64,000 nt of DNA from Brachionus manjavacas (lineage: Eukaryota > Rotifera > Eurotatoria > Ploima > Brachionidae): NCBI GenBank assembly GCA_019054805.1, contig JAHQIY010000012.1, forward strand, positions 744,001-808,000. The letters run 5' to 3'. The notes below the pieces were generated by a model. That model was not told the origin of the DNA, made no database searches, and saw only the letters and a list, made by a program, of their open reading frames with translations. A program made the translations under genes and the position numbers. The stretch's first letter is position 1. Every line of letters begins with the position of its first letter. Shown piece by piece: positions 1 to 64,000 of the stretch.

Positions 1-96
1 AGCAGATCAACTCAAGTTCCAACACGTTTAATTGCTGAAACGGCTTCTGGTCTCAGGAACCTTTTACCTAGAGCAAAAGACCACATTAGGCATTAA
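1..96 (+). CDS. Open frame entering from the left edge (unidentified C-terminus)
   Basis: A 31-codon open frame runs in from the window edge and stops at 94-96. It is more GC-rich than its surroundings and contains a Leu-Leu-Pro-Arg-Ala-Lys stretch near its end. It could be the C-terminus of a gene or of a mobile-element protein upstream of the LINE ORF1 that follows. I do not recognise a family. Confidence 0.25.
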   Translation, partial: SRSTQVPTRLIAETASGLRNLLPRAKDHIRH

Positions 97-165
97 ATTG
101 AAAAAAGCAAGAGATTTGTCATAAAAAAAGGAGGGGAGAAATGTATGACTTAAACACATGCTTTT

Positions 166-1242
166 TTGACTCTTTGGGATAAAGTAGCTATGATAGAGCT
201 GGAAGCAAACATACTTAACGCGGTCTCTGCTGAAAATGAAGATATTCAAAAACGAGAAAAAAATTTGATTTTTTTTGGACTGGAAAACCAAGAGAACGAT
301 AGAGAGTTCATAAAAAATATTTTTAAGGATATTGGTGCTGATATGAATGGGATTGAAAAAGTGCTTCGTTTCAAATCGACAAGTAAGGGCGGAACCTGTC
401 CAGTAATGGTAAAATTACGTAATATAGCAGATTAATTTAATGTATTAAAATGTGCCAAAAATTTGAAGAGCAAAAATTTTAATAATATATCTATAAATCT
501 TGATTTAACAATAGCACAACGAATGCATTATAAAAAATTAAATGATGAAAAAAAGTTAATGAGTGAAAATTTGAAAAATTGCACACCAAAATGCAATTTC
601 TATTATGGGATAAAAAATGGAATTATTGATGAGAAAAAGATAAAATAGCAATCAATTTTAAGTTCAAATCATTTCACAGAATTAACACAACAATCAAACT
701 CTATTACAACAATTCAACAACTAGCGATTATTTCAACATCTCAGCAATCAAATGCGCATTTGTCTACTTCACTACAGTTGAAAAGCCCTCTAATTAATAG
801 CAAGGCCTTGTCTTCTAAAGTTAAGTCCAAACAAGCAAATCTAGAGAAAGCTAAAGACATAAAGATAATAACTACAACAATTGAGTCCAGTCAAACAAGA
901 GTGGAGGATGGGGAATTAAATCACGACCCGTCTGTAAAAGCTAAGTCGAGACATTCCAGTGCGGCCAAAGCTAAAGTCAATAAGAGCAAGACTACAAGAT
1001 CTGAGTCCAGATGTACCAGTGTGACCAAAACTAAAATTCATAGGACAATCACCAAAACAGCTGATTCCAGTTTCTCCAGTACCGCGAAAGCTAAGGATAG
1101 TTCGACCAAAATTGTAGATAACCAGAACCAGACAACAGGAACTAAGTCCAAACATCCCAGTCAGACTAAAGCTGCTATCAACAAAAGCATGATTTCAACA
1201 GCTGAGCTCAGACATCTAAATGCGGCTAAATATGTCAAATAA
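166..1242 (+). pseudogene. Non-LTR retrotransposon ORF1-like protein, broken by stops
   Basis: One reading frame continues from 166 to 1242 through in-frame stops near 433 and 646. The first part has the REKNLIFFGL-type motif seen in ORF1 proteins of many LINEs, where an RRM-like fold binds the element RNA. The second part has a DLT-x2-QR...KKL...FYYGIKNG pattern, typical of the end of that domain. The third part is Ser/Lys/Thr-rich and built from about 60-bp repeats. Because the same frame is kept, this looks like one decayed ORF rather than three genes. No endonuclease or reverse transcriptase follows directly, because a pogo-type element begins at 1506. Clade is not resolved. Confidence 0.6.
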
Positions 1243-1330
1243 AGCCCGATTACAACTGCTGACGGTAAACTTTTCAGCTCGACCAAAGCTGAAGTCAACA
1301 AAAACATGACTGGTTCAAAAAAAAAAATCG
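900..1330 (+). repeat. Diverged ~60-bp minisatellite in the ORF1 tail
   Basis: Successive units carry a gag/aag-tcca-g core, a cagtg..gaccaaagctaa core and an aacaa-gacta stretch at about 60-bp spacing. The units encode Ser-rich blocks of the type SSxxKAKxxK. They are diverged from each other, so the array is old. Confidence 0.55.
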
Positions 1331-1505
1331 GACATCTTTGTACAACATCACCACTATTGATCATCCATCCTTGCCAAAAATGAACTCAAATGAAGAAAAA
1401 TTGTTCGGTAATGACACAACAAGTTCAATTATAACCTTGGATGGTTCAAATTTAGACATAGTTAAATATGGGGAAATTATTTCAAAATTAGATGATATAC
1501 AAATA

Positions 1506-2074
1506 CAGTCAATCCTCCGTATAACGAAACCCCATAGAACGAATTCGATTATCAGAACCGATTTCAATCAATGCTTATGTTTCAGTCGACTCAAATTTAG
1601 CAGCACGTGGTTCGCTTTCTGATTTGCAAATTTTAAATACAGTTGCTACAAAAAAAGAAGAATCAGACAATAGTGACAGTGAAATTGAAGATTAACTCAA
1701 CCGAAAAAGTCAATCATTAGTTCAAAAGAAGCAATCGAATGAATTAACGATTTAAAAGATTTTTTTTTAAATAAACAAGAATATGGTTCATCAAATATCG
1801 TTAACTTTTTGTTTAATATTGAAAATTTGGTAATTGAAAAAAGTTGTATTAAACAAACAACTATTACTTCGTTTGTTAAAAAGGAATAATTTTTCTTTTC
1901 ATTTAATTTTTTTATAAATTTTTTCACCTTTTTCATTTATTTTAATAAAAATTCAAAATAATAAATCTTAAAATTTATTCAACGCTTTTGTATGGGATTT
2001 TCGATAGAACGAATTTCGATACAACGAATATAAAAATTTCCGCCCAACTTTGTCGTTATATCGAGGATTGACTG
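1506..2074 (+). mobile_element. Complete short pogo-type element, 569 bp, with TA target duplication
   Basis: The left end is CAGTCAATCCTCCGTATAACG at 1506 and the right end is the inverted partner CGTTATATCGAGGATTGACTG ending at 2074. Both are flanked by TA (1504-1505 and 2075-2076), as expected for the Tc1/mariner/pogo superfamily. The interior keeps a decayed tail of a pogo/Tigger transposase: a Ser/Asp/Glu-rich stretch at about 1650-1695 and a C-terminal KQTTITSF-like motif at about 1850-1890. It is therefore a non-autonomous derivative made by internal deletion of a larger pogo element. It cannot mobilise itself. Confidence 0.85.
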
Positions 2075-2088
2075 TAAAAAAATTTGAT

Positions 2089-2886
2089 TTAATATGAGTC
2101 TGTCGGAAGCCTTTTATTTGTCTGTTTGCTAGGAAAAGCTATAGCTTGTGAGTATGAAGTGGAATTCTGCTTTGGAGTATTCAGTATCGTATTAAGAGGT
2201 GTCAAAGTTTCAGTTTGTGGTAATCTTGGGAATTCGTTAGCATTCATTTTTGATTGTATTTGCTTTAAAATCGAATTGTTATTTTGAATTATCGCTTTGA
2301 GCGAGTTATTTTCATTTTGTAATGAATCGATTCGAGCCGATTGAAGATTAACAAGATCGATTAGAGAGACAATCTGACTGATTGTATGTTTAGCATCTAT
2401 TTGCACTTCTTGAATTGATGTAAAAATTTATTCTAAATCTTCTTCATCTACATAACGAGGTTACTGGGCGGTTTTTTTAAAGATCAAGAGCAGATCAGTT
2501 TCGGAAAATGTAGGTTGTACACTTATTTGTGTTATCGGATAGATGTCTTTAGAAAGAGTTTTAGCACTCGAGTAAGGTTTGATGTTGTACGAATCTTGAA
2601 TTTTGTGATGAGTCAAGAAATGAATTGCCAATTCTTTTCTGAGGTGCTTTATTATGTCAATTGGGAACGATTGAATACGTTTTAGCAAATCATTTCATGG
2701 AATTCTTGCTAGTTGAACCAAGTTTGACAGATAGTACGTCGTAATTTCTGTTTGAGTTTTCTCATTTGAGGTTCGTGTTGACAAATTGGCAAGACCAGTT
2801 AGACACTCAGGTTGAGAGAGTGGTGGAGTAGATGATTCTGCACTACCATGTTGAGAGGGATCTATTGTTACCACACTCTCTTGCAT
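2089..2886 (-). pseudogene. LINE ORF1-like coiled-coil protein, broken by stops
   Basis: On the minus strand one frame runs from 2886 to 2089 with in-frame stops at about 2695, 2461 and 2430. The last third contains a predicted coiled coil (repeated Ile/Leu spacing with Asn/Gln, around LQNENNSLKAI) followed by a Pro/Thr/Ser linker and a SYSQAI motif. That layout is common in ORF1 proteins of CR1/jockey-type LINEs, but no zinc knuckle is visible. It points away from the endonuclease fragment at 3244, so it belongs to a different insertion. Confidence 0.5.
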
Positions 2887-3243
2887 GGAAACAACAGGAA
2901 CAGTTAGAATAATAAGTTAATTTATTATAATTTATTAATTTCAAAATTTTCAAATTTTCAATTCTATAGGTAAATATATTTATAGGTAAATAACAGTATA
3001 GATTGCGAAGTCTTTATGTGTCTATACGCAAAATGTATTGCATTAAACAAAAATATTTTCGATTTTAAACAGCCGGACATATACCAAGCTAGAAAAGTTA
3101 ATAAGCAGGAGATTGTTAATCCAAAAATTGAGCAATATATTATAACTAAGCAAGATTGACTATTACATTAATTAATAGAACCACAAAAAGAAACAACTTA
3201 TCTTGATTAATTAAAGCAATTATCAAGAAACAATTGTTTATCA
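2887..3243. other. Intergenic A/T-rich stretch, nothing recognised
   Basis: No open frame, repeat or terminal motif stands out. The last 100 bases are probably decayed 5' sequence of the LINE endonuclease that starts at 3244. Confidence 0.4.
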
Positions 3244-3662
3244 TTGTTGCACTTAAATGTTAATAATCTTGAAAGCTGTATTGCTGAAATTCATCAAATT
3301 TTAGAAATTAATTCGTTTGATTTATTATTCCTAAATGAGACTAAACTTGGAGAGAAAGTAACTGACAGATTGTTTTACAATAAAAATTATTCAACGTTCA
3401 GACGTGATCGTAATACTTATGGTGGTGGATTCCTTGTATTTATAAAAATGGACTATTTGTAAACAAATTCAGTACTCAAAATGGAAAAATGGAAAATATT
3501 TTCATTCAGCTCAGAATTCAAAAAAAGTATGTAAATTTTATTATTAGCTATAAACCACCTGATTTCCCTGATGCCGAATATTTGAATGAATTAGAAGAAA
3601 TGATGTTCTCATTGGATCCAAATGATCCCCTATTTATTGTAGGAGATCTAAATATGGACATG
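3244..3662 (+). pseudogene. LINE endonuclease domain (APE/EEP type), truncated
   Basis: Two blocks in different frames make up an apurinic-like endonuclease domain. The first (3244-3462) starts LHLNVNNLES and has FLNETKLG, which contains the metal-binding Glu of this fold, then RRDR...GGGF. The second (3489-3662) has SYKPP and ends with VGDLNMD, which contains the conserved GDLN/GDFN motif. This enzyme nicks target DNA for target-primed reverse transcription. A stop at 3460 and a frameshift break it, and an inverted LINE tail begins immediately after LNMD at 3663, so the domain was cut by a later insertion. Confidence 0.8.
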
Positions 3663-4555
3663 TTATTATTTTATTTATTTGTTTTCTGTACCGAGCTAAA
3701 GCTCCTTCAGAATAAATTAAAAATAAAATAAAAATAAAATTAAAGTAAATAAAATTAGATAAAAAAAAAAAAAAGAATCAAAATAGAGTAAATAAGCTAA
3801 AAAAAATTAAAGTTGAAAAGACATAAATTGGAAAAGATTGTTTCATGTGGCACATGTTTAAATAGTTCAAGTTTCAGGAAAAAAAGAAGAAATAGTAAGG
3901 TAGCAATTACACAATGGAGTTGGGTATTCAATATATCTTGATTCGAAACCTTCTTTTGTATTCTTTCACCAGTCTTTCAACCAATGGAATAGAATGACTC
4001 AGTCCTGTCCCAACATATTTCTCGCTCAACTCAAAAAGACGATTCGAGACTGTTAGTAATTTTAGTTTATTAAAAGCTTCATGTTGCACGATGTTGGAGG
4101 GAGTATCATATTTTAACTTAAGGATAGATCTTACTGCTGTATTCTGAATTGCTTGTAGTTTTTTGATATTATTTTCTGAAAATGAATTTAAGCAAGGAAA
4201 AGAATAGTCTAAAATCGATCCGACTAAAGATTTATATAAATTTCCTAGTGTGTTTTGTTTGACAATATCTTAATAATATTTAGCCTTTTGTTGCAGCGTT
4301 CTTTAATTTCGTCTACTAGTATATTAAAGTTTAACTTAGAATCAAATTTAATACCAAGAAACTTGATTTCTTTTTGGGTCACTATTCTGTTTCCATAGAT
4401 TTTTAGGTTTAGATCATCATCCTCTTTTTTGTACCTAGAAAAGACTACTGAACACGACTTTTAAAGTGATATCTTGACTTTTTTCTTAATAAGCCATTGT
4501 TCTAGTTTGTGAGTGTATGTATTTATCTTATTTTCAAGGTCCCCCTTTTTAGGAC
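3663..4555 (-). mobile_element. 5'-truncated inverted copy of the LINE at 38.6-41.6 kb
   Basis: The sequence is the reverse complement of the 3' part of the LINE at 38,636-41,590. It includes the region around 41,040-41,400, the 3' untranslated segment, and the hairpin-like tail GGAGCTTTAGCTC next to an A/T-rich end. Homology fades near 4553, corresponding to about 40,740 in the longer copy, as expected for a 5'-truncated insertion. It sits inside the endonuclease domain at 3662. Confidence 0.8.
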
Positions 4556-4639
4556 TAACCACCCTAAAAGTGAAGAGAGAGAGGTGATCTTATCGAATAT
4601 TTCAAGATTAGAATAGGGTATAGCAAAGTTGACTGGCAT

Positions 4640-4918
4640 AATCCGAGTAAACTAATGAGTTCATTGTTTTCAGGCGGCCCTGCTGGTAACATTCGTGGTC
4701 AAAAGCATAGACTGGTTAAGCAATACACAAGGATAATTCACATAAAGCATTTCATTTTAAATCGACTAGTTGATAATTGGAATAGATTACCACCTGACGT
4801 ATTGGCAACAACATCAAAAGACAATTTTAAAAAGAAACTGAAATTACTTAATTTTATACAAGACTACTTTTTTCTTGTTATTCAAATTTTGAAGGTTATT
4901 TTCGAAAATCCAGAGTAA
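4640..4918 (+). pseudogene. C-terminal tail of a LINE reverse transcriptase
   Basis: The fragment reads SGGPAGNIRGQKHRL, then FILNRLVDNWNRLPPDV. This is the usual C-terminal signature of CR1/jockey-group LINE pol proteins (RGH-x2-KL ... F-x-NRVVxxWNxLP). The LINE at 59-61.7 kb has the same motif at about 61,480-61,600. It is in the same orientation as the endonuclease fragment at 3244 and may be the far end of that element, with the polymerase core missing. Confidence 0.7.
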
Positions 4919-5066
4919 AAGTCAAAAAGTCAAATTTGACTTAATAGGTCATGAAAGCAAAATAAAAGACAATTAAATGATAGTTTTGAAAAAGAATTTG
5001 GAAGTTATTTACAGTCTGATTATGACCATGATATGAGTGTTAAAGATTTTTCGCTCAAAAATATAT

Positions 5067-5159
5067 GCATTTTGCCTGGGCTCTAAAAAATTTTTGAGTA
5101 TACCGGCATTCTCAGGACCTGTTGAGCGAGTTTTTTCAATTGACTTTAATAAAATGTAA
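5067..5159 (+). pseudogene. hAT transposase C-terminal dimerisation remnant
   Basis: One frame reads FLSIPAFSGPVERVFSID. This matches the hAT dimerisation signature (L-x-IPA-x-S-x-PxERVFS) at the end of hAT transposases. About 30 codons remain. No terminal repeats or 8-bp duplication could be assigned. Confidence 0.65.
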
Positions 5160-5862
5160 CTTAAATCAATTGAATCTTAAAGAATAACCTTTAAACAAAA
5201 TATGAACATTAAAAATTGATAAAAAATTCAAAATCTTTAAAATTTTTTCTTAACTCTAAAAATTTTATAACCTTAAAAGAGAAAAGTTCAAAAGTAAAAG
5301 TAAATCTTTGACTTTAAAATTAAATTTGAAATTTGAAAGTTGTCGTTGACATTTAAAAATAAAATTTCAATAGTTTAAGTCAACTTGACGATTTTTTATT
5401 TCTATTTAACTTTTTTGAAATTTTGAAATTACGTTGTTTCATTAAAACTCAATACTTAAGTATGTTAAAATTTGAAATATAATCACGCAATTATTTTGAA
5501 AAATGTAAAATTGAACAAAAAAACTTGCCACTTTGACTTTGAATTTTACAAAATTTTGAGTGAATTTTTGACTTTTGAACAACTCTGTTTGAATTAAATA
5601 TTTATCCGGGTTTTAAAATAAATTATATTAATTAAATAAAAGAAAAAAATTATTTTTGAAATTATTGTCCCAATCCATTTTGCATCAGAACCCCATCGGG
5701 TAGTCTGCTAGTATTTTTGCTGTTATATAAATAAAAGCATTAATTATCACTTTTATTTAAATTTTGATTTTTGGTTATTAATGTTTTTACAAAAATTAAT
5801 TAAAAAATAACATTAATTTTTAAAAAAAATTGATTGAATCGCTCACAATTAATAATGCTATT
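5160..5862. other. A/T-rich intergenic, no gene seen
   Basis: The stretch is full of diverged copies of ttgaaatttga / tcaaagtc words. No open frame or terminal repeat was found. The end nearest 5860 is the likely 3' untranslated region of the minus-strand secreted-protein gene. Confidence 0.4.
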
Positions 5863-6450
5863 CTAGCCAAAATCGTTATTAATGCTATTCAAATTGTCAA
5901 CACTCGAATTCAAACTATTCCAAATAAAATTTTTACTCGAAACATAATTATTAAACTTTCTGTTTAGTCTGCTTATTTCATTATCAAAACTATTCTTATT
6001 AGTTATATTTGAATTCGATCCTTTGCGCACCAAATTCAAGCTATCTACTTTATTGAGCCTGCTCATGAGCCCATTATTCTTTCTTCTATTTTCATATTTC
6101 ACATTCCTGTTTTCTCCTTTAATTGAATAATTATTCCGGGTGTTCGGAAAAGCATAATTGTTGGAATAGTTGTAACTATTGGACTCTGTGGTTGATTCGG
6201 TGGTGGTAGAGGTAGATTCAGTTGTGGTCGTGGTGGACAAAGTGTTGGATATAACATTTTCATTTTTTATATTTGAATTGAGACTGTCTCGGACCGAATT
6301 CGAGCTCACAATCAAATTGGACACAGGGTCCAAGTCGAAAAATTCTTCCAGAGAAAATAAATTGCTCAAGTATGATCCTCCAAAGCGTTCTCTGCACTCG
6401 TGGCCCACTAAAATAAACATTATTGAAAATAAAAAAATTTTAGAATTCAT
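5863..6450 (-). CDS. Secreted Asn/Ser-rich protein (195 aa)
   Basis: The frame starts at an ATG at 6450 and begins with a hydrophobic signal peptide (MNSKIFLFSIMFILVG). The mature part has a short Phe-rich block, then an STTTTTEST...STTTEST linker at roughly residues 75-92. A basic, Asn/Ser-rich region with many potential N-glycosylation sites follows. No cysteine pattern or known domain is visible. It is the 3'-most member of a minus-strand cluster of small secreted proteins. A TATTTAAA-like element lies about 45 bases upstream, near 6490. The Asn richness resembles its neighbours, but the SNFNNNN repeat is absent. Function unknown. Confidence 0.65.
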   Translation of the reverse strand: MNSKIFLFSIMFILVGHECRERFGGSYLSNLFSLEEFFDLDPVSNLIVSSNSVRDSLNSNIKNENVISNTLSTTTTTESTSTTTESTTESNSYNYSNNYAFPNTRNNYSIKGENRNVKYENRRKNNGLMSRLNKVDSLNLVRKGSNSNITNKNSFDNEISRLNRKFNNYVSSKNFIWNSLNSSVDNLNSINNDFG

Positions 6451-6622
6451 TTTTTATTCAAAAAAATAAATAAAAATCGCTTTTAAATAGCTTGAGAGAT
6501 CAAATTGTCTCTTTAAAGATTAAAGTGCATTGCCAGAAGCTAAATATTTATTGATCTATAAAATTTTAATTACAATTGAATAGAAAAAAATTGGAGAATA
6601 CAATTAAGTACAAAATAAGATG

Positions 6623-6916
6623 TTATTTTTTGCCATTATTATTGTTAAAATTGGAGCCGCCGCCAAATCCGGCATTGTTATTGTTAAAATTAGATCCACC
6701 GAAGCCAAAGCCTGCGTTGTTATTGTTGAAATTAGAGCCGCCAAAGCCTCCATTGTTGTTATTGAAATTAGAGCCTCCTCTAAATCCGAAGCCTCCTCTG
6801 AAACCGAATTGACGCTTCTCTCGCACTTCACCACCAGTGCTGTTTGTGGTATTCACGTCTTCCATGGCGGTCACAACGGCAATCAGAGCCATCACAATCA
6901 ACAAGATCCTGAGCAT
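6623..6916 (-). CDS. Small secreted SNFNNNN-repeat protein (97 aa)
   Basis: The signal peptide is MLRILLIVMALIAVVTA. A short acidic pro-region with two N-glycosylation sequons (NTTNST) follows and ends in a dibasic REKR site of the furin/prohormone-convertase type. The predicted mature peptide starts with Gln-Phe-Gly, where an N-terminal pyroglutamate is possible. It is made of Gly/Phe-rich segments and four SNFNNNN units, ending in Lys-Lys. The 234-residue neighbour at 7893 has the same plan, so the two are tandem paralogues. A TATAAAAA box lies about 50 bases upstream. A role as a secreted matrix, mucus, adhesive or peptide component is plausible but only inferred. Confidence 0.8.
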   Translation of the reverse strand: MLRILLIVMALIAVVTAMEDVNTTNSTGGEVREKRQFGFRGGFGFRGGSNFNNNNGGFGGSNFNNNNAGFGFGGSNFNNNNAGFGGGSNFNNNNGKK

Positions 6917-6965
6917 TCTTCTTTAAACAATTTCTTTATTTAAAAAAACTAGAGCTAAAATTTTC

Positions 6966-6973
6966 TTTTTATA
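6966..6973 (-). promoter_or_regulatory. TATA box of the 97-aa SNFNNNN gene
   Basis: TATAAAAA on the minus strand, 50 bases before the ATG at 6916. The spacing leaves room for a transcription start and a short leader. Confidence 0.6.
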
Positions 6974-7175
6974 TCAAAAAGAAAAAGCTTCTAGAAATCA
7001 AAATGTATCATGTTCATTAAAGATTTGTTTTCAAAGAGACTTTATTCCAAAGAAGCACGCTTTTTTGATTTTAAAACTTAATTGTTCTGGCTTAGGAATT
7101 AATAATTAAAAGAAATTCGATTTACAAAAAGTTTATTTACAATTGAGCTTAATAAAAATAGGATAAAATTTGGTC

Positions 7176-7666
7176 TTAATTTAAATTGATCACATCATTG
7201 AGATTGACTAGCTGGCCTTGGATTGAAATGAAAGGGTTGGGCACTTTTTTGACCAGTTGACCATTTCGGATTATATTGTATGAGGTGATTATTTTGCGGT
7301 TGTTTTTGATTATAAAAATTGGCTGAATTGACTCATCAGTGTTGTTGTTGATAAAAGTTGTTCCTGCAGAACCGAAGTTGTTGTTTGTGATGGACTGACC
7401 CGGTGCCAAATTGTTGTTGTTCACTACTCCTCCGCCAAAGTTGTTGTTTGAAAAGGTAAACGGCTCAAATCCATTGTTGTTGTTGATCGTGTCCCCCGGA
7501 CCGAAATTGTTGTTGGTAAATGTGGCTCTCTTGGACTTGTCCAGTACACCTACGAAAAAATGTGTGTCAATTTTTTATTCAAATAAAGACCAGCGATTAG
7601 AATCAACTCACTTAGACCACTTGCTAGCACCAAACATAATTGTATAAAAAAAATTTTCTTAAACAT
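7176..7666 (-). CDS. Secreted NNN-rich protein, two exons (142 aa)
   Basis: Exon 1 is 7666-7612 (ATG, 18 codons plus one base) and encodes a signal peptide, MFKKIFFIQLCLVLASGL. The intron is 7611-7550 (62 bp) with GTGAGT donor and TAG acceptor. Exon 2 is 7549-7176 and restores the frame as Ser-Val-Leu-Asp-Lys-Ser-Lys-Arg. The SKR site precedes a region with Asn runs spaced by Phe/Gly/Pro (TNNNFGPG, INNNNGF, SNNNFGGG). The C-terminal 50 residues are non-repetitive and contain KNNRKIITSYNIIRNGQLV. It shares the secreted, basic-cleavage, Asn-repeat plan with both SNFNNNN genes beside it but is more diverged. The spliced frame is intact. Function unknown. Confidence 0.75.
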
Positions 7667-7892
7667 TTTTGAAATGAAATGATTTTGAAAAGCTTTACAG
7701 TGAGGATTTTATTTAGTCTAGTGGAGTGATCACGTGTCGTGAGATTGATTAAACAAAATGCTAAAATTTTAATAGAATTAATTTTGTGAAAAAATTTATT
7801 AAGAAAAAAAATTCTAAAATTTTAAAAATTTATTAAAATTAAATTTGTAAAAAAATGACTCGATTCATTCAAGAAAAAAATACGATTAAACT

Positions 7893-8597
7893 TTATTTTT
7901 TTAAAAAAATTGATTCTGCATTGTTATTGTTAAAATTGGATGCTTCACCATCGTTATTGTTATTAAAATTGGAACCAAGGCCTATTCCGGCATTGTTGTT
8001 GTTAAAATTTGATCCTCCTCGACCCCCACCTGCATTGTTGTTGTTAAAACTTGAGCCCAGTCCGACTCCTGCGTTATTATTGTTAAAGTTGGAACCACCA
8101 AGACCTGTGCCAGCGTTGTTGTTGTTAAAATTTGAGCCAAGGCCCACTCCCGCATTATTATTATTAAAGTTGGAACCGCCAAGACCTGTGCCAGCGTTGT
8201 TATTGTTGAAATTGGAACCGTGCGCTGCTCCGGCATTATTATTGTTAAAATTAGAACCACCAAGACCTGTTCCAGCGTTGTTGTTGTTGAAGTTGGAACC
8301 GTGTCCTGCTCCGGCGTTATTATTGTTAAAATTTGATCCACCTAAGCCTTTGTCTTCATTGTTATTATTAAAATTGGAGGGTTTACCAAATTTCCTTCGA
8401 TTTGAAAAGTGAAAGAATCTCGTGTCTTCTCTAAATCTGTCTCTGAAGCGGAAACCCATGCCAAATTGTCTTTTTTCACGCAGCTCCACACCCGAGCCTT
8501 TCGTCTCATTTGATGCAAGTGTTGTGTTGGTCAAGTTAACTTGAAGCGCTTGACCGATTGCTACTAACGTGAGGGTAAAGAGAATAAATTTCAACAT
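7893..8597 (-). CDS. Secreted SNFNNNN-repeat protein (234 aa, 12 repeats)
   Basis: I start it at the ATG at 8597, because the frame upstream opens only with TTG. The protein has a signal peptide ending about ALQ and a pro-region with NLTNTT and NET sequons. The dibasic REKR precedes Gln-Phe-Gly, as in the 97-residue paralogue. A basic Arg/Phe segment and then 12 units of S(N/S)FNNNN follow. Spacers alternate between AG-x-GLGG (14-residue unit) and AG-x-GLG/GHG (13-residue unit), so the array has a 27-residue (81-bp) higher-order period. It ends Lys-Lys. No cysteine is present in the repeats, so they are unlikely to be disulfide-knotted. A structural or adhesive secreted role is plausible but inferred. 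Confidence 0.82.
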   Translation of the reverse strand: MLKFILFTLTLVAIGQALQVNLTNTTLASNETKGSGVELREKRQFGMGFRFRDRFREDTRFFHFSNRRKFGKPSNFNNNNEDKGLGGSNFNNNNAGAGHGSNFNNNNAGTGLGGSNFNNNNAGAAHGSNFNNNNAGTGLGGSNFNNNNAGVGLGSNFNNNNAGTGLGGSNFNNNNAGVGLGSSFNNNNAGGGRGGSNFNNNNAGIGLGSNFNNNNDGEASNFNNNNAESIFLKK

Positions 8598-8640
8598 TTT
8601 CAAGTTTTGACTAAATAAAATCTGTATCTAGTACTGCACA

Positions 8641-8650
8641 ATTTATAAAT
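8641..8650 (-). promoter_or_regulatory. TATA-like box of the 234-aa SNFNNNN gene
   Basis: ATTTATAAAT (self-complementary) 44 bases upstream of the ATG at 8597. It is placed like the boxes of its neighbours. Confidence 0.45.
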
Positions 8651-8788
8651 TTTCACTAGCTATGTGACTTAAAGCCACGCTTTTTTTCTGGGCTTAAGAA
8701 AAATTTAGTATAAAAAAATATTTTTATTCAAAGAAAATAAGAAAATTGTAAATAAAAAATTAATTTAAGTCAGATTGATTAAAGAGTG

Positions 8789-8974
8789 CTATCTATTAGT
8801 TGAAAAGTTAGGCTCGGTGTTGGTTTCCTGCTTGTCCAAAAAGAGGACGTCTTTTACCGTGCGTTTAACCATCATTAGGCCGCGTTGCATCACTTCTCGT
8901 TTCATTTCTTCCATGTCCATCAGGGCGCATCCTGCTACTGCCACCAAAAAAGCTACTATTATAAGCAATTTCAT
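8789..8974 (-). CDS. Small secreted peptide precursor (61 aa)
   Basis: Start chosen at the ATG at 8974 (context aga-ATG-A); the longer frame opens only with TTG. The first 17 residues, MKLLIIVAFLVAVAGCA, form a clear signal peptide. The mature part has Met-Lys-Arg and Val-Lys-Arg dibasic sites about 10-12 residues apart, so processing could release short peptides. No other cysteines occur after the signal, so there is no disulfide-rich fold. A TATA box lies 55 bases upstream. It is the first gene of the minus-strand secreted cluster. It could be a peptide precursor or an antimicrobial-type peptide; sequence alone does not decide. Confidence 0.65.
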   Translation of the reverse strand: MKLLIIVAFLVAVAGCALMDMEEMKREVMQRGLMMVKRTVKDVLFLDKQETNTEPNFSTNR

Positions 8975-9027
8975 TCTAGAAATCAACAAAAATCAAAAGA
9001 AAGAATATCAATTTAGAAAAAAAACAT

Positions 9028-9037
9028 TATTTATATG
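9028..9037 (-). promoter_or_regulatory. TATA box of the 61-aa secreted peptide gene
   Basis: CATATAAATA on the minus strand, about 55 bases before the ATG at 8974. Confidence 0.55.
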
Positions 9038-9436
9038 CACGCGAAAACACACACACTCACAGTTTTTGAAATTTTAAATTTTTATTTAGAATAAATTCAA
9101 AATAAATGTTGGACCTTGGCTTGATGACAATGACTAGATTTTAGTCATTTTTATTCGAAGTAATAGTAATTTAAGATGTGCTGATTTTCACGAACAGCAC
9201 AAATAATCTTTGAATTGAAGACAAAATTGGCAAGCAAGAAACTTAATGGCTGAATTGGCCTTATAAAATTAAATAAAATAAAGCTTTTAATATAATGATA
9301 AAATAAAAAAATTCATTTATTTTTTTAAAATAATTTCGAGGCATTAAATTGAACAATAGTTTTATATAAACTCAGGGGGAAACTAAACTCAGAATTTGAT
9401 TACTTAAAAAATTATTATGCAATTGTCTAGTGAAAC
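9038..9436. other. Intergenic; 3' flank of the sulfotransferase gene
   Basis: A/T-rich. The 70 bases next to 9437 match the sequence after the stop of sulfotransferase copy 2 (44,864-44,910). Otherwise nothing is recognised. Confidence 0.4.
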
Positions 9437-10486
9437 TTAGACTATTCTCAAATCTTTGAGACGTCTAAAAAACAATTCTTTAGCAAAAGAATACAATTCA
9501 ATGTCCAATTTGTTAAGTCTTTGTATTTCTTCCAGATATGGTATTTGCTTTGTGTCATTTTGTTTCTGTATAAAAGAATCAGCAAAAGTTTTGTTCGATT
9601 GAGCAAATTCTTCAGCTAGTTTAAAATTTTTTGAGAATATTTTCAAAAATAATTTTTGTGTATAATTTTGATATTCTGTCAGACCAAAAAAAGTCAAAGA
9701 TTGAAGGTTTTTTTTGGCTTCTTCCAGCATTTGTTCACCAGTTTTGTTTTCACAGTCATAACTCGAGTCAGACAAAAGCAACGTTTGTCTATTGTTTGCC
9801 AAATTGTATTCACAGTCAATAAATTGTTTAAGCTTAACTTTTTTCCAGTTTCCTCTACCTTTGAAACATTTTCTATAATTTTTGTACAAACAATGGTCAC
9901 TTTGCTGTCTTCCAATCCATGTCATTCCTTCAGATGCATGGTTCCATTCGCTCAAATAGCGTTTAATTGGTTCACGAAGCATGGTGAAGACAAAAAAGTC
10001 TTTTTCTGGATTAAATTGAGGATACGATTTTTTCAAACAAGCTATTAAAATTCTGTAATGTGGATGAACACCACATGGCCATCCAGCTGTTTTGCGACCC
10101 CAATACCATTTAGTCAGTTGTTTACCAGTTTTTTCGTTGATGCAATTTTTTTTTTCAATTCCATTTTCTTGAACACTTTTTTTCTTTTCGATTTTTGAAT
10201 TTTGATCTTTAGAAAAAATGCGACATTCCATTTTGCCATCAGAATAAGCGAGACTTTTAATCAAAAAAGTATCAAACTCTCGGCCACCTGTTTTTTGGAT
10301 GTGTAGAAAAACCAGTACATTTTGAGTTATATTGAAATTTTGGAATTTAACAGGTTTAAATGAAGACGGAAAATAGTACCAATTGAAAGGATTGAAAATA
10401 AATAAAAAATTAAACAACACAACTTGAAGGCTAACAAAACATAGTAGTCTTTTAAGTTTAAATTTCTGTTTTATGGATGAGTCCAT
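9437..10486 (-). CDS. Heparan-sulfate 6-O-sulfotransferase-like protein, copy 1 (349 aa)
   Basis: A Golgi type II membrane enzyme predicted to move sulfate from PAPS to the 6-O position of glucosamine in heparan sulfate. Residues about 12-35 form a signal anchor. The PAPS 5'-phosphosulfate loop is FLHIQKTGG at about residue 60-68. CGVHPHY contains the His that aligns with the conserved catalytic-region His of HS6STs. LREPIKRYLSEWNH is the 3'-phosphate-binding block. CEYNLANNRQ and LTFFGLTEYQ are HS6ST hallmarks. Length is close to the family's 380-410 residues and the frame is intact and intronless. The catalytic part is nearly identical to the copies at 43.8 and 51.5 kb, but the first ~50 residues and the upstream DNA differ. 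Confidence 0.9.
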   Translation of the reverse strand: MDSSIKQKFKLKRLLCFVSLQVVLFNFLFIFNPFNWYYFPSSFKPVKFQNFNITQNVLVFLHIQKTGGREFDTFLIKSLAYSDGKMECRIFSKDQNSKIEKKKSVQENGIEKKNCINEKTGKQLTKWYWGRKTAGWPCGVHPHYRILIACLKKSYPQFNPEKDFFVFTMLREPIKRYLSEWNHASEGMTWIGRQQSDHCLYKNYRKCFKGRGNWKKVKLKQFIDCEYNLANNRQTLLLSDSSYDCENKTGEQMLEEAKKNLQSLTFFGLTEYQNYTQKLFLKIFSKNFKLAEEFAQSNKTFADSFIQKQNDTKQIPYLEEIQRLNKLDIELYSFAKELFFRRLKDLRIV

Positions 10487-10984
10487 TGAAAATTAATTTA
10501 AACTTTTTGTGGCCGTATTTGAATATCTCTCTTCTTCAGACTAAAAATAAAATTAATTATTTAAATAAGTACTAAAACAAACATCATTAATGCTCAACAG
10601 TTAAGTAAAAAATCTTCATTTAAATAATTAACCCTTAACTTTTCTATTCACAGAAAACAGTTTAAAAGATACTTTTAGGTGTAAAAATTCAAAATGATTT
10701 TTTTAAGGAATTTTCCTGTTTATCATTAAATTCAAATATTTAAAAGAAAATTAAAGAATGATTTGTAATATATTTTTTAGACAGCCCTGTTGTATTTCCA
10801 AGAGTCTCAATTTTCGTTATAGACTAAAAAATCTAAGCCATTCTGCTATGAAATTATTGTTCACTCATCACAATATATCTAGTATATTTTTAAAATAAGC
10901 GCTTTATTCGGATTTAAAATCAGAATAAACTGCTATCTTTTAATTTACCATTTGATATAATTTTATTTATTTAAATGAAAAATC
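10487..10984. other. Intergenic, no gene seen
   Basis: A/T-rich sequence upstream of sulfotransferase copy 1. It does not match the upstream flank shared by copies 2 and 3. No clear promoter element was identified. Confidence 0.4.
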
Positions 10985-11558
10985 GAGAAGACATCTAATC
11001 AAAGCATTCGTAGAACTTTCAAAAGAAATTAATGTCCCATTATGTCCAAAAGCATTTTCAAATCCAAGAATTTTTGATATTTTCTTTTTAATAATATTGT
11101 CTTTAAAAGTTATTCGATCACCAACACTGTTCTCAATCTACATCCCTAAACTGAGGGAAAAATTGTAAGAAAATCACATAATTTATGCTGACGACTTATG
11201 CATTAATGCAGCTAGACATAAATATAAAAAGAAGAAATAAATAAAATATACTCGTTCTGTGAAGAATGGAGTCTAAAAATCAACTCAAGTAAAACTACCA
11301 ACAAATTTTGACACCTGCTGGAAGATAAAATCGTACTTGCGACTTTTAATAGATATAGCTTTAAATAACCATAAAATAGATCTTGAATTTCTCAGTATAA
11401 TATTCGACCCAAACTTAAGGTTTATGAAACACATTGAATACATTAGTGACAAAGTCACTGACCGACAAAATGTAGTAAAAGCTTTGAAAGGACAACTGTG
11501 TTCATCAAAAAGAAAATTATTATTAAACTTTAAAGCATGCATTCGATTCATTATCGAA
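10985..11558 (+). pseudogene. LINE reverse transcriptase fragment, 5' half of a split copy
   Basis: Decayed reading frames give SPTLFSIYIPKL, then IIYADDLC, the A/YxDD active site that binds the catalytic metals of reverse transcriptase. A thumb-like block follows with DPNLRFMKHIEYI and VVKALKGQLC. The 5' part (endonuclease and fingers) is missing. The reading stops in KACIRF at about 11,555, where a Tigger element begins, and resumes at 13,544. Stops and frameshifts make it non-functional. Confidence 0.75.
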
Positions 11559-13543
11559 TTGTCAATAACCGATTATCTGAAATTTTTTTATCCGGAATGC
11601 CCGATTATCCGGAATCAATTTTCGGACCAGCACTTTTTGATTTTTAACTTTGAGCTTTTTCGCGTCCTTCTTTTTAGGCTTTGAGCTAATTAGAACAGCA
11701 TTACTTCCGTATTACTTTCTGTTAATCTTAATATATAAACATAAACGATGTGCGTCAATCTGTTATTCGCATTAGAAATGACAAGACCTACGTTTCAAGC
11801 CGCTACGCCTCGCAAGAACGCTAGTAAAAAAGTTATTGATACTACGAATGCAAAACGCAAGAAGGTTGTTCTTAAATTTGTTCAGCCGGAGGAGCTCGTC
11901 ACTAAGAACAAGAATGGGTACTGCCCAAAAAAACTTGCACTAGATTATATGGTTGGCTTGACTACCATTTACGACATTATCGCCAAAGGTTCAGCAGAAC
12001 TTAGCAAATTCAGAAACGATAATCTAGACAAATGCGATCAGATGCACATTTAAGACTTCAAGCTATCCGCTATTAGACGAAGCACTCAAGTTATGGTTTT
12101 ACCAAGCAGCAGTGTTCCAATTCGAAACAGTTGCCTTTTAAGCAAAGATATTTCAAAGAGAGTTCTATCCAGCCGCCGAAAAATTCAGTGCATCTTCAGG
12201 CTACATCCAGAGATTTTGCAAACGACACAACATCAAAACCATCAAGCTTCATGGCGAAATATAATCAGCAGAGTTTGACGCCGTTGAACCATTCCTAATC
12301 AAGATGGCAGAGATTCAAAAAGAATACTCTATAGACCAGATTTACAATGCCGATTATAGTGGTCAAGTCTTCAAAAGTCTACCAGACACCACACTTACAA
12401 CTCTATAAGAAAGGCTAAAAAACTCCGCAAGTATTTCAAAAAATGAAAAAGAAAGAGTCACTTTCTTATCGTGCACGAATGCAAGTGCCTCTTATGCCCT
12501 GCCGCTAGTATTCATCGATTGAACTACCAAAAGAAAGAAGACCGTCAACAAAACAAGTTTGCCGGTCATCTATAAGCACTCATCAAACGCCTGGATGACC
12601 ACTGAAATATTTAGCGAGTGGTTTCATGACTGTTTTGTCCCGTGCGTTGAAAAACATCAAGTAGTAGTCTTGAAGAGATCAGCCAAGAACCTAAAGCTGT
12701 CCTTCTTGGATAATTTTGCCTGCCATTCAGATGTACTGGTCTCCAAAAATCGAAACATAAAGGTTGAAATGCTTCCTCCAAACACAACATCCATCATTCA
12801 GCCACAAGACCAAGGAATAATCGCCTCGGTAAAAAAAGCGTTTCAAAGCAGAAGTTCTCAAAATGATCTTTCAATCCAACCTAGTAAATCAACCAGAGAT
12901 TAATCCGCTTCAAACATTCTACAACAAATACACGATAAAGGATGTCATCTTTGTCTTAGTGTCCGTTTGGAAGTCAACTCCCACAACGACATTTAAACGA
13001 GCATGGCTCAAGTTAAATATGAACGTCGAAGTTACTGACTGTTTCTGAGCCGACTTTGCCATATCAAAACGTTATTCCGATTGAGAGCTGGCTGCATTAT
13101 TGAACGAGTCAGAAACACAGATAGAATTGTGGATCAGATGCAAGAGGATGAAGCCGATGAAGAACCGCCCGTTGCAGCAGGTGACGTTAACAAGGCCGTA
13201 ATATTGTGCGCACAACTCTCAGACTTGATTCACAGGATTGGAAGAAGTGAACAAGTACAGGCCCTGTTTGATCTGCAAGTTTTCTTTCGCAACAGACAGT
13301 TTGAAGCCAGTATCTACCAATCAACAATCAGCTTTTAATATTTATTGGTTAATTTTATTCGTTCCTTACTTTTTCCTTCCGTTAATATGTTGTTTTTATT
13401 CGTTAATTGTTTCTTTGTTCTAAATAAACACTCTAAATCAATTAAAACTGTGTTTACCCCTCTTTTCGTTATCAAATCGTGTTATCCTGAAGACTTTGAA
13501 AAAAAAGGCTTGAATCTGATTCAGGATGACCGGTTATTGACTG
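11559..13543 (+). mobile_element. Tigger/pogo DNA transposon with decayed transposase
   Basis: The right end, CGGTTATTGACTG, stops at 13,543 and is followed by TA. The left end, GTCAATAACCGATTATC from 11,561, is its inverted partner with the first bases mutated. The interior encodes a CENP-B-like helix-turn-helix with KRKKVVL and KLALDYMVGLTTIYDI (11,780-12,010). The DDE core follows in broken frames: NADYSG (first Asp, about 12,350), LDNFACHSD (second Asp, about 12,705) and LPPNTTSIIQPQDQG (about 12,775). The RAWLKL tail and an acidic C-terminal block (13,081-13,338) complete it. Stops and frameshifts inactivate it. It is inserted inside a LINE copy whose halves lie on either side. Confidence 0.88.
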
Positions 13544-13998
13544 TACAGTCATATTTCATTTATTACATTCAAGAATGCACTTGACCGTCTACTAATTCTC
13601 CAAAACAAAACTCTTCGCCTTTGCCTAAGCTCTGACTACATTGATAGTACTGAAGTTATTCTTTCACAAGAGAAAATCGAAATAATAAAGCCTAGTCTTT
13701 TAAATTTGCATCAAAGTTACTCCGACAAAATCATTCTCAATGGAGAAAATCACCATATTTTAGATGAAATAATTGAGCAAAATCAAGTCAACAGAAACTA
13801 AAAATCAAAACAACACAAAAAAAATAAAGAAAAACTTGCTTGAAAAATATCCTCATACTTCATAATGAACTTTAACAGATTATCACCAAAATTTTAAAAA
13901 CAAAAACTTTCAATTATTAATCCCTTTTAATAGGGCTGTAAGAAAGCTCTAGCTTTCGTATCTTTCCTTCACCGTTTTGAAATAAATAAATAAATAAT
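13544..13998 (+). pseudogene. LINE reverse transcriptase fragment, 3' half plus 3' tail
   Basis: The frame continues the LINE interrupted at 11,558: ALDRLLILQNKTLRLCLS, then an Asn/Ile-rich C-terminus ending near 13,800. A 3' untranslated part follows with a hairpin, GAAAGCTCTAGCTTTC, at about 13,943-13,960. It ends in TAAATAAATAAATAA, a typical simple-repeat LINE tail. Confidence 0.7.
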
Positions 13999-13999
13999 T

Positions 14000-14240
14000 A
14001 GAATTATGCAACTACAATAACACTACTATCAATTACAAACAAAGCGTTCTGCACCATAATCCTGGGAAGAATCAGGAATGCTTAGAATGCAATACTTAGA
14101 AAATATCAAGCAGGATTTAGACGAGGTAGAGGATGCCTAGACCAGATATTTGCTCTAAGAAAAATCATAAAAGAAAGCCTTAAATGGAACAGCTAATGTT
14201 GTACATAGTTGGAAAGAATGTCGTCTCTTGATTAAAATGA
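14000..14240 (+). pseudogene. Second LINE reverse transcriptase fragment (RTE-like)
   Basis: A short block reads TIILGRIR, then YQAGFRRGRGCLDQIF and LRKIIKESLKWN. The QAGFR-x-GR-x-CxDQI motif is characteristic of RTE/craft-type LINE fingers-palm domains. It starts right after the tail of the previous LINE and is a different family. Only about 70 codons remain. Confidence 0.6.
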
Positions 14241-15633
14241 TATAAAATTTGTTTAAGATCATATTCCATATAAAAAATTATATTTAAAAAAACCTAAATT
14301 TGTACAAATTTTTAAAATCCTAAAAAAATTATTATTTTTAGTTTTTACTCAAATTAAAAAATCAATTCTAACATCCGAATTAAAAAAAATAACATAAAAA
14401 ACAAAAAGTTTATCTATTTAAGTAGATAAACTTTAAAATTTAAAAAAAATAAATATATTAAAAAAATGGTAAAAAAAATTAAGACAAAATAACTCTTTTT
14501 GTTACTTAAAATGAATGTAATACCAAATTAGGTTCTATGGAAATATTTCTATTATAATAAATTTTCTGTAAATTTTAATTTTTTTAAATTAAATCACACA
14601 AAAACTTATTTAAAAATTATTCTCTTTGTGTACCAGCAGCTAAGCAACGGGCTCTAAACTAGCACCAATATTAGAACAATAAAAATTAAAAAACACCAGA
14701 TATTTCTATATTGGCACCAAATTTATTAGAAATAGAATTACAAAAAAACACAATAAACTTTTGAACACAAACAAATTATTTCATAGTACTAGCAATTTCC
14801 TTTCTTTGAAAAGAATAAAATTCAAGATAACGAGGCAATTTTGAGAAAAAATTTGTTGTTAAGGTGATTTATCTAAGTAACTGTCCTTAAAAGTAAAAAA
14901 AAAATATTAAATATAAATAGAGCTCCATCAATAAATCTTCATCTTTTGCTAAATAAGCAAGTTGTAATAGACAATCAAAATATAAATACGAAATTAGTTT
15001 GCAGAGCATTTACAGGAGATCAATACATTTAAAAATAATCTAATAAAAATAATTTCCAAATTAATTATTTCGATTTTAAGAAGGTTCAGGGGAAATTTTA
15101 CATTTTCTTATTTGGTATTTTAAGTTACAAGTAAAATTTAGATTTCATTAAACATGATTTCATTAATGCCAATTTAAATTAAAATAACTCAAGAAAATAC
15201 TATTTCAATTAAATTTAACGTCTCAAAGTTAAAAAGAAAGTTTATCAAAAACAAATTAAATTTTTTTTTGATTAAAGATTAAAATTATATTAAAAAAATC
15301 TTAATTTCTAATTAAAAGTCAGAAAATTCAAAACTTTAGTGCTATCTGAATTCTTTATTTTTGACTTAAAAAGACATTTCCGCCAAAATCGTCTAATTAA
15401 TTTTCAACTGGAAATTGTTGAAGTTTAGAAAAATTAAATTTTTAATTTTCAACTGGTGATATAAATATTCGGGAACAGGTTTGTGTTGTCATTTCTCCCT
15501 CATTTTAAATGCAATTTCAAATCTTTAAAAGATTTCGTAGACCTTAAATTTAAACGCCAATCATAACTTGGATAATAAGCAGATGGGGACATCTTTTTCT
15601 AAATATTACAAAAATGTTAAGTTCGAGAAAAAA
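14241..15633. other. A/T-rich gene-poor stretch with one dispersed repeat
   Basis: No open frame of interest. Bases about 14,840-15,010 recur in inverted orientation at about 44,990-45,150 (shared core AAGGTGATTTATCTAAGTAA and CTCCATCAATAA), so this part is a dispersed repeat of unknown class. The rest shows nothing recognised. Confidence 0.45.
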
Positions 15634-16261
15634 CTTTGGTTTGGGTAGCTGTGATTGCGAAAGGAATCTCAGAGTTATATACCATTTAAAGATAGTTTTA
15701 ACGAGATGAATATTTAAGCAGGAGATTGCATCCTTTTGTCTATCAGTCAAAGATTTTAAATCCTAGCCCACTTGGCTAGCTCTCATTCCTCAAAAGCATC
15801 ATTGGACTTAATGATCGGAAATCTACTCGATAATGCTGACAATATCTATATGCTAATATCGCGATCAAAAATGTAATTAAATAATTAAAAAACAAAATTA
15901 TTGGGTCGTGGAGTGTTGTTTAAATTAAAAGATTTCGTTGTGTGTAAAAATTTTTACTCTAAATAAAATGGGTGAGAGAAAACGGCCGTTCTGTGCGGCG
16001 GAACACTGTTCATAGTTTATATAATAAGAATTGTAAAAAGCATAAAAAAAAGGATTTGGTTCAAATGTTTAAGCTAAGGTTTTAGCAAATAATTGTTTCT
16101 TTATTTCTTGGATCCCCTTTTTGTTTTTAATAAAGATGGTAATTAAATTGAAATATCTATAAATTGATTGCAATAGAAGTAGAAGGAGAAATAAATTGCA
16201 GGAGAATAGGTTACGTATAATCTCGATTTTAGAGAAATGTCACAAACTTCGGATGCTCATA
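15634..16261 (+). repeat. Palindrome arm A (left flank of the Tc1 element)
   Basis: This ~628-bp sequence, from TTTGGTTTGGGTAGC to CTTCGGATGCTCA, recurs inverted at 18,483-18,991 (shorter) and 37,157-37,782 (full length). A diverged relative without the Tc1 insertion lies at 46,340-46,520. No coding capacity was recognised. A short stem of GCTAGCCAAGTGGGCTAG is present in each copy. Confidence 0.8.
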
Positions 16262-18482
16262 CAGTGGTGTTCGGATTTAGTAATTTACGATAATTTACGT
16301 AAAAAATAGTAAATTTACCGAATTTTACGTAAAATATTGTAAATTTACGTAAATTTACAAAAGTAAAAAAACGTAAATTTACCAGTTTTTACGTAAAATT
16401 CGGTAAATTTCGAACATTTTACGTAAATTAGTGTAAAAAAAAAAATGTCCAAAAAATTGAAATAATTTGGCACTTTTTAAAAAAAATTGAATTTTTTATC
16501 CTTCAACATTTATTTTCAAAATTATGAATAAAAAAATTTACCATAATTTACGTAAATTTTGGTAAAATATAATAATTTTAATGGTAAAAAATAGTAAAAA
16601 ATGGTAAAAAATGGTGAAAAATTTAAATTAATTAAAGGAATATTTATTAACAAAAAATAACTTGATTAAATTGTTATTAAACATATACAATTGAGTAGAT
16701 TAACATTTTATTTTTTGATTTATCCATTTTGATTGAATTAGATGCCCTTTAAGAAAATTTAATACAAGCTAATATTTCGAACTAGTACATAAAAAAGATT
16801 TTGAAAGAAAAACGTGATACCATTAAAAAAAGAGCAAACAAGCTAGCTTTAAGTTGTAAGCTTACAAAATATATTCAAGTAAATTTATTTTCGAATAAAT
16901 TCTAAATCATTTAAAATTAAAACTTTTAATAGGATCAAACTATTTCAAATTTGGGCTGCTATAATTCGTCTGAAATTGTTAAAAACATTTTTTTAAAATT
17001 CAAAATTAAAATTAGCAGCTCGATTATAAGAAAATAAAGGTTTAAACACATTAATTATATTTTTAATGTGTTTAAACCTTTATTTTCTTATTAAATTATC
17101 GTAAATTATGGTATTATTTACATTTTTTAAATATAAAAAAAAATATCTTGAATAGTTTTAAAGCTTTTTAATTGTTTGACCAACCTCCTTGATTTTCTAT
17201 TACTTTAATTCTGAATCTCATAAGCTCCAAAGGCTAATCTGGTGCTTAAAACATTATAATTGTGATTTTAAAGAATTTATTTTCGTTGATGAAACAACCA
17301 TTTGGTTATTTGAACCTCCTTTGTATCACCTTAGGTACCCATCTGCATATCCAGACGCGTTTCCTTGTACTTCAAAAACAAAATCAAAGCTTAATATTTG
17401 GGAAGGTATATCATTTATGGGACCAACAAATTTAGCAGTAATTTATTTTCAAAAATATTACTAGAATTTTAAAAAATTTTATAACAATAGGTATTCACAT
17501 CGAATTTAGATTCGATACTGTATAGAGAAATATTGGCTCAATAATTATTGCCTTTTGGTGCAATAAATTATGATTTTTGGTTTAAAATTTCATCAGGATA
17601 ATGACCCCAAGCATAGATCTAAAATTTGTACGAATTTTCTAGAGAAAAATAACGTTTATTGGGTAAATTTTTCAAAAATTCAATAATAAATTTAATGTCA
17701 TTTTGAGTTTTTTTTTGCTTTTTTTTTCCAATTCTCAGAATAGTAAAGTTTGTTGTCAAATCAATTTTTTAAAAATATGTATCCTTTAACTCTCTAGTTC
17801 AATTTCATTAATTTTCCTCTATTTTAAACCATTTTATTACATTTTATTTTTTTAAATTTTTTAATACTATGATCATCAATTAGATTTAATTTTTAATATT
17901 AACCCAAAAACTATTTTATGGAATGTTCCAATCACATAACTTATCTTCCTGAAATTGTGCTGTTTAATAAGAAAGTTAAAAAATTGCGCGAGTAATAATG
18001 GATAAATCAAAATGGATAAATCAAAAAATAAAATGTTAATCTCCTCAATTGTATATGTTTAATAACAATTTAATCAAGTTATTTTTTGTTAATAAATATT
18101 CCTTTAATTAATTTAAATTTTTCACCATTTTTTACCATTTTTTACTATTTTTTACCATTAAAATTATTATATTTTACCAAAATTTACGTAAATTATGGTA
18201 AATTTTTTTTTATTCATAATTTTGAAAATAAATGTTGAAGGATAAAAAAAATTCAATTTTTTTTAAAAAGTGCCAAATTATTTCAATTTTTTGGACATTT
18301 TTTTTTTTACACTAATTTACGTAAAATGTTCGAAATTTACCGAATTTTACGTAAAAACTGGTAAATTTACGTTTTTTTACTTTTGTAAATTTACGTAAAT
18401 TTACAATATTTTACGTAAAATTCGGTAAATTTACTATTTTTTACGTAAATTATCGTAAATTACTAAATCCGGAACACCACTG
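16262..18482 (+). mobile_element. Tc1/mariner-type transposon with ~470-bp inverted repeats
   Basis: It is bounded by CAGTGGTGTTC...GGAACACCACTG and flanked by TA. The terminal repeats (16,262-16,734 and 18,010-18,482) are packed with gtaaatttacgtaaa words, themselves small palindromes. The interior keeps a transposase fragment at 17,189-17,665 with FIFVDETTIWLF (first Asp) and, in another frame, HQDNDPKHRS (second Asp), both typical of the DDE_3/Tc1 family. The third acidic motif is not recognisable and frames are broken, so this copy is dead. A deletion derivative is at 56,270-56,770 and an isolated end at 37,783-37,918. Confidence 0.88.
17032..17091. repeat. Perfect hairpin inside the Tc1 element
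   Basis: AATAAAGGTTTAAACACATT and its inverse, separated by an A/T spacer of about 12 bases, form a stem of about 23 bp. It lies just upstream of the transposase remnant. Confidence 0.7.
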
Positions 18483-19057
18483 TATGAGCATCCGAAGTTT
18501 GTGACATTTCTCTAAAATCGAGATTATACGTAACCTATTCTCCTGCAATTTATTTCTCCTTCTACTTCTATTGCAATCAATTTATAGATATTTCAATTTA
18601 ATTACCATCTTTATTAAAAACAAAAAGGGGATCCAAGAAATAAAGAAACAATTATTTGCTAAAACCTTAGCTTAAACATTTGAACCAAATCCTTTTTTTA
18701 TGCTTTTACAATTCTTATTATATAAACTATGAACAGTGTTCCGCCGCACAGAACGGCCGTTTTCTCTCACCCATTTTATTTAGAGTAAAAATTTTTACAC
18801 ACAACGAAATCTTTTAATTTAAACAACACTCCACGACCCAATAATTTTGTTTTTTAATTATTTAATTACATTTTTGATCGCGATATTAGCATATAGATAT
18901 TGTCAGCATTATCGAGTAGATTTCCGATCATTAAGTCCAATGATGCTTTTGAGGAATGAGAGCTAGCCAAGTGGGCTAGGATTTAAAATCTTGTAATAAT
19001 GGATAAATCAAAATGGATAAATCAAAAAATAAAATGTTAATCTCCTCAATTGTATAT
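17992..19057 (+). repeat. About 1-kb tandem duplication (unit 1, and start of unit 2)
   Basis: The unit beginning GTAATAATGGATAAATC at 17,992 begins again at 18,993. Unit 2 reaches 19,057, is interrupted by the 17.7-kb element, and resumes at 36,723 to about 37,668. Each unit contains one Tc1 inverted repeat plus palindrome arm A. The intact sequence in unit 1 at 18,040-18,065 shows the empty target of the 17.7-kb element. Confidence 0.8.
18483..18991 (-). repeat. Palindrome arm A, inverted copy 1
   Basis: Reverse complement of 15,755-16,261. It joins the Tc1 element exactly at the TA duplication, so the palindrome is symmetric about the element. Confidence 0.8.
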
Positions 19058-19870
19058 GGCAAGAATTTTTTTCTATTATATAATTTCAATGGTGCTTTTA
19101 AAGTTTAAAATGCCCGGCTTTTTTCGATTTATAGACAATTATTAATTGGTATTGATATAGCTAATTAGTCAAAAAATATGAAAATTAAGTCATTTTTGAA
19201 CTTTATCTTTTACTAGAGATAAATTTAATCAATTAATTTTTTATGAAATTTAAAAATTTTTAACAAGTAAAATTGTTAAGTTTTTATTGTTAGTTATATT
19301 AAAATTTTTTCATATAGATAAAATTTTATTTTTGGAATTTCTATCCTTATGATATTTGCTATTAAATAAATTTTTTGAATAATGAAAAAAGCATTATAAG
19401 AAACCTTTTTTAAATTTTCTGATTCCATAGGCATTGCATTTGTCTATAATTTTAATATAAAATAAAGTTATTGATTATCTTAGTTTATCAATATTATCGA
19501 ATATTCCGCAAACTTTCGTTTAGATTTTTGTTTGTTTATATTTAAATTAACCAATATAAAAATTTTATCAATTTTTGACGATCAGTTTTTTAATTATATC
19601 GATTTTTGCATGATCAACATTTTTGTTTCTAAAAAACCATTAAAAAGAATTTTTATCTACTTTTAAACATTCTTGGTTATTTTCCTATAATAACTTAAAT
19701 TAAAATTCTTAATCAAAATTAATTTTAGTATTTATAATAGACCATTTCAGCTTGAGCCACTCAAACGATTCCGTAACATAGAACTGTAGTAAAGTATCGT
19801 CGTTATCTCAACTTAAAACCAATCTGTTCAGCCGTCCAATGAGACTGAACCATATGTCTTAAGTAAGCTG
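19058..19870 (+). repeat. Outer left terminal inverted repeat
   Basis: Pairs with 35,821-36,722. Bases 19,058 to about 19,590 match the partner without a difference that I could find by reading. From there to 19,870 the match is patchy but resumes in CGTCGTTATCTCAA and CAGCTTACTTAAGAC-type blocks. Confidence 0.85.
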
Positions 19871-20379
19871 TCAACTTTTTTAAGAAACTTTTTGTAATTT
19901 TACACTAAACAATAGTAATTTTTCGAAAAATAAAATATAGTTTTTATAAAATATAAATAAAAAAATTTTATTTTACTTATTTTCCACTTTCCGGCGTAAA
20001 TTTTCGCATGTCAAAAAAATATTTTGAATTAAAAATAAACTTAAAATATTTATTATAATTTTTAAAATTAAAGATTGCTTTGTGTTAAATAATTGAAACT
20101 ATTAAGCTAAATTGGCGATTAAAATATTTTAGATTAATAAAAATTGATTAAAAATTTTTTTTAAAAATATTTTTTTTTAAATGTGAATAAAATCTGCTTT
20201 TAAATGTTGCTTCGTAATCAATCCAAATGAATTTTTACATTTTTGCCAGAAAATTTAATAATGTTTATTTCAATTGGATTACATTGTTTCATCTATTTGA
20301 GATTATCTAATTAAATTTACTTTAAAAATATCCAGTTCGATTTTTTATTATTAGAATCTTAAATTAAATATGGAAAATT

Positions 20380-21320
20380 TTACGTCACAGTTGCTATGCT
20401 GATGTAGGGAAAAATGCTAGAGTAAATCATGTCTTGCTGTTTTTGATTGTTTTTATTTACTAATAAAAAGCAGTCTTGTATAAAAGTCACAAGTCAAGTG
20501 CAAGTCAGGACTTTGACTTTTTTTAAAAAAAGGAATTAAAATATATAAAAAAATTATAAGTCTTGAATTTTATTATTAAGGGAAAAATAAAATTATTTGT
20601 TAAAATTTCTTTTTCAATGTAAATATTGAAACATGATTTTTTAAACAATTCACATAATTGACCTATTCTTGTTAAGTGAATTTAATAATAAAAAAAAAAA
20701 AAATTATAGATATTAATCAAACAAAATAAAAGAAATAAAATAATATATAAAAAATAAAATTTATGACTAGTAATTTTTAAATTTTTGAAACAAGTCGAGA
20801 CTTGTTATTTTTTAAAAATTTATTTTCAATCCAAGTCATACTTGGACTTGTTTTTGACTTGTTCAGATTTTTTTTCTGATTTTTATACAAGTCTGGTAAA
20901 AAGCAATAAAACAATAAACAAAAATTGAGTAAATTTATGCCACTGTTTTAAGCTCTCTTGGTGGCGATTAAAGTATTTTATTTCAATTTTAAAGATAAAT
21001 TAGATAATCTAATTAAAAGCATCTTTTTTAAACTTCAAACTTATTTATTAAAAATTAATAATATAAAAAAAATTTTTATTCCTTGAAAATAGCCTCAGCA
21101 TCTTTTTTAAGGATAAAAGTAAGTATAAATGCACTTGTTTCTTCTTCAATTACAAAATTTAGACCGATTACTTCCTCTTTTAGGCTTTTTGAGACTTTAT
21201 TGTCATCAAATTTATACCTGTTGTCTTCGCAATTTATGAATTTCTCCAATATGAAAAATAACTGCATTAAAATAGAATATATGTGATTCCAACCATTTGG
21301 AAGTATTTGAAGTATAAACA
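20380..21320 (+). repeat. Inner left inverted repeat segment
   Basis: The blocks AAAATGCTAGAGTAAATCATG (20,413-20,433) and the USP tail (21,076-21,321) pair in inverted order with 32,690-33,150. The terminal repeats therefore originally extended about 2 kb inward. The segment is interrupted by a MITE at 20,471-20,895. Confidence 0.7.
20471..20895. mobile_element. 425-bp hAT-type MITE in the left terminal repeat
   Basis: Ends are CAGTCTTGTATAAAAGTCA and, inverted, TTTTTATACAAGTCTG. Flanks are ATAAAAAG and GTAAAAAG, an 8-bp duplication with one mismatch, as for hAT elements. The interior has several CAAGTC/GACTTG words. A related CAAGTCAAGTCAAGTC patch lies at about 62,385-62,415. No coding capacity. 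Confidence 0.7.
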
Positions 21321-21321
21321 A
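21076..21321 (-). pseudogene. Degraded USP C-terminal copy in the left inverted repeat
   Basis: The fragment shares YKFDDNKVSKSLKEE and the IEE...ILKKDAEAIFKE end with the USP gene at 32,690-32,912. A deletion of about 33 bases removes the catalytic GH box, which in the right-hand copy reads KGHCVIYINPN. It has no upstream catalytic-Cys exon, so it cannot be an enzyme. Its position as the inverted partner of the right-hand USP 3' exon shows that the USP tail lies inside the terminal repeat. Confidence 0.75.
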
Positions 21322-21546
21322 TTTCTTCCCAGAAAAAAAAGACTTAAAAGTTGGCTATAAAATTAAACTATTGTCAATAAAATGATATTTTTATAGGACA
21401 AAAATTACTTAAATAAAAATAATAATTTGGTATAATAAATATTATATTTATTTATTTGTTAAATTTGATTAAATATAATTTAAAATATTTGATTAAATAA
21501 AACTAAAAATATTAATAATATATAAAAAAAATGAAATTATTATGAC

Positions 21547-22618
21547 CTAAAACTCTTCTGTATCAGATTCCGGCAATCTAGCTTCACGTTTATATTTTTC
21601 AATAAAAAATTGATTTTGCGCATCTTTGTTTATTTTGAATCGCATATCTCGTGATCCGTCAACATTTTTTCCATGTTGAAGATATTTTTTTCTATTATAT
21701 TTTTGTCATGTTAGGCGTTCCATCCATATTGAAATCACGACATTCCAATAAATCACGCAACAAAAAACCATTGAATTCTGGCTCAATTAATGTGCTTTGT
21801 AGATTTGGAAGAAAATTGTTTCTTGAACTCTTTAAATTTAAAAAACTTTTAATTTTAAGGCTTGATAATTAAAAACAATTTAAGTTACTGTCTCCATTCT
21901 TATTGAATTTGGATCTTTATTTACCTTGAAGCTTTTGTTTCTGCTATGATCAACCTATAAGATAAAAATAGAATAACTTTAAAATTTCAAAACAAAAAAA
22001 AGTACATTTCCTTCAACTTTTACATAACTAGTACTTGTGTTTTGGATCTTAGATGTGCCATAATTTTTAGCAGGATAATTTTTTTTTTCTTCATTAATAA
22101 TTTTAATTGCCTTTTTTTCTTCTAAATCTCTACACACTTCATTTACATTTAACTTTTTAGACAAGATTTCCTTTATTAAATAAAAAAAATGTTTTAAGAC
22201 TGAAAATGATAAAATAAGAGTACCTGTTGCCTACAAACTTTATCAAGTTTTATTTGCTGGGTTTCATACTTTTCCAAAAGATTAAAATAAAATCTTCTAA
22301 GTTTTTTAAGTTTTTCGTCTTGAATTAAAATAATTGCTGCAAAGTCCATATTTCTTTCGATGAGTTTGGTTGAATTATCTTTATTTTTATGAGAACCACC
22401 AAAATGAGTTTCTAAAACTGAAACATTATTAGAACCTTCACATAGATTTTCAAAAGCTTGATCAATGCTGCTTAAACATTCCTGGTCATCGAATAAAAAA
22501 TTGTCATGCGGAACACAATGTTCTGAATTAAAATTTCCTCCTTAATATCACCATTTTTCATTTTTTCCTTAATCTTGTCTACCACATCAATAAAATCATC
22601 ACAAACATAAGGTTTCAT
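21547..22618 (-). pseudogene. Third leftward gene of the 17.7-kb element, multi-exon, two frame breaks
   Basis: Exon blocks can be read on the minus strand from an ATG at 22,618 (MKPYVCDDFIDVVDKIKE). A frame shift or a 29-base excision occurs at about 22,540. The block then runs to KLDKVCRQQ near 22,225, followed by a gtactc donor. The next exon runs from EILSKKLNVNEVCRDLEE to YVKVEG near 22,010. A further exon reads VDHSRNKSFKVNKDPNS and joins in phase to SSRNNFLPNLQ (about 21,860). After DGTPNMT an extra A in an A5 run shifts the frame, and the protein would end LPESDTEEF at 21,547. Charged, Lys/Glu-rich and Asn-rich, with no domain I recognise. The paired breaks sit at homopolymers, so sequencing error is possible. 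Confidence 0.55.
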
Positions 22619-22938
22619 CGTTGCATTTGAATCGAGAAATAGTTGTTTTTTTAATTCATTTTTAAAGAAAATTTTAAATAATCTTAAAATTTATAATGAA
22701 TGTAAAAAAACTTGTATGGACTCAAAAAAGTTAACAAGCAGTTTAGACTAATTACTGGGAAAGGCACTTGCATCCTTCACTTTTTAATTTTTCAACATGC
22801 TTTAAACACGTTTTAGTTTAAAAAGAGAGTTTTTAATTTGTTTAAAAAACAATAACTGATTTTTAAACTATTAAGGTTAAATAACGAAACAAAAAATTAA
22901 ACAACAAAATTAATTTATTATTTTAAATAATTACATGA

Positions 22939-23337
22939 TTATTGATTAATAATTTGATTTTCTAAACATTTAATTTTGCTGTCTTTTTCAATCACAATTG
23001 CCTTTAAATGCTCAACTTCTTCTTCAAGCTTCCTGATATTTGGATTAATTATTATCAAATCAGAAGGTTTTAAAATAATCGAATAAAATTGATTTTTTGT
23101 TTTTTCTTTAAACAAATTTCTTGTTTTACCACCTTTTTTTTTAAACCAAGATCGTTTAATTGATACAAATTTTGAGGTTATATTTTTTTCTAATGACGAT
23201 GAAAGCGGATTTTGAAGCTTTAACTTGAATTTACTTTCGATATGCATTGATAATTCAATTAACAAACGTTTATTAATTGTATAATTATTCATTTTAAGAC
23301 TCGTGAAAATAATTTCTTTGCCTATTTTGATTTCCAT
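22939..23337 (-). CDS. Coiled-coil protein of the 17.7-kb element (132 aa)
   Basis: A single intact frame from the ATG at 23,337. The N-terminal half is basic (IKRSWFKKKGGKTRNLFKEK at about residues 60-80). The last 35 residues (IRKLEEEVEHLKAIVIEKD and the rest) form a coiled coil with Leu/Ile at heptad spacing. A BEN-like or DNA-binding role is conceivable from the basic region plus coil, but no signature supports it. It lies between the other two leftward genes, in the same orientation, about 230 bases downstream of the C2H2 gene. Probably an accessory or regulatory protein of the element. Confidence 0.6.
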   Translation of the reverse strand: MEIKIGKEIIFTSLKMNNYTINKRLLIELSMHIESKFKLKLQNPLSSSLEKNITSKFVSIKRSWFKKKGGKTRNLFKEKTKNQFYSIILKPSDLIIINPNIRKLEEEVEHLKAIVIEKDSKIKCLENQIINQ

Positions 23338-23567
23338 ATTTTTAATTTAATTCTGAAATTTAGATTCTTTGATTAAATAGCAATTTTTGCTGGTCTACAA
23401 GAATTCATAATCTTTTTGTTGAAACTTCAGGCTAATAACTCACGTGAATATTTTTTGTTAAAGGCTTTAAAAAAAATGAATATAATAAAAATTTTATTTA
23501 AATTTAAATCAATAGATAAATATTTTGCTAAAATAAATTTGTAAAATTTGATAAATAAAAAAAATAA

Positions 23568-24465
23568 CTAATAAAATTTGCTTCTTTTAAATTCATCGAA
23601 TTGTTCTGGTTTATTGTAGCTTTTTTTGATCTTTAGATTAATTAATCCCTTTTCATCGCTTCTCGATTTAGCGTTTTTTTGACAAATTATCTCTGATTTT
23701 ACCGTTTCTTCTTTTGTAACATTCTAAATTGAATTTTTTTTACAAAATATACAAAATTACAATTTTTTTTTTTAAATACTATCATTGCCAAACTTGAATA
23801 TTTTGATTCAACCGATAAAGACTTGATTTCTTTAGTAAAAATATTACTGATGCTATTATTGCATAAGGAATTTGCTTGAAATTGTCTTGTATTCAAATTT
23901 TGATTGTCTGTTTTTTCAAGATCATTCATTTTTAAAATTCGCACTGATTGACCTGTCGAAGAATGCAAATTTGAACTTATTGGTGAGTAAGATGTGATTT
24001 TATCTAATTTAAGCAAGTTGAGATTTTCATCTTGATAAAACAGTGAATAAAAATCAGTCTGTGTTCCTGAGCTTTCGGTTTCAATCTTATTAACATGCAT
24101 TTCATCCAAATTTAAATTCAAACTACCCAAATCACCTAAACTCTTACTTCTTATTAAAAGTTTTGATCTGAGATTTGGGTTGAGATTCAAATTATTATTT
24201 TGAATGAATAAATTTGGAAATTGTATTCCACATTCGTAATTCTTTTCAATCTTCATTTTTTTAGGGTCATTTTTAATTTTATCAAGATGAAATCTTGTAT
24301 AGTGAGCTTTAAGTCGATCTGAAAAGTCTGTTTTCCATTTTGGATTGCAATAAAGACACTGATACTTTTCCTGAAAGAAACACATTTATATTATGCTTTT
24401 TTTCATAAATAATAAATTACGCTGGTGGTAGTGATGTTTGATGAGCTACTATTTGTTCTTTTCAT
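23568..24465 (-). CDS. C2H2 zinc-finger accessory protein of the 17.7-kb element, three exons (263 aa)
   Basis: Exon 1 is 24,465-24,421 (15 codons, donor GTAATT). Exon 2 is 24,370-23,780 (197 codons, acceptor TTTCAG, donor GTATTT). Exon 3 is 23,723-23,568 (51 codons and TAG, acceptor TTTAG). All junctions are phase 0 and the joined frame has no stop. Residues about 18-43 are a C2H2 finger (YQCLYCNPKW...LKAHYTRFH; Cys-x2-Cys, His-x4-His). The middle is Asn/Leu-rich and low in structure; the C-terminus is Lys-rich. A DNA-binding accessory protein that recognises the element ends or regulates its transcription is a fair inference. The intact splicing frame suggests recent function. Confidence 0.75.
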
Positions 24466-27454
24466 TCTTGAATATATAATCTTTTATGAAAATCTTTCTC
24501 GTTTTTTATAGAAAATATAATTTTAAAAGCTAAGCAATCCTTCAAGAAGTTGATTATTCTTAATTTTTCAACATGCCAATTTCTAACAAATAATCAAATT
24601 TTTTATTGTGAAATTTAATAAAACAAAATGGTTGCTTTAAAATTTTATTTAAAAAATTTTTTTAGATTTTTTTTGACAACTCTAACATGAATTTAAAACA
24701 ACGCCCAGCGTTGTGCATGTCTATACCAAGCATATATAGCCAATCTATAAAAAATTCTTTGTTTTTCTTTAAAATTAACAATTGACCCATCATATCTGAT
24801 AACTATTATGAAAAAAATAACACATTAAAAAAAACTTTAACGAAATTAATGTATTGTTTTGCGCATTTTTTTGTATTAAGCAGATTATAATGCGCGCTTA
24901 AAGGAGATTTTCAATATTTCATTGGCTATTACCATGATGAATTCTTACGAATTATTGAAAATCGACTTTAAACCCACGTTAACAACGGTTTAATACATTT
25001 TTTGCAAAAATAATTTTTTGAAATATTTTTAAGAAAGAATGGTAGTAAGAACTATGCGGTAAAGTAATACTCTAATATTAGTAGGCGAAACTACTATGCG
25101 CAAGCAGTAAGGATAATTATAACAAATTTATTTTGAAAAATCCATTCATTTTTAGAATTTTTGAATATGCTGGTCCTATTCCTGCAATACAAATTATATC
25201 TAGTTCGGAAAAATTTTTGTTACTCAAATGTTTTTTCTTTAACATTTTTTAAATAGTCAAAAATAAAAAGAATAAAGGCTTATTATTTAAATAAATCAAC
25301 TATCCTTTTCGGAATTAATGAATTCATCTTATATTAAAATAAAATTTCAAAAGATTTCACAACTAAAATTTTCATTTTGCCTAAATTCTAAAATTAGACC
25401 TTATTAACAGTTTAAGAAAAAATTCATTTATTTTATATCATATAAATTTTTCTTAAAATAGTTTTTTTAAGCTAGCAACCGTACGCTTGTACGCTTCACT
25501 GGTACGGTGTAAATTTACAATCACTGTTTGATTCAGAACTAATAATTTTTGGATAAATTTAATTTTAAGTTAATTTATTTTCCTGAAAACTTTTCAAATG
25601 TTAATGGTGAAGGAGAAGAAATTGATCTATTCACAGGAATAATATATTTTTAATAATAGATTCATTTTAATTTTTTGGTTTTAAATAAAAATTAAATTTT
25701 TAATAAGTTTTTTTTATAATTTGATTAAAAAGCTGAATCAAATTTTTATTATCGATGTATGAAACAGTGAACGATGAAAATACAAAACCATTTTTCGATT
25801 TCTTAAATTTCTTTTCAAAACTCTTCAATATTTTGACTCTAATTGAGAAAAAAATTAAAACCAAATTACTGTGCTTCAATGTTTTTTTTTACGAGTTTTG
25901 AGAAAATGCTGACCTTCCTTTTAATTTAAAATAAAATATAAAATTAACAATAATTTCATAAAACTTTAGATTTTGAAACAATTAAATTTATAAACTGTAA
26001 TTTTGATAATCAAAAAAAAAAGACGCGTAACGTGTTTTAATTTTTCCGTCAGTTAGAGAAGAAAACTATCAATCATTTAGTACAAAAAAATTCAACGTGC
26101 AACGAAAAAATATTAAAAAGTTTGTTTCAAAAGCAAAAACAAATAATATCAAAAATACTGCTGAATGAAGTTTATATTAGCGGTTTTATAGAGATGAGAT
26201 GACGGTCATTTAATATTAAGCTTTATTCAAAAAGCATCAAATGACATGAGCTCAATTCCTTTAAGCGATATAAGTCAAAAGCAATCAACATTCATGTAAA
26301 AAATTGAATAAAAGACTTTCAACTAACATAATAAAAAATATAAAATCCCGAAAAATATTGACAAAATATTTTTCAATCGTTTTGTCAATTTCATCGCAGC
26401 AAATGGATTTTTTGTAAAACAAGTCTTCTTCAAAGCATTTAAAAAAATTCAAGCAATCAGAAATTCTTAAGTTTTTGTAACAATTGTTTCAGCAACCATC
26501 AAACATATTCAAAAACATGAATATGTCAAATAAATATAACAATTATTTCATTATTTTATCAAAATTGATTTTTTATTTATTTTGTGAACTTTTTTATTTA
26601 TTTTATCAAATTATGTTTTTATTAGGGATCTTATTATATTTGATGCTTATTGAAAAAACATTCAAAAGAAGTTATTTCCAAAGTTAAAGCGGTGTTGCGC
26701 ACACTGCTCTTGTGCGCTGGGTTCACAAGTTAAAAACGTCCCCTGGAAAACTCTTTTTGTTGTTTATTAGAAATAAGTAAAAATATTAAGAAATGTAAGA
26801 AATATTTTAAGAGCTCAAAAATTTAAAAATAAAATGTTTTAAAAAATAAAAAGTTTAAAAAAGTTTAAAAAAAATAAAAATTTACTTTTGTGAAAATCAT
26901 TAAACCTTTGTTTGTCTTGTTTTAAAAACCTTTTTGTCTCCTTTGGGCTTTTTTTATTTTAATAGTTTACTCAAAAGAATTTTTTCAATGGTGTAAGTTT
27001 AATTGTATTTTGATTAACAAAAATTTGCTAGAAGTGCAGCAAGGTAATAAAACTTTAAATTACTATCCGGGTGATTTGTGTATTCTTTTATAGGTAAACG
27101 ACAGTTTACGCCATAAAAATGACATAAATTACATACTAGTAATTTATCGAGCATATTAAAAGGCTTGAAAATTCTCTTACAAAAAAGGAAGAAATATTAA
27201 ATAAATTATTTTTTTCCATTTTTAATTTTTTTAATTTATTTCCTCGTCTAAATCAAATTAATTTTTGTAGTTGTTCAATTATTTTTATTTAGTCACTTTA
27301 TTCAAATTAAATCTATATTAAATCATAAGACAAATAAAGAGACAATAATCTTTTAAAAAGGCTATCCCAGTATAATCAAAAAAGAATAAAAACAATTTAA
27401 AAAAATTTTACAAATTTCACAAAAATTTTATACTAAAATTTTAGTTAACTGAAA
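24466..27454. other. Central spacer of the 17.7-kb element between divergent gene sets
   Basis: About 3 kb of A/T-rich DNA separates the leftward and rightward genes, so it should hold both promoters. It has three GC-richer islands: CGCCCAGCGTTGTGCATG near 24,705, ACCGTAC...GTACGGT near 25,477-25,510, and GCGCACACTGCTCTTGTGCGC near 26,702. The last two can form hairpins. Bases about 26,330-26,470 read RFVNFIAANGFFVKQVFFKAF in one frame, weakly like a hAT transposase N-terminal region. I would not call that a gene. Confidence 0.5.
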
Positions 27455-30400
27455 ATGAATCGATCTGATATAAATGAATTCATTGAACAAAATCAAGCTT
27501 TTTTGATAGAAGATGGACATCAAATTCTTTTATTGATCGAAGAAATTTAAAAAATTTTGTTAGAAATTTTTTGCTTATTTTATCTGGTAATAAATTATCA
27601 AAATTAATATTCAAATTACTTTTTTTGCAAAATTTTATAATAAAAGGAAATGATATCAATGGAATGCTTAATGAAGTTTTGTATGATTTTGAAAAAAATT
27701 CATTACAATCAAAATACAAAATAGCACTTCGATATTTTTCTCGAATTTACAATGAAGCTAAACCAAAGGATAAGCACCAATATTTGTATCCTTTACGAAT
27801 TTCTGGATTAAAAAAAAAAGAAGCTGAAAGTCTTAACTTTTTTTCGACTTCTTACATGTGGCAAAAATGTTTGAATAGAAATATAAGAAATATTGGTAAT
27901 TTTTTATTTCCATTCTTGTAATACATTCTTGAAAAATTAATAAAATAATTCATAGGTGATAAAACGTAAAATTTGCACAGCATTAAAAAAGATTCCCAAT
28001 ACGCTCTTTAGAGTTTTACAAAAACCTATTTACGAGTCTTTGTTAAGAAATCAAAAATTGTTAAAAAATTGGATCATTTTAAAAATTTTTTTTTCAAATT
28101 AGATAATTAAAAAAAATTCCAAACTAAATTTTAAATTTTTAAAGGAGGCAGATATAGGTTGTCAAGTTTTTTTGTTGATCAAATTGAAAATCACATGAAA
28201 AGTATTAGTGAAATAGCAGCTAATAGATTTTTAAAAAAGAAACAAACTAACGCTTATTATACAAGCACATCAATGTTAAAAGCATACCAAAATTTCCAGT
28301 ACAAAGATATTTCATATTCGTCTTTTTATAAATATGTTGATGAAAAGTTCAAAAAACCACATAGAATCTCAGATTTATGTGATTACTGTGAAAGAATAAA
28401 GTAAATTTTTAATATTAATACAAAAATTTTCTTTGTTAAAAACAAATTTAAAAAGGGTTTAAAGCAACAATTATTTAAATCTGCTTTAGAAAATGGATAC
28501 GATGGACCTGATGACTATTCTTTAGTCAAAGAATTTATTATAATTAAAAAAACAAGGTGTTAATTGAAAAATTTAGAAATAATCAATTTTAATTAAAAAT
28601 TTTATTTCTTTTTCCAGAAATGATCTTTTAGGCCAAATTGAATTGTTTTCAAAAATTGAAAGTATTAACCTTCATTTTGATATAGCTAATAGGCAAAGAG
28701 ATTCTTATAATTTAATGCGTTTAAATTTGGAACACGATTACATATTAATAGACATGGATTGGAAGCAAAAAATAATGATCGGTTTGTATATTTATATTTT
28801 TTGTGTATTCTTAAAGTTTGATCTATCGAAGTTTTGGGCATTGTGAATTTTGGTACAAAAGTCAAAAAAAAAAAATTAAAAATGCCAAAGCTTAAGTTCT
28901 GAATGACCAAATCATGTTCTATAAATCGCAGCAACTGATACATCCTATGTACCAATAATATAATGATTCTTCAAATCACTGCAATAATTCTGCAAAATTC
29001 AGAAAATTATGAATATTAGTACAAAAAACAAAAACAAAATATAAAAAAGCTAGATCTTTAATCTAGAAAGACTAAAACATGTTCTGAAAATTGTAGCAAC
29101 TGAAACATCTTCTTTACTACCCTTTAAAGTTGAGTTGGACTTTTAATATAATATAATATCCCAAATGCAGATTTATTGCAGTGTTTTGCAGAATTAGTAT
29201 ATTGGTGGTACAAAGGTTATTCCAGTAAGAAAGTAAATTTTTAAAAAAATCATTCTTTTAAAAATTCATTCAAATTTTTTTTCTTTTCTTTTTCTCAGTT
29301 TTTACCAAATTTTACAAAATCCTTTCAGAATTATTGACTTTGCAAAAAATGTATTGATTTTTTAAAAAATGTTGGCAATTTTCTTTCCTTTTAATTGAAT
29401 AACCTGAAATATCGATTATTTCGGTAAATTATTTGTATTTGGCTTTTAAGAATTTACAATATTTCACGTGAATTTACGTTTTTAGAATTTCATTAATGAT
29501 AAGTTAAATCACTTGAATTAACGTGAAATATTATAAAATATTTAGAGACTTGCTTTAAATTCTTGACAAAGAATTTTGAGACTTGCTTTAAATTTAAGTA
29601 TTAATTTCATGATTAACATAATACCTGCAATTATAACTGATTTTATTAATATCGAATACAATTTCGTAATTTTTCAGATTAAAAATTAAATAAAATAAAA
29701 AATTCAAGAATTGAGAATGTTGAAAGATAGTGCAACTTTTTTATTTTAAAAGAATTTTTTTTTTCTTTTTTTCTATTTTTCAATGGAGCAAAAGTCAAAA
29801 TTATTTTACTCTTAGAGTAGTATGCATGAGTTTACGGTATGTAAAAGTATTTTTTCTAATATCTTTTATTAACTTTATTCTTAATTTAAAAATTTAAAAA
29901 TTTTTGTTCAAATTTATTTGAAATTCACAAAACCACTATTTTTTTGATCCAAAATAATGCAAATAACGGGTTTATCCTTTCATTTATTCTCGAATGAATA
30001 GTTTTTTTCTATTGATGCAAGCCGCAATCGATTTTAGTAATTATTTTTATTTATTTATTTAAATTAAAATAAACTGAAATTAAGTAACTCATAATCTCTA
30101 ATAATTTGAAATGAGAAAAAAGCTTTGCATCCGCTTTTATTTATATTTATTAATTAAAGGTCTTAGTCCAAGGCAGCCTAGTAATGAATACAGAAACCAA
30201 GTATCAAGAACTTTATTTGGTTTTGGGATTTATTTCAAAAAAAATGATACTGTTGAGTGCATGAATATTGATTTGATTTCTTGTTTGCAAAACAGCGAAA
30301 CTGGAGCAGAAGTAGTTAAAAACTTTAAGTAATTTTTGCTTGTTTTCTAAAAAAATTTTTCTAATAATTTTAGTAGATTTTTAAGAAATTTAGATGTTTT

Positions 30401-31399
30401 CAAAAAAATTGAAACAAAAAAATACATTATTTGGGCTGATACTGGAACTCACTTTAGGTGTTCTGAAGTCATCCATTATTTATTTCAAGAGCTTTCAAGA
30501 GATAAAATAAAAGTATGTTTGAACTTCTTTGTAGAAAAACACGGTAAAAATAGTCGAGATCAACATTTTTCCGCTGTTTCTAATTTTATAAATCAAGAAT
30601 CTCTGGTTAAAAAATTAACTTGCTCTCAAGATATTGCTGATGCAATTAATAAAAATCAACTAATTTCAAATATTTATCGACAAAAAATTAAAAAACTTAA
30701 ACCAATCCAAACTCTTGCCTATGTTGTCAATTTTACCAATTTTGAAGCTAACTTATCTTTTAAAAAAGTAAAAATATCACAAATTATTACAACTTTTTTA
30801 ATAATGACGCAAACGAGCTTCGCAGTGTAATAGTTTCAGATTTGCGTATTTCAAAATTGGTTGAGTACGAAGATTCATTACAGAATATAATAAATAATGA
30901 ATTAGATTGTACAACGATAGAAAAAAAAGTAATAGAACCAAAGCTTCCAAATATAATTAGAAAAACAAAAATGCTAAAAAAAAATCTACGTTCTTTGCAA
31001 ACAAATCAAAATTGCGAAATAAATGCCTCGCAAGAGTTGAGCATTGTATTATCGAATTTGGATGATTTAGAGGAAAAAATTGATAATAATTGGTGTAAAG
31101 AAGAATGCAAAGACTGTACAGCGACTATCCGATTTAGATTAACTGAATTAACATGTGAAACCAGAAAAAACTTAGTTGATGAATTAAAAAGACATCAGCA
31201 TCCGTCATCAAGAAGTAATCAGTACAAAAAAAATAGATCAAAAGATGAGGCAATGAATGAGTTGAAAGCGCATTATTTAAAAAATCATAGGAAAGATAAT
31301 TTAACTTTCGAAAACTCAAATATATTTTGTAAAAAATGTAGCCAAAAATTTTTATGTTTACAAAGTTTAATAATGCATAAACTTAGACAAAAGCATTAA
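27455..31399 (+). CDS. Multi-exon transposase with C-terminal C2H2 finger (17.7-kb element)
   Basis: Consistent exons are 28,145-28,400, 28,456-28,556, 28,618-28,781, 30,160-30,328 and 30,374-31,399. Canonical GT/AG junctions in phase give ...KKTR|NDLLGQ and KIMI-G|LSPRQ. Upstream coding starts at the ATG at 27,455 with less certain junctions. Motifs: a Cys-x2-Cys pair (DLCDYCERIK), YILIDMDWKQK (candidate first Asp), IIWADTGTHFRC (second Asp) and FFVEKHGKNSRDQHF. The HGK-x3-D pattern resembles RNase-H-fold transposases of unclassified metazoan elements. The last residues carry a finger, FCKKCSQKF...HKLRQKH. One frame break near 30,800 at a T run, one near 27,520 and one doubtful junction at 28,400 remain. 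The long fourth intron contains a MITE. Confidence 0.65.
28842..29230. repeat. MITE-like repeat B, copy 1, in a transposase intron
   Basis: The start TGTGAATTTTGGTACAAAAG, a central GCCAAAGCTTAAGTTC and an end block with TTGCAGAATTAGTATATTGG recur inverted at 33,150-34,125. It lies in the intron between 28,781 and 30,160 and so need not damage the mRNA. Ends and target duplication were not fixed. Confidence 0.6.
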
Positions 31400-31707
31400 T
31401 TTTTTTTTTAAATAAATTTTATATTAAAATAATTTTAAAATGTTTTATTATTTATTTGGGATAAGAAGTGATATTTTTATCAATAATATATTTTTTGAAT
31501 TAAATTTGAATTTAACATTAGAAAATGGAATGAAATCCATATTTTATCTTTTAATTTACCTTTAAATGGAAAAATTAAAATTAAAATATATACTTTATTC
31601 AATTATTTTTGTTCATAAATTTGATGAGAAATTAACTATTTTTTCTTTAATTTGTAGACTTATATTAGATTTTAAAAAAATTTTAAATATTAATATTAGA
31701 ATTCAAA
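31400..31707. other. Spacer between transposase and USP genes
   Basis: About 310 A/T-rich bases, with AATAAA-like words just after the transposase stop. It probably holds the transposase 3' end and the USP promoter, but no TATA box is convincing in this composition. Confidence 0.35.
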
Positions 31708-32912
31708 ATGGGCTTTTTTGAAGAAGTTGATAATCGAAATATAATTCATGAGGATAAAATCAACAGTTCTGATTCAAATAATCATAAAAAAGTTAACGAA
31801 AAACAAAAAAGGGAAAAAATTAAAGCAAATAAAGTAGAATTTTGTGGAATTAAAAATTTGAAATGTAACTGTTTTTTGAACTGTATCATTCAATTGTTTT
31901 TTTTTATACCTATAATTCGGAACAAAATTCTACATTTCGAATATTTAACAGATACTTCCTTGTTTTTGAAGGAATTACGAACTATGTTTTTACAGCTCAA
32001 AAATAAAATAGGTCCAGTTGATCCAACCAAACTAATCAACTCTTTTGGTAACGAAAAAATTTGGTTTTCACAACAACAAGATGTAAATGAATGTTTCAAA
32101 AAAGTAAATATTTAAGATCATTATAAATATTGAAACAACTCACTAATTTTTTTAGTTTATTGAAAAATTGGAAATAATTAACTTAATTGAATATTTTTTC
32201 GATACGATTATGGATTTATTTAAAGGAAATATTAAAGTTTGCTCCTTAAATTAATTTGGAAAACGAAAAAATTTTTTTTAAACCTTTTATTTAAGTCTAT
32301 TTTAGTTAGCGAAGAAATTGGTTATAATTCAAATACATTTGATGATTTTATAGAAATAAATTTAGTTGTTGATGGAAAAAAAAATAGTATAAATGTATAA
32401 AATTAAATTATTTTTTAATATTTTTAGTTTATGAATCTTTATGCGAACTACAACAAGCTACATATTTTTCAGGAGAGGATCAAGTTATAATTGAAAATCA
32501 CGGACCTAAAGATTGCATAAAATTTCAAAAATTCAAAAAACTTCCTCCGATTTTGAATTTTTGTTTATTAAGATTTAAATATGATGAACAATCAAAAAAA
32601 CAAATTAAAATCAATGATAAATTTGAATTTCCGGAAATATTAGATTTAAATAAGTACGTTATAGAAGGAGAATCTCAAATATTCTATTTATTTGCCGTAA
32701 TTGTTCACATTGGAGAAATTGACAAAGGACATTGTGTAATTTATATCAATCCGAATTGCGAAAACAACTGGTATAAATTTGATGACAATAAAGTCACAAA
32801 AAGCCTAAAAGAGGAAGCAATTGGTCTAAATTTTGGAATTGAGGAAAAATCAAGTGCATATATGCTTACTTATATCCGTAAAAAAGATGCTCAGGCTATT
32901 TTCAAGGAATAA
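31708..32912 (+). CDS. USP7-like ubiquitin-specific protease carried by the 17.7-kb element
   Basis: A peptidase C19 domain that removes ubiquitin from proteins. Exon 1 (ATG at 31,708) encodes a Lys-rich leader and the Cys box, FCGIKNLKCNCFLNCIIQL; the catalytic Cys aligns with NTCYMN of ordinary USPs. A QQQDVNECF block follows. The next exon (from about 32,157) reads FIEKLE...LFKGNIK, like the LFEGK segment of USP7. The third ends VVDGKKN at 32,388 and joins in phase to IYESLCELQQA (intron donor GTATAA). The last exon has LPPILNFCLLRFKYD, then the His box KGHCVIYINPN and NNWYKFDDNKV. KEEAIGLNFG and SAYMLTYIRKK match the end of USP7/USP47 domains. One junction near 32,245 is unresolved. TRAF and UBL domains of USP7 are absent. 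Confidence 0.8.
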
Positions 32913-33150
32913 AAAAAATTAAATAAATAAAGTTGTTTTTTTTAAATTATTAATTTTTAATAAATAAGTTTCATGTCTAAAAAAGATACTTTTAATTAGA
33001 TTATCACATTTATTCGTTAAATTGAAGTAATACACTTTAAACGCCACAAAGTGAGCTTAAAACATACTTGCATAATTTTACAAGTTAAAAAAAACAATCA
33101 AAAATATCAAAACATGATTTACTCTAGCATTTTTCCATCCATCAGTAAAC
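32690..33150 (-). repeat. Inner right inverted repeat segment
   Basis: Inverted partner of 20,380-21,320, covering the USP 3' exon and about 240 bases downstream (CATGATTTACTCTAGCATTTT at 33,112-33,132). Confidence 0.7.
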
Positions 33151-34125
33151 AGGCCAAAATACTGATTCTGCAAAATCCTGCAAAATTCAGAAAATTGTGA
33201 ATTTTAGTACAAAAGAGTTTTGCAGATTTATTGCAGAGTTTTGCATAATCAGTATTTTGGTGGTACAAAGAATGTATCAGTTGCTAAAATTTACAGAACA
33301 CTTTGGTCCTTCTGAACTTAAGCTTTGGCACTTTTAATATTTTGTTTTTGATGGGTCTTGCCTGTTATGTGACCAGTGACTTTATGTCGATTTGGTGACC
33401 AGGTATTTTTTCTGACTGGTCACATATTCACTGGTCACCTAATATGTGATCAGGCAAATTTTCTTTATTTGGTAAAAATGTTTATAAATAATTTTAACCT
33501 GGTCACCTAATTAAACATTTGGTCACATAAATTTCAATTAAGTTTGATAAAATTTAATTGTAAATATAATAAAATAATTTCAATTGCAACTATACTTGGA
33601 CATTAGGACATGAGAGGTTCAAAACGGTCCGAAATTCAAAGTTATTTGGATGAATTCACTTGGAGGTTCAATAATAATTTAAATATTCATCGAATATGGT
33701 GTAATAATTTAATGTTGAATATTATAGCTAAGTATTTTAGGCCTGGTTCTAAGTAATTTAATAAAAAAAGCTCCAATTGCTTCTGAAGCGACACAGTCTG
33801 CAAAAATGAGCGTGGTGTAAAGCAACACATCGCAAAAATGCATAAATACTTTTTTATTGAATTTTTATAATTTTAAATTAATATACAAATTGGTCACGTA
33901 AATAAAAAAACTGGTCATATAAATTTAATAACTGGTCACTAAAATAATAAAATTTTTTTTAAAAAAAATTCATTATTTTAATAGAAATATTGCCTGGTCA
34001 CATATTAGGTGACCAGTGAATATATGAACAGTCAGAAAAAATACCTGGTAACCAAATCGACATAAAGTCACTGGTCACATAACAGGCAAGACCCCTTTTG
34101 ATTTCTGTACCAAAATTCACAATTC
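33150..34125. repeat. MITE-like repeat B, copy 2, split by repeat A
   Basis: Inverted relative of 28,842-29,230: it contains TGATTCTGCAAAATCCTGC, GAACTTAAGCTTTGGC and, after the inserted MITE, CTGTACCAAAATTCACAATT. It is interrupted at 33,353 by the hAT-type MITE. Confidence 0.65.
33353..34094. mobile_element. 742-bp hAT-type MITE with ~105-bp inverted repeats
   Basis: Ends are GGGTCTTGCCTGTTATGTG and its inverse. The terminal repeats are rich in CTGGTCAC/GTGACCAG words. Flanks TTTTTGAT and CTTTTGAT are an 8-bp duplication with one mismatch. No transposase. A decayed relative with CTCTGGTCACATATTTGGTG lies near 54,843-54,862. Confidence 0.75.
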
Positions 34126-35820
34126 CATTTAGCTCGACACAGATAAATCAAATAAATAATGATAATTTTTAATTCAATTTTTAAATCAATTTTTATACAC
34201 AATTATGAAAAAATTCTATTTTATTCTTTAAATTTATAATTTTTAATATTGTAATTTTTGTTTGTTTACATTTTAAGAATGAAAAAACTATGTAATATAA
34301 ACTATTCATTTTTTATTTTTATCTATCAACTATGCCTCTTGATTTGAGGAAAAAACTTAACTTTAAAATTCTAAAAACATAATTGTTTCTTTATTTTTAA
34401 TTTTATCATCGCCGAGTCTGGCGTTATTTTGAAATAAATTAAATTTAGTGAAATTAAATTATTTAAATTTATTTAGAAAGACAAAAATGTATTTTATTTA
34501 ATTTTTTTTTACATCACCCTCGCGTTAGTTACTTAATAAATAAATAAAAATAAAATAAAAGCTATTGGATGTAAAATTTTTCAATTTAATTAGAATGAAT
34601 TTTCATCATCATGCTCTCATCTTTAACTATCTGCCTGTTTTTTTAGCCACTAAATAGAGGTATTCAGAGACTTAGTTAAGGATTAATCAATTAAAAGAAA
34701 AAAGAAGATTTGATGGGTACTTTATGGATTTAAAATAAATTTTTTTTATGGACAACTTCTTTGATTTAAAAAAAATCTTTTAATTCAAAAAACTTTTTTG
34801 ATTTAAGAATTATTTCCAAAAATAACATAATTTTTTCACCATATTCTAAAATGATTGATTTGGAAAGTGAATCAGATAGGAGTTATATTAAAAGAATGGA
34901 AACTCAAGCATTTGCTAGATTTAGATAAAGCCTTTATTAAGCCATTTCTTTTTGGCCGGACCAAAATGAAAGAAAAAGGCGTCTAGCATTTTAAAGTTTA
35001 AAAGCCATTATAAGATAAATTTAACTTTCGAACAAAAACAAAAGTATTTTTTAAATAGAAAAAATTTTTGATAAAATCGTTTTAAATAAAAAATTGGACT
35101 TTAATTTTTTGATTGTTCTAAAAAAAATTTTCTGCTTCTAAATAAAAATAAAAAATGCAATCAAATTTTACATCTTGATTAATAAAAAAAATATACAAAT
35201 GATGTCAAACAATTTATTTTTTGGCGACAATTTTATTTTATTATAACTCTTTTTTTTTATTCTTAATCACTCAAGTGGCGTTATTTTTTAAGATACAAAA
35301 AATAATAATAATAATAATAATATTCAATATTTTTTATATAAATTAAAAAATTCAACCAATTGTGTAAAGAATAAATATAATTCTATATATTTTTTGAATC
35401 AGTAAAATAAATAAATAAAAAAAATTTGATACCATTTTTTTATTTTATGTGAAATGATCAATTTCGCATCAGCAGCATAAAAAAAAACCCATTGAATTAT
35501 ATCAACCTAAAATATTCAACATTATAGTCAATTGAAATTATATCAACATTATAATAATTTTTCATTTTTTAAAAAAACACAAAAACGCAAAAAAATTTTA
35601 TTTTTATTTTTTAATAATCCTTAAAGGAGGTTAATTAAATTCAATAAGTAAATAAATATCAACCAATATTTTTAATATTTCTCTAATGCAGACATCACAT
35701 ATAATAAATAAATTTTTTATCATGTCCTGAATTACATGTCGATAAAATAAAATATTATTTATTTTAATATTTTAAAAATTTGACTTTTGATTTTGATTAC
35801 ATGTTTTTTAAAAAATGTTT
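34126..35820. other. Non-coding right part of the 17.7-kb element
   Basis: A/T-rich without a gene. There is an (ATA)n microsatellite at about 35,303-35,325. A LINE-tail-like patch, CGCCGAGTCTGGCG followed by TTTGAAATAAATTAA, lies at about 34,410-34,440. The length excess over the left repeat suggests further insertions. Confidence 0.45.
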
Positions 35821-36722
35821 ACAGCTTACTTAAGACATATCGTTCGGTCTCATTGGATGGTTGAACAGTTTTGTTTTAAATTGAGATAACGACGATGCTT
35901 TACTCCATCTGTGTTACGTGTTACGGAATCGTTCGAGTGGCACAAGCTGAAAAAGGACAAAGAGTTAATAATACCGAGTAAAAGCAATTTAAAATAAAAC
36001 TATTTTCGAACTAAAATTATTTTCAAAGATCTAATTTAAAAAATAAAATTAATTTTTGATTAAGAAATTTAATTTTAGGTTATTATAGATTGAAAAATTT
36101 AAGAATGTTTAAAAATAGAAAAAGATTCCTTTTTTTTTAATCTAAATTTAGAAAGTAAAATGTTAACCATGGAAAATTTTTTATAATTAGAAAACTGGTC
36201 GTCAAAAATTGATAAAATTTTTATATTGGTTAATTTAAATATAAACAAACAAAAATCTAAACGAAAGTTTGCGGAATATTCGATAATATTGATAAACTAA
36301 GATAATCAATAACTTTATTTTATATTAAAATTATAGACAAATGCAATGCCTATGGAATCAGAAAATTTAAAAAAGGTTTCTTATAATGCTTTTTTCATTA
36401 TTCAAAAAATTTATTTAATAGCAAATATCATAAGGATAGAAATTCCAAAAATAAAATTTTATCTATATGAAAAAATTTTAATATAACTAACAATAAAAAC
36501 TTAACAATTTTACTTGTTAAAAATTTTTAAATTTCATAAAAAATTAATTGATTAAATTTATCTCTAGTAAAAGATAAAGTTCAAAAATGACTTAATTTTC
36601 ATATTTTTTGACTAATTAGCTATATCAATACCAATTAATAATTGTCTATAAATCGAAAAAAGCCGGGCATTTTAAACTTTAAAAGCACCATTGAAATTAT
36701 ATAATAGAAAAAAATTCTTGCC
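35821..36722 (-). repeat. Outer right terminal inverted repeat
   Basis: Inverted partner of 19,058-19,870. Identical over the outer ~530 bases and diverged further in, with an extra ~90-bp block near 35,950-36,040 absent from the left side. Confidence 0.85.
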
Positions 36723-37156
36723 ATATGTTTAATAACAATTTAATCAAGTTATTTTTTGTTAATAAATATTCCTTTAATTAATTTAAATTTTTCACCATTT
36801 TTTACCATTTTTTACTATTTTTTACCATTAAAATTATTATATTTTACCAAAATTTACGTAAATTATGGTAAATTTTTTTTTATTCATAATTTTGAAAATA
36901 AATGTTGAAGGATAAAAAAAATTCAATTTTTTTTAAAAAGTGCCAAATTATTTCAATTTTTTGGACATTTTTTTTTTTACACTAATTTACGTAAAATGTT
37001 CGAAATTTACCGAATTTTACGTAAAAACTGGTAAATTTACGTTTTTTTACTTTTTGTAAATTTACGTAAATTTACAATATTTTACGTAAAATTCGGTAAA
37101 TTTACTATTTTTTACGTAAATTATCGTAAATTACTAAATCCGGAACACCACTGTAT

Positions 37157-37782
37157 GAGCATCCGAAGTTTGTGACATTTCTCTAAAATCGAGATTATAC
37201 GTAACCTATTCTCCTGCAATTTATTTCTCCTTCTACTTCTATTGCAATCAATTTATAGATATTTCAATTTAATTACCATCTTTATTAAAAACAAAAAGGG
37301 GATCCAAGAAATAAAGAAACAATTATTTGCTAAAACCTTAGCTTAAACATTTGAACCAAATCCTTTTTTTTATGCTTTTTACAATTCTTATTATATAAAC
37401 TATGAACAGTGTTCCGCCGCACAGAACGGCCGTTTTCTCTCACCCATTTTATTTAGAGTAAAAATTTTTACACACAACGAAATCTTTTAATTTAAACAAC
37501 ACTCCACGACCCAATAATTTTGTTTTTTAATTATTTAATTACATTTTTGATCGCGATATTAGCATATAGATATTGTCAGCATTATCGAGTAGATTTCCGA
37601 TCATTAAGTCCAATGATGCTTTTGAGGAATGAGAGCTAGCCAAGTGGGCTAGGATTTAAAATCTTTGACTGATAGACAAAAGGATGCAATCTCCTGCTTA
37701 AATATTCATCTCGTTAAAACTATCTTTAAATGGTATATAACTCTGAGATTCCTTTCGCAATCACAGCTACCCAAACCAAAGT
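37157..37782 (-). repeat. Palindrome arm A, inverted copy 2
   Basis: Reverse complement of the whole of 15,634-16,261, ending in CTACCCAAACCAAAG. It completes unit 2 of the tandem duplication after the 17.7-kb insertion. Confidence 0.8.
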
Positions 37783-37918
37783 TTACGTAAAAACTGGTAA
37801 ATTTACGTTTTTTTACTTTTGTAAATTTACGTAAATTTACAATATTTTACGTAAAATTCGGTAAATTTACTATTTTTTACGTAAATTATCGTAAATTACT
37901 AAATCCGGAACACCACTG
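37783..37918 (+). mobile_element. Isolated terminal repeat of the Tc1 element
   Basis: 136 bases matching the last part of 18,347-18,482, ending GGAACACCACTG and followed by TA. It joins directly to arm A without the rest of the element. Confidence 0.8.
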
Positions 37919-38039
37919 TATATTGTGAGATATCGTTAAATATCAAACACTGGTTTTCAAAATGTTAACATGTCACCAATGTCTATATAAAATGTAAAAT
38001 TTGTTCCACTCTGTTTGAATGTATTTAAGAACCAAAATT

Positions 38040-41000
38040 TGAAAGCTTAATTTAATTGACTTAAATCTTCATTAGCTTTATTACCTGCTTGTGTCGTTTG
38101 ATGAATCCATTTTTGGCCATTTATTAGAAAGATTGCAAGATCTTTCTCAACTTTTGTATTTTTATATGACTTAACTGATTTAAATCAGTGATCAAGGGCC
38201 TCTTCAATTTTAACATAATTAGAACCTCTCATTCTTTTAGAGATAGGATTGATTAAATTATTTTCATAAAAGCTTTATATCTTTTCCTGATTATCTGCCT
38301 TAAAATTAGAAGAAACAGTACTCTGAGATCTATTTTATTTTTTCACAAGTTCTGTGACAGTGAGATTATTTTTATTAAAATCATTCGAAATTTCAAGTTT
38401 TTTTGCTTAAAAGACCAATATCGTATTATAAAAAATGAATTAGCACTGTTTTGTTAGTTTTTTTCTGAATAAACCTATCGTATTAATTAGATATCTTATT
38501 AAAGAAGCATCGTATTAACAAATAAATTTAACAAGTTATTATATTGGGGATTGTAAATTATGGAAAAAAATATCGTTATAAAGCTAATATCGTATTAATC
38601 AGTAAAAATTTAGAATGAACAAGAAGATAAATAAATCAACTTTAAGAACAAAACCTCTTAATAAAACAAGGTTAGTAATTAGACACTGGAATTGTCTTCA
38701 TTTACCTAGTAGGGTTCATCTCTTAGCCAATTTTTTAGCTTAAAAATTTCCCGACATTGTTTTGCTCAATGAACTAAAGATAGATTTAAGTGAGGCAAAT
38801 ATTTATCTTGATTTTCAAAATTATCAATTCATAACAAAACCACGCAACAAGTATGGAGGAGGAGAAGCAATTTTAATTAAAGAAGGGATTGTATTTATAC
38901 AAGATTTCTCTTATGAGGAATTCAATTCCGAACTCCTTTGTATAAAAATGAACTTAGGAAAGAATAATGAATTGTTTATATTCAGTCTTTATAATCCACC
39001 CAATATGCTTCTGAACTTTGAGTTTTTTAAAACTGTTAATAAAAAATGTAGAAACTACATTTTAGGTGGTGATCTTAACGCCAGAACAAAGCAAATAGGC
39101 TGCTTAGGGGAAAATGAAAACGGGATAATGTTGGAAAGATAAATCAATGAGTTAGACTTCTCAGTAATCAATGATAAGCGTCCTACTTTTAATATTTTTA
39201 ATAGGAATTACTTTGAAATTCTTGATCTTTTCTTAGTTTCATCTTCATTAATTGACAAAATTACCGACTTTTGTGTCCTAAATAGTCAAGACATGACTAG
39301 TGACCATTTCCCAATCGAAGCATCGATTTCTATGGGCTATCAATTAAAAAATAAATCAGCAGTTAAAAAGTTTAACTATAAGAAAGCAAACTGGCAATTA
39401 TTCAGCTAGATTTTAAATTCTCAAATAGTGAATATCACTGAAAGTTCCCTCACAATAGATCAACTAAATGATAAAATTACATAAAAAATTATTTCTACTT
39501 CACATAAAAGCATTCCTTATCATTCGCAGAAAATCTACAAAACCAGTCTTCCCCCGAACATTGTTATTCTGATAAAAGAACGCAGGAAAGTAAGAAGAAA
39601 CTTTCAAAAAACTCGCTGTCAAAATCTCAAGAAAAAATTTAGTCGACTTACATTCGAATTAAAGGCCTCTTTAAAAAAATTCTGGAATCAAAATTGGTTT
39701 GATTTTATTGAGAAAATGGGAAAAAACCCACTAACAAGTAGACCATTCTGGAAAAAAATAAATAAATTTAGATCAAAAAAAGGATCAAATTTAATCCCAA
39801 ATTTGTTTTTAAATGACAAGGAATTCAAAACTAATGAAGAAAAGGGAAAATGCTTTGGAGAACTCCTATCTTCAATATTTAGTCCTAATTCTGATTTAAT
39901 CGATCGTGATAAAGATTTCGAAATACTTAATTCTAACTCTGAATTCTTTAGAAATTATGATCAGTCTAATTTTAATGATCCAATTTGCTTAAATGAATTA
40001 ATTATGGCTCTAAAAAGATTAAAAAATGAAGCGGCATCAGGACCTGACCAAATTCATAATCTAATGTTAAAAAACTTACCTAAAAATTCATTAATAGAAA
40101 TCATAGAACTTTTTAATTTATCTCTTCGAGAAGGTAGAGTCCCTAAAGCATGGAAAACATCGAAAATTACTATGATTCAAAAAAAAGCCTCTTCTTTACA
40201 AGATCCTTTAAATTATAGACCAATTAGTATAACGAGTTGTTAAGGAAAGCTTCTAGAACGCATAGTATTTTCAAGATTATACAATTATTTGGAACAAAAT
40301 TCACTCCTTATCCAGGAGCAATCTGGATTTAGGAAACACAGGCGAACATCGGATAATCTTTTCTTTTTAATTTAAAAAATTGTGGAATCATTTAATAGAA
40401 AAAAAAGAGTTTGTGGCCTTTTTTTTGATATTTCTAAAGCCTTTGATAGGGTTTGGCATGAAGGTCTACTTTTTAAATTGATTAAAATGAATCCACCTCA
40501 TTACTTGACTAACTAGATAAGATCCTTTTTAGATAGTAGGATATTAAGCTAAATGTGAATGATCATCTGAGCAAAGAATATAAAATAACTGTAGGTGTTC
40601 CTCAAGGCTCAGTAATTAGTCCTCTTTTATTTAGTATATTTATTAATGACATCCCAAAAAGAAACAAAACAAATTATGAATACTCTCTGCTTTTCGCAGA
40701 TGATCTAGTTACATTCTTCATTTATAACAAGAAAGGGAACCTAGAAAATAAGATTAATAAATACACCAATGAACTAGAACAATGGCTTATTAAATGGAAA
40801 ATGAAGATATCAGTTGAAAAGTCGTGTTCAGTAGTCTTTTCTAGGTACAAAAAAGAGGGTGATGACCTAAAAATCTATGGAAACAGAATAGTGACCCAAA
40901 AAGAAATCAAGTTTCTTGGTATTAAATTTGATTCTAAGTTAAACTTTAATATACTAGTAGACGAAATTAAAGAACGCTGCAACAAAAGGCTAAATATTAT

Positions 41001-41620
41001 TAAGATATTGTCAAACAAAACACACTAGGAAATTTATATAAATCTTTAGTCGGATCGATTTTAGACTATTCTTTTCATTGCTTGAATTCATTTTCAGAAA
41101 ATAATATCAAAAAACTACAAGCAATTCAGAATACAGCAGTAAGATCTATCCATCAGTTAAAATATGATACTCCCTCCAACATCGTGCAACATGAAGCTTT
41201 TAATAAACTAAAATTACTAACAGTCTCGAATCGTCTTTTTGAGTTGAGTGAGAAATATGTTGGGACAGGACTGAGTCATTCTATTCCATTGGTTGAAAGA
41301 CTGGTGGAAGAATACAAAGAAGGTTTCGAATCAAGATATATTGAATACCCAACTCCATTGTGTAATTGCTACCTTACTATTTCTTCTTTTTTTCCTGAAA
41401 CTTGAACTATTTAAACATGTGCCACATGAAACAATCTTTTCCAATTTATGTCTTTTCAACTTTAATTTTTTTTAGCTTATTTACTCTATTTTGATTCTTT
41501 TATTTTTATTTATTTTTTTTTTTAATTTTTAATTTATGCTGAAGGAGCTTTAGCTCGGTACAGAAAACAAATAAAATAAAAAAAAAATAAAATCAGCATC
41601 GTTATAACAAGACTCGACTG
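38040..41620 (-). mobile_element. pogo-type remnant split by a LINE
   Basis: On the minus strand 38,400-38,050 reads, with a few stops, FNKNNLTVTELVKK, then SKRMRGSNYVKIEEALDH and FKSVKS...KVEKDLAIF, a CENP-B/pogo-type DNA-binding region. The 5' end of this element lies beyond the LINE: TCGTTATAACAAGACTCGACTG ends at 41,620 and is followed by TA, close to the pogo end at 2074. The LINE at 38,636-41,590 therefore landed in its 5' leader. The catalytic domain is missing. Confidence 0.6.
38636..41590 (+). mobile_element. Near full-length LINE (endonuclease + reverse transcriptase), inactive
   Basis: The upstream block HWNCLHLPSR...FPDIVLLNELK and then GGDLNART and SDHFPIEAS mark the APE-type endonuclease (38,660-39,340). 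Reverse transcriptase follows: GPDQIHNLMLK, NYRPISITSC, FFDISKAFDRVWH, VPQGSVISPLLFSIFIND and FADDLV, the catalytic Asp pair. The C-terminal region has IQNTAVRSIHQLKYDTPS. A 3' leader with the hairpin GGAGCTTTAGCTC ends in an A-rich tail near 41,590. One frame carries at least six stops to about 40,500, then two frame changes follow. No ORF1 is seen upstream. Partial inverted copies lie at 3663-4555 and 45,345-45,560. Confidence 0.88.
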
Positions 41621-41622
41621 TA

Positions 41623-43018
41623 TAACAATTGTCCCTTTCCTATCCTAGCTGATAATGGGAAGGTGCAAATCTTCTATTCCATACCTTTGATCATTAACAA
41701 GCTTTTATGTATAAAAATGATAAAAAGGAATCAAAAAAGGGTGCTTAAAAAAGATACAAAATTGTTAATATATCTGTAGCTAAAAAATCTAAAATTTTTT
41801 TTTCACGATATATACCAATTTAAAATATTAATTTGTTTAAAATAGAGATTTAATTTATCATTTTTTAAACAAATTAAATTTTATTTAATTAAAAAAATAA
41901 AAAAATATTGATCCGCGTTAAAAAATATTCATGGTTGTTTGTTTGAATTCATCGGATCACACCATTGTTTTGATCGTTTAATAATAATCCTAGGACAGAT
42001 ACAGATCAAACTAACCTGAGAACTAGACTTCAAATTAAAATCTCTTTTGTTAATTATCTCAGGCATTGACCTTGTTAGGATAAAATAAGCTGTATTAGAG
42101 TAAGATAAAAATTGAATCCTTTTACCCATTAACTTGATAAAGTGTCCATTAAAAAAAACTTTAAAAATATGGAATTAAAAGTGGATTACGATCGGTTTAA
42201 AACTCTCAAGATCATATTATCCGCGAAAACCTTGATGATCCTTGTGGAGTGAATAAGGAAAAAAAATTTTAATAATTTTAATCTAAGTTACTTGTATTAG
42301 GCTCTAACAGTGGCTCTGGCATCCTCTTCCCGTTCGTTAAAATTTTGATTAATATTCATAAAAATATTAATATAATTTATTAAATAAAGATAAATAATTT
42401 TTTTCACAATTAAAGACTAAAAAAATCATGTTTAATAAATTTAAGCCATTTATTATTTAAAAAACTGATCAAAATAATTTTTTTTTTAATCAAAAAATAA
42501 ATATTTTGAATTTAAATTCAAGATCATGAACTAATGTTTTCCATAAAATTTAACCTTATTAATAACATAAATGAAAAATATGTTTCCTTAAAGATAAATT
42601 GCATTTTACCAAGTTCAAAATACAATCTGAGTTTCGATATTTTTAATTTCAATCTTGTATCTTGCTACATATTTTTTAAAATGTTTAATGTTTCAAAATA
42701 CTTTAGTTTGTCAAAGTAAAATGAATTCAAAAATTTTCAAGTAAAATCATTTGTCTCGATTTAAATTTTTTGTAAATAAAAGTCAATAGACTTAACTTAA
42801 AATTGACTCTTACTTAAAATTGACTCTTACTTAAAAATCAATGGAAAGACTCTAAGACTTTCAAACAGTTCTAGATTAAATTAATGAAATGTCCTTAAAG
42901 CATATTTCATTAATTTTTTTTAAATGCTTTTAAAAAGGTTACAGAAATTATCATCAAGACGATCATAGATCTAAAAATTAAAAAAAATTAATAAACGATA
43001 AATAATTTTATCCGAAGA
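41623..43018. other. A/T-rich intergenic stretch
   Basis: No gene seen. There is a short tandem repeat of AAAATTGACTCTTACTT at about 42,800-42,835. Frames in this region lack any family pattern. Confidence 0.4.
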
Positions 43019-44930
43019 TTTAATGAATTTTATGTTTTTAGGTGTTTATTCTCTAAAATTCTTAATAACGGCTGTTTTTCAATAATTAAAACCAAGTATC
43101 CACCAACAAATTCTGATGAAATATCTTTTTCCCATCAAAATTCTTTTTTGAATGAAAAAATGGCACCTACCCTAAAAAAAAAGTAGATTTGGGAAAGATC
43201 ATAGATAAACGAAACATTTTAATGTTTTGTTTCGTAAAACAAACAATTAAAATTTATTTTAAAAATACATTTTTTGAAAATAACAATTTCCGATAAAAGC
43301 TAAAATCTAATTGAGTTGATAAAATAGTGTAAATTAAATGAATTTGTTTTGAATTATTTTTTTAAAAATTAGTGAATCTTGTAAATTTTAAAAAAGACAA
43401 TTTAAAAATAAAAAAAATCCAATTCCTAAACCACTAAAGAAACAAAAAAGACCAAATAAAAATTTCTTTAATTTTCTAATTTAAAACGATAAATAAAAGA
43501 GGTAAGAACTCTCATTTAATTTATGAAAAAATTGTCAGAACACTCTAGGCTTGAAAAGTTGAAATTGATTTCAAAATTCGATCTTACAATTTTTGCGATG
43601 AATTTTTTCTATGTGATGAAAATATTTGTGATCATCAGTTAAATAAAATCAAAAATTTGAATCTTTCATTAAAAAGAAATTTTTTCATTTATAAATTCTT
43701 ATTTAATAGAAATACTAAAAAGGCTACGCTTCGTTTAACCTAGGAAAATATTTAAAGGTTAAAAAAATTCGATTCCGATTCATTCTTTTCTTATAATCAT
43801 GAGCAGCATGAAATTATCAATTGAAATAAAAAATGTATTTAGAAATAAAATATTTCTCTATTTTGTCAATTTTCAAGCTGTTTTATTTATTTTCATCTTA
43901 TTTTGTATTCCTTTCAATTGGTTCAATGTTCCAGTGCCATTTAAACCTGTTAAAATCCAAAATTTCAATATAACTCAAAATGTCCTGGTTTTTCTACACA
44001 TTCAAAAAACAGGTGGCCGAGAGTTTGATACTTTTTTGATTAAAAGTCTCGCTTATTCTGATGGCAAAATGGATTGTCGCATTTTTTCTAAAGATCAAAA
44101 GTCAAAAATCGAAAAGAAAAAAAGTGTTGAAAAAAATGGAATTGAAAAAAAAAATTGCATCAACGAAAAAACTGGTAAACAACTGACTAAATGGTATTGG
44201 GGTCGCAAAACAGCTGGATGGCCATGTGGTGTTCATCCACATTACAGAATTTTAATAGCTTGTTTGAAAAAATCGTATCCTCAATTAAATCCAGAAAAAG
44301 ACTTTTTTGTCTTCACCATGCTTCGTGAACCAATTAAACGCTATTTGAGCGAATGGAACCATGCATCTGAAGGAATGACATGGATTGGAAGACAGCAAAG
44401 TGACCATTGTTTGTACAAAAATTATAGAAAATGTTTCAAAGGTAGAGGAAACTGGAAAAAAGTTAAGCTTAAACAATTTATTGACTGTGAATACAATTTG
44501 GCAAACAATAGACAAACGTTGCTTTTGTCTGACTCGAGTTATGACTGTGAAAACAAAACTGGTGAACAAATGCTGGAAGAAGCCAAAAAAAACCTTCAAT
44601 CTTTGACTTTTTTTGGTCTGACAGAATATCAAAATTATACACAAAAATTATTTTTGAAAATATTCTCAAAATATTTTAATCTAGCTGAAGAATTTGCTCA
44701 ATCGAACAAAACTTTTGCTGATTCTTTTATACAGAAACAAAATGACACAAAGCAAATACCATATCTGGAAGAAATACAAAGACTTAACAAATTGGACATT
44801 GAATTGTATTCTTTTGCTAAAGAATTGTTTTTTAGACGTCTCAAAGATTTGAGAATAGTCTAAAATTTACAAGAAAATTGCATAATAATTTTTAAGTAAT
44901 TAGAAATTAAGGTTTTTTAAATATAATTTT
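43019..44930 (+). repeat. Inverted segmental duplication, arm 1
   Basis: The gene at 43,799-44,863 and about 780 bases upstream recur inverted at 51,480-53,545. Shared upstream words include AAAAAAGTAGATTTGGG and TTCCTAGGTTAAACGAAGCG (read on the appropriate strands). The flanks are clearly more diverged than the coding part. Confidence 0.75.
43799..44863 (+). CDS. Heparan-sulfate 6-O-sulfotransferase-like protein, copy 2 (354 aa)
   Basis: Same enzyme type as copy 1: a signal anchor at about residues 18-40, PAPS loop FLHIQKTGG, CGVHPHY with the conserved His, LREPIKRYLSEWNH, CEYNLANNRQ and FFGLTEYQ. The start is the ATG at 43,799 (MSSMKLSIEI). The frame is complete and intronless. It shares its N-terminus and upstream DNA with copy 3. 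In the catalytic part it shares ASEGMTW and KQFID with copy 1, not with copy 3 (ATEGIRW, KEFID). KYFNL at the C-terminal side is unique to this copy. Predicted role: 6-O-sulfation of heparan sulfate in the Golgi. Confidence 0.9.
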   Translation: MSSMKLSIEIKNVFRNKIFLYFVNFQAVLFIFILFCIPFNWFNVPVPFKPVKIQNFNITQNVLVFLHIQKTGGREFDTFLIKSLAYSDGKMDCRIFSKDQKSKIEKKKSVEKNGIEKKNCINEKTGKQLTKWYWGRKTAGWPCGVHPHYRILIACLKKSYPQLNPEKDFFVFTMLREPIKRYLSEWNHASEGMTWIGRQQSDHCLYKNYRKCFKGRGNWKKVKLKQFIDCEYNLANNRQTLLLSDSSYDCENKTGEQMLEEAKKNLQSLTFFGLTEYQNYTQKLFLKIFSKYFNLAEEFAQSNKTFADSFIQKQNDTKQIPYLEEIQRLNKLDIELYSFAKELFFRRLKDLRIV

Positions 44931-44989
44931 CATCTCAAATGTCTAGCTTATTCTGAATACATTATTTTTAATAATGTTCGTCCCCTGCA

Positions 44990-45150
44990 AAAACTCGGTA
45001 AACTAATTTCGTATTTATATTTATATTTCGCAAAAGATTAAGAGTTATTGATGGAGCTGTATTTAGATTTAATATTTTTTTCACCTTTAAGAACAGTTAC
45101 TTAGATAAATCACCTTAATGACAAATTTTGTGCTCAAAATTGCCTTCAGG
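44990..45150 (-). repeat. Dispersed repeat, second copy
   Basis: Inverted relative of 14,840-15,010, sharing the TTACTTAGATAAATCACCTT core. Class unknown; no coding capacity. Confidence 0.55.
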
Positions 45151-45344
45151 CAGAATAAATTGCTTGTGCTATAATTTGATTGTTTTCATTATAGTATATA
45201 CGGCTTGAAACGAACAAGGGGTAATAACGATAAGTGTTTTTTGATCTAACATAAATTTTTTTTGAAAATTTTTTTTTTCTGCGTAAATAAAAGATGACTA
45301 TTTTTCTATTTTCTTTTCGACAAATTAATCAATTGATTTATTAT

Positions 45345-45560
45345 TTTTATTTTATTTATTTGTTTTCTTCCCGAGCTAGGGCTCCTTCAGAATAAATTAA
45401 AAAAATCAAAATCAAAATAAAAAATTAAATTAAAGTTAATAAAATGAGATAAAAAAAATCAAAATAAATTAATAAGCTTAGAAGACATAGATTGTTACAT
45501 GTGGCAAATGTTCACATAGTTCAGGTTTCAGGAAAAAAGGAGGAAATGAGACCTATTCCA
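45345..45560 (-). mobile_element. 3'-end fragment of the 38.6-kb LINE family
   Basis: Matches the 3' untranslated tail of that LINE in inverted orientation (CCCGAGCTAGGGCTCCTTC hairpin, then CATGTGGCAAATGTTCA). It is a very short 5'-truncated insertion, more diverged than the copy at 3663. Confidence 0.7.
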
Positions 45561-47404
45561 TTATTTATTTTTTAAATTGATTCTAAAAATAACACCATAA
45601 AAAAAGATTCCGCTTGCGAAAAAAAACTTCTTGAAAAAATTTTTTTTTTAAACAATGACCCTTTATCTTGTGTAATTTTTGACCCTGATTTAATTTTTTC
45701 AATCATTTTTTTTCAAAGAGATAACCGTATTCTTTTAAAAAAAAACACATTTTTTTAAAAAAATTCTCTTTAGGGTTGTACCGTTAATTGGTTTGTTTTG
45801 AATTTCTATATAAAAATAAAAAATAATAAATGAAAGTTTCTTTTTATAGAACAAACTTTAAAAATAAACCTGCTACAAATAAAAAATACACTTGCCTTTG
45901 TTAATTTTGTTTGAAAATTAATATTAAATTAAAACAAAATTTTTCTTTAAATAATAAATAAATATAATTTTTTTATCTTAATTTTTGATTTATTTCTAAA
46001 TTAATGTTAAAATTTAACGCCTCGTTGAATTTTTGTAAAAAAAATTTCAGCTCTAAATAATATAAAAAAATCAACGAGATATTATCGATAAGAAACAATA
46101 AGAACCTGATTTTAATAGAAAACTTATCGATACTTAGCGGAATTGAGGACCTTATAGTTAATTCTATTTTAAGTTTCGTAAAAATGATTAACTTGGGTAA
46201 GTTTGAGGATTCTACACAAAGATAACCAAAATGATTTGGTATAAAATTTAAAAACAATTTCTAATCAATAATACGATCAATTCTAAATGCCGAAAGATAA
46301 ACTATCAATCAATTACAAAAAAAAAATTATAAACCACAATAAATAAATAGCAGTAGAAGTAATTACGTAAAATCTCGATTTTAGTGACATGTCACAAACT
46401 TCGGATTCCCAACTATAGTGAAATGTCTTTTAAAATTTAACCCTGGTTTTCAAAATGTCATAATGACATGTCGCAACAGTCGAAAAAAGCTCCAAATTGA
46501 CAAAATTTGCAAAATTTCATGATCAAAACTTTATCAAATTGCTCATTTTAAATTTAATAATAAATTTCCTGAAGATTTAGGTAGAATTTTATAAAATTCT
46601 TGATGTAACATTGATTAACATAGTTTGTTAAATAAAAATTTCAAAAAAAAAAAAAATTAAATTAATAGTATGTTCAAAATTAACTAAAATGATCGATTAT
46701 TTTTGATTTTTTAGTAAAGTTAATATTGCAAATAAATAAATTTTTTTCCAAACATAAAAAATCATTTGGTTTTTTAATTTTATTATCTTTGCGAGTTAAG
46801 TTTTTTGTCTTTCAGATTTGGTACCCTTTTTAATTCTAAAATTCGATTATTAATCCATTTATTTTATGATCAACTTAAAATAATTTTTGAGACTGTAGCA
46901 TAATATGTTAAATCATTACCATTAAAAAAAAAATCATTTCGTTAATTTAAGAAATTATTATGCTTACTTTTTAATTGAGCATTTGATCATTTGATCATAA
47001 ACTTCAACATGCCAATTTCATTACCCAATTCAACCCAAATTACATTTCTTAATAATTTTTTTTTAAATAAAGTTTATTTTTGAAATTTTTTTTAAAAGAA
47101 ATCTTATTTTTTGATTGAAAATTAAAAAAATTAAAAGAAGATGATTCAAAAATTTAGATTACTTCACAAGCTGCAGCGTGATAACAAACAGCTATAGCAG
47201 CAAGGGAACTTGTACTTCTTTGATTTACTTGGGTAGATTAGAAATATAAATAATGTTCTAATTAGAGAAGGTTTAATATCTAAAAGTTTCTTTCTTTGGG
47301 CATCGTTTAGAAGAGACTTTTTTATACCGTTTTTTGTTTTTTTTAACCTTATTTTGTTACAAACATTTTTTTGAATGAATGTTTTGATCAAATTTTATTA
47401 AAAA
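45561..47404. other. Gene-poor stretch with one relative of the arm A repeat
   Basis: Bases 46,340-46,520 resemble arm A joined directly to the sequence right of the Tc1 end (CACAAACTTCGGATTCCCAAC then CTGGTTTTCAAAATGTCA). This is an uninterrupted relative of the Tc1 target. Around 46,010-46,230 one plus frame is fairly open (SILSGIEDLIVNSIL) but has stops and no recognised family. Nothing else seen. Confidence 0.5.
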
Positions 47405-47953
47405 TTAAATTTCGATTAAAGACTTTAGATTCAAATAAGAATGGAATTTTTCCAAAAAATCCTCAATGCTAAAATCAAGTCGATCTATCTCTTGCTTATA
47501 ATCTTCTTCATTTTCATATTCCTTGATTGCTTTTTTTTCATATTCATTTATTTTTTCAATTAAAAAGTCATGAATTTGATTGATGTCATCAGTGGCAAAT
47601 TTTGTCTTCAATTCCACATCATATCTTAGAAGAGAGCAGTGATTTTTTATTTTGTCGATGCCTTCATCACCAGTCAATTGTTTTTCTTGTGCTTTAGTCG
47701 AGTCACTGAGCATTTTAAATCTGGATTCCATAATGGATCGGACTAATCCCTCGACTCTGCTGTTAGATTTAAAGCCTGACTTGGGCACTTCGTGTTCCTG
47801 TTGACAGAAATAGCACAAAAAACACTTGCTTCCACCTTTTTCAAATGGAGACAAACACTCTTTACAACACACTTCTCCACAAGGCAGTACGACTGGTTCC
47901 TTTAGAAATTTTTTACATATTTCACATCGCACCAAACCAAGTTGATCGACCAT
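47405..47953 (-). CDS. RING-type zinc-finger protein (182 aa)
   Basis: Likely a ubiquitin-ligase-type or adaptor protein. The N-terminal 60 residues hold CEICKKFLKEPVVLPCGEVC, then CKECL and KCFLCYFCQQEHEVP: the Cys pairs of a RING domain and the EHE(V/I)P tail seen in a RING subgroup. The usual zinc-binding His after Cys-Gly is Glu (CGE instead of CGH). An extra Cys sits nearby in CFLCYFC, so zinc site 2 may be rearranged. The rest (residues about 75-182) is charged and helical, probably a coiled coil (EYEKKAIKEYENEEDYKQEI). The frame is intact from the ATG at 47,953 and no intron is needed. It lies between the two arms of the sulfotransferase duplication. Target unknown. Confidence 0.75.
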   Translation of the reverse strand: MVDQLGLVRCEICKKFLKEPVVLPCGEVCCKECLSPFEKGGSKCFLCYFCQQEHEVPKSGFKSNSRVEGLVRSIMESRFKMLSDSTKAQEKQLTGDEGIDKIKNHCSLLRYDVELKTKFATDDINQIHDFLIEKINEYEKKAIKEYENEEDYKQEIDRLDFSIEDFLEKFHSYLNLKSLIEI

Positions 47954-48289
47954 TTTTTAATTAAAATTTTAGAATGAATTAAAAAGATCTTGAGGAAATT
48001 TTATTTTTAGAATTTGCTTTTTTTAGATTGAGTTAAATTTGAAAATAAATTCAAAATAGGCTTAAATTTGAGAAAACAATGAAAAATAGCTTGCTTAATT
48101 ATGTTTTGGTTAGTAATGTGAAATGCATTTGCGTTCAAAAGTTATCAAAATTATACTGAGTTAAAATTTATGATTTAAAACAAAAAATTTCTAAATAAAA
48201 TATTTGAAAAATAATTCATTTTATCATTTATTAAATTTAGTAAAATTTTCAAATGGATTTTTTTGTATATGTGGACATCTTTAAATTTA
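47954..48289. other. Upstream region of the RING gene
   Basis: A/T-rich. No clear TATA box beyond generic A/T runs; nothing else recognised. Confidence 0.35.
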
Positions 48290-50877
48290 TCTTCAGATAT
48301 GGATTTCGACCTCATTTTTAGATTCTAGGTATATGAAAACTTAGGGTAAGCCAAAATTTAAGGGGGGGGGGGGTCAAAAATTATTTTTTTTGGCTGGGAG
48401 GGGTTTGAAACTTTACAGCCTTATATAAAGTATATCTTATTTAAGCTTTTTTAAATTTGAAAAAGAATCTACTCGATCGACATATTTTCTGATAGTGAAT
48501 TAAATGCTCTATATTCTGAGCTGGTTTTCCTGAAAAAAAAATTGAGGATTTTTTCGGAAATATTTCGACATTTTTTAACTTTTTCGGGATCTAGTATTTT
48601 CCAAACACCTTAACCTATAATTTTTATACAAATTCTAAAACTAGACAAAATTCAACAAAACTATGGTTTTTGTTTTTTTATTTATTTAGTTTAAAAATTT
48701 TTAATAATTGCTCAAAAAGTGCCCATTTAAAAAAAAAAAGATTTTTTTAAAATTTTACTCAAAAAAAATACATTCAATTAGTTATAGCAATGAATTTGTT
48801 ATTTTTAAATGTTGTTGAGGAGTTTCCTTTGTTTTACCTGAAAAATATGCCTTTAGGACTTCAAGATAAGTTGATTCCTTATAATAAGCATCAACTGACC
48901 TCCAAAATCTTATTACTAATTTTTTTGTAAATTTCTTTTCTAATAAAATCTTCTCGAGCATCATCAATTAACTTTTTCATTTTATCAAAACTCTGATCTG
49001 TTCTAGTACGAACGTATTGTTTAAGACGACACCGTAGGCCTTCAATAGTGTTTAGTTCGCAGCGATTTTTTGGAACAAATATGATCTTTATTCCATATTT
49101 TTTCCCGAGAATTTCAAGTTTTTTAAAACCCTTGAAAGCCGGGTGCTGAAATAGGATTTGTTTAACTTGTTCTAATTTTATTTTTGCGGGTAAATCATAT
49201 CCTAATTCTAACGCAATGCTTTTTAACACTTTGCTTATTCCTAAATGTTCACCATCAATATAATAATGATCAAGTGTTTTTTCAGTATTATCTACATCAT
49301 GCCAAGTCAATTGTTCCCATGATCAGTATCCCCCTGGCTTTAACCTTAAACTCTATTTAATTAACTATTTAAAAATCTGTTTTGGATTTTATTTTTAAAC
49401 CTAAAATCGTCTAATTTTTCAGTAAGGGTGTTGTTGCATTATCTACTCAAACTTCAATATCATGTTTAACAGGGTGATTGAAATCTGCTTTAAATTCCAA
49501 CATTTGAAATAAACTTTCAAATTGAGAAAGCATGGTTTGTTTATTGCCTTCTTTTCCAGGTTGTATTGAAACTGTACATGGATTTTCTTCAAAAAAAATA
49601 ACTTCTGGTTCTATAAAATTAGGGTATTTTACAACAATTTGAGAACATTCATGATCTGAAAGCTTAAAGAAAGGTGAGCTTGGATGGTCTACTAAAAAAT
49701 CTGAATACATCAAAATTCTTCCATTTCTGTCAGTGATTTTTTAATCAATTTAAATTATAAATGGCCTAATAATTTAAATTATTTACCCTTTGCTTATAAA
49801 AGGTTCATTTCCTTCTTTAGTCCATCTTGAATGAAATTGTTCCCCGTTTCTAAAAGTTGATTCATCGTGATTTAAAATAACACAAGGCTTTTCAGTAGTT
49901 AAAATCCAACTACAATTTTTTTTATCCAATCTGTAGTAATTAAAATATTAAGAAAACCTTATCTTATTTTTAAGTAAAGAAAATAAGCTACCTCCACGGC
50001 TATCATCAACAAATATTTCAATGCTAATAGTTTTAAATTTGATCAGCTGCTCGTTCGCTTGCTTAGCTGTTAAACATTTTAAACTAGCTAAAAACAATTC
50101 AGAATCGCGAAAAGAGACATTAAATTGTCTAAAATAATCAAAATTAAAAAAAAAAAAAGAGAAAAAATTTAATTATTTTTTATAATTTAGTATGGCAATG
50201 ATAACAATGCTAATGGAACGTTTTGAACAATTTCCGGAAAGAATAAAATTTTTAATTTCTGAAATAATTTTCGAATCAACATGGCAATCTCATCGATTTC
50301 AAAACTATTATCTTCGAAAGTTCCATCACCGATGGGATCAAATTTGAAGGAGTTACTGTTTCAGAAGATGTTTCATCTGATTCTTCAACAAACTCTTTTT
50401 TTTTCACCACAACTTCCAAAATTTGAGATTCTACATTGGTAAATGGCTGACTTAAGTGGCATTTTTAATTTACCAAAAGTCTATAATATTACAAAAGATT
50501 TCAAAATGAATTCAAAATTTTATGATTATGTAAAAAGATGTAAAAATTTAATTTATTAAATTTGAAATTATTTCAATATTATTAAGGGGTTTGGAAAAAG
50601 TAGATCCCGAAAAAGTTAAAGAATGTCAAAATTTTACCGATTTTTTTCCGAAAAAATCCTCAATTTTTCTCTATCAGAAAATGTGTCGATCGAGTAGATT
50701 CGTCTATAAAATTGTGAGATAAAAAAGCTTAAATAAGATATACTTTATATAAGGCTGTAAAGTTTCAAACCACCCCAGCCAAAAAAATCAATTTTTGACC
50801 ACCCCTTAAATTTTGGCTTACCCTAGGTTTTCATATACCTAGAATCTAAAATTCAGGTCGAAATCCATATCTGAAGA
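48290..50877 (-). mobile_element. IS630/Tc1-like transposon, 2.6 kb, ~330-bp inverted repeats
   Basis: Ends TCTTCAGATATGG (48,290) and CCATATCTGAAGA (50,877), each next to TA, fit the TA duplication of the IS630-Tc1-mariner group. The terminal repeats share CCTAGAATCTAAA, TTTTGGCTTACCCTA and CGATCGAGTAGATTC. The left repeat has a run of about 13 G where the right has ACCACCCC. The transposase lies inside on the minus strand. Confidence 0.85.
48782..49900 (-). pseudogene. DDE transposase of the IS630/Tc1-like element, broken
   Basis: Pieces read in order on the minus strand: LNHDESTFRNGEQFHSRW (first Asp, about 49,870), then LVDHPSSPFFKLSDHE and TMLSQFESLFQMLEFK. VDNATTP (second Asp, about 49,435) comes just after an in-frame stop. 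KIKLEQVKQIL, then IIFVPKNRCELNTIEG follows; its Glu is the expected third acidic residue (about 49,045). FWRSVDAYY and YFSGK end the protein. All three catalytic positions can be named, but stops and frameshifts inactivate it. An upstream decayed part extends to about 50,450. Confidence 0.8.
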
Positions 50878-50879
50878 TA

Positions 50880-51480
50880 GTGTGGGAGTTTTGCATCGCA
50901 CGAACTTTATGATCAAAAAAAAAAAAAAAAAGGATTTTCTTAATAAATGTTCAATAAAAAGAAAAAGAGAAATTTTAAAAATGATTAACTTGACATAACA
51001 TGTCAAATAATCGCTTAGACAAATTTTTTTTTCTCTTTTATTAAAAAAAATACGAAATTTTTATCTTTTGATTTTCATTAAAATACGTAACTTTGAGTAA
51101 AACAGCTACGGAAAACTAATGGCTAAATAATTACGTTTTTCTTAAAAAAACAAAAATCTCATTTAATTTTTTTTTTGATACATAATTTTCCTATCAGAGT
51201 AATATTCTCTTAAGATTACTTAAAACAGAAAATCGTCTACCTCAAGTCGCTTTTCAGGAGTCCAATAAAGGACTCTATTTGGTATACGTGTTCCTATCAT
51301 TCTTATAAAATGTCTAGGCCACCGCAATTAGCCATACCAGGTAGTTACTTGAGAGTGGGACTTTTAAAAAATCTGCATAGAAAGAGTGTTATAAGAGTAA
51401 CCAAAAATTCATCTAATTAGAGAAGAAAAAAATTTAAAAAAGTTATTTTTTTCGTGATACTAGAAAAATTATTTGTAATT
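50880..51480. other. Intergenic, nothing recognised
   Basis: Between the IS630-like element and sulfotransferase copy 3. A slightly GC-richer patch at 51,240-51,360 has no open frame or repeat partner in the window. Confidence 0.35.
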
Positions 51481-53545
51481 TACAAGTGAAATTTAGACTA
51501 TTCTCAAATCTTTGAGACGTCTAAAAAACAGTTCTTTAGCAAAAGAATACAATTCAATGTCCAATTTGTTAAGTCTTTGTATTTCTTCCAGATATGGTAT
51601 TTGCTTTGTGTCATTTTGTTTCTGTATAAAAGAATCAGCAAAAGTTCTGTTCGATTGAACAAATTCTTCAGCTAGTTTAAAATTTTTTGAGAATATTTTC
51701 AAAAATAATTTTTGTGTATAATTTTGATATTCAGTCAGACCAAAAAAAGTCAAAGATTGAAGGTTTTTTTTGGCTTCTTCCAGCATTTGTTCACCAGTTT
51801 TGTTTTCACAGTCATAACTCGAGTCAGACAAAAGCAACGTTTGTCTATTGTTTGCCAAATTGTATTCACAGTCAATAAATTCTTTAAGCTTAACTTTTTT
51901 CCAGTTTCCTCTACCTTTGAAACATTTTCTATAATTTTTGTACAAACAATGGTCACTTTGCTGTCTTCCAATCCATCTAATTCCTTCTGTTGCATGGTTC
52001 CATTCGCTCAAATAGCGTTTAATTGGTTCACGAAGCATGGTGAAGACAAAAAAGTCTTTTTCTGGATTTAATTGAGGATACGATTTTTTCAAACAAGCTA
52101 TTAAAATTCTATAATGTGGATGAACACCACATGGCCATCCAGCTGTTTTGCGACCCCAATACCATTTAGTCAGTTGTTTACCAGTTTTTTCGTTGATGCA
52201 ACTTTTTTTTTCAATTCCATTTTTTTCAACACTTTTTTTCTTTTCGATTTTTGACTTTTGATCTTTAGAAAAAATGCGACAATCCATTTTGCCATCAGAA
52301 TAAGCGAGACTTTTAATCAAAAAAGTATCAAACTCTCGGCCACCTGTTTTTTGAATGTGTAGAAAAACCAGGACATTTTGAGTTATATTGAAATTTTGGA
52401 TTTTAACAGGTTTAAATGGCACTGGAACATTGAACCAATTGAAAGGAATACAAAATAAGATGAAAATAAATAAAACAGCTTGAAAATTGACAAAATAGAG
52501 AAATATTTTATTTCTAAATACATTTTTTATTTCAATTGATAATTTCATGCTGCTCATGATTATAAGAAAAGAATGAATCGGAATCAAATTTTTTTAACAT
52601 ATAAATATTTTCCTAGGTTAAACGAAGCGTAGCCTTCGTATTGAATACAATTAAATGTTAGTATTTCTTATAAATAAAAATTTATAAATTTAAATAATTG
52701 CTAATTTTTGAAAGATTCAAAATTTTGATTTAAATGCTCAATGATATTCTGGAGTGTGTTGACAAGATGAAGTATGATTTCTTGTTTTAGATTTCATGCC
52801 CCTGTTTATGAAAAAATGAATTTCCTTCTACATTTTTTTACTCCTAAATATATTCTTTGAATAAATGAAGCGTGACATTCTAAGCCAAATTTTTTATTAA
52901 CTTGAATTTTTTTAATTGTAAGATTGAATGTTGAAATCAACTTTAACTGCTCGAGCATATCCTAGAGTGTTGTGGCAATTTTTTCATAAATTATAAGAGA
53001 GTTCCCTCTCTTCTAATTATCGTTTTCAATTAATTTTGCGTCTTTTTGTATTTTTAAAGGTTTAGGAATTGGATGTTTATTATTTTTTAATTCTTTTATT
53101 TTATAATTTACAAAATTTACAAATTTTTACCTAAATAAATTTAAACGAATCCATTTAATTTACATTAAAAATTTACATACTGAATTAACTCAATTAGATT
53201 TTTGCTTTTATCGGCTATTCATATTTTCAAAAAAAGATATTGGATTTTTTTAGCAACCAAATAGTTTTTATTAATGAAAATTTTTTTTTTAACGAAATTA
53301 AACATAAATGTGTTTCTTATATCTATGATCATTGCCAAATTATTTCTAAATTTCATTAATTAGGATAAAATTACCCAAATCTACTTTTTTAGCGTCGGTG
53401 TTAATTTTTTCAAACAAAAAATAGTAGGAAAATATATTTATCAGAATTGGTTGATGGTCACTTTGTCTTATTGATTGAAAAACAACCGTAATTAAGAATT
53501 CAAGGGAATAAACATTTAACAAGAAAAATTATTTTTTTTGATTTA
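51480..53545 (-). repeat. Inverted segmental duplication, arm 2
   Basis: Inverted partner of 43,019-44,930, covering sulfotransferase copy 3 and its upstream flank to about 53,545. Confidence 0.75.
51493..52557 (-). CDS. Heparan-sulfate 6-O-sulfotransferase-like protein, copy 3 (354 aa)
   Basis: I start it at the ATG at 52,557 (MSSMKLSIEI), as in copy 2; the longer frame opens only with TTG. All HS6ST motifs are present: FLHIQKTGG, CGVHPHY, LREPIKRYLSEWNH, CEYNLANNRQ and FFGLTEYQ. The frame is intact. It differs from copy 2 at a few positions (KSCINEK, ATEGIRW, KEFID, EEFVQSNRTF) but matches copy 1 in KNFKL. Like copy 2 it has a short N-terminal tail and a signal anchor, as expected for a Golgi sulfotransferase. 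Confidence 0.9.
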   Translation of the reverse strand: MSSMKLSIEIKNVFRNKIFLYFVNFQAVLFIFILFCIPFNWFNVPVPFKPVKIQNFNITQNVLVFLHIQKTGGREFDTFLIKSLAYSDGKMDCRIFSKDQKSKIEKKKSVEKNGIEKKSCINEKTGKQLTKWYWGRKTAGWPCGVHPHYRILIACLKKSYPQLNPEKDFFVFTMLREPIKRYLSEWNHATEGIRWIGRQQSDHCLYKNYRKCFKGRGNWKKVKLKEFIDCEYNLANNRQTLLLSDSSYDCENKTGEQMLEEAKKNLQSLTFFGLTEYQNYTQKLFLKIFSKNFKLAEEFVQSNRTFADSFIQKQNDTKQIPYLEEIQRLNKLDIELYSFAKELFFRRLKDLRIV

Positions 53546-53807
53546 AAAAAAGGTATTTTTACTAAAGTAACTGGCTAAACTTTATTAAACATGATTTGTT
53601 TAATCATTAATTAAAAAAAGTTAAACAAATAAAAAGCTGTTAAAAAAGAACCATTTTCGGGCTAACTTAAAAAATAATTTATTCTTTGTTTTTTAAAATT
53701 AATTAGTGTTTTTACTTTTTTAATTAAATGTATTAGTAATTAAAAAATATTACACATAACTTTTATTTTCAAGGTTTTAATTAAAGAAAATCAGTTTATG
53801 AATTTAA
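53546..53807. other. Short A/T-rich spacer
   Basis: Between the duplication arm and the piggyBac-type MITE; nothing seen. Confidence 0.3.
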
Positions 53808-54424
53808 CACTAGAACGCCAAGGGGTTTTTTGATTTTTTAAAAGTCTATATAAACTTTGAAAAAAATATTTTTTAATTTTTCTTTTGTCTCCTAATTAAA
53901 AATATAATTTTAAATTTGATTTTATTTTAAAAAATTATAGATTATAAAAAAATCTTATAAAAAACAAAAATATACATAAACTCCCGGAGGGTTTTTTTTA
54001 AATCTCTTTAAAAAATCAAATTTAAATTTTTTTTTTATTGTATATAAACACTTATTATAAATAAAAAAATAAAAATAAGATGTCAAAACGAATTTCAGCT
54101 TTACTTGCCTTGGAACAGTTTCAAAAATATTGCTGAGGTCCATGTAGCAATGAACGAAGGACGACTGTTCTTTGAAAAAGTATTCTGAATAAGAAAAAAG
54201 ATTTTGACTCAAATTTTACGCTATTATTTCAAATGATTTTTTTTAATTCTTTCATACATTTAATTAAAAATTATTTAAATTTTTCTAATAAAAATTGTGT
54301 AAATAAATTTTGCATAATTTAATATAAAATTTTTTGGTTATAATAGATTTGCATTCTAATAATCAATAAGGGTTTTTTTTTTAAACCCTGCCGGGCCTTA
54401 ATAACAAAATTGGGCGTTCTAGTG
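53808..54424. mobile_element. 617-bp piggyBac-type MITE with TTAA duplication
   Basis: Ends CACTAGAACGCC and GGCGTTCTAGTG are flanked on both sides by TTAA (53,804-53,807 and 54,425-54,428). This is diagnostic for piggyBac. Subterminal blocks CAAGGGGTTTTTTGA and TTAAACCCTGCCGGGCC are present. A minus-strand frame at 53,955-54,212 is open for 85 codons but I do not recognise it as transposase. Non-autonomous. Confidence 0.85.
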
Positions 54425-54428
54425 TTAA

Positions 54429-55155
54429 ATGTATTTTTTTCAATACCTTTTTTTCCTAAATAAAAACTACTGAACTAAACATAACTTTCCAAAATTTAAA
54501 TTTCAGAATCAACAACTTCATTCTTCTTCCATCAGACTTTGTGAATTTTTATACAAATCGTACAAAAACTTCATAAAAAAATACTTTTTCATTTTTCGTT
54601 AATTAAATTTGGCAAAATTGAGCTTTATAAACTTAGATGGTGAAACAAAATTTTTGGCTTCGTATTTTTAACTCAAATTTGACTTTAATTTCTACTAATT
54701 GTATAAATAAGATATAATAAATTAGACTAATTATTTTTTTTTCTATATTTTATTAGGGTCTAGTGGAAAATGTGAACAATTGTTAACAAAAAAATGTTAA
54801 CATGAGTATCAAGTACAAAATGTGAACATTTTGTTCACATAATCTCTGGTCACATATTTGGTGACCAAAATAGATAAATAAAAAAATAAAAAATTTTTTC
54901 GAGTTCAGTTTTTATTTTTTGTGAACATTCATTTTAGAATAAAAGTTAAATTTTAAATGCAAATAAAAAAAAAGATAAATACCAATTCCTTTTTTTATTA
55001 GTTTTTATGTTTTAAAGAAAATTTCAGAAACAGAATTTCAGAATTTCAGTATCTTTATCTTTATTGATTTTTTGATTAAAATTCAATTCAATAATTGGAA
55101 TTGTTTTAGCAATAGTTAGCTGAGCTACCCAACACTTAAACACTATGATAAGTTT
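54429..55155. other. A/T-rich with a decayed repeat-A relative
   Basis: Around 54,765-54,870 there are words AAATGTGAACA and CTCTGGTCACATATTTGGTGACC like the ends of the MITE at 33,353. Otherwise nothing recognised. Confidence 0.4.
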
Positions 55156-55159
55156 AAGA

Positions 55160-55552
55160 AAGAGCACTTGCAAGATGATATAAAAAGTTTTGTGATGTAG
55201 TGAATGGTCGATGAATCTGAACACTGAAAAATGTGAAGTAATGCATATTTGTAGGAATTACCCAAGAACGGATTTTTATATATCAAAGGAAAATGTAGTC
55301 CACCAATTGACGAAGGCTTCTGAACAGAAAGATTTAGGAGTCATAGTAAATCCCGACATGAAATGGTGTAAGCGAATATGTGCTTCATCGGCAAGAGCAA
55401 ACAGAATTCTCGGGCAAGTATTAAATGGTTTCAGTAACCATGATTCAAATATTATAAAAAAAATGTACACAAGTCTTGGGCGTCCTCATCTCGAATATGC
55501 AGTATCAGTTTGGAATCCATACCTGAAGATAGATATTGATACACCTAAATAA
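55160..55552 (+). pseudogene. LINE reverse transcriptase C-terminal fragment (CR1/jockey group)
   Basis: A stop-containing start (LQDDIKSFV) leads into an open block with WSMNLNTEKCEVMHI, then KDLGVIVNPDMKW, ARANRILGQVLNGF and SLGRPHLEYAVSVWNPYLK. This is the thumb and connection region that follows the FADD motif. The frame stops where a fold-back MITE begins at about 55,544. The catalytic palm is missing. Confidence 0.75.
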
Positions 55553-55929
55553 TCTCAATGTCCTCCTAGTTAATGATATTATTTTAATAAGTTTTATATA
55601 TCATCTGATAGATAATCAAACAAGGATCAAGATGATATTAGATCTTTTTTATTATTACTTTCGGTTCAATTTATAAAAGTGTTCAAAATTTGGTGTAAAT
55701 ATCTTGTTCCGTTCAAAAGTTATACGATCAAAATCAAAAATATACCAAATTTTTTACTTTTTAAAATAAGGTTAAAATTTGAAGGTTTTTTGAGTATATC
55801 TTTTGAACCGAAAGTAATAATAAAAAAGATCTAATATCATCTTGATCCTTGTTTGATTATCTATCAGATGATATATAAAACTTATTAAAATAATATCATT
55901 AACTAGGATGACATTGAGATTATTTAGGT
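55544..55929. mobile_element. About 385-bp fold-back MITE inserted in the LINE fragment
   Basis: The two ends are inverted copies of about 140 bp (CACCTAAATAATCTCAATG ... CATTGAGATTATTTAGGTG), separated by about 90 bases. The arms share GATGATATATAAAACTTATT and ATCAAGATGATATTAGATC, so one strand would fold into a long hairpin. No coding capacity. Target duplication not determined. Confidence 0.8.
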
Positions 55930-56269
55930 GGGGTCAAGGTTATGCCGTTTATTTCCGGTTTAAACAAAGCAGAAACATTATACAAAGTGTTTTGTAATCA
56001 TTAAGGTCTAATGTATATATGTATAAAATTTCAAAAATTTTCGATGAATCAATCATTGGATTTTATCGAAAACAAACTCGCGCCAACCTTTATTGAACAC
56101 CCGTTAGATAACATATTGAGTGACTAATTTTGCTTACAGTCTGATTAATCCGGACTTCACGCATAAGCGTAGCAATTGTCATTATTGTATTATTATTTTA
56201 TTTAAGTCTGTTAAAAAAAATTAAAATGAACATTTTTATCAAAAAATTTTTATCTAATAAAAAAACAAA
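55930..56269. other. Intergenic; possible isolated pogo-like end
   Basis: TACAGTCTGATTAATCCGG at about 56,134 resembles a Tigger-type terminal repeat but no partner was found. No gene. Confidence 0.3.
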
Positions 56270-56770
56270 TTTTTTTATCATTCAATATTTATTCTCAAAA
56301 TTATGTAAAAAAAATTTACGCTAATTTACGTAAATTTTGGTAAAATGTAATCAGTTTAATAGTAGAAAATAGTAAAAATGGTAAAAAATGGTTAATTAAA
56401 ATTTTTGATTAAATTGAAAAAAATAATTTTATTTACATTTTTTATCATAAAGTATCATAAATAGTTTTAATGCTTTTTAATTGTTTGTACAACCTCCTTG
56501 ATTTTCTATTTATTTATTTATCTAGATTTTAACTTAAATTAATTATTTATTTATATTTTCAATTTTAACCTTTTTTAAATATTGATGAAATTTGACATTT
56601 CACCAATTTTTACCATTAAATTGATTAAATTTTACCAAAATTTACGTAAATTATGGTAAATTTTTTTTACAGAATTTTGAAAATAAATATTGAATGATAA
56701 AAAGAATTCAATTATTTTTAAAAAGTGCTAAATTATTTCAATTTTTGGACATTAATTTTTATATAAATAT
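56270..56770. mobile_element. Deletion derivative of the 16.3-kb Tc1 family
   Basis: Both subterminal regions of the Tc1 element are present in inverted order (TTTACGTAAATTTTGGTAAAA / TTTTACCAAAATTTACGTAAA types). They enclose a short centre with CAACCTCCTTGATTTTCTAT, which also occurs in the Tc1 interior at 17,181-17,200. The transposase is gone and the outermost CAGTGG ends have decayed. Confidence 0.7.
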
Positions 56771-57796
56771 ACCTAAAATGTTCGAAATAATTTAACTTTT
56801 TTTATCTTCAATAAAATACCCGATTCAGTTTAAGGCAATTAATAGAAAAAATTAACCACAAATCAACCAAGATCTCTATGAATCCAACCCAAGCCTAGAA
56901 AGTAGCTCAACTCCACTTCACAAACTTCAGCAATACATATCAACTAAAACTTAGATAGTATTTTTTCCTTTTTATAAATTAGGATTTTTAATTATAAGGA
57001 AAATTCAGTTTTTACATTATTTCAGCAATTAATATAGGATGATTTTAATATTTGATATTTGTTATTTTTTTTCCATTAAAAGGATTAAATTGAAAAATAA
57101 GAAAATAAAAATAAAGGACATTTTTTTGACATATAAACTGTGACCAATTTTCACCTAAAATCAACAGGATGTCTCTGTTGAAAACAATACAAAAATAAAA
57201 AGATAAACAAAATCATTGATAGAACTATTGTTAATCAATTTTCACAATTCTTGAATAAAAATAAAAACCAGTTTGAGACTAATTAGATCAAAATTTGTGC
57301 AAAATTATACACCAAAATAACAAAAAGCTAATTTGAAGTATAAAATTAGGACCTTGTTGACTTGTATCCAAAATAATCGTAAACCTCTTGAGCCATTTCC
57401 AATAAGTATATCACCTATCAAGCATAACAGAAACAATTTGATTTGCCTTCTAATCTCCCTCTCTCTTTATCTCTCTCTCTCTCTTGAGAAACAATGTAAA
57501 GAAAATAGATTTAAAAAATAAAAACAAATCATGTGATTAGTAGTGATTTGTTTTGAATTGATAAAAAAGCATTTGATGGATTTGGGTGAAGTATGAAGCA
57601 AAGGTTTTAATTTTAAATCACTTGAAATAAATTATTCCAAAAAAAAAATTAAGAATCTTATTTATAATTTTTTTTTATTAATAGTAATAAAATAACAAAT
57701 TCCGCATAAAAAAATTCTTAAAAAAATATATTTAAGAAAAAAGAAAACTACTCAGAATCACAATATTAAGTAAAAAAAATTTGATTAGAAAATTAA
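56771..57796. other. Intergenic with a (CT)n microsatellite
   Basis: CT repeats at about 57,456-57,484 are broken by TTTAT. No gene seen. The last 100 bases are the likely 3' end of the gene at 57,797. Confidence 0.45.
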
Positions 57797-58081
57797 TTAT
57801 TTTTTCTTGTAATAACCACCGTAACCATAATCATAGACTGGATATCCGCCATAACCATATCCTTGTCCGTAACCATAGCCATAACTAGGTGCATAGCCGT
57901 ATCCAGCACCATAAGTTCCAATACCGTAATCATAAGCTCCAAATCCAATACCACCAAAATGACCACCTTTTAGATTGGCATCACCACTTGACTGAAGTTT
58001 AGATGAAGATGGAGCTGAATTCACAACTGAGAAAATGGTGGCTAAGCAAACTATGGTCAAGAGGAATTGCTTTGAATACAT
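57797..58081 (-). CDS. Secreted Gly/Tyr-rich protein (94 aa)
   Basis: Signal peptide MYSKQFLLTIVCLATIFSVV ends at NSA. A short Ser/Lys linker (SSSKLQSSGDANLKGGHF) comes next. The rest is made of GYG, GYGQG and YGGYP repeats, ending YYKKK. Tyr- and Gly-rich short secreted proteins are common in cuticle, egg-shell and adhesive materials of invertebrates, where Tyr can be cross-linked. That role is inferred from composition. The Lys-Lys-Lys end resembles the Lys-Lys ends of the SNFNNNN proteins. The frame is intact and intronless. AAATATACTC about 65 bases upstream could be a weak TATA element. Confidence 0.75.
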   Translation of the reverse strand: MYSKQFLLTIVCLATIFSVVNSAPSSSKLQSSGDANLKGGHFGGIGFGAYDYGIGTYGAGYGYAPSYGYGYGQGYGYGGYPVYDYGYGGYYKKK

Positions 58082-59040
58082 TTTTTTAGTTTTAATTAAT
58101 AAATTGAAATCAATGAATTATGAGTATTTCAAGAGTATATTTTTGTATTACATTTCTTTAAATTTAGATAAATAGGGTAACCTGGTTTAAATGAAAATTC
58201 TAAAATAATCTTTTTTACTTAATTTAAGAATTTTAATTTTACTAAATCAATTAAAATGATAGATTTTTAGAATTTGAAATATCTTAAAAAAAAAGCAATA
58301 TTTGAACCGAATCTAAAGCGCATTTCTAGTTTAGGATCAATTTTTGATTTTTAAAATGATATAATAAAGTTTTGATTATGAAATTAATCGCTTTTTTTAA
58401 ATAAAATTAGTGAAAAGGTACATATTTTGATTTAACATAAAGTATAATTTGTTTAATCTAAATTTAAAGTCTGCAATAAATAACTAACTTAAAATTGAAA
58501 CATTTAGATGATAACACTCTGCAATGTTCAATTTTATATTGCAGAGTTTTCCTTTAGATATTATCAAGTATGTTAAATCCAAAAATAAACCTCTGCAATT
58601 ATTATTTTAAATAATAACAATTTATGATCAACATTTGATCATAAAGTTCAAAATGCCATCTAAAGACTAAAAATATTACAAATTATTTTTAATATAAATT
58701 TTCATTTAAACTTTTCAAAATAATTTTTTTTATGGTTTCACTTTTTTCATCAGAAATCAGATTTTTTTTTCAATAAATAAAATTAACCAACTTTTAGAAG
58801 CCAGCTTCCCAATTTCTCTTTTTAATGGTTTTTCATTTTTAAGTCTAAATATCGGAGCAAATTCAAATTTTTGTCAAATTTTTTTTTAAAAAATAAATTT
58901 AATTGTCAGCAAATGTCGCATAGCATTTCTGCATTATTTTACAAATTAAAAATGAACCCTCAAACACTTCTGTAAATTGCAATGCAAAAACTTGGTTCAA
59001 TTCAATGTCTATCAAGCATCTATCAAACTACTAACTTTTT
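58082..59040. other. Intergenic, no gene seen
   Basis: A/T-rich with a local inverted pair, CTCTGCAATGTTCAATTTTA / TATATTGCAGAG, at about 58,517-58,553. Nothing else recognised. Confidence 0.35.
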
Positions 59041-61760
59041 AACAGAGATCGTGAAGAGTTGATTGGAGGCGGCGTAACAATCTATGTCCGCAACGATATT
59101 GATGCCTACGAAGCAAATGATTTTTGCTTATCCAAAAGATGCACTGAACAAGTCTGGTGTTACATTCACATTGGATCAGAGAAAGTTCTGTTAGGATGCA
59201 TTTACTGACCACCTTACGCAAGCAGGGAGACCAACATGGAAATTAATCACACCATAACCCGTGCCAGAATGATGATTGACAAAAAAAATTCACAGGTCTC
59301 TTAATTGCAGGCGATTTCAACTACGCAATGATCAAATGGAATAATGAATTTGGGATTGTAACAGGCAGGGAACATTATGGGTAGAAATAACTGTATTGAT
59401 TTCCTTGAAACCTTAGCGTCAAACTTTTTAAAGCAACATGTCTTTGAACCAACTTTTGGAAACAATGTTTTAGATCTAGTAATTACGGAAGAAACTGATA
59501 GAATATATGCGATTGGGATTGGACCACACCTAAGTTCATCGAACAAGAACAAACTTCACGCGGCCTTTCTTGGGAATATTTTTTAGTAGGCAATATAAAA
59601 AAGAAATTCGATAGTCGTCTCCTCTACGAGAAAGGAAATTACTGTGAACTAAGTCATTACCTTGAACAGAACGTTTCAAATTAGCGAATGGTACAAATGA
59701 TTTTGAAAAACAATACAAAATACTAATGGAAGTATATAAGAATGGTGTCTCAGAATACATACCATCAAAAAAAATTTCAATAGACTCCAAAGAAGCTAAG
59801 AAAAATCCGAAATGGTTCAACAATGATTTAAAAAAGCTAACCAGGCGCAAATACAAGCTTCATTTGCAAATGAGGACCCCATTAGGATCATCAGCACTCA
59901 AAGATGAATACAAAGAAATTTGTAAGAAACTTAAATTAATGATTAAAGCAACGCGAAGATCGTATGAAGAACAAATTATTAGAAAAGTAAAAACAACCCA
60001 AAATTAATTTATGGATTCTTAAATCACCAAAGAAAGCAAAAGGATAAAATAAGCTCTCTAAGTAACACTAATGGGGATCTCTTTGTAGACAAAAATATTA
60101 TCACTTTACTGTTAGTTGATCAATTCCAGGAATCCTTCAGCTTTGACTGCGGTTAACAATTTCCGGTCTTTGAGTCGAGATGCACAGAAAGCAGTCAAGT
60201 TGATATCGAATTGTTCTCAAGAGTAAATATTCTCAAGCAGCTTAGCAAAATAAATGTGAGAAAGGCGAGTGGAAACGACGGATTACATCCTCATGTAATC
60301 AAAAGTTGTTCTGAAAGGTTCTCAAGAATTTTGGAGTCAATTTTTAAGAACTCATTCATTACAGGCAAGTTACCATCATCTCTGAAATAGGCAAACATTA
60401 CGCCAATCTTTAAAAAAGGTAAAAAAACTGACCCGAGTAACTATAGACCGATCTCACTAACTTCCGTTCTTTTTAAAATAATGGAGAAAATTTTTAGAGA
60501 CGCCATGATGGCTCATCTGAACAAATACCATCCGATTACAGAACAACAACATGGCTTTGTCGAGAAAAAATCATGTTTGACAAATCTTCTTGAAACGATT
60601 GACATTATCACAGAGGCAGCGAATCGTGGATTTGCGTCGGCGGTGGTTTTTCTAAACTTTGCTAAAGCTTCGATAAAGTTTCACATCGGGCACTTTTACT
60701 AAAACTGAAGGCATACGGATTCAGAGGTTGCATCTTGAATTGAATCTCCGATTTCTTGACTTGTAGGAATCAACGCGAAGTATTAGGTGATAACGTCCCC
60801 GATTGGAAAGATGTCTTAAGTGGAGTCAAACAAGGTTCTGTCCTTGGTCCTCTACTTTTCGTGATATTTATCAATGACATTCCTAGTGTGACAAAGGGTT
60901 TAATCAAACTTTTCGCAGATGATTATAAACTGATAAACATCATCCGTAATCGCCTTGAAGTTGAACAAGTACAGTCAGACATTGACAAGATTGTTAAATG
61001 GTCCGACGATTGGCTAATGAAATTCAACACCGAAAAATGTAAATTTATGCTCTTCAAAAGTAAAGAAATTAAGACAGTGGAACTATTAATGAACAACTTG
61101 CCAATCAACGAGTCAAACAACTGTTGAACGAGATCTTTGAATTTATCTGACCGACGACTTAAAATGGGCACACCAAGCGACACAGGCAGCAAATAAAGCG
61201 AATGCAGTATTGGGAATATGGGAATATGCTGCAGCAGCTTGGAGCCCATGTACTAAAAAGGACTCGAACATTTTGGAACCAGTGCAAAGACGAGCTACGA
61301 AATTAGTGTCTAGTTTAAGATATCAAGACTATGATAAAAGACTTACTAAGTTAGGGTTGATGAGATTCAAGACAAGACGAGATCGTGGAGACTTAATTTA
61401 AACATTTAAAATAATGAATTGTTTTAGCGCAGTCAAATGGCAGAATCCGTACATTAAAAGCCATGCACTAACAAGTAATGGTCCAGCTGGTGGAATCGAG
61501 GACATCATTAAAGATTGACCAAGCAAATGTCAAGGATCAAAGTGAGAGAGAAATTTCTAACAAAAAGAGTGGTGAATGCGTGGAACGAGTTACCGATAGA
61601 GATTGTAAATTCAAAATCATTATTAAATTTTCCTATTAACATAATCTTTTTAAGACATATTTTAAAATCAGATAGCCACCAAAGAAAGGCTAGATATAGC
61701 ATTGCTCCACAGTAGCGTAGCTTTTTATTATTATTATTATTATTATTTTTATTAAAATAA
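59041..61760 (+). mobile_element. Long LINE copy, endonuclease and reverse transcriptase, frames broken
   Basis: The endonuclease begins in REELIGGGVTIYVRND and continues with GCIY-stop-PPYASR, LIAGDFNYA and a C-terminal block with TFGNNVLDLVITEETDRIYA. The reverse transcriptase has RKASGNDGLHP, NYRPISLTSVLFKIMEKIF, then QQHGFVEKKSC and GVKQGSVLGPLLFVIFIND, and the catalytic LFADDYKL. The thumb has WSDDWLMKFNTEKCKFML. The C-terminal region has RRATKLVSSLRYQDYDKRL, SNGPAGGI and FLTKRVVNAWNELP. It ends in a (TTA)n tail at about 61,725-61,750. At least six frame changes or stops inactivate it. It is closer to the fragment at 4640 than to the LINE at 38.6 kb. Confidence 0.87.
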
Positions 61761-62625
61761 ATCCTATTCTTTTTTTTGAAAAAAAAAGATAATTGAAAAA
61801 AAAGACATTTTTTAATTTTTTATTAATTTTTTATAATGATTTGATCAATCAAAAAGAGGAAGGAAAACTTTGGTAGAAAACTTTGGCTCCATTGATGCGA
61901 GCATAGAATTCTTCAAACGTAACAGAGAGATATTATTTAAAAATCTAAAGAACAAAGATTACCTGGTGATGTTACAGAAACTACTAAAATAACTCAATTG
62001 CATTAATCGTGAGAAAAAATGAAATAATAAAATTAATGGCAACTAAATGGGTAAAAAACGAACAGAAATATTATAGCTTAGAGCAGACTTGTTTTAAGTT
62101 TTTTAATTAAATAATGTGTTTTTTTTTTTAAATTATTAAACATTTTTAATTATCATAAATTTTTATTTTTTTTTGATCTTTAACCTCTTTTTTTTCAGCG
62201 TGACAGTCCAAAATTCTAGCTGCCAAGCTTAACGGCTAAATGACCGCCTGCCACAATATTGACCGTATCTTTGACTGCCCGCTTTTTTTTTTACAGATTT
62301 TTTAAACTTTCCAAAATTTTGAGATTTTTTAAACTGTCAAACTGACCGGCTTGACTAAGCCTTTTTCTAAAAAAAAAAAAATTTAAGTCAAGTCAAGTCA
62401 TTGACTTGAACTTGTGACTAAATACAAAAAATATAACTGACAAAGCAAGTGCCTTATTGTCTTTAATAGATGAAACCTGCATTGAAATAAATGCAACAAA
62501 CGCAACTTCCCAAGAAATTATTAAGATTTCAACAAAATTTTTTTTTGAACAAATCCTATTTACAATGATTAATTGATTGAATTTGTTCACAGAACCCAAT
62601 AACAAAACGAAACTATATTTGAATT
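61761..62625. other. Intergenic with a CAAGTC-rich patch
   Basis: At about 62,385-62,415 repeated CAAGT words recall the MITE at 20,471-20,895. A slightly GC-richer patch at 62,200-62,290 has no identified partner. No gene. Confidence 0.4.
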
Positions 62626-63990
62626 TATGTTTGAACTAGAAAATTTTGCCGCGGAAGCTTACCTTCAACATGATGATAGGTATATGGAGCCAATTATTGT
62701 TGATCATTTATTCGAGGTTTACGGGTAAATAGAGTACAAAGTGAACTCTGCCAAATGGAAAAAATAGAAACAATTCAAGAGGTTTTGGACAAAGCAAATC
62801 AACTTGAAATTAGTTTCCAAAAATGTAAACAATTAATAGAAGTAAAAAATTCTAGAACAAATGAAATGAGATCAAAGAAAAATACGAAAAATTAAAAAAT
62901 TCGTATGATCAGTTCAATCAAGATGCCTTTTATTCAAATCATCATCACCAAAATCCAAAACCTAAAGTAAGTTTTCTATCTAATACAAAAAATAATCAAA
63001 ATGTGAAAAATTGTCCAAAATGAATGACTATCACCTAATTTTGAACCAAAAAATAAAAATAATTTCTTCAATTGTTAACATTCAAATCTTATAAAAAAAA
63101 TTGCTACATCACATAAAGTTATAAAAAATCTTCAATTTTCCAAACATTTACATCACTGAAATCTCATTCACATCAGTATTCAAAATTGCTAACCAAAATC
63201 ACAACATTTTTAAATGCAAATGATCAACAAATTTCAAACTACAGTTCAACCGTAGCAGAAAATCTAGAAGGTGATTGCTTAATTAACGACATTTTGACTC
63301 ATTTTCAAATCGACACTGGTTCGGATAAAACAGCTATATCAGATAGAAAGTACAAGGATCTTCCAAATGGAGAAGAGATGATTCAAGTCTGGAAATGATA
63401 ATACTGGTGCTGATGGTAGTAACTTAATATTTCTTGGAAAAACTTAGGTCAAAATACAAATTGGTACATACATCACACAAATGAATGTTTACACAATTAA
63501 GGATTTGGTACAAGAGTGTCTCATTTGGTCTAGATTTTGTTAATAAATTTGAAGGGTTTAGAATACCAATTGGTCATTTAGAAACAATTTTAAAAAATTT
63601 TACAATCAAATCTATACACAACTACAACAAGAAACTTAAACAATCGTATTTGCATAACAATGACGCAAAACCTAAAACAGTACAAACCATCCACTCAAAC
63701 TTAGACACTTTTGAATGTAAGGAAGATCCATCAAAAAAATGAAGTAATCAAAAATACGATTTTAGAATTAGTAACAAGTGCCGCTTCACTCATGGATCTT
63801 AAACCATCAGCAATTACAAATCATAAAATTGACTTAATTAACCCACAACAAGAACAAATGAGTCAAAAAACACTTATAGTCCATGAGCAAACGAAATGAA
63901 TTTAACAAAATGATTGATGAAAAGTTTTTTTTAAGTAAAGGACGGCGAATTTTTTTTTTTTCTATTAAAAGGTATAGAATCCACATATTC
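62626..63990 (+). pseudogene. Gypsy-like LTR retrotransposon gag-pol remnant
   Basis: 62,626-62,890 reads, across frame breaks, like a Gag capsid end (YMEPIIVDHLFEVYG, then TIQEVLDKANQLE). 63,260-63,400 holds an aspartic protease with FQIDTGSDKTA, whose Asp-Thr-Gly is the active site. 63,480-63,620 continues the protease C-terminal side (LDFVNKFEGFRIPIG). 63,800-63,870 has HKIDLINPQQ, which resembles the segment just before reverse transcriptase in Gypsy pol. The reverse transcriptase itself would lie beyond the window. No LTR is visible upstream. Many stops; inactive. Confidence 0.7.
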
Positions 63991-64000
63991 TTTCATAAAA

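What the first reader, a model, noticed from the sequence alone, without database searches (positions are those of the whole stretch)
19058..36722. A 17.7-kb cut-and-paste-type transposon carrying a USP deubiquitinase and divergent accessory genes
Seen: matched GGCAAG/CTTGCC ends, a perfect 4-bp ATAT duplication, the empty site in a nearby duplicate, and two divergent gene sets with in-phase introns. Known: ubiquitin-like proteases of other types (OTU, ULP1) occur in some DNA transposons. I know of no described family with a USP7-like enzyme, an HGK-type transposase and a 4-bp duplication together. Inference: the peptidase may protect the transposase from degradation or counter host control.
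Basis: partly seen in the sequence, partly recalled or inferred. Interest (0 to 1): 0.93.

Follow-up and report, generated by a model that had tools for sequence, protein, structure and literature searches.

The report
Rotifer transposon carrying a deubiquitinase gene
A 17.7-kb jumping DNA element in what appears to be a Brachionus rotifer genome carries, next to its transposase, a gene for a ubiquitin-removing enzyme related to USP7 that has been kept by selection, which suggests that the element uses the host's ubiquitin system when it moves.

Summary
19,058-36,722 is a complete DNA transposon: GGCAAG/CTTGCC ends, ~690-bp inverted repeats, an ATAT duplication and an exact empty site next door. 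A second full copy (99.6%) and a diverged third (12.7 kb) sit elsewhere between ATAT duplications. Many ~142-bp MITEs share the ends and 4-bp AWWT duplications. The transposase has an integrase-like fold and DDE-type motifs. Downstream lies an intact four-exon, USP7-like USP gene with its catalytic residues. Transposase and USP also lie together in B. plicatilis, B. calyciflorus and the diverged family; the USP's dN/dS is 0.15, the transposase's 0.14. So the USP is part of the element, not a passing capture. Corrections: the transposase gene here is broken by 1-bp deletions, so this copy probably moved in trans; not all introns are in phase; the divergent layout seems peculiar to this lineage. 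AWWT duplications match published Sola2 elements (PMC3627910), but Sola membership could not be tested by sequence. Prior art: OTU/Ulp1 in Ginger, VTD deubiquitinases in Helitrons, one C19-transposase protein.

The parts
19058..36722 (.). whole transposon, 17,665 bp
   Evidence: GGCAAG/CTTGCC ends, TIRs, ATAT duplication, empty site, second copy at C4 with the same ends
19054..19057 (.). left target site duplication ATAT
36723..36726 (.). right target site duplication ATAT
19058..19741 (+). left terminal inverted repeat, 684 bp
   Evidence: 94.4% to the right TIR
36030..36722 (-). right terminal inverted repeat, 693 bp
17992..18992 (.). tandem copy of the target with the empty site (ATAT at 18,053-18,056)
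   Evidence: 0 mismatches, 3 gaps to the joined flanks
27455..27586 (+). transposase exon 1 (ATG at 27,455; 1-bp deletion near 27,500 relative to the C4 copy); its 3' border read by hand against P0001
   Evidence: tblastn of P0001, alignment of copies
27647..27895 (+). transposase exon 2; its 5' border read by hand against P0001
28145..28400 (+). transposase exon 3, SDLCDYCE motif; 1-bp deletion near 28,390 shared with the C4 copy
28456..28556 (+). transposase exon 4
28618..28781 (+). transposase exon 5, first conserved Asp (ILIDMDWKQK)
28782..30159 (+). long intron holding repeat copies
   Evidence: GT/AG ends and phase; repeats D14 and D16 lie in it
30160..30328 (+). transposase exon 6
30374..31399 (+). 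transposase exon 7: second Asp (IIWADTGTHFR), third motif (EKHGKNSRDQHFS), Cys/His-rich C-terminus; 1-bp deletion near 30,770 relative to C4
31708..32103 (+). USP exon 1, MGFFEEVD start, Cys box GIKNLKCNCFLN
   Evidence: Pfam UCH 4.1e-13, USP7 alignment
32156..32236 (+). USP exon 2
32296..32386 (+). USP exon 3
32428..32912 (+). USP exon 4, His box KGHCVIY, Asp in KFDDN, stop
   Evidence: Pfam UCH 5.9e-25, USP7 E 4.6e-30
22939..23346 (-). conserved accessory ORF X1 (KRSW..KGG..R..FK motif)
   Evidence: 34% to the N-terminus of B. calyciflorus P0005 (E 1.5e-7), 31% to a frame in the C41 element (E 8e-8)
23699..24385 (-). accessory ORF X2 with a C2H2-like zinc finger (motif read by eye)
   Evidence: open frame; also in C4 and, with stops in several, C22 copies
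21547..22690 (-). further minus-strand ORFs of the accessory set, function unknown
21073..21234 (-). inverted duplicate of the USP 3' end
   Evidence: 91% complementary to 32,754-32,915

Best explanation
The feature is a large DNA transposon with a DDE-type transposase, found in Brachionus rotifers. Its kind of transposase (for this broken copy supplied from elsewhere, inferred) recognises GGCAAG-ended inverted repeats, cuts the element out and joins it into AWWT sites with a 4-bp stagger. Ends, duplications, empty site, further copies and MITEs are shown; the cutting chemistry is inferred from fold and motifs. The USP is a lasting second gene of the element, probably taken from a USP7-like host gene before B. 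plicatilis and B. calyciflorus split (inferred, if inheritance was vertical). Most likely role, inferred: an active deubiquitinase that removes ubiquitin from the transposase or from repair proteins at the cut ends, so that the transposition machinery escapes proteasomal degradation while it works. Odds by step: mobile element 0.98; USP an integral, selected part 0.9; active deubiquitinase 0.8; role in protecting the transposition machinery 0.55.
Against: No biochemical or expression data. The window and C4 transposase genes carry 1-bp deletions; C4 also lost about 424 bp across the transposase end and USP start; C41 has stops and a frameshift, and Lys in place of the Glu of its third motif; so no intact autonomous copy was seen. 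USP is missing beyond its first ~130 bp in the C22 cluster and is a short remnant in the fetched part of C13, so not every copy needs it in cis. The gene models P0001 and P0003 lack the Cys box, perhaps through gene prediction. No substrate-binding domain was recognised. Tree support for one origin of the element USPs is 88/91, not starred, on seven rows.
Confidence: 0.55

Rival explanations
1. The USP serves against host control rather than for the transposition machinery: it removes ubiquitin from histones or silencing factors in the germ line.
For: Selection on the USP; its own start codon rather than a fused domain, which suits a diffusible factor; PMC9741609 (passages) speculates on germline escape for transposon deubiquitinases.
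Against: Nothing here separates it from protecting the machinery; no rotifer silencing data were at hand.
Confidence: 0.25
2. The USP is an inert passenger, a captured host gene carried by chance.
For: Some copies lack it (C22 cluster, C13 remnant).
Against: dN/dS 0.15 between two families, intact triad, same position after the transposase in two families here and in gene models of two other species.
Confidence: 0.08
3. On classification: the element is a member of the Sola superfamily (Sola2), so that only the USP is new.
For: 4-bp AWWT duplications are those given for Sola2 in PMC3627910 (ATAT, AAAT, ATTT; section 11); Sola2 elements there also carry a second gene (Fanzor1).
Against: No sequence link could be tested; Sola2 TIRs in that section are 12-21 bp against 684-1,870 bp here; no Pfam model recognises the transposase core.
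Confidence: 0.5
4. On classification: the transposase belongs to a DDE superfamily not yet named.
For: 24 relatives scanned against Pfam at E up to 10 gave no convincing transposase model (25 of 26 families shown; TniQ at 0.19 in one member); named hits of three protein searches are Brachionus, apart from USP-only hits.
Against: Repbase was not available; the AWWT duplication points to Sola2.
Confidence: 0.35

Closest known systems
Sola2 DNA transposons (PMC3627910, section 11 read)
   Same: 4-bp AWWT target duplications (ATAT, AAAT, ATTT); some carry an extra gene (Fanzor1)
   Different: TIRs of 12-21 bp there, 684-1,870 bp here; no USP in the section read; sequence kinship not testable here
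Ginger1 DNA transposons (PMC2836005, passages seen)
   Same: integrase-type transposase, 4-bp duplication, a ubiquitin or SUMO protease (OTU or Ulp1)
   Different: CCGG/CCGT duplications and TGTNR ends there; protease is a C-terminal domain of the transposase and of another family
VTD deubiquitinases of Helitrons (PMC9741609, passages seen)
   Same: a transposon-borne deubiquitinase, proposed to protect proteins needed for transposition
   Different: another deubiquitinase family, a domain within the Helitron protein of rolling-circle elements
Trichomonas vaginalis XP_001314237.1 (named in PMC2836005)
   Same: Peptidase C19 (USP family) with a transposase
   Different: transposase_11 domain, one fused protein; no element described in the passage
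USP7 deubiquitinase
   Same: nearest USP; catalytic Cys, His, Asp and oxyanion Asn kept
   Different: 350 aa, catalytic core with about 45 residues before it; USP7's extra domains (recalled) are absent; 35% to the host USP7 over the 202 columns compared

Membership tests
Sola (Sola2) | 4-bp AT-rich target duplication AWWT | tested here: met
   C12, C4 and C41 elements ATAT; 13 of 17 MITEs AWWT, 4 of 17 imperfect; 117 of 169 ends; 19 of 21 pairs
Sola (Sola2) | transposase converges with Sola transposases in profile searches | not testable with these tools
   no Repbase or Sola sequence at hand; three protein searches returned no protein named Sola
Sola (Sola2) | DDE catalytic domain of RNase H fold | tested here: met
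   on relative P0016; shared by many cut-and-paste superfamilies, so weak
Ginger1 | CCGG or CCGT target duplication | tested here: not met
   ATAT and AWWT
Ginger1 | TGTNR termini | tested here: not met
   GGCAAG termini
Ginger1 | OTU or Ulp1 C-terminal domain | tested here: not met
   a separate UCH (USP) gene instead; no OTU or Ulp1 in the seven ORFs scanned
USP7-like peptidase C19 | catalytic Cys, His, Asp of USP | tested here: met
   alignments to USP7 chains
USP7-like peptidase C19 | N-terminal TRAF (MATH) domain of USP7 (recalled feature) | tested here: not met
   about 45 residues before the catalytic domain; Pfam finds UCH and UCH_1 only in the exon 1 ORF at E up to 1
Polinton/Maverick | DNA polymerase B and capsid genes (recalled features) | not tested
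   no dedicated search was made

The most novel reading that the evidence does not exclude
A DDE transposon superfamily of its own, or a deep Sola branch, in which a captured USP7-type deubiquitinase has become a lasting second gene, at least since B. plicatilis and B. calyciflorus split if inherited vertically: a transposon that carries its own ubiquitin-editing helper.
Probability: 0.35. Interest if true: 0.76.

Novelty: new variant of a known kind. Interest (0 to 1): 0.63.

Why it matters
Deubiquitinases of several unrelated families keep turning up on DNA transposons, and why is open. Here is a case with a catalytically complete USP, found in two families of one genome and in gene models of two other Brachionus species, with a dN/dS as low as the transposase's, together with defined ends, a defined target and many tiny non-autonomous copies (388 end matches, most not inspected). 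That makes the idea that such enzymes help transposition directly testable. It also corrects a record: the B. plicatilis protein named 'ubiquitin carboxyl-terminal hydrolase 7' (P0001) is a gene model of this transposon family, not the host USP7.

Tried and rejected
Rejected: chance inverted repeat or segmental duplication (empty site, further copies, MITEs). Rejected: Ginger1 (wrong duplication and ends). Rejected: host USP beside a dead transposon (same pair at another locus and in other species). Led nowhere: Rfam scan of the window, 0 matches; viral contigs, 73 stretches matched a pattern, none a relative; Pfam on transposase ORFs and relatives, only UCH and one SAP domain convincing; three protein searches gave no named transposase superfamily; Bao et al. 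2009 (Sola; recalled) is not held. Hermes and P-element transposases appear lower in both Foldseek lists; absence of other families from the VIA rows proves nothing. My first exon model was wrong in three places: a false exon at 27,981-28,041, a false intron at 30,768-30,817 and a missed intron at 27,587-27,646; corrected from P0001. The interval C3:1,980,160-1,993,837 looked like another large element, but its left end looks like a MITE. Assigning the species as B. manjavacas failed: two searches and PMC10395877 passages gave no assembly size.

Literature on novelty: search 23 (0 papers), 51 (24 papers, one listed), 68 (2 papers) and 91 (33 papers, one listed) showed me no transposon with a separate USP gene; the library holds open-licence papers only and most of those listed I saw as listings. 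PMC6431247 passages mention OTU in Helitrons and ubiquitination motifs in Burro. PMC7943196 and PMC6555955 (passages on rotifer transposons) mention neither Sola nor, in the first, ubiquitin.
Full report
What is there. The window lies at G000:C12:744,001-808,000 of a 114.17-Mb, 61-contig genome. The transposase is 84% identical to a Brachionus plicatilis protein, from which I infer a Brachionus near that species; that it is B. manjavacas is a recollection only.

Ends and insertion. The element starts GGCAAG at 19,058 and ends CTTGCC at 36,722, between ATAT words. Its inverted repeats align over 684/693 bp at 94.4%. The target lies in a tandem duplicate: the neighbour copy 17,992-18,992 matches the joined flanks with 0 mismatches and 3 gaps over 1,004 columns. 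Searching the genome with the left 533 bp gave 14 matches: the two ends here, the two ends of a second copy at C4:232,128-249,405, 9 pieces in one C22 cluster and one weak match on C1. The C4 copy has ATAT on both sides, different flanks and 63 mismatches in 17,183 aligned bases; its largest gap, 438 columns, lies across the transposase end and USP start.

A diverged family. A protein search of the genome with P0001 gave 60 matches. On C41 transposase and USP exons lie in the same order as here. That element runs from GGCAAG at 33,570 to CTTGCC ending at 46,282, ATAT on both sides, 12,713 bp, TIRs of 1,870 bp at 99.9%. Its genes are decayed: stops, a frameshift, and Lys for the Glu of the third motif, although its TIRs are nearly identical, which fits movement in trans (or TIR conversion).

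MITEs. The pattern ATGGCAAGNNTTTTTTTCTAT with up to 2 mismatches occurs 388 times against 12 for the reversed control. Of 20 small windows fetched, 17 show both GGCAAG and CTTGCC; 13 of 17 have a perfect 4-bp duplication (9 ATAT, 3 AAAT, 1 ATTT), 4 of 17 do not. These windows were chosen from a list that required AT before GGCAAG. Without that bias, GGCAAGTTTTTTTTTCTAT occurs 169 times, control 0, and 117 of 169 are preceded by AWWT. Among the 100 rows listed there are 21 plus/minus pairs 60-400 bp apart; 19 of 21 carry reverse-complementary words, as a true duplication demands, against a shuffled mean of 6.8 and maximum of 15 in 20,000; that search required AWWT at both ends. Among the rows listed I count 21 such pairs by hand; 16 have AWWT at both ends, 14 of these 16 agree, and the other 5 cannot be read from the calls. 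The MITE ends match the C41 TIR over 24 identical bases and the window TIR over 20 at 90%.

State of the window's transposase gene. The window has 1-bp deletions near 27,500, 28,390 and 30,770; the second is shared with C4 and absent from C13 and C41. C4 has two further single-base indels near the 3' end. So neither full copy has an open transposase frame as assembled: both moved with enzyme from elsewhere, or base-run errors exist. No intact copy was found; not all loci were fetched.

USP. Four GT-AG exons give a 350-aa protein ending in TAA. Pfam UCH: 4.1e-13 and 5.9e-25 for its two larger ORFs. For the last exon the best PDB matches are USP7 chains (E 4.6e-30), then USP28 (8.5e-19). Catalytic Cys (KCNCFLN on GATCYMN), oxyanion Asn, His (GHCVIY on GHYVVY) and Asp (KFDDN on KFDDD) are kept (which residues are catalytic is recalled). 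The start MGFFEEVD is kept in C41 and B. plicatilis. P0001 (B. plicatilis, named USP7) and P0003 (B. calyciflorus) are gene models that run from this transposase into this USP; both lack the Cys-box stretch. Between window and C41, over gap-free segments that I chose, dN/dS is 0.153 for the USP (194 codons) and 0.138 for the transposase (192 codons); pN/pS bootstrap ranges are 0.21-0.38 and 0.15-0.31; dS is 1.34 and 0.87, so the ratios are rough, and decay in C41 biases them upward. A seven-row tree groups the element USPs beside the host USP7, support 88/91, not starred. USP remains lie on C6 and C2. USP is missing beyond its first ~130 bp in the C22 cluster and a short remnant in the fetched part of C13.

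Accessory set. Minus-strand ORFs lie at 21.5-24.4 kb. X1 is related to the N-terminus of B. calyciflorus P0005, a model that continues into the transposase (34%, E 1.5e-7), and to a frame in C41 at 42,411-42,157 on the transposase's strand (31%, E 8e-8). So X1 is an old part of the element, and the divergent layout is probably a rearrangement in this lineage (inferred). Its function is unknown.

How it works. Shown: insertion with a 4-bp AWWT duplication, precise ends, several families, MITEs, co-occurrence and selection of the USP. Inferred: strand cutting by the DDE site and deubiquitination for transposition. The Ginger authors proposed that such proteases activate repair factors (PMC2836005, passages); the VTD authors that transposon deubiquitinases prevent degradation of proteins needed for transposition (PMC9741609, passages). 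This element fits both and proves neither.

Novelty. The kind is known. New, as far as searches of an open-licence library show, is a separate USP7-like gene held by selection in an AWWT-duplicating element. Sola2 is the best candidate superfamily on its duplication, untested by sequence.

Noticed in passing
G000:C52, C4:3,711-22,749, C16:2,076,588, C28:833,163, C27:50,081, C14:4,773, C61:35,889: A different short USP (UCH model positions 2-160, frames mostly of 274 aa) occurs in many similar-scoring copies, several close to contig ends; perhaps a subtelomeric or mobile multicopy USP family.
   Followed up: no
G000:C22:500,000-548,000 (L011-L016): A cluster of truncated copies, partly as ~6.2-kb repeats, carrying the left end and minus-strand genes at about 90-95% identity, without most of the USP.
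   Followed up: partly
L010 around G000:C4:244,500: The deletion in the C4 copy joins the transposase C-terminus to the USP near NKVEFCGIKN; read by eye the junction looks in frame locally, though indels lie upstream.
   Followed up: partly
window 33,353-34,094: 112-bp inverted repeats 95% alike around an ORF piece (RSEIQSYLDEFTWRFNN) that recalls Merlin/IS1595 transposases (recalled motif): perhaps a nested element.
   Followed up: no
window 62,427-62,632: Matches the tail of B. plicatilis model P0002 (57-77%), which may be a retroelement stretch joined to a transposase model.
   Followed up: no
window 43,720-44,940 / 51,416-52,636 / 9,407-10,474: A ~1.1-1.2-kb repeat in three copies at 95-96%, two of them inverted around 6.5 kb.
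   Followed up: no
window 15,631-19,053 and 36,723-37,921: The target region is itself a set of direct and inverted duplicates, mostly at 97-100% identity.
   Followed up: partly
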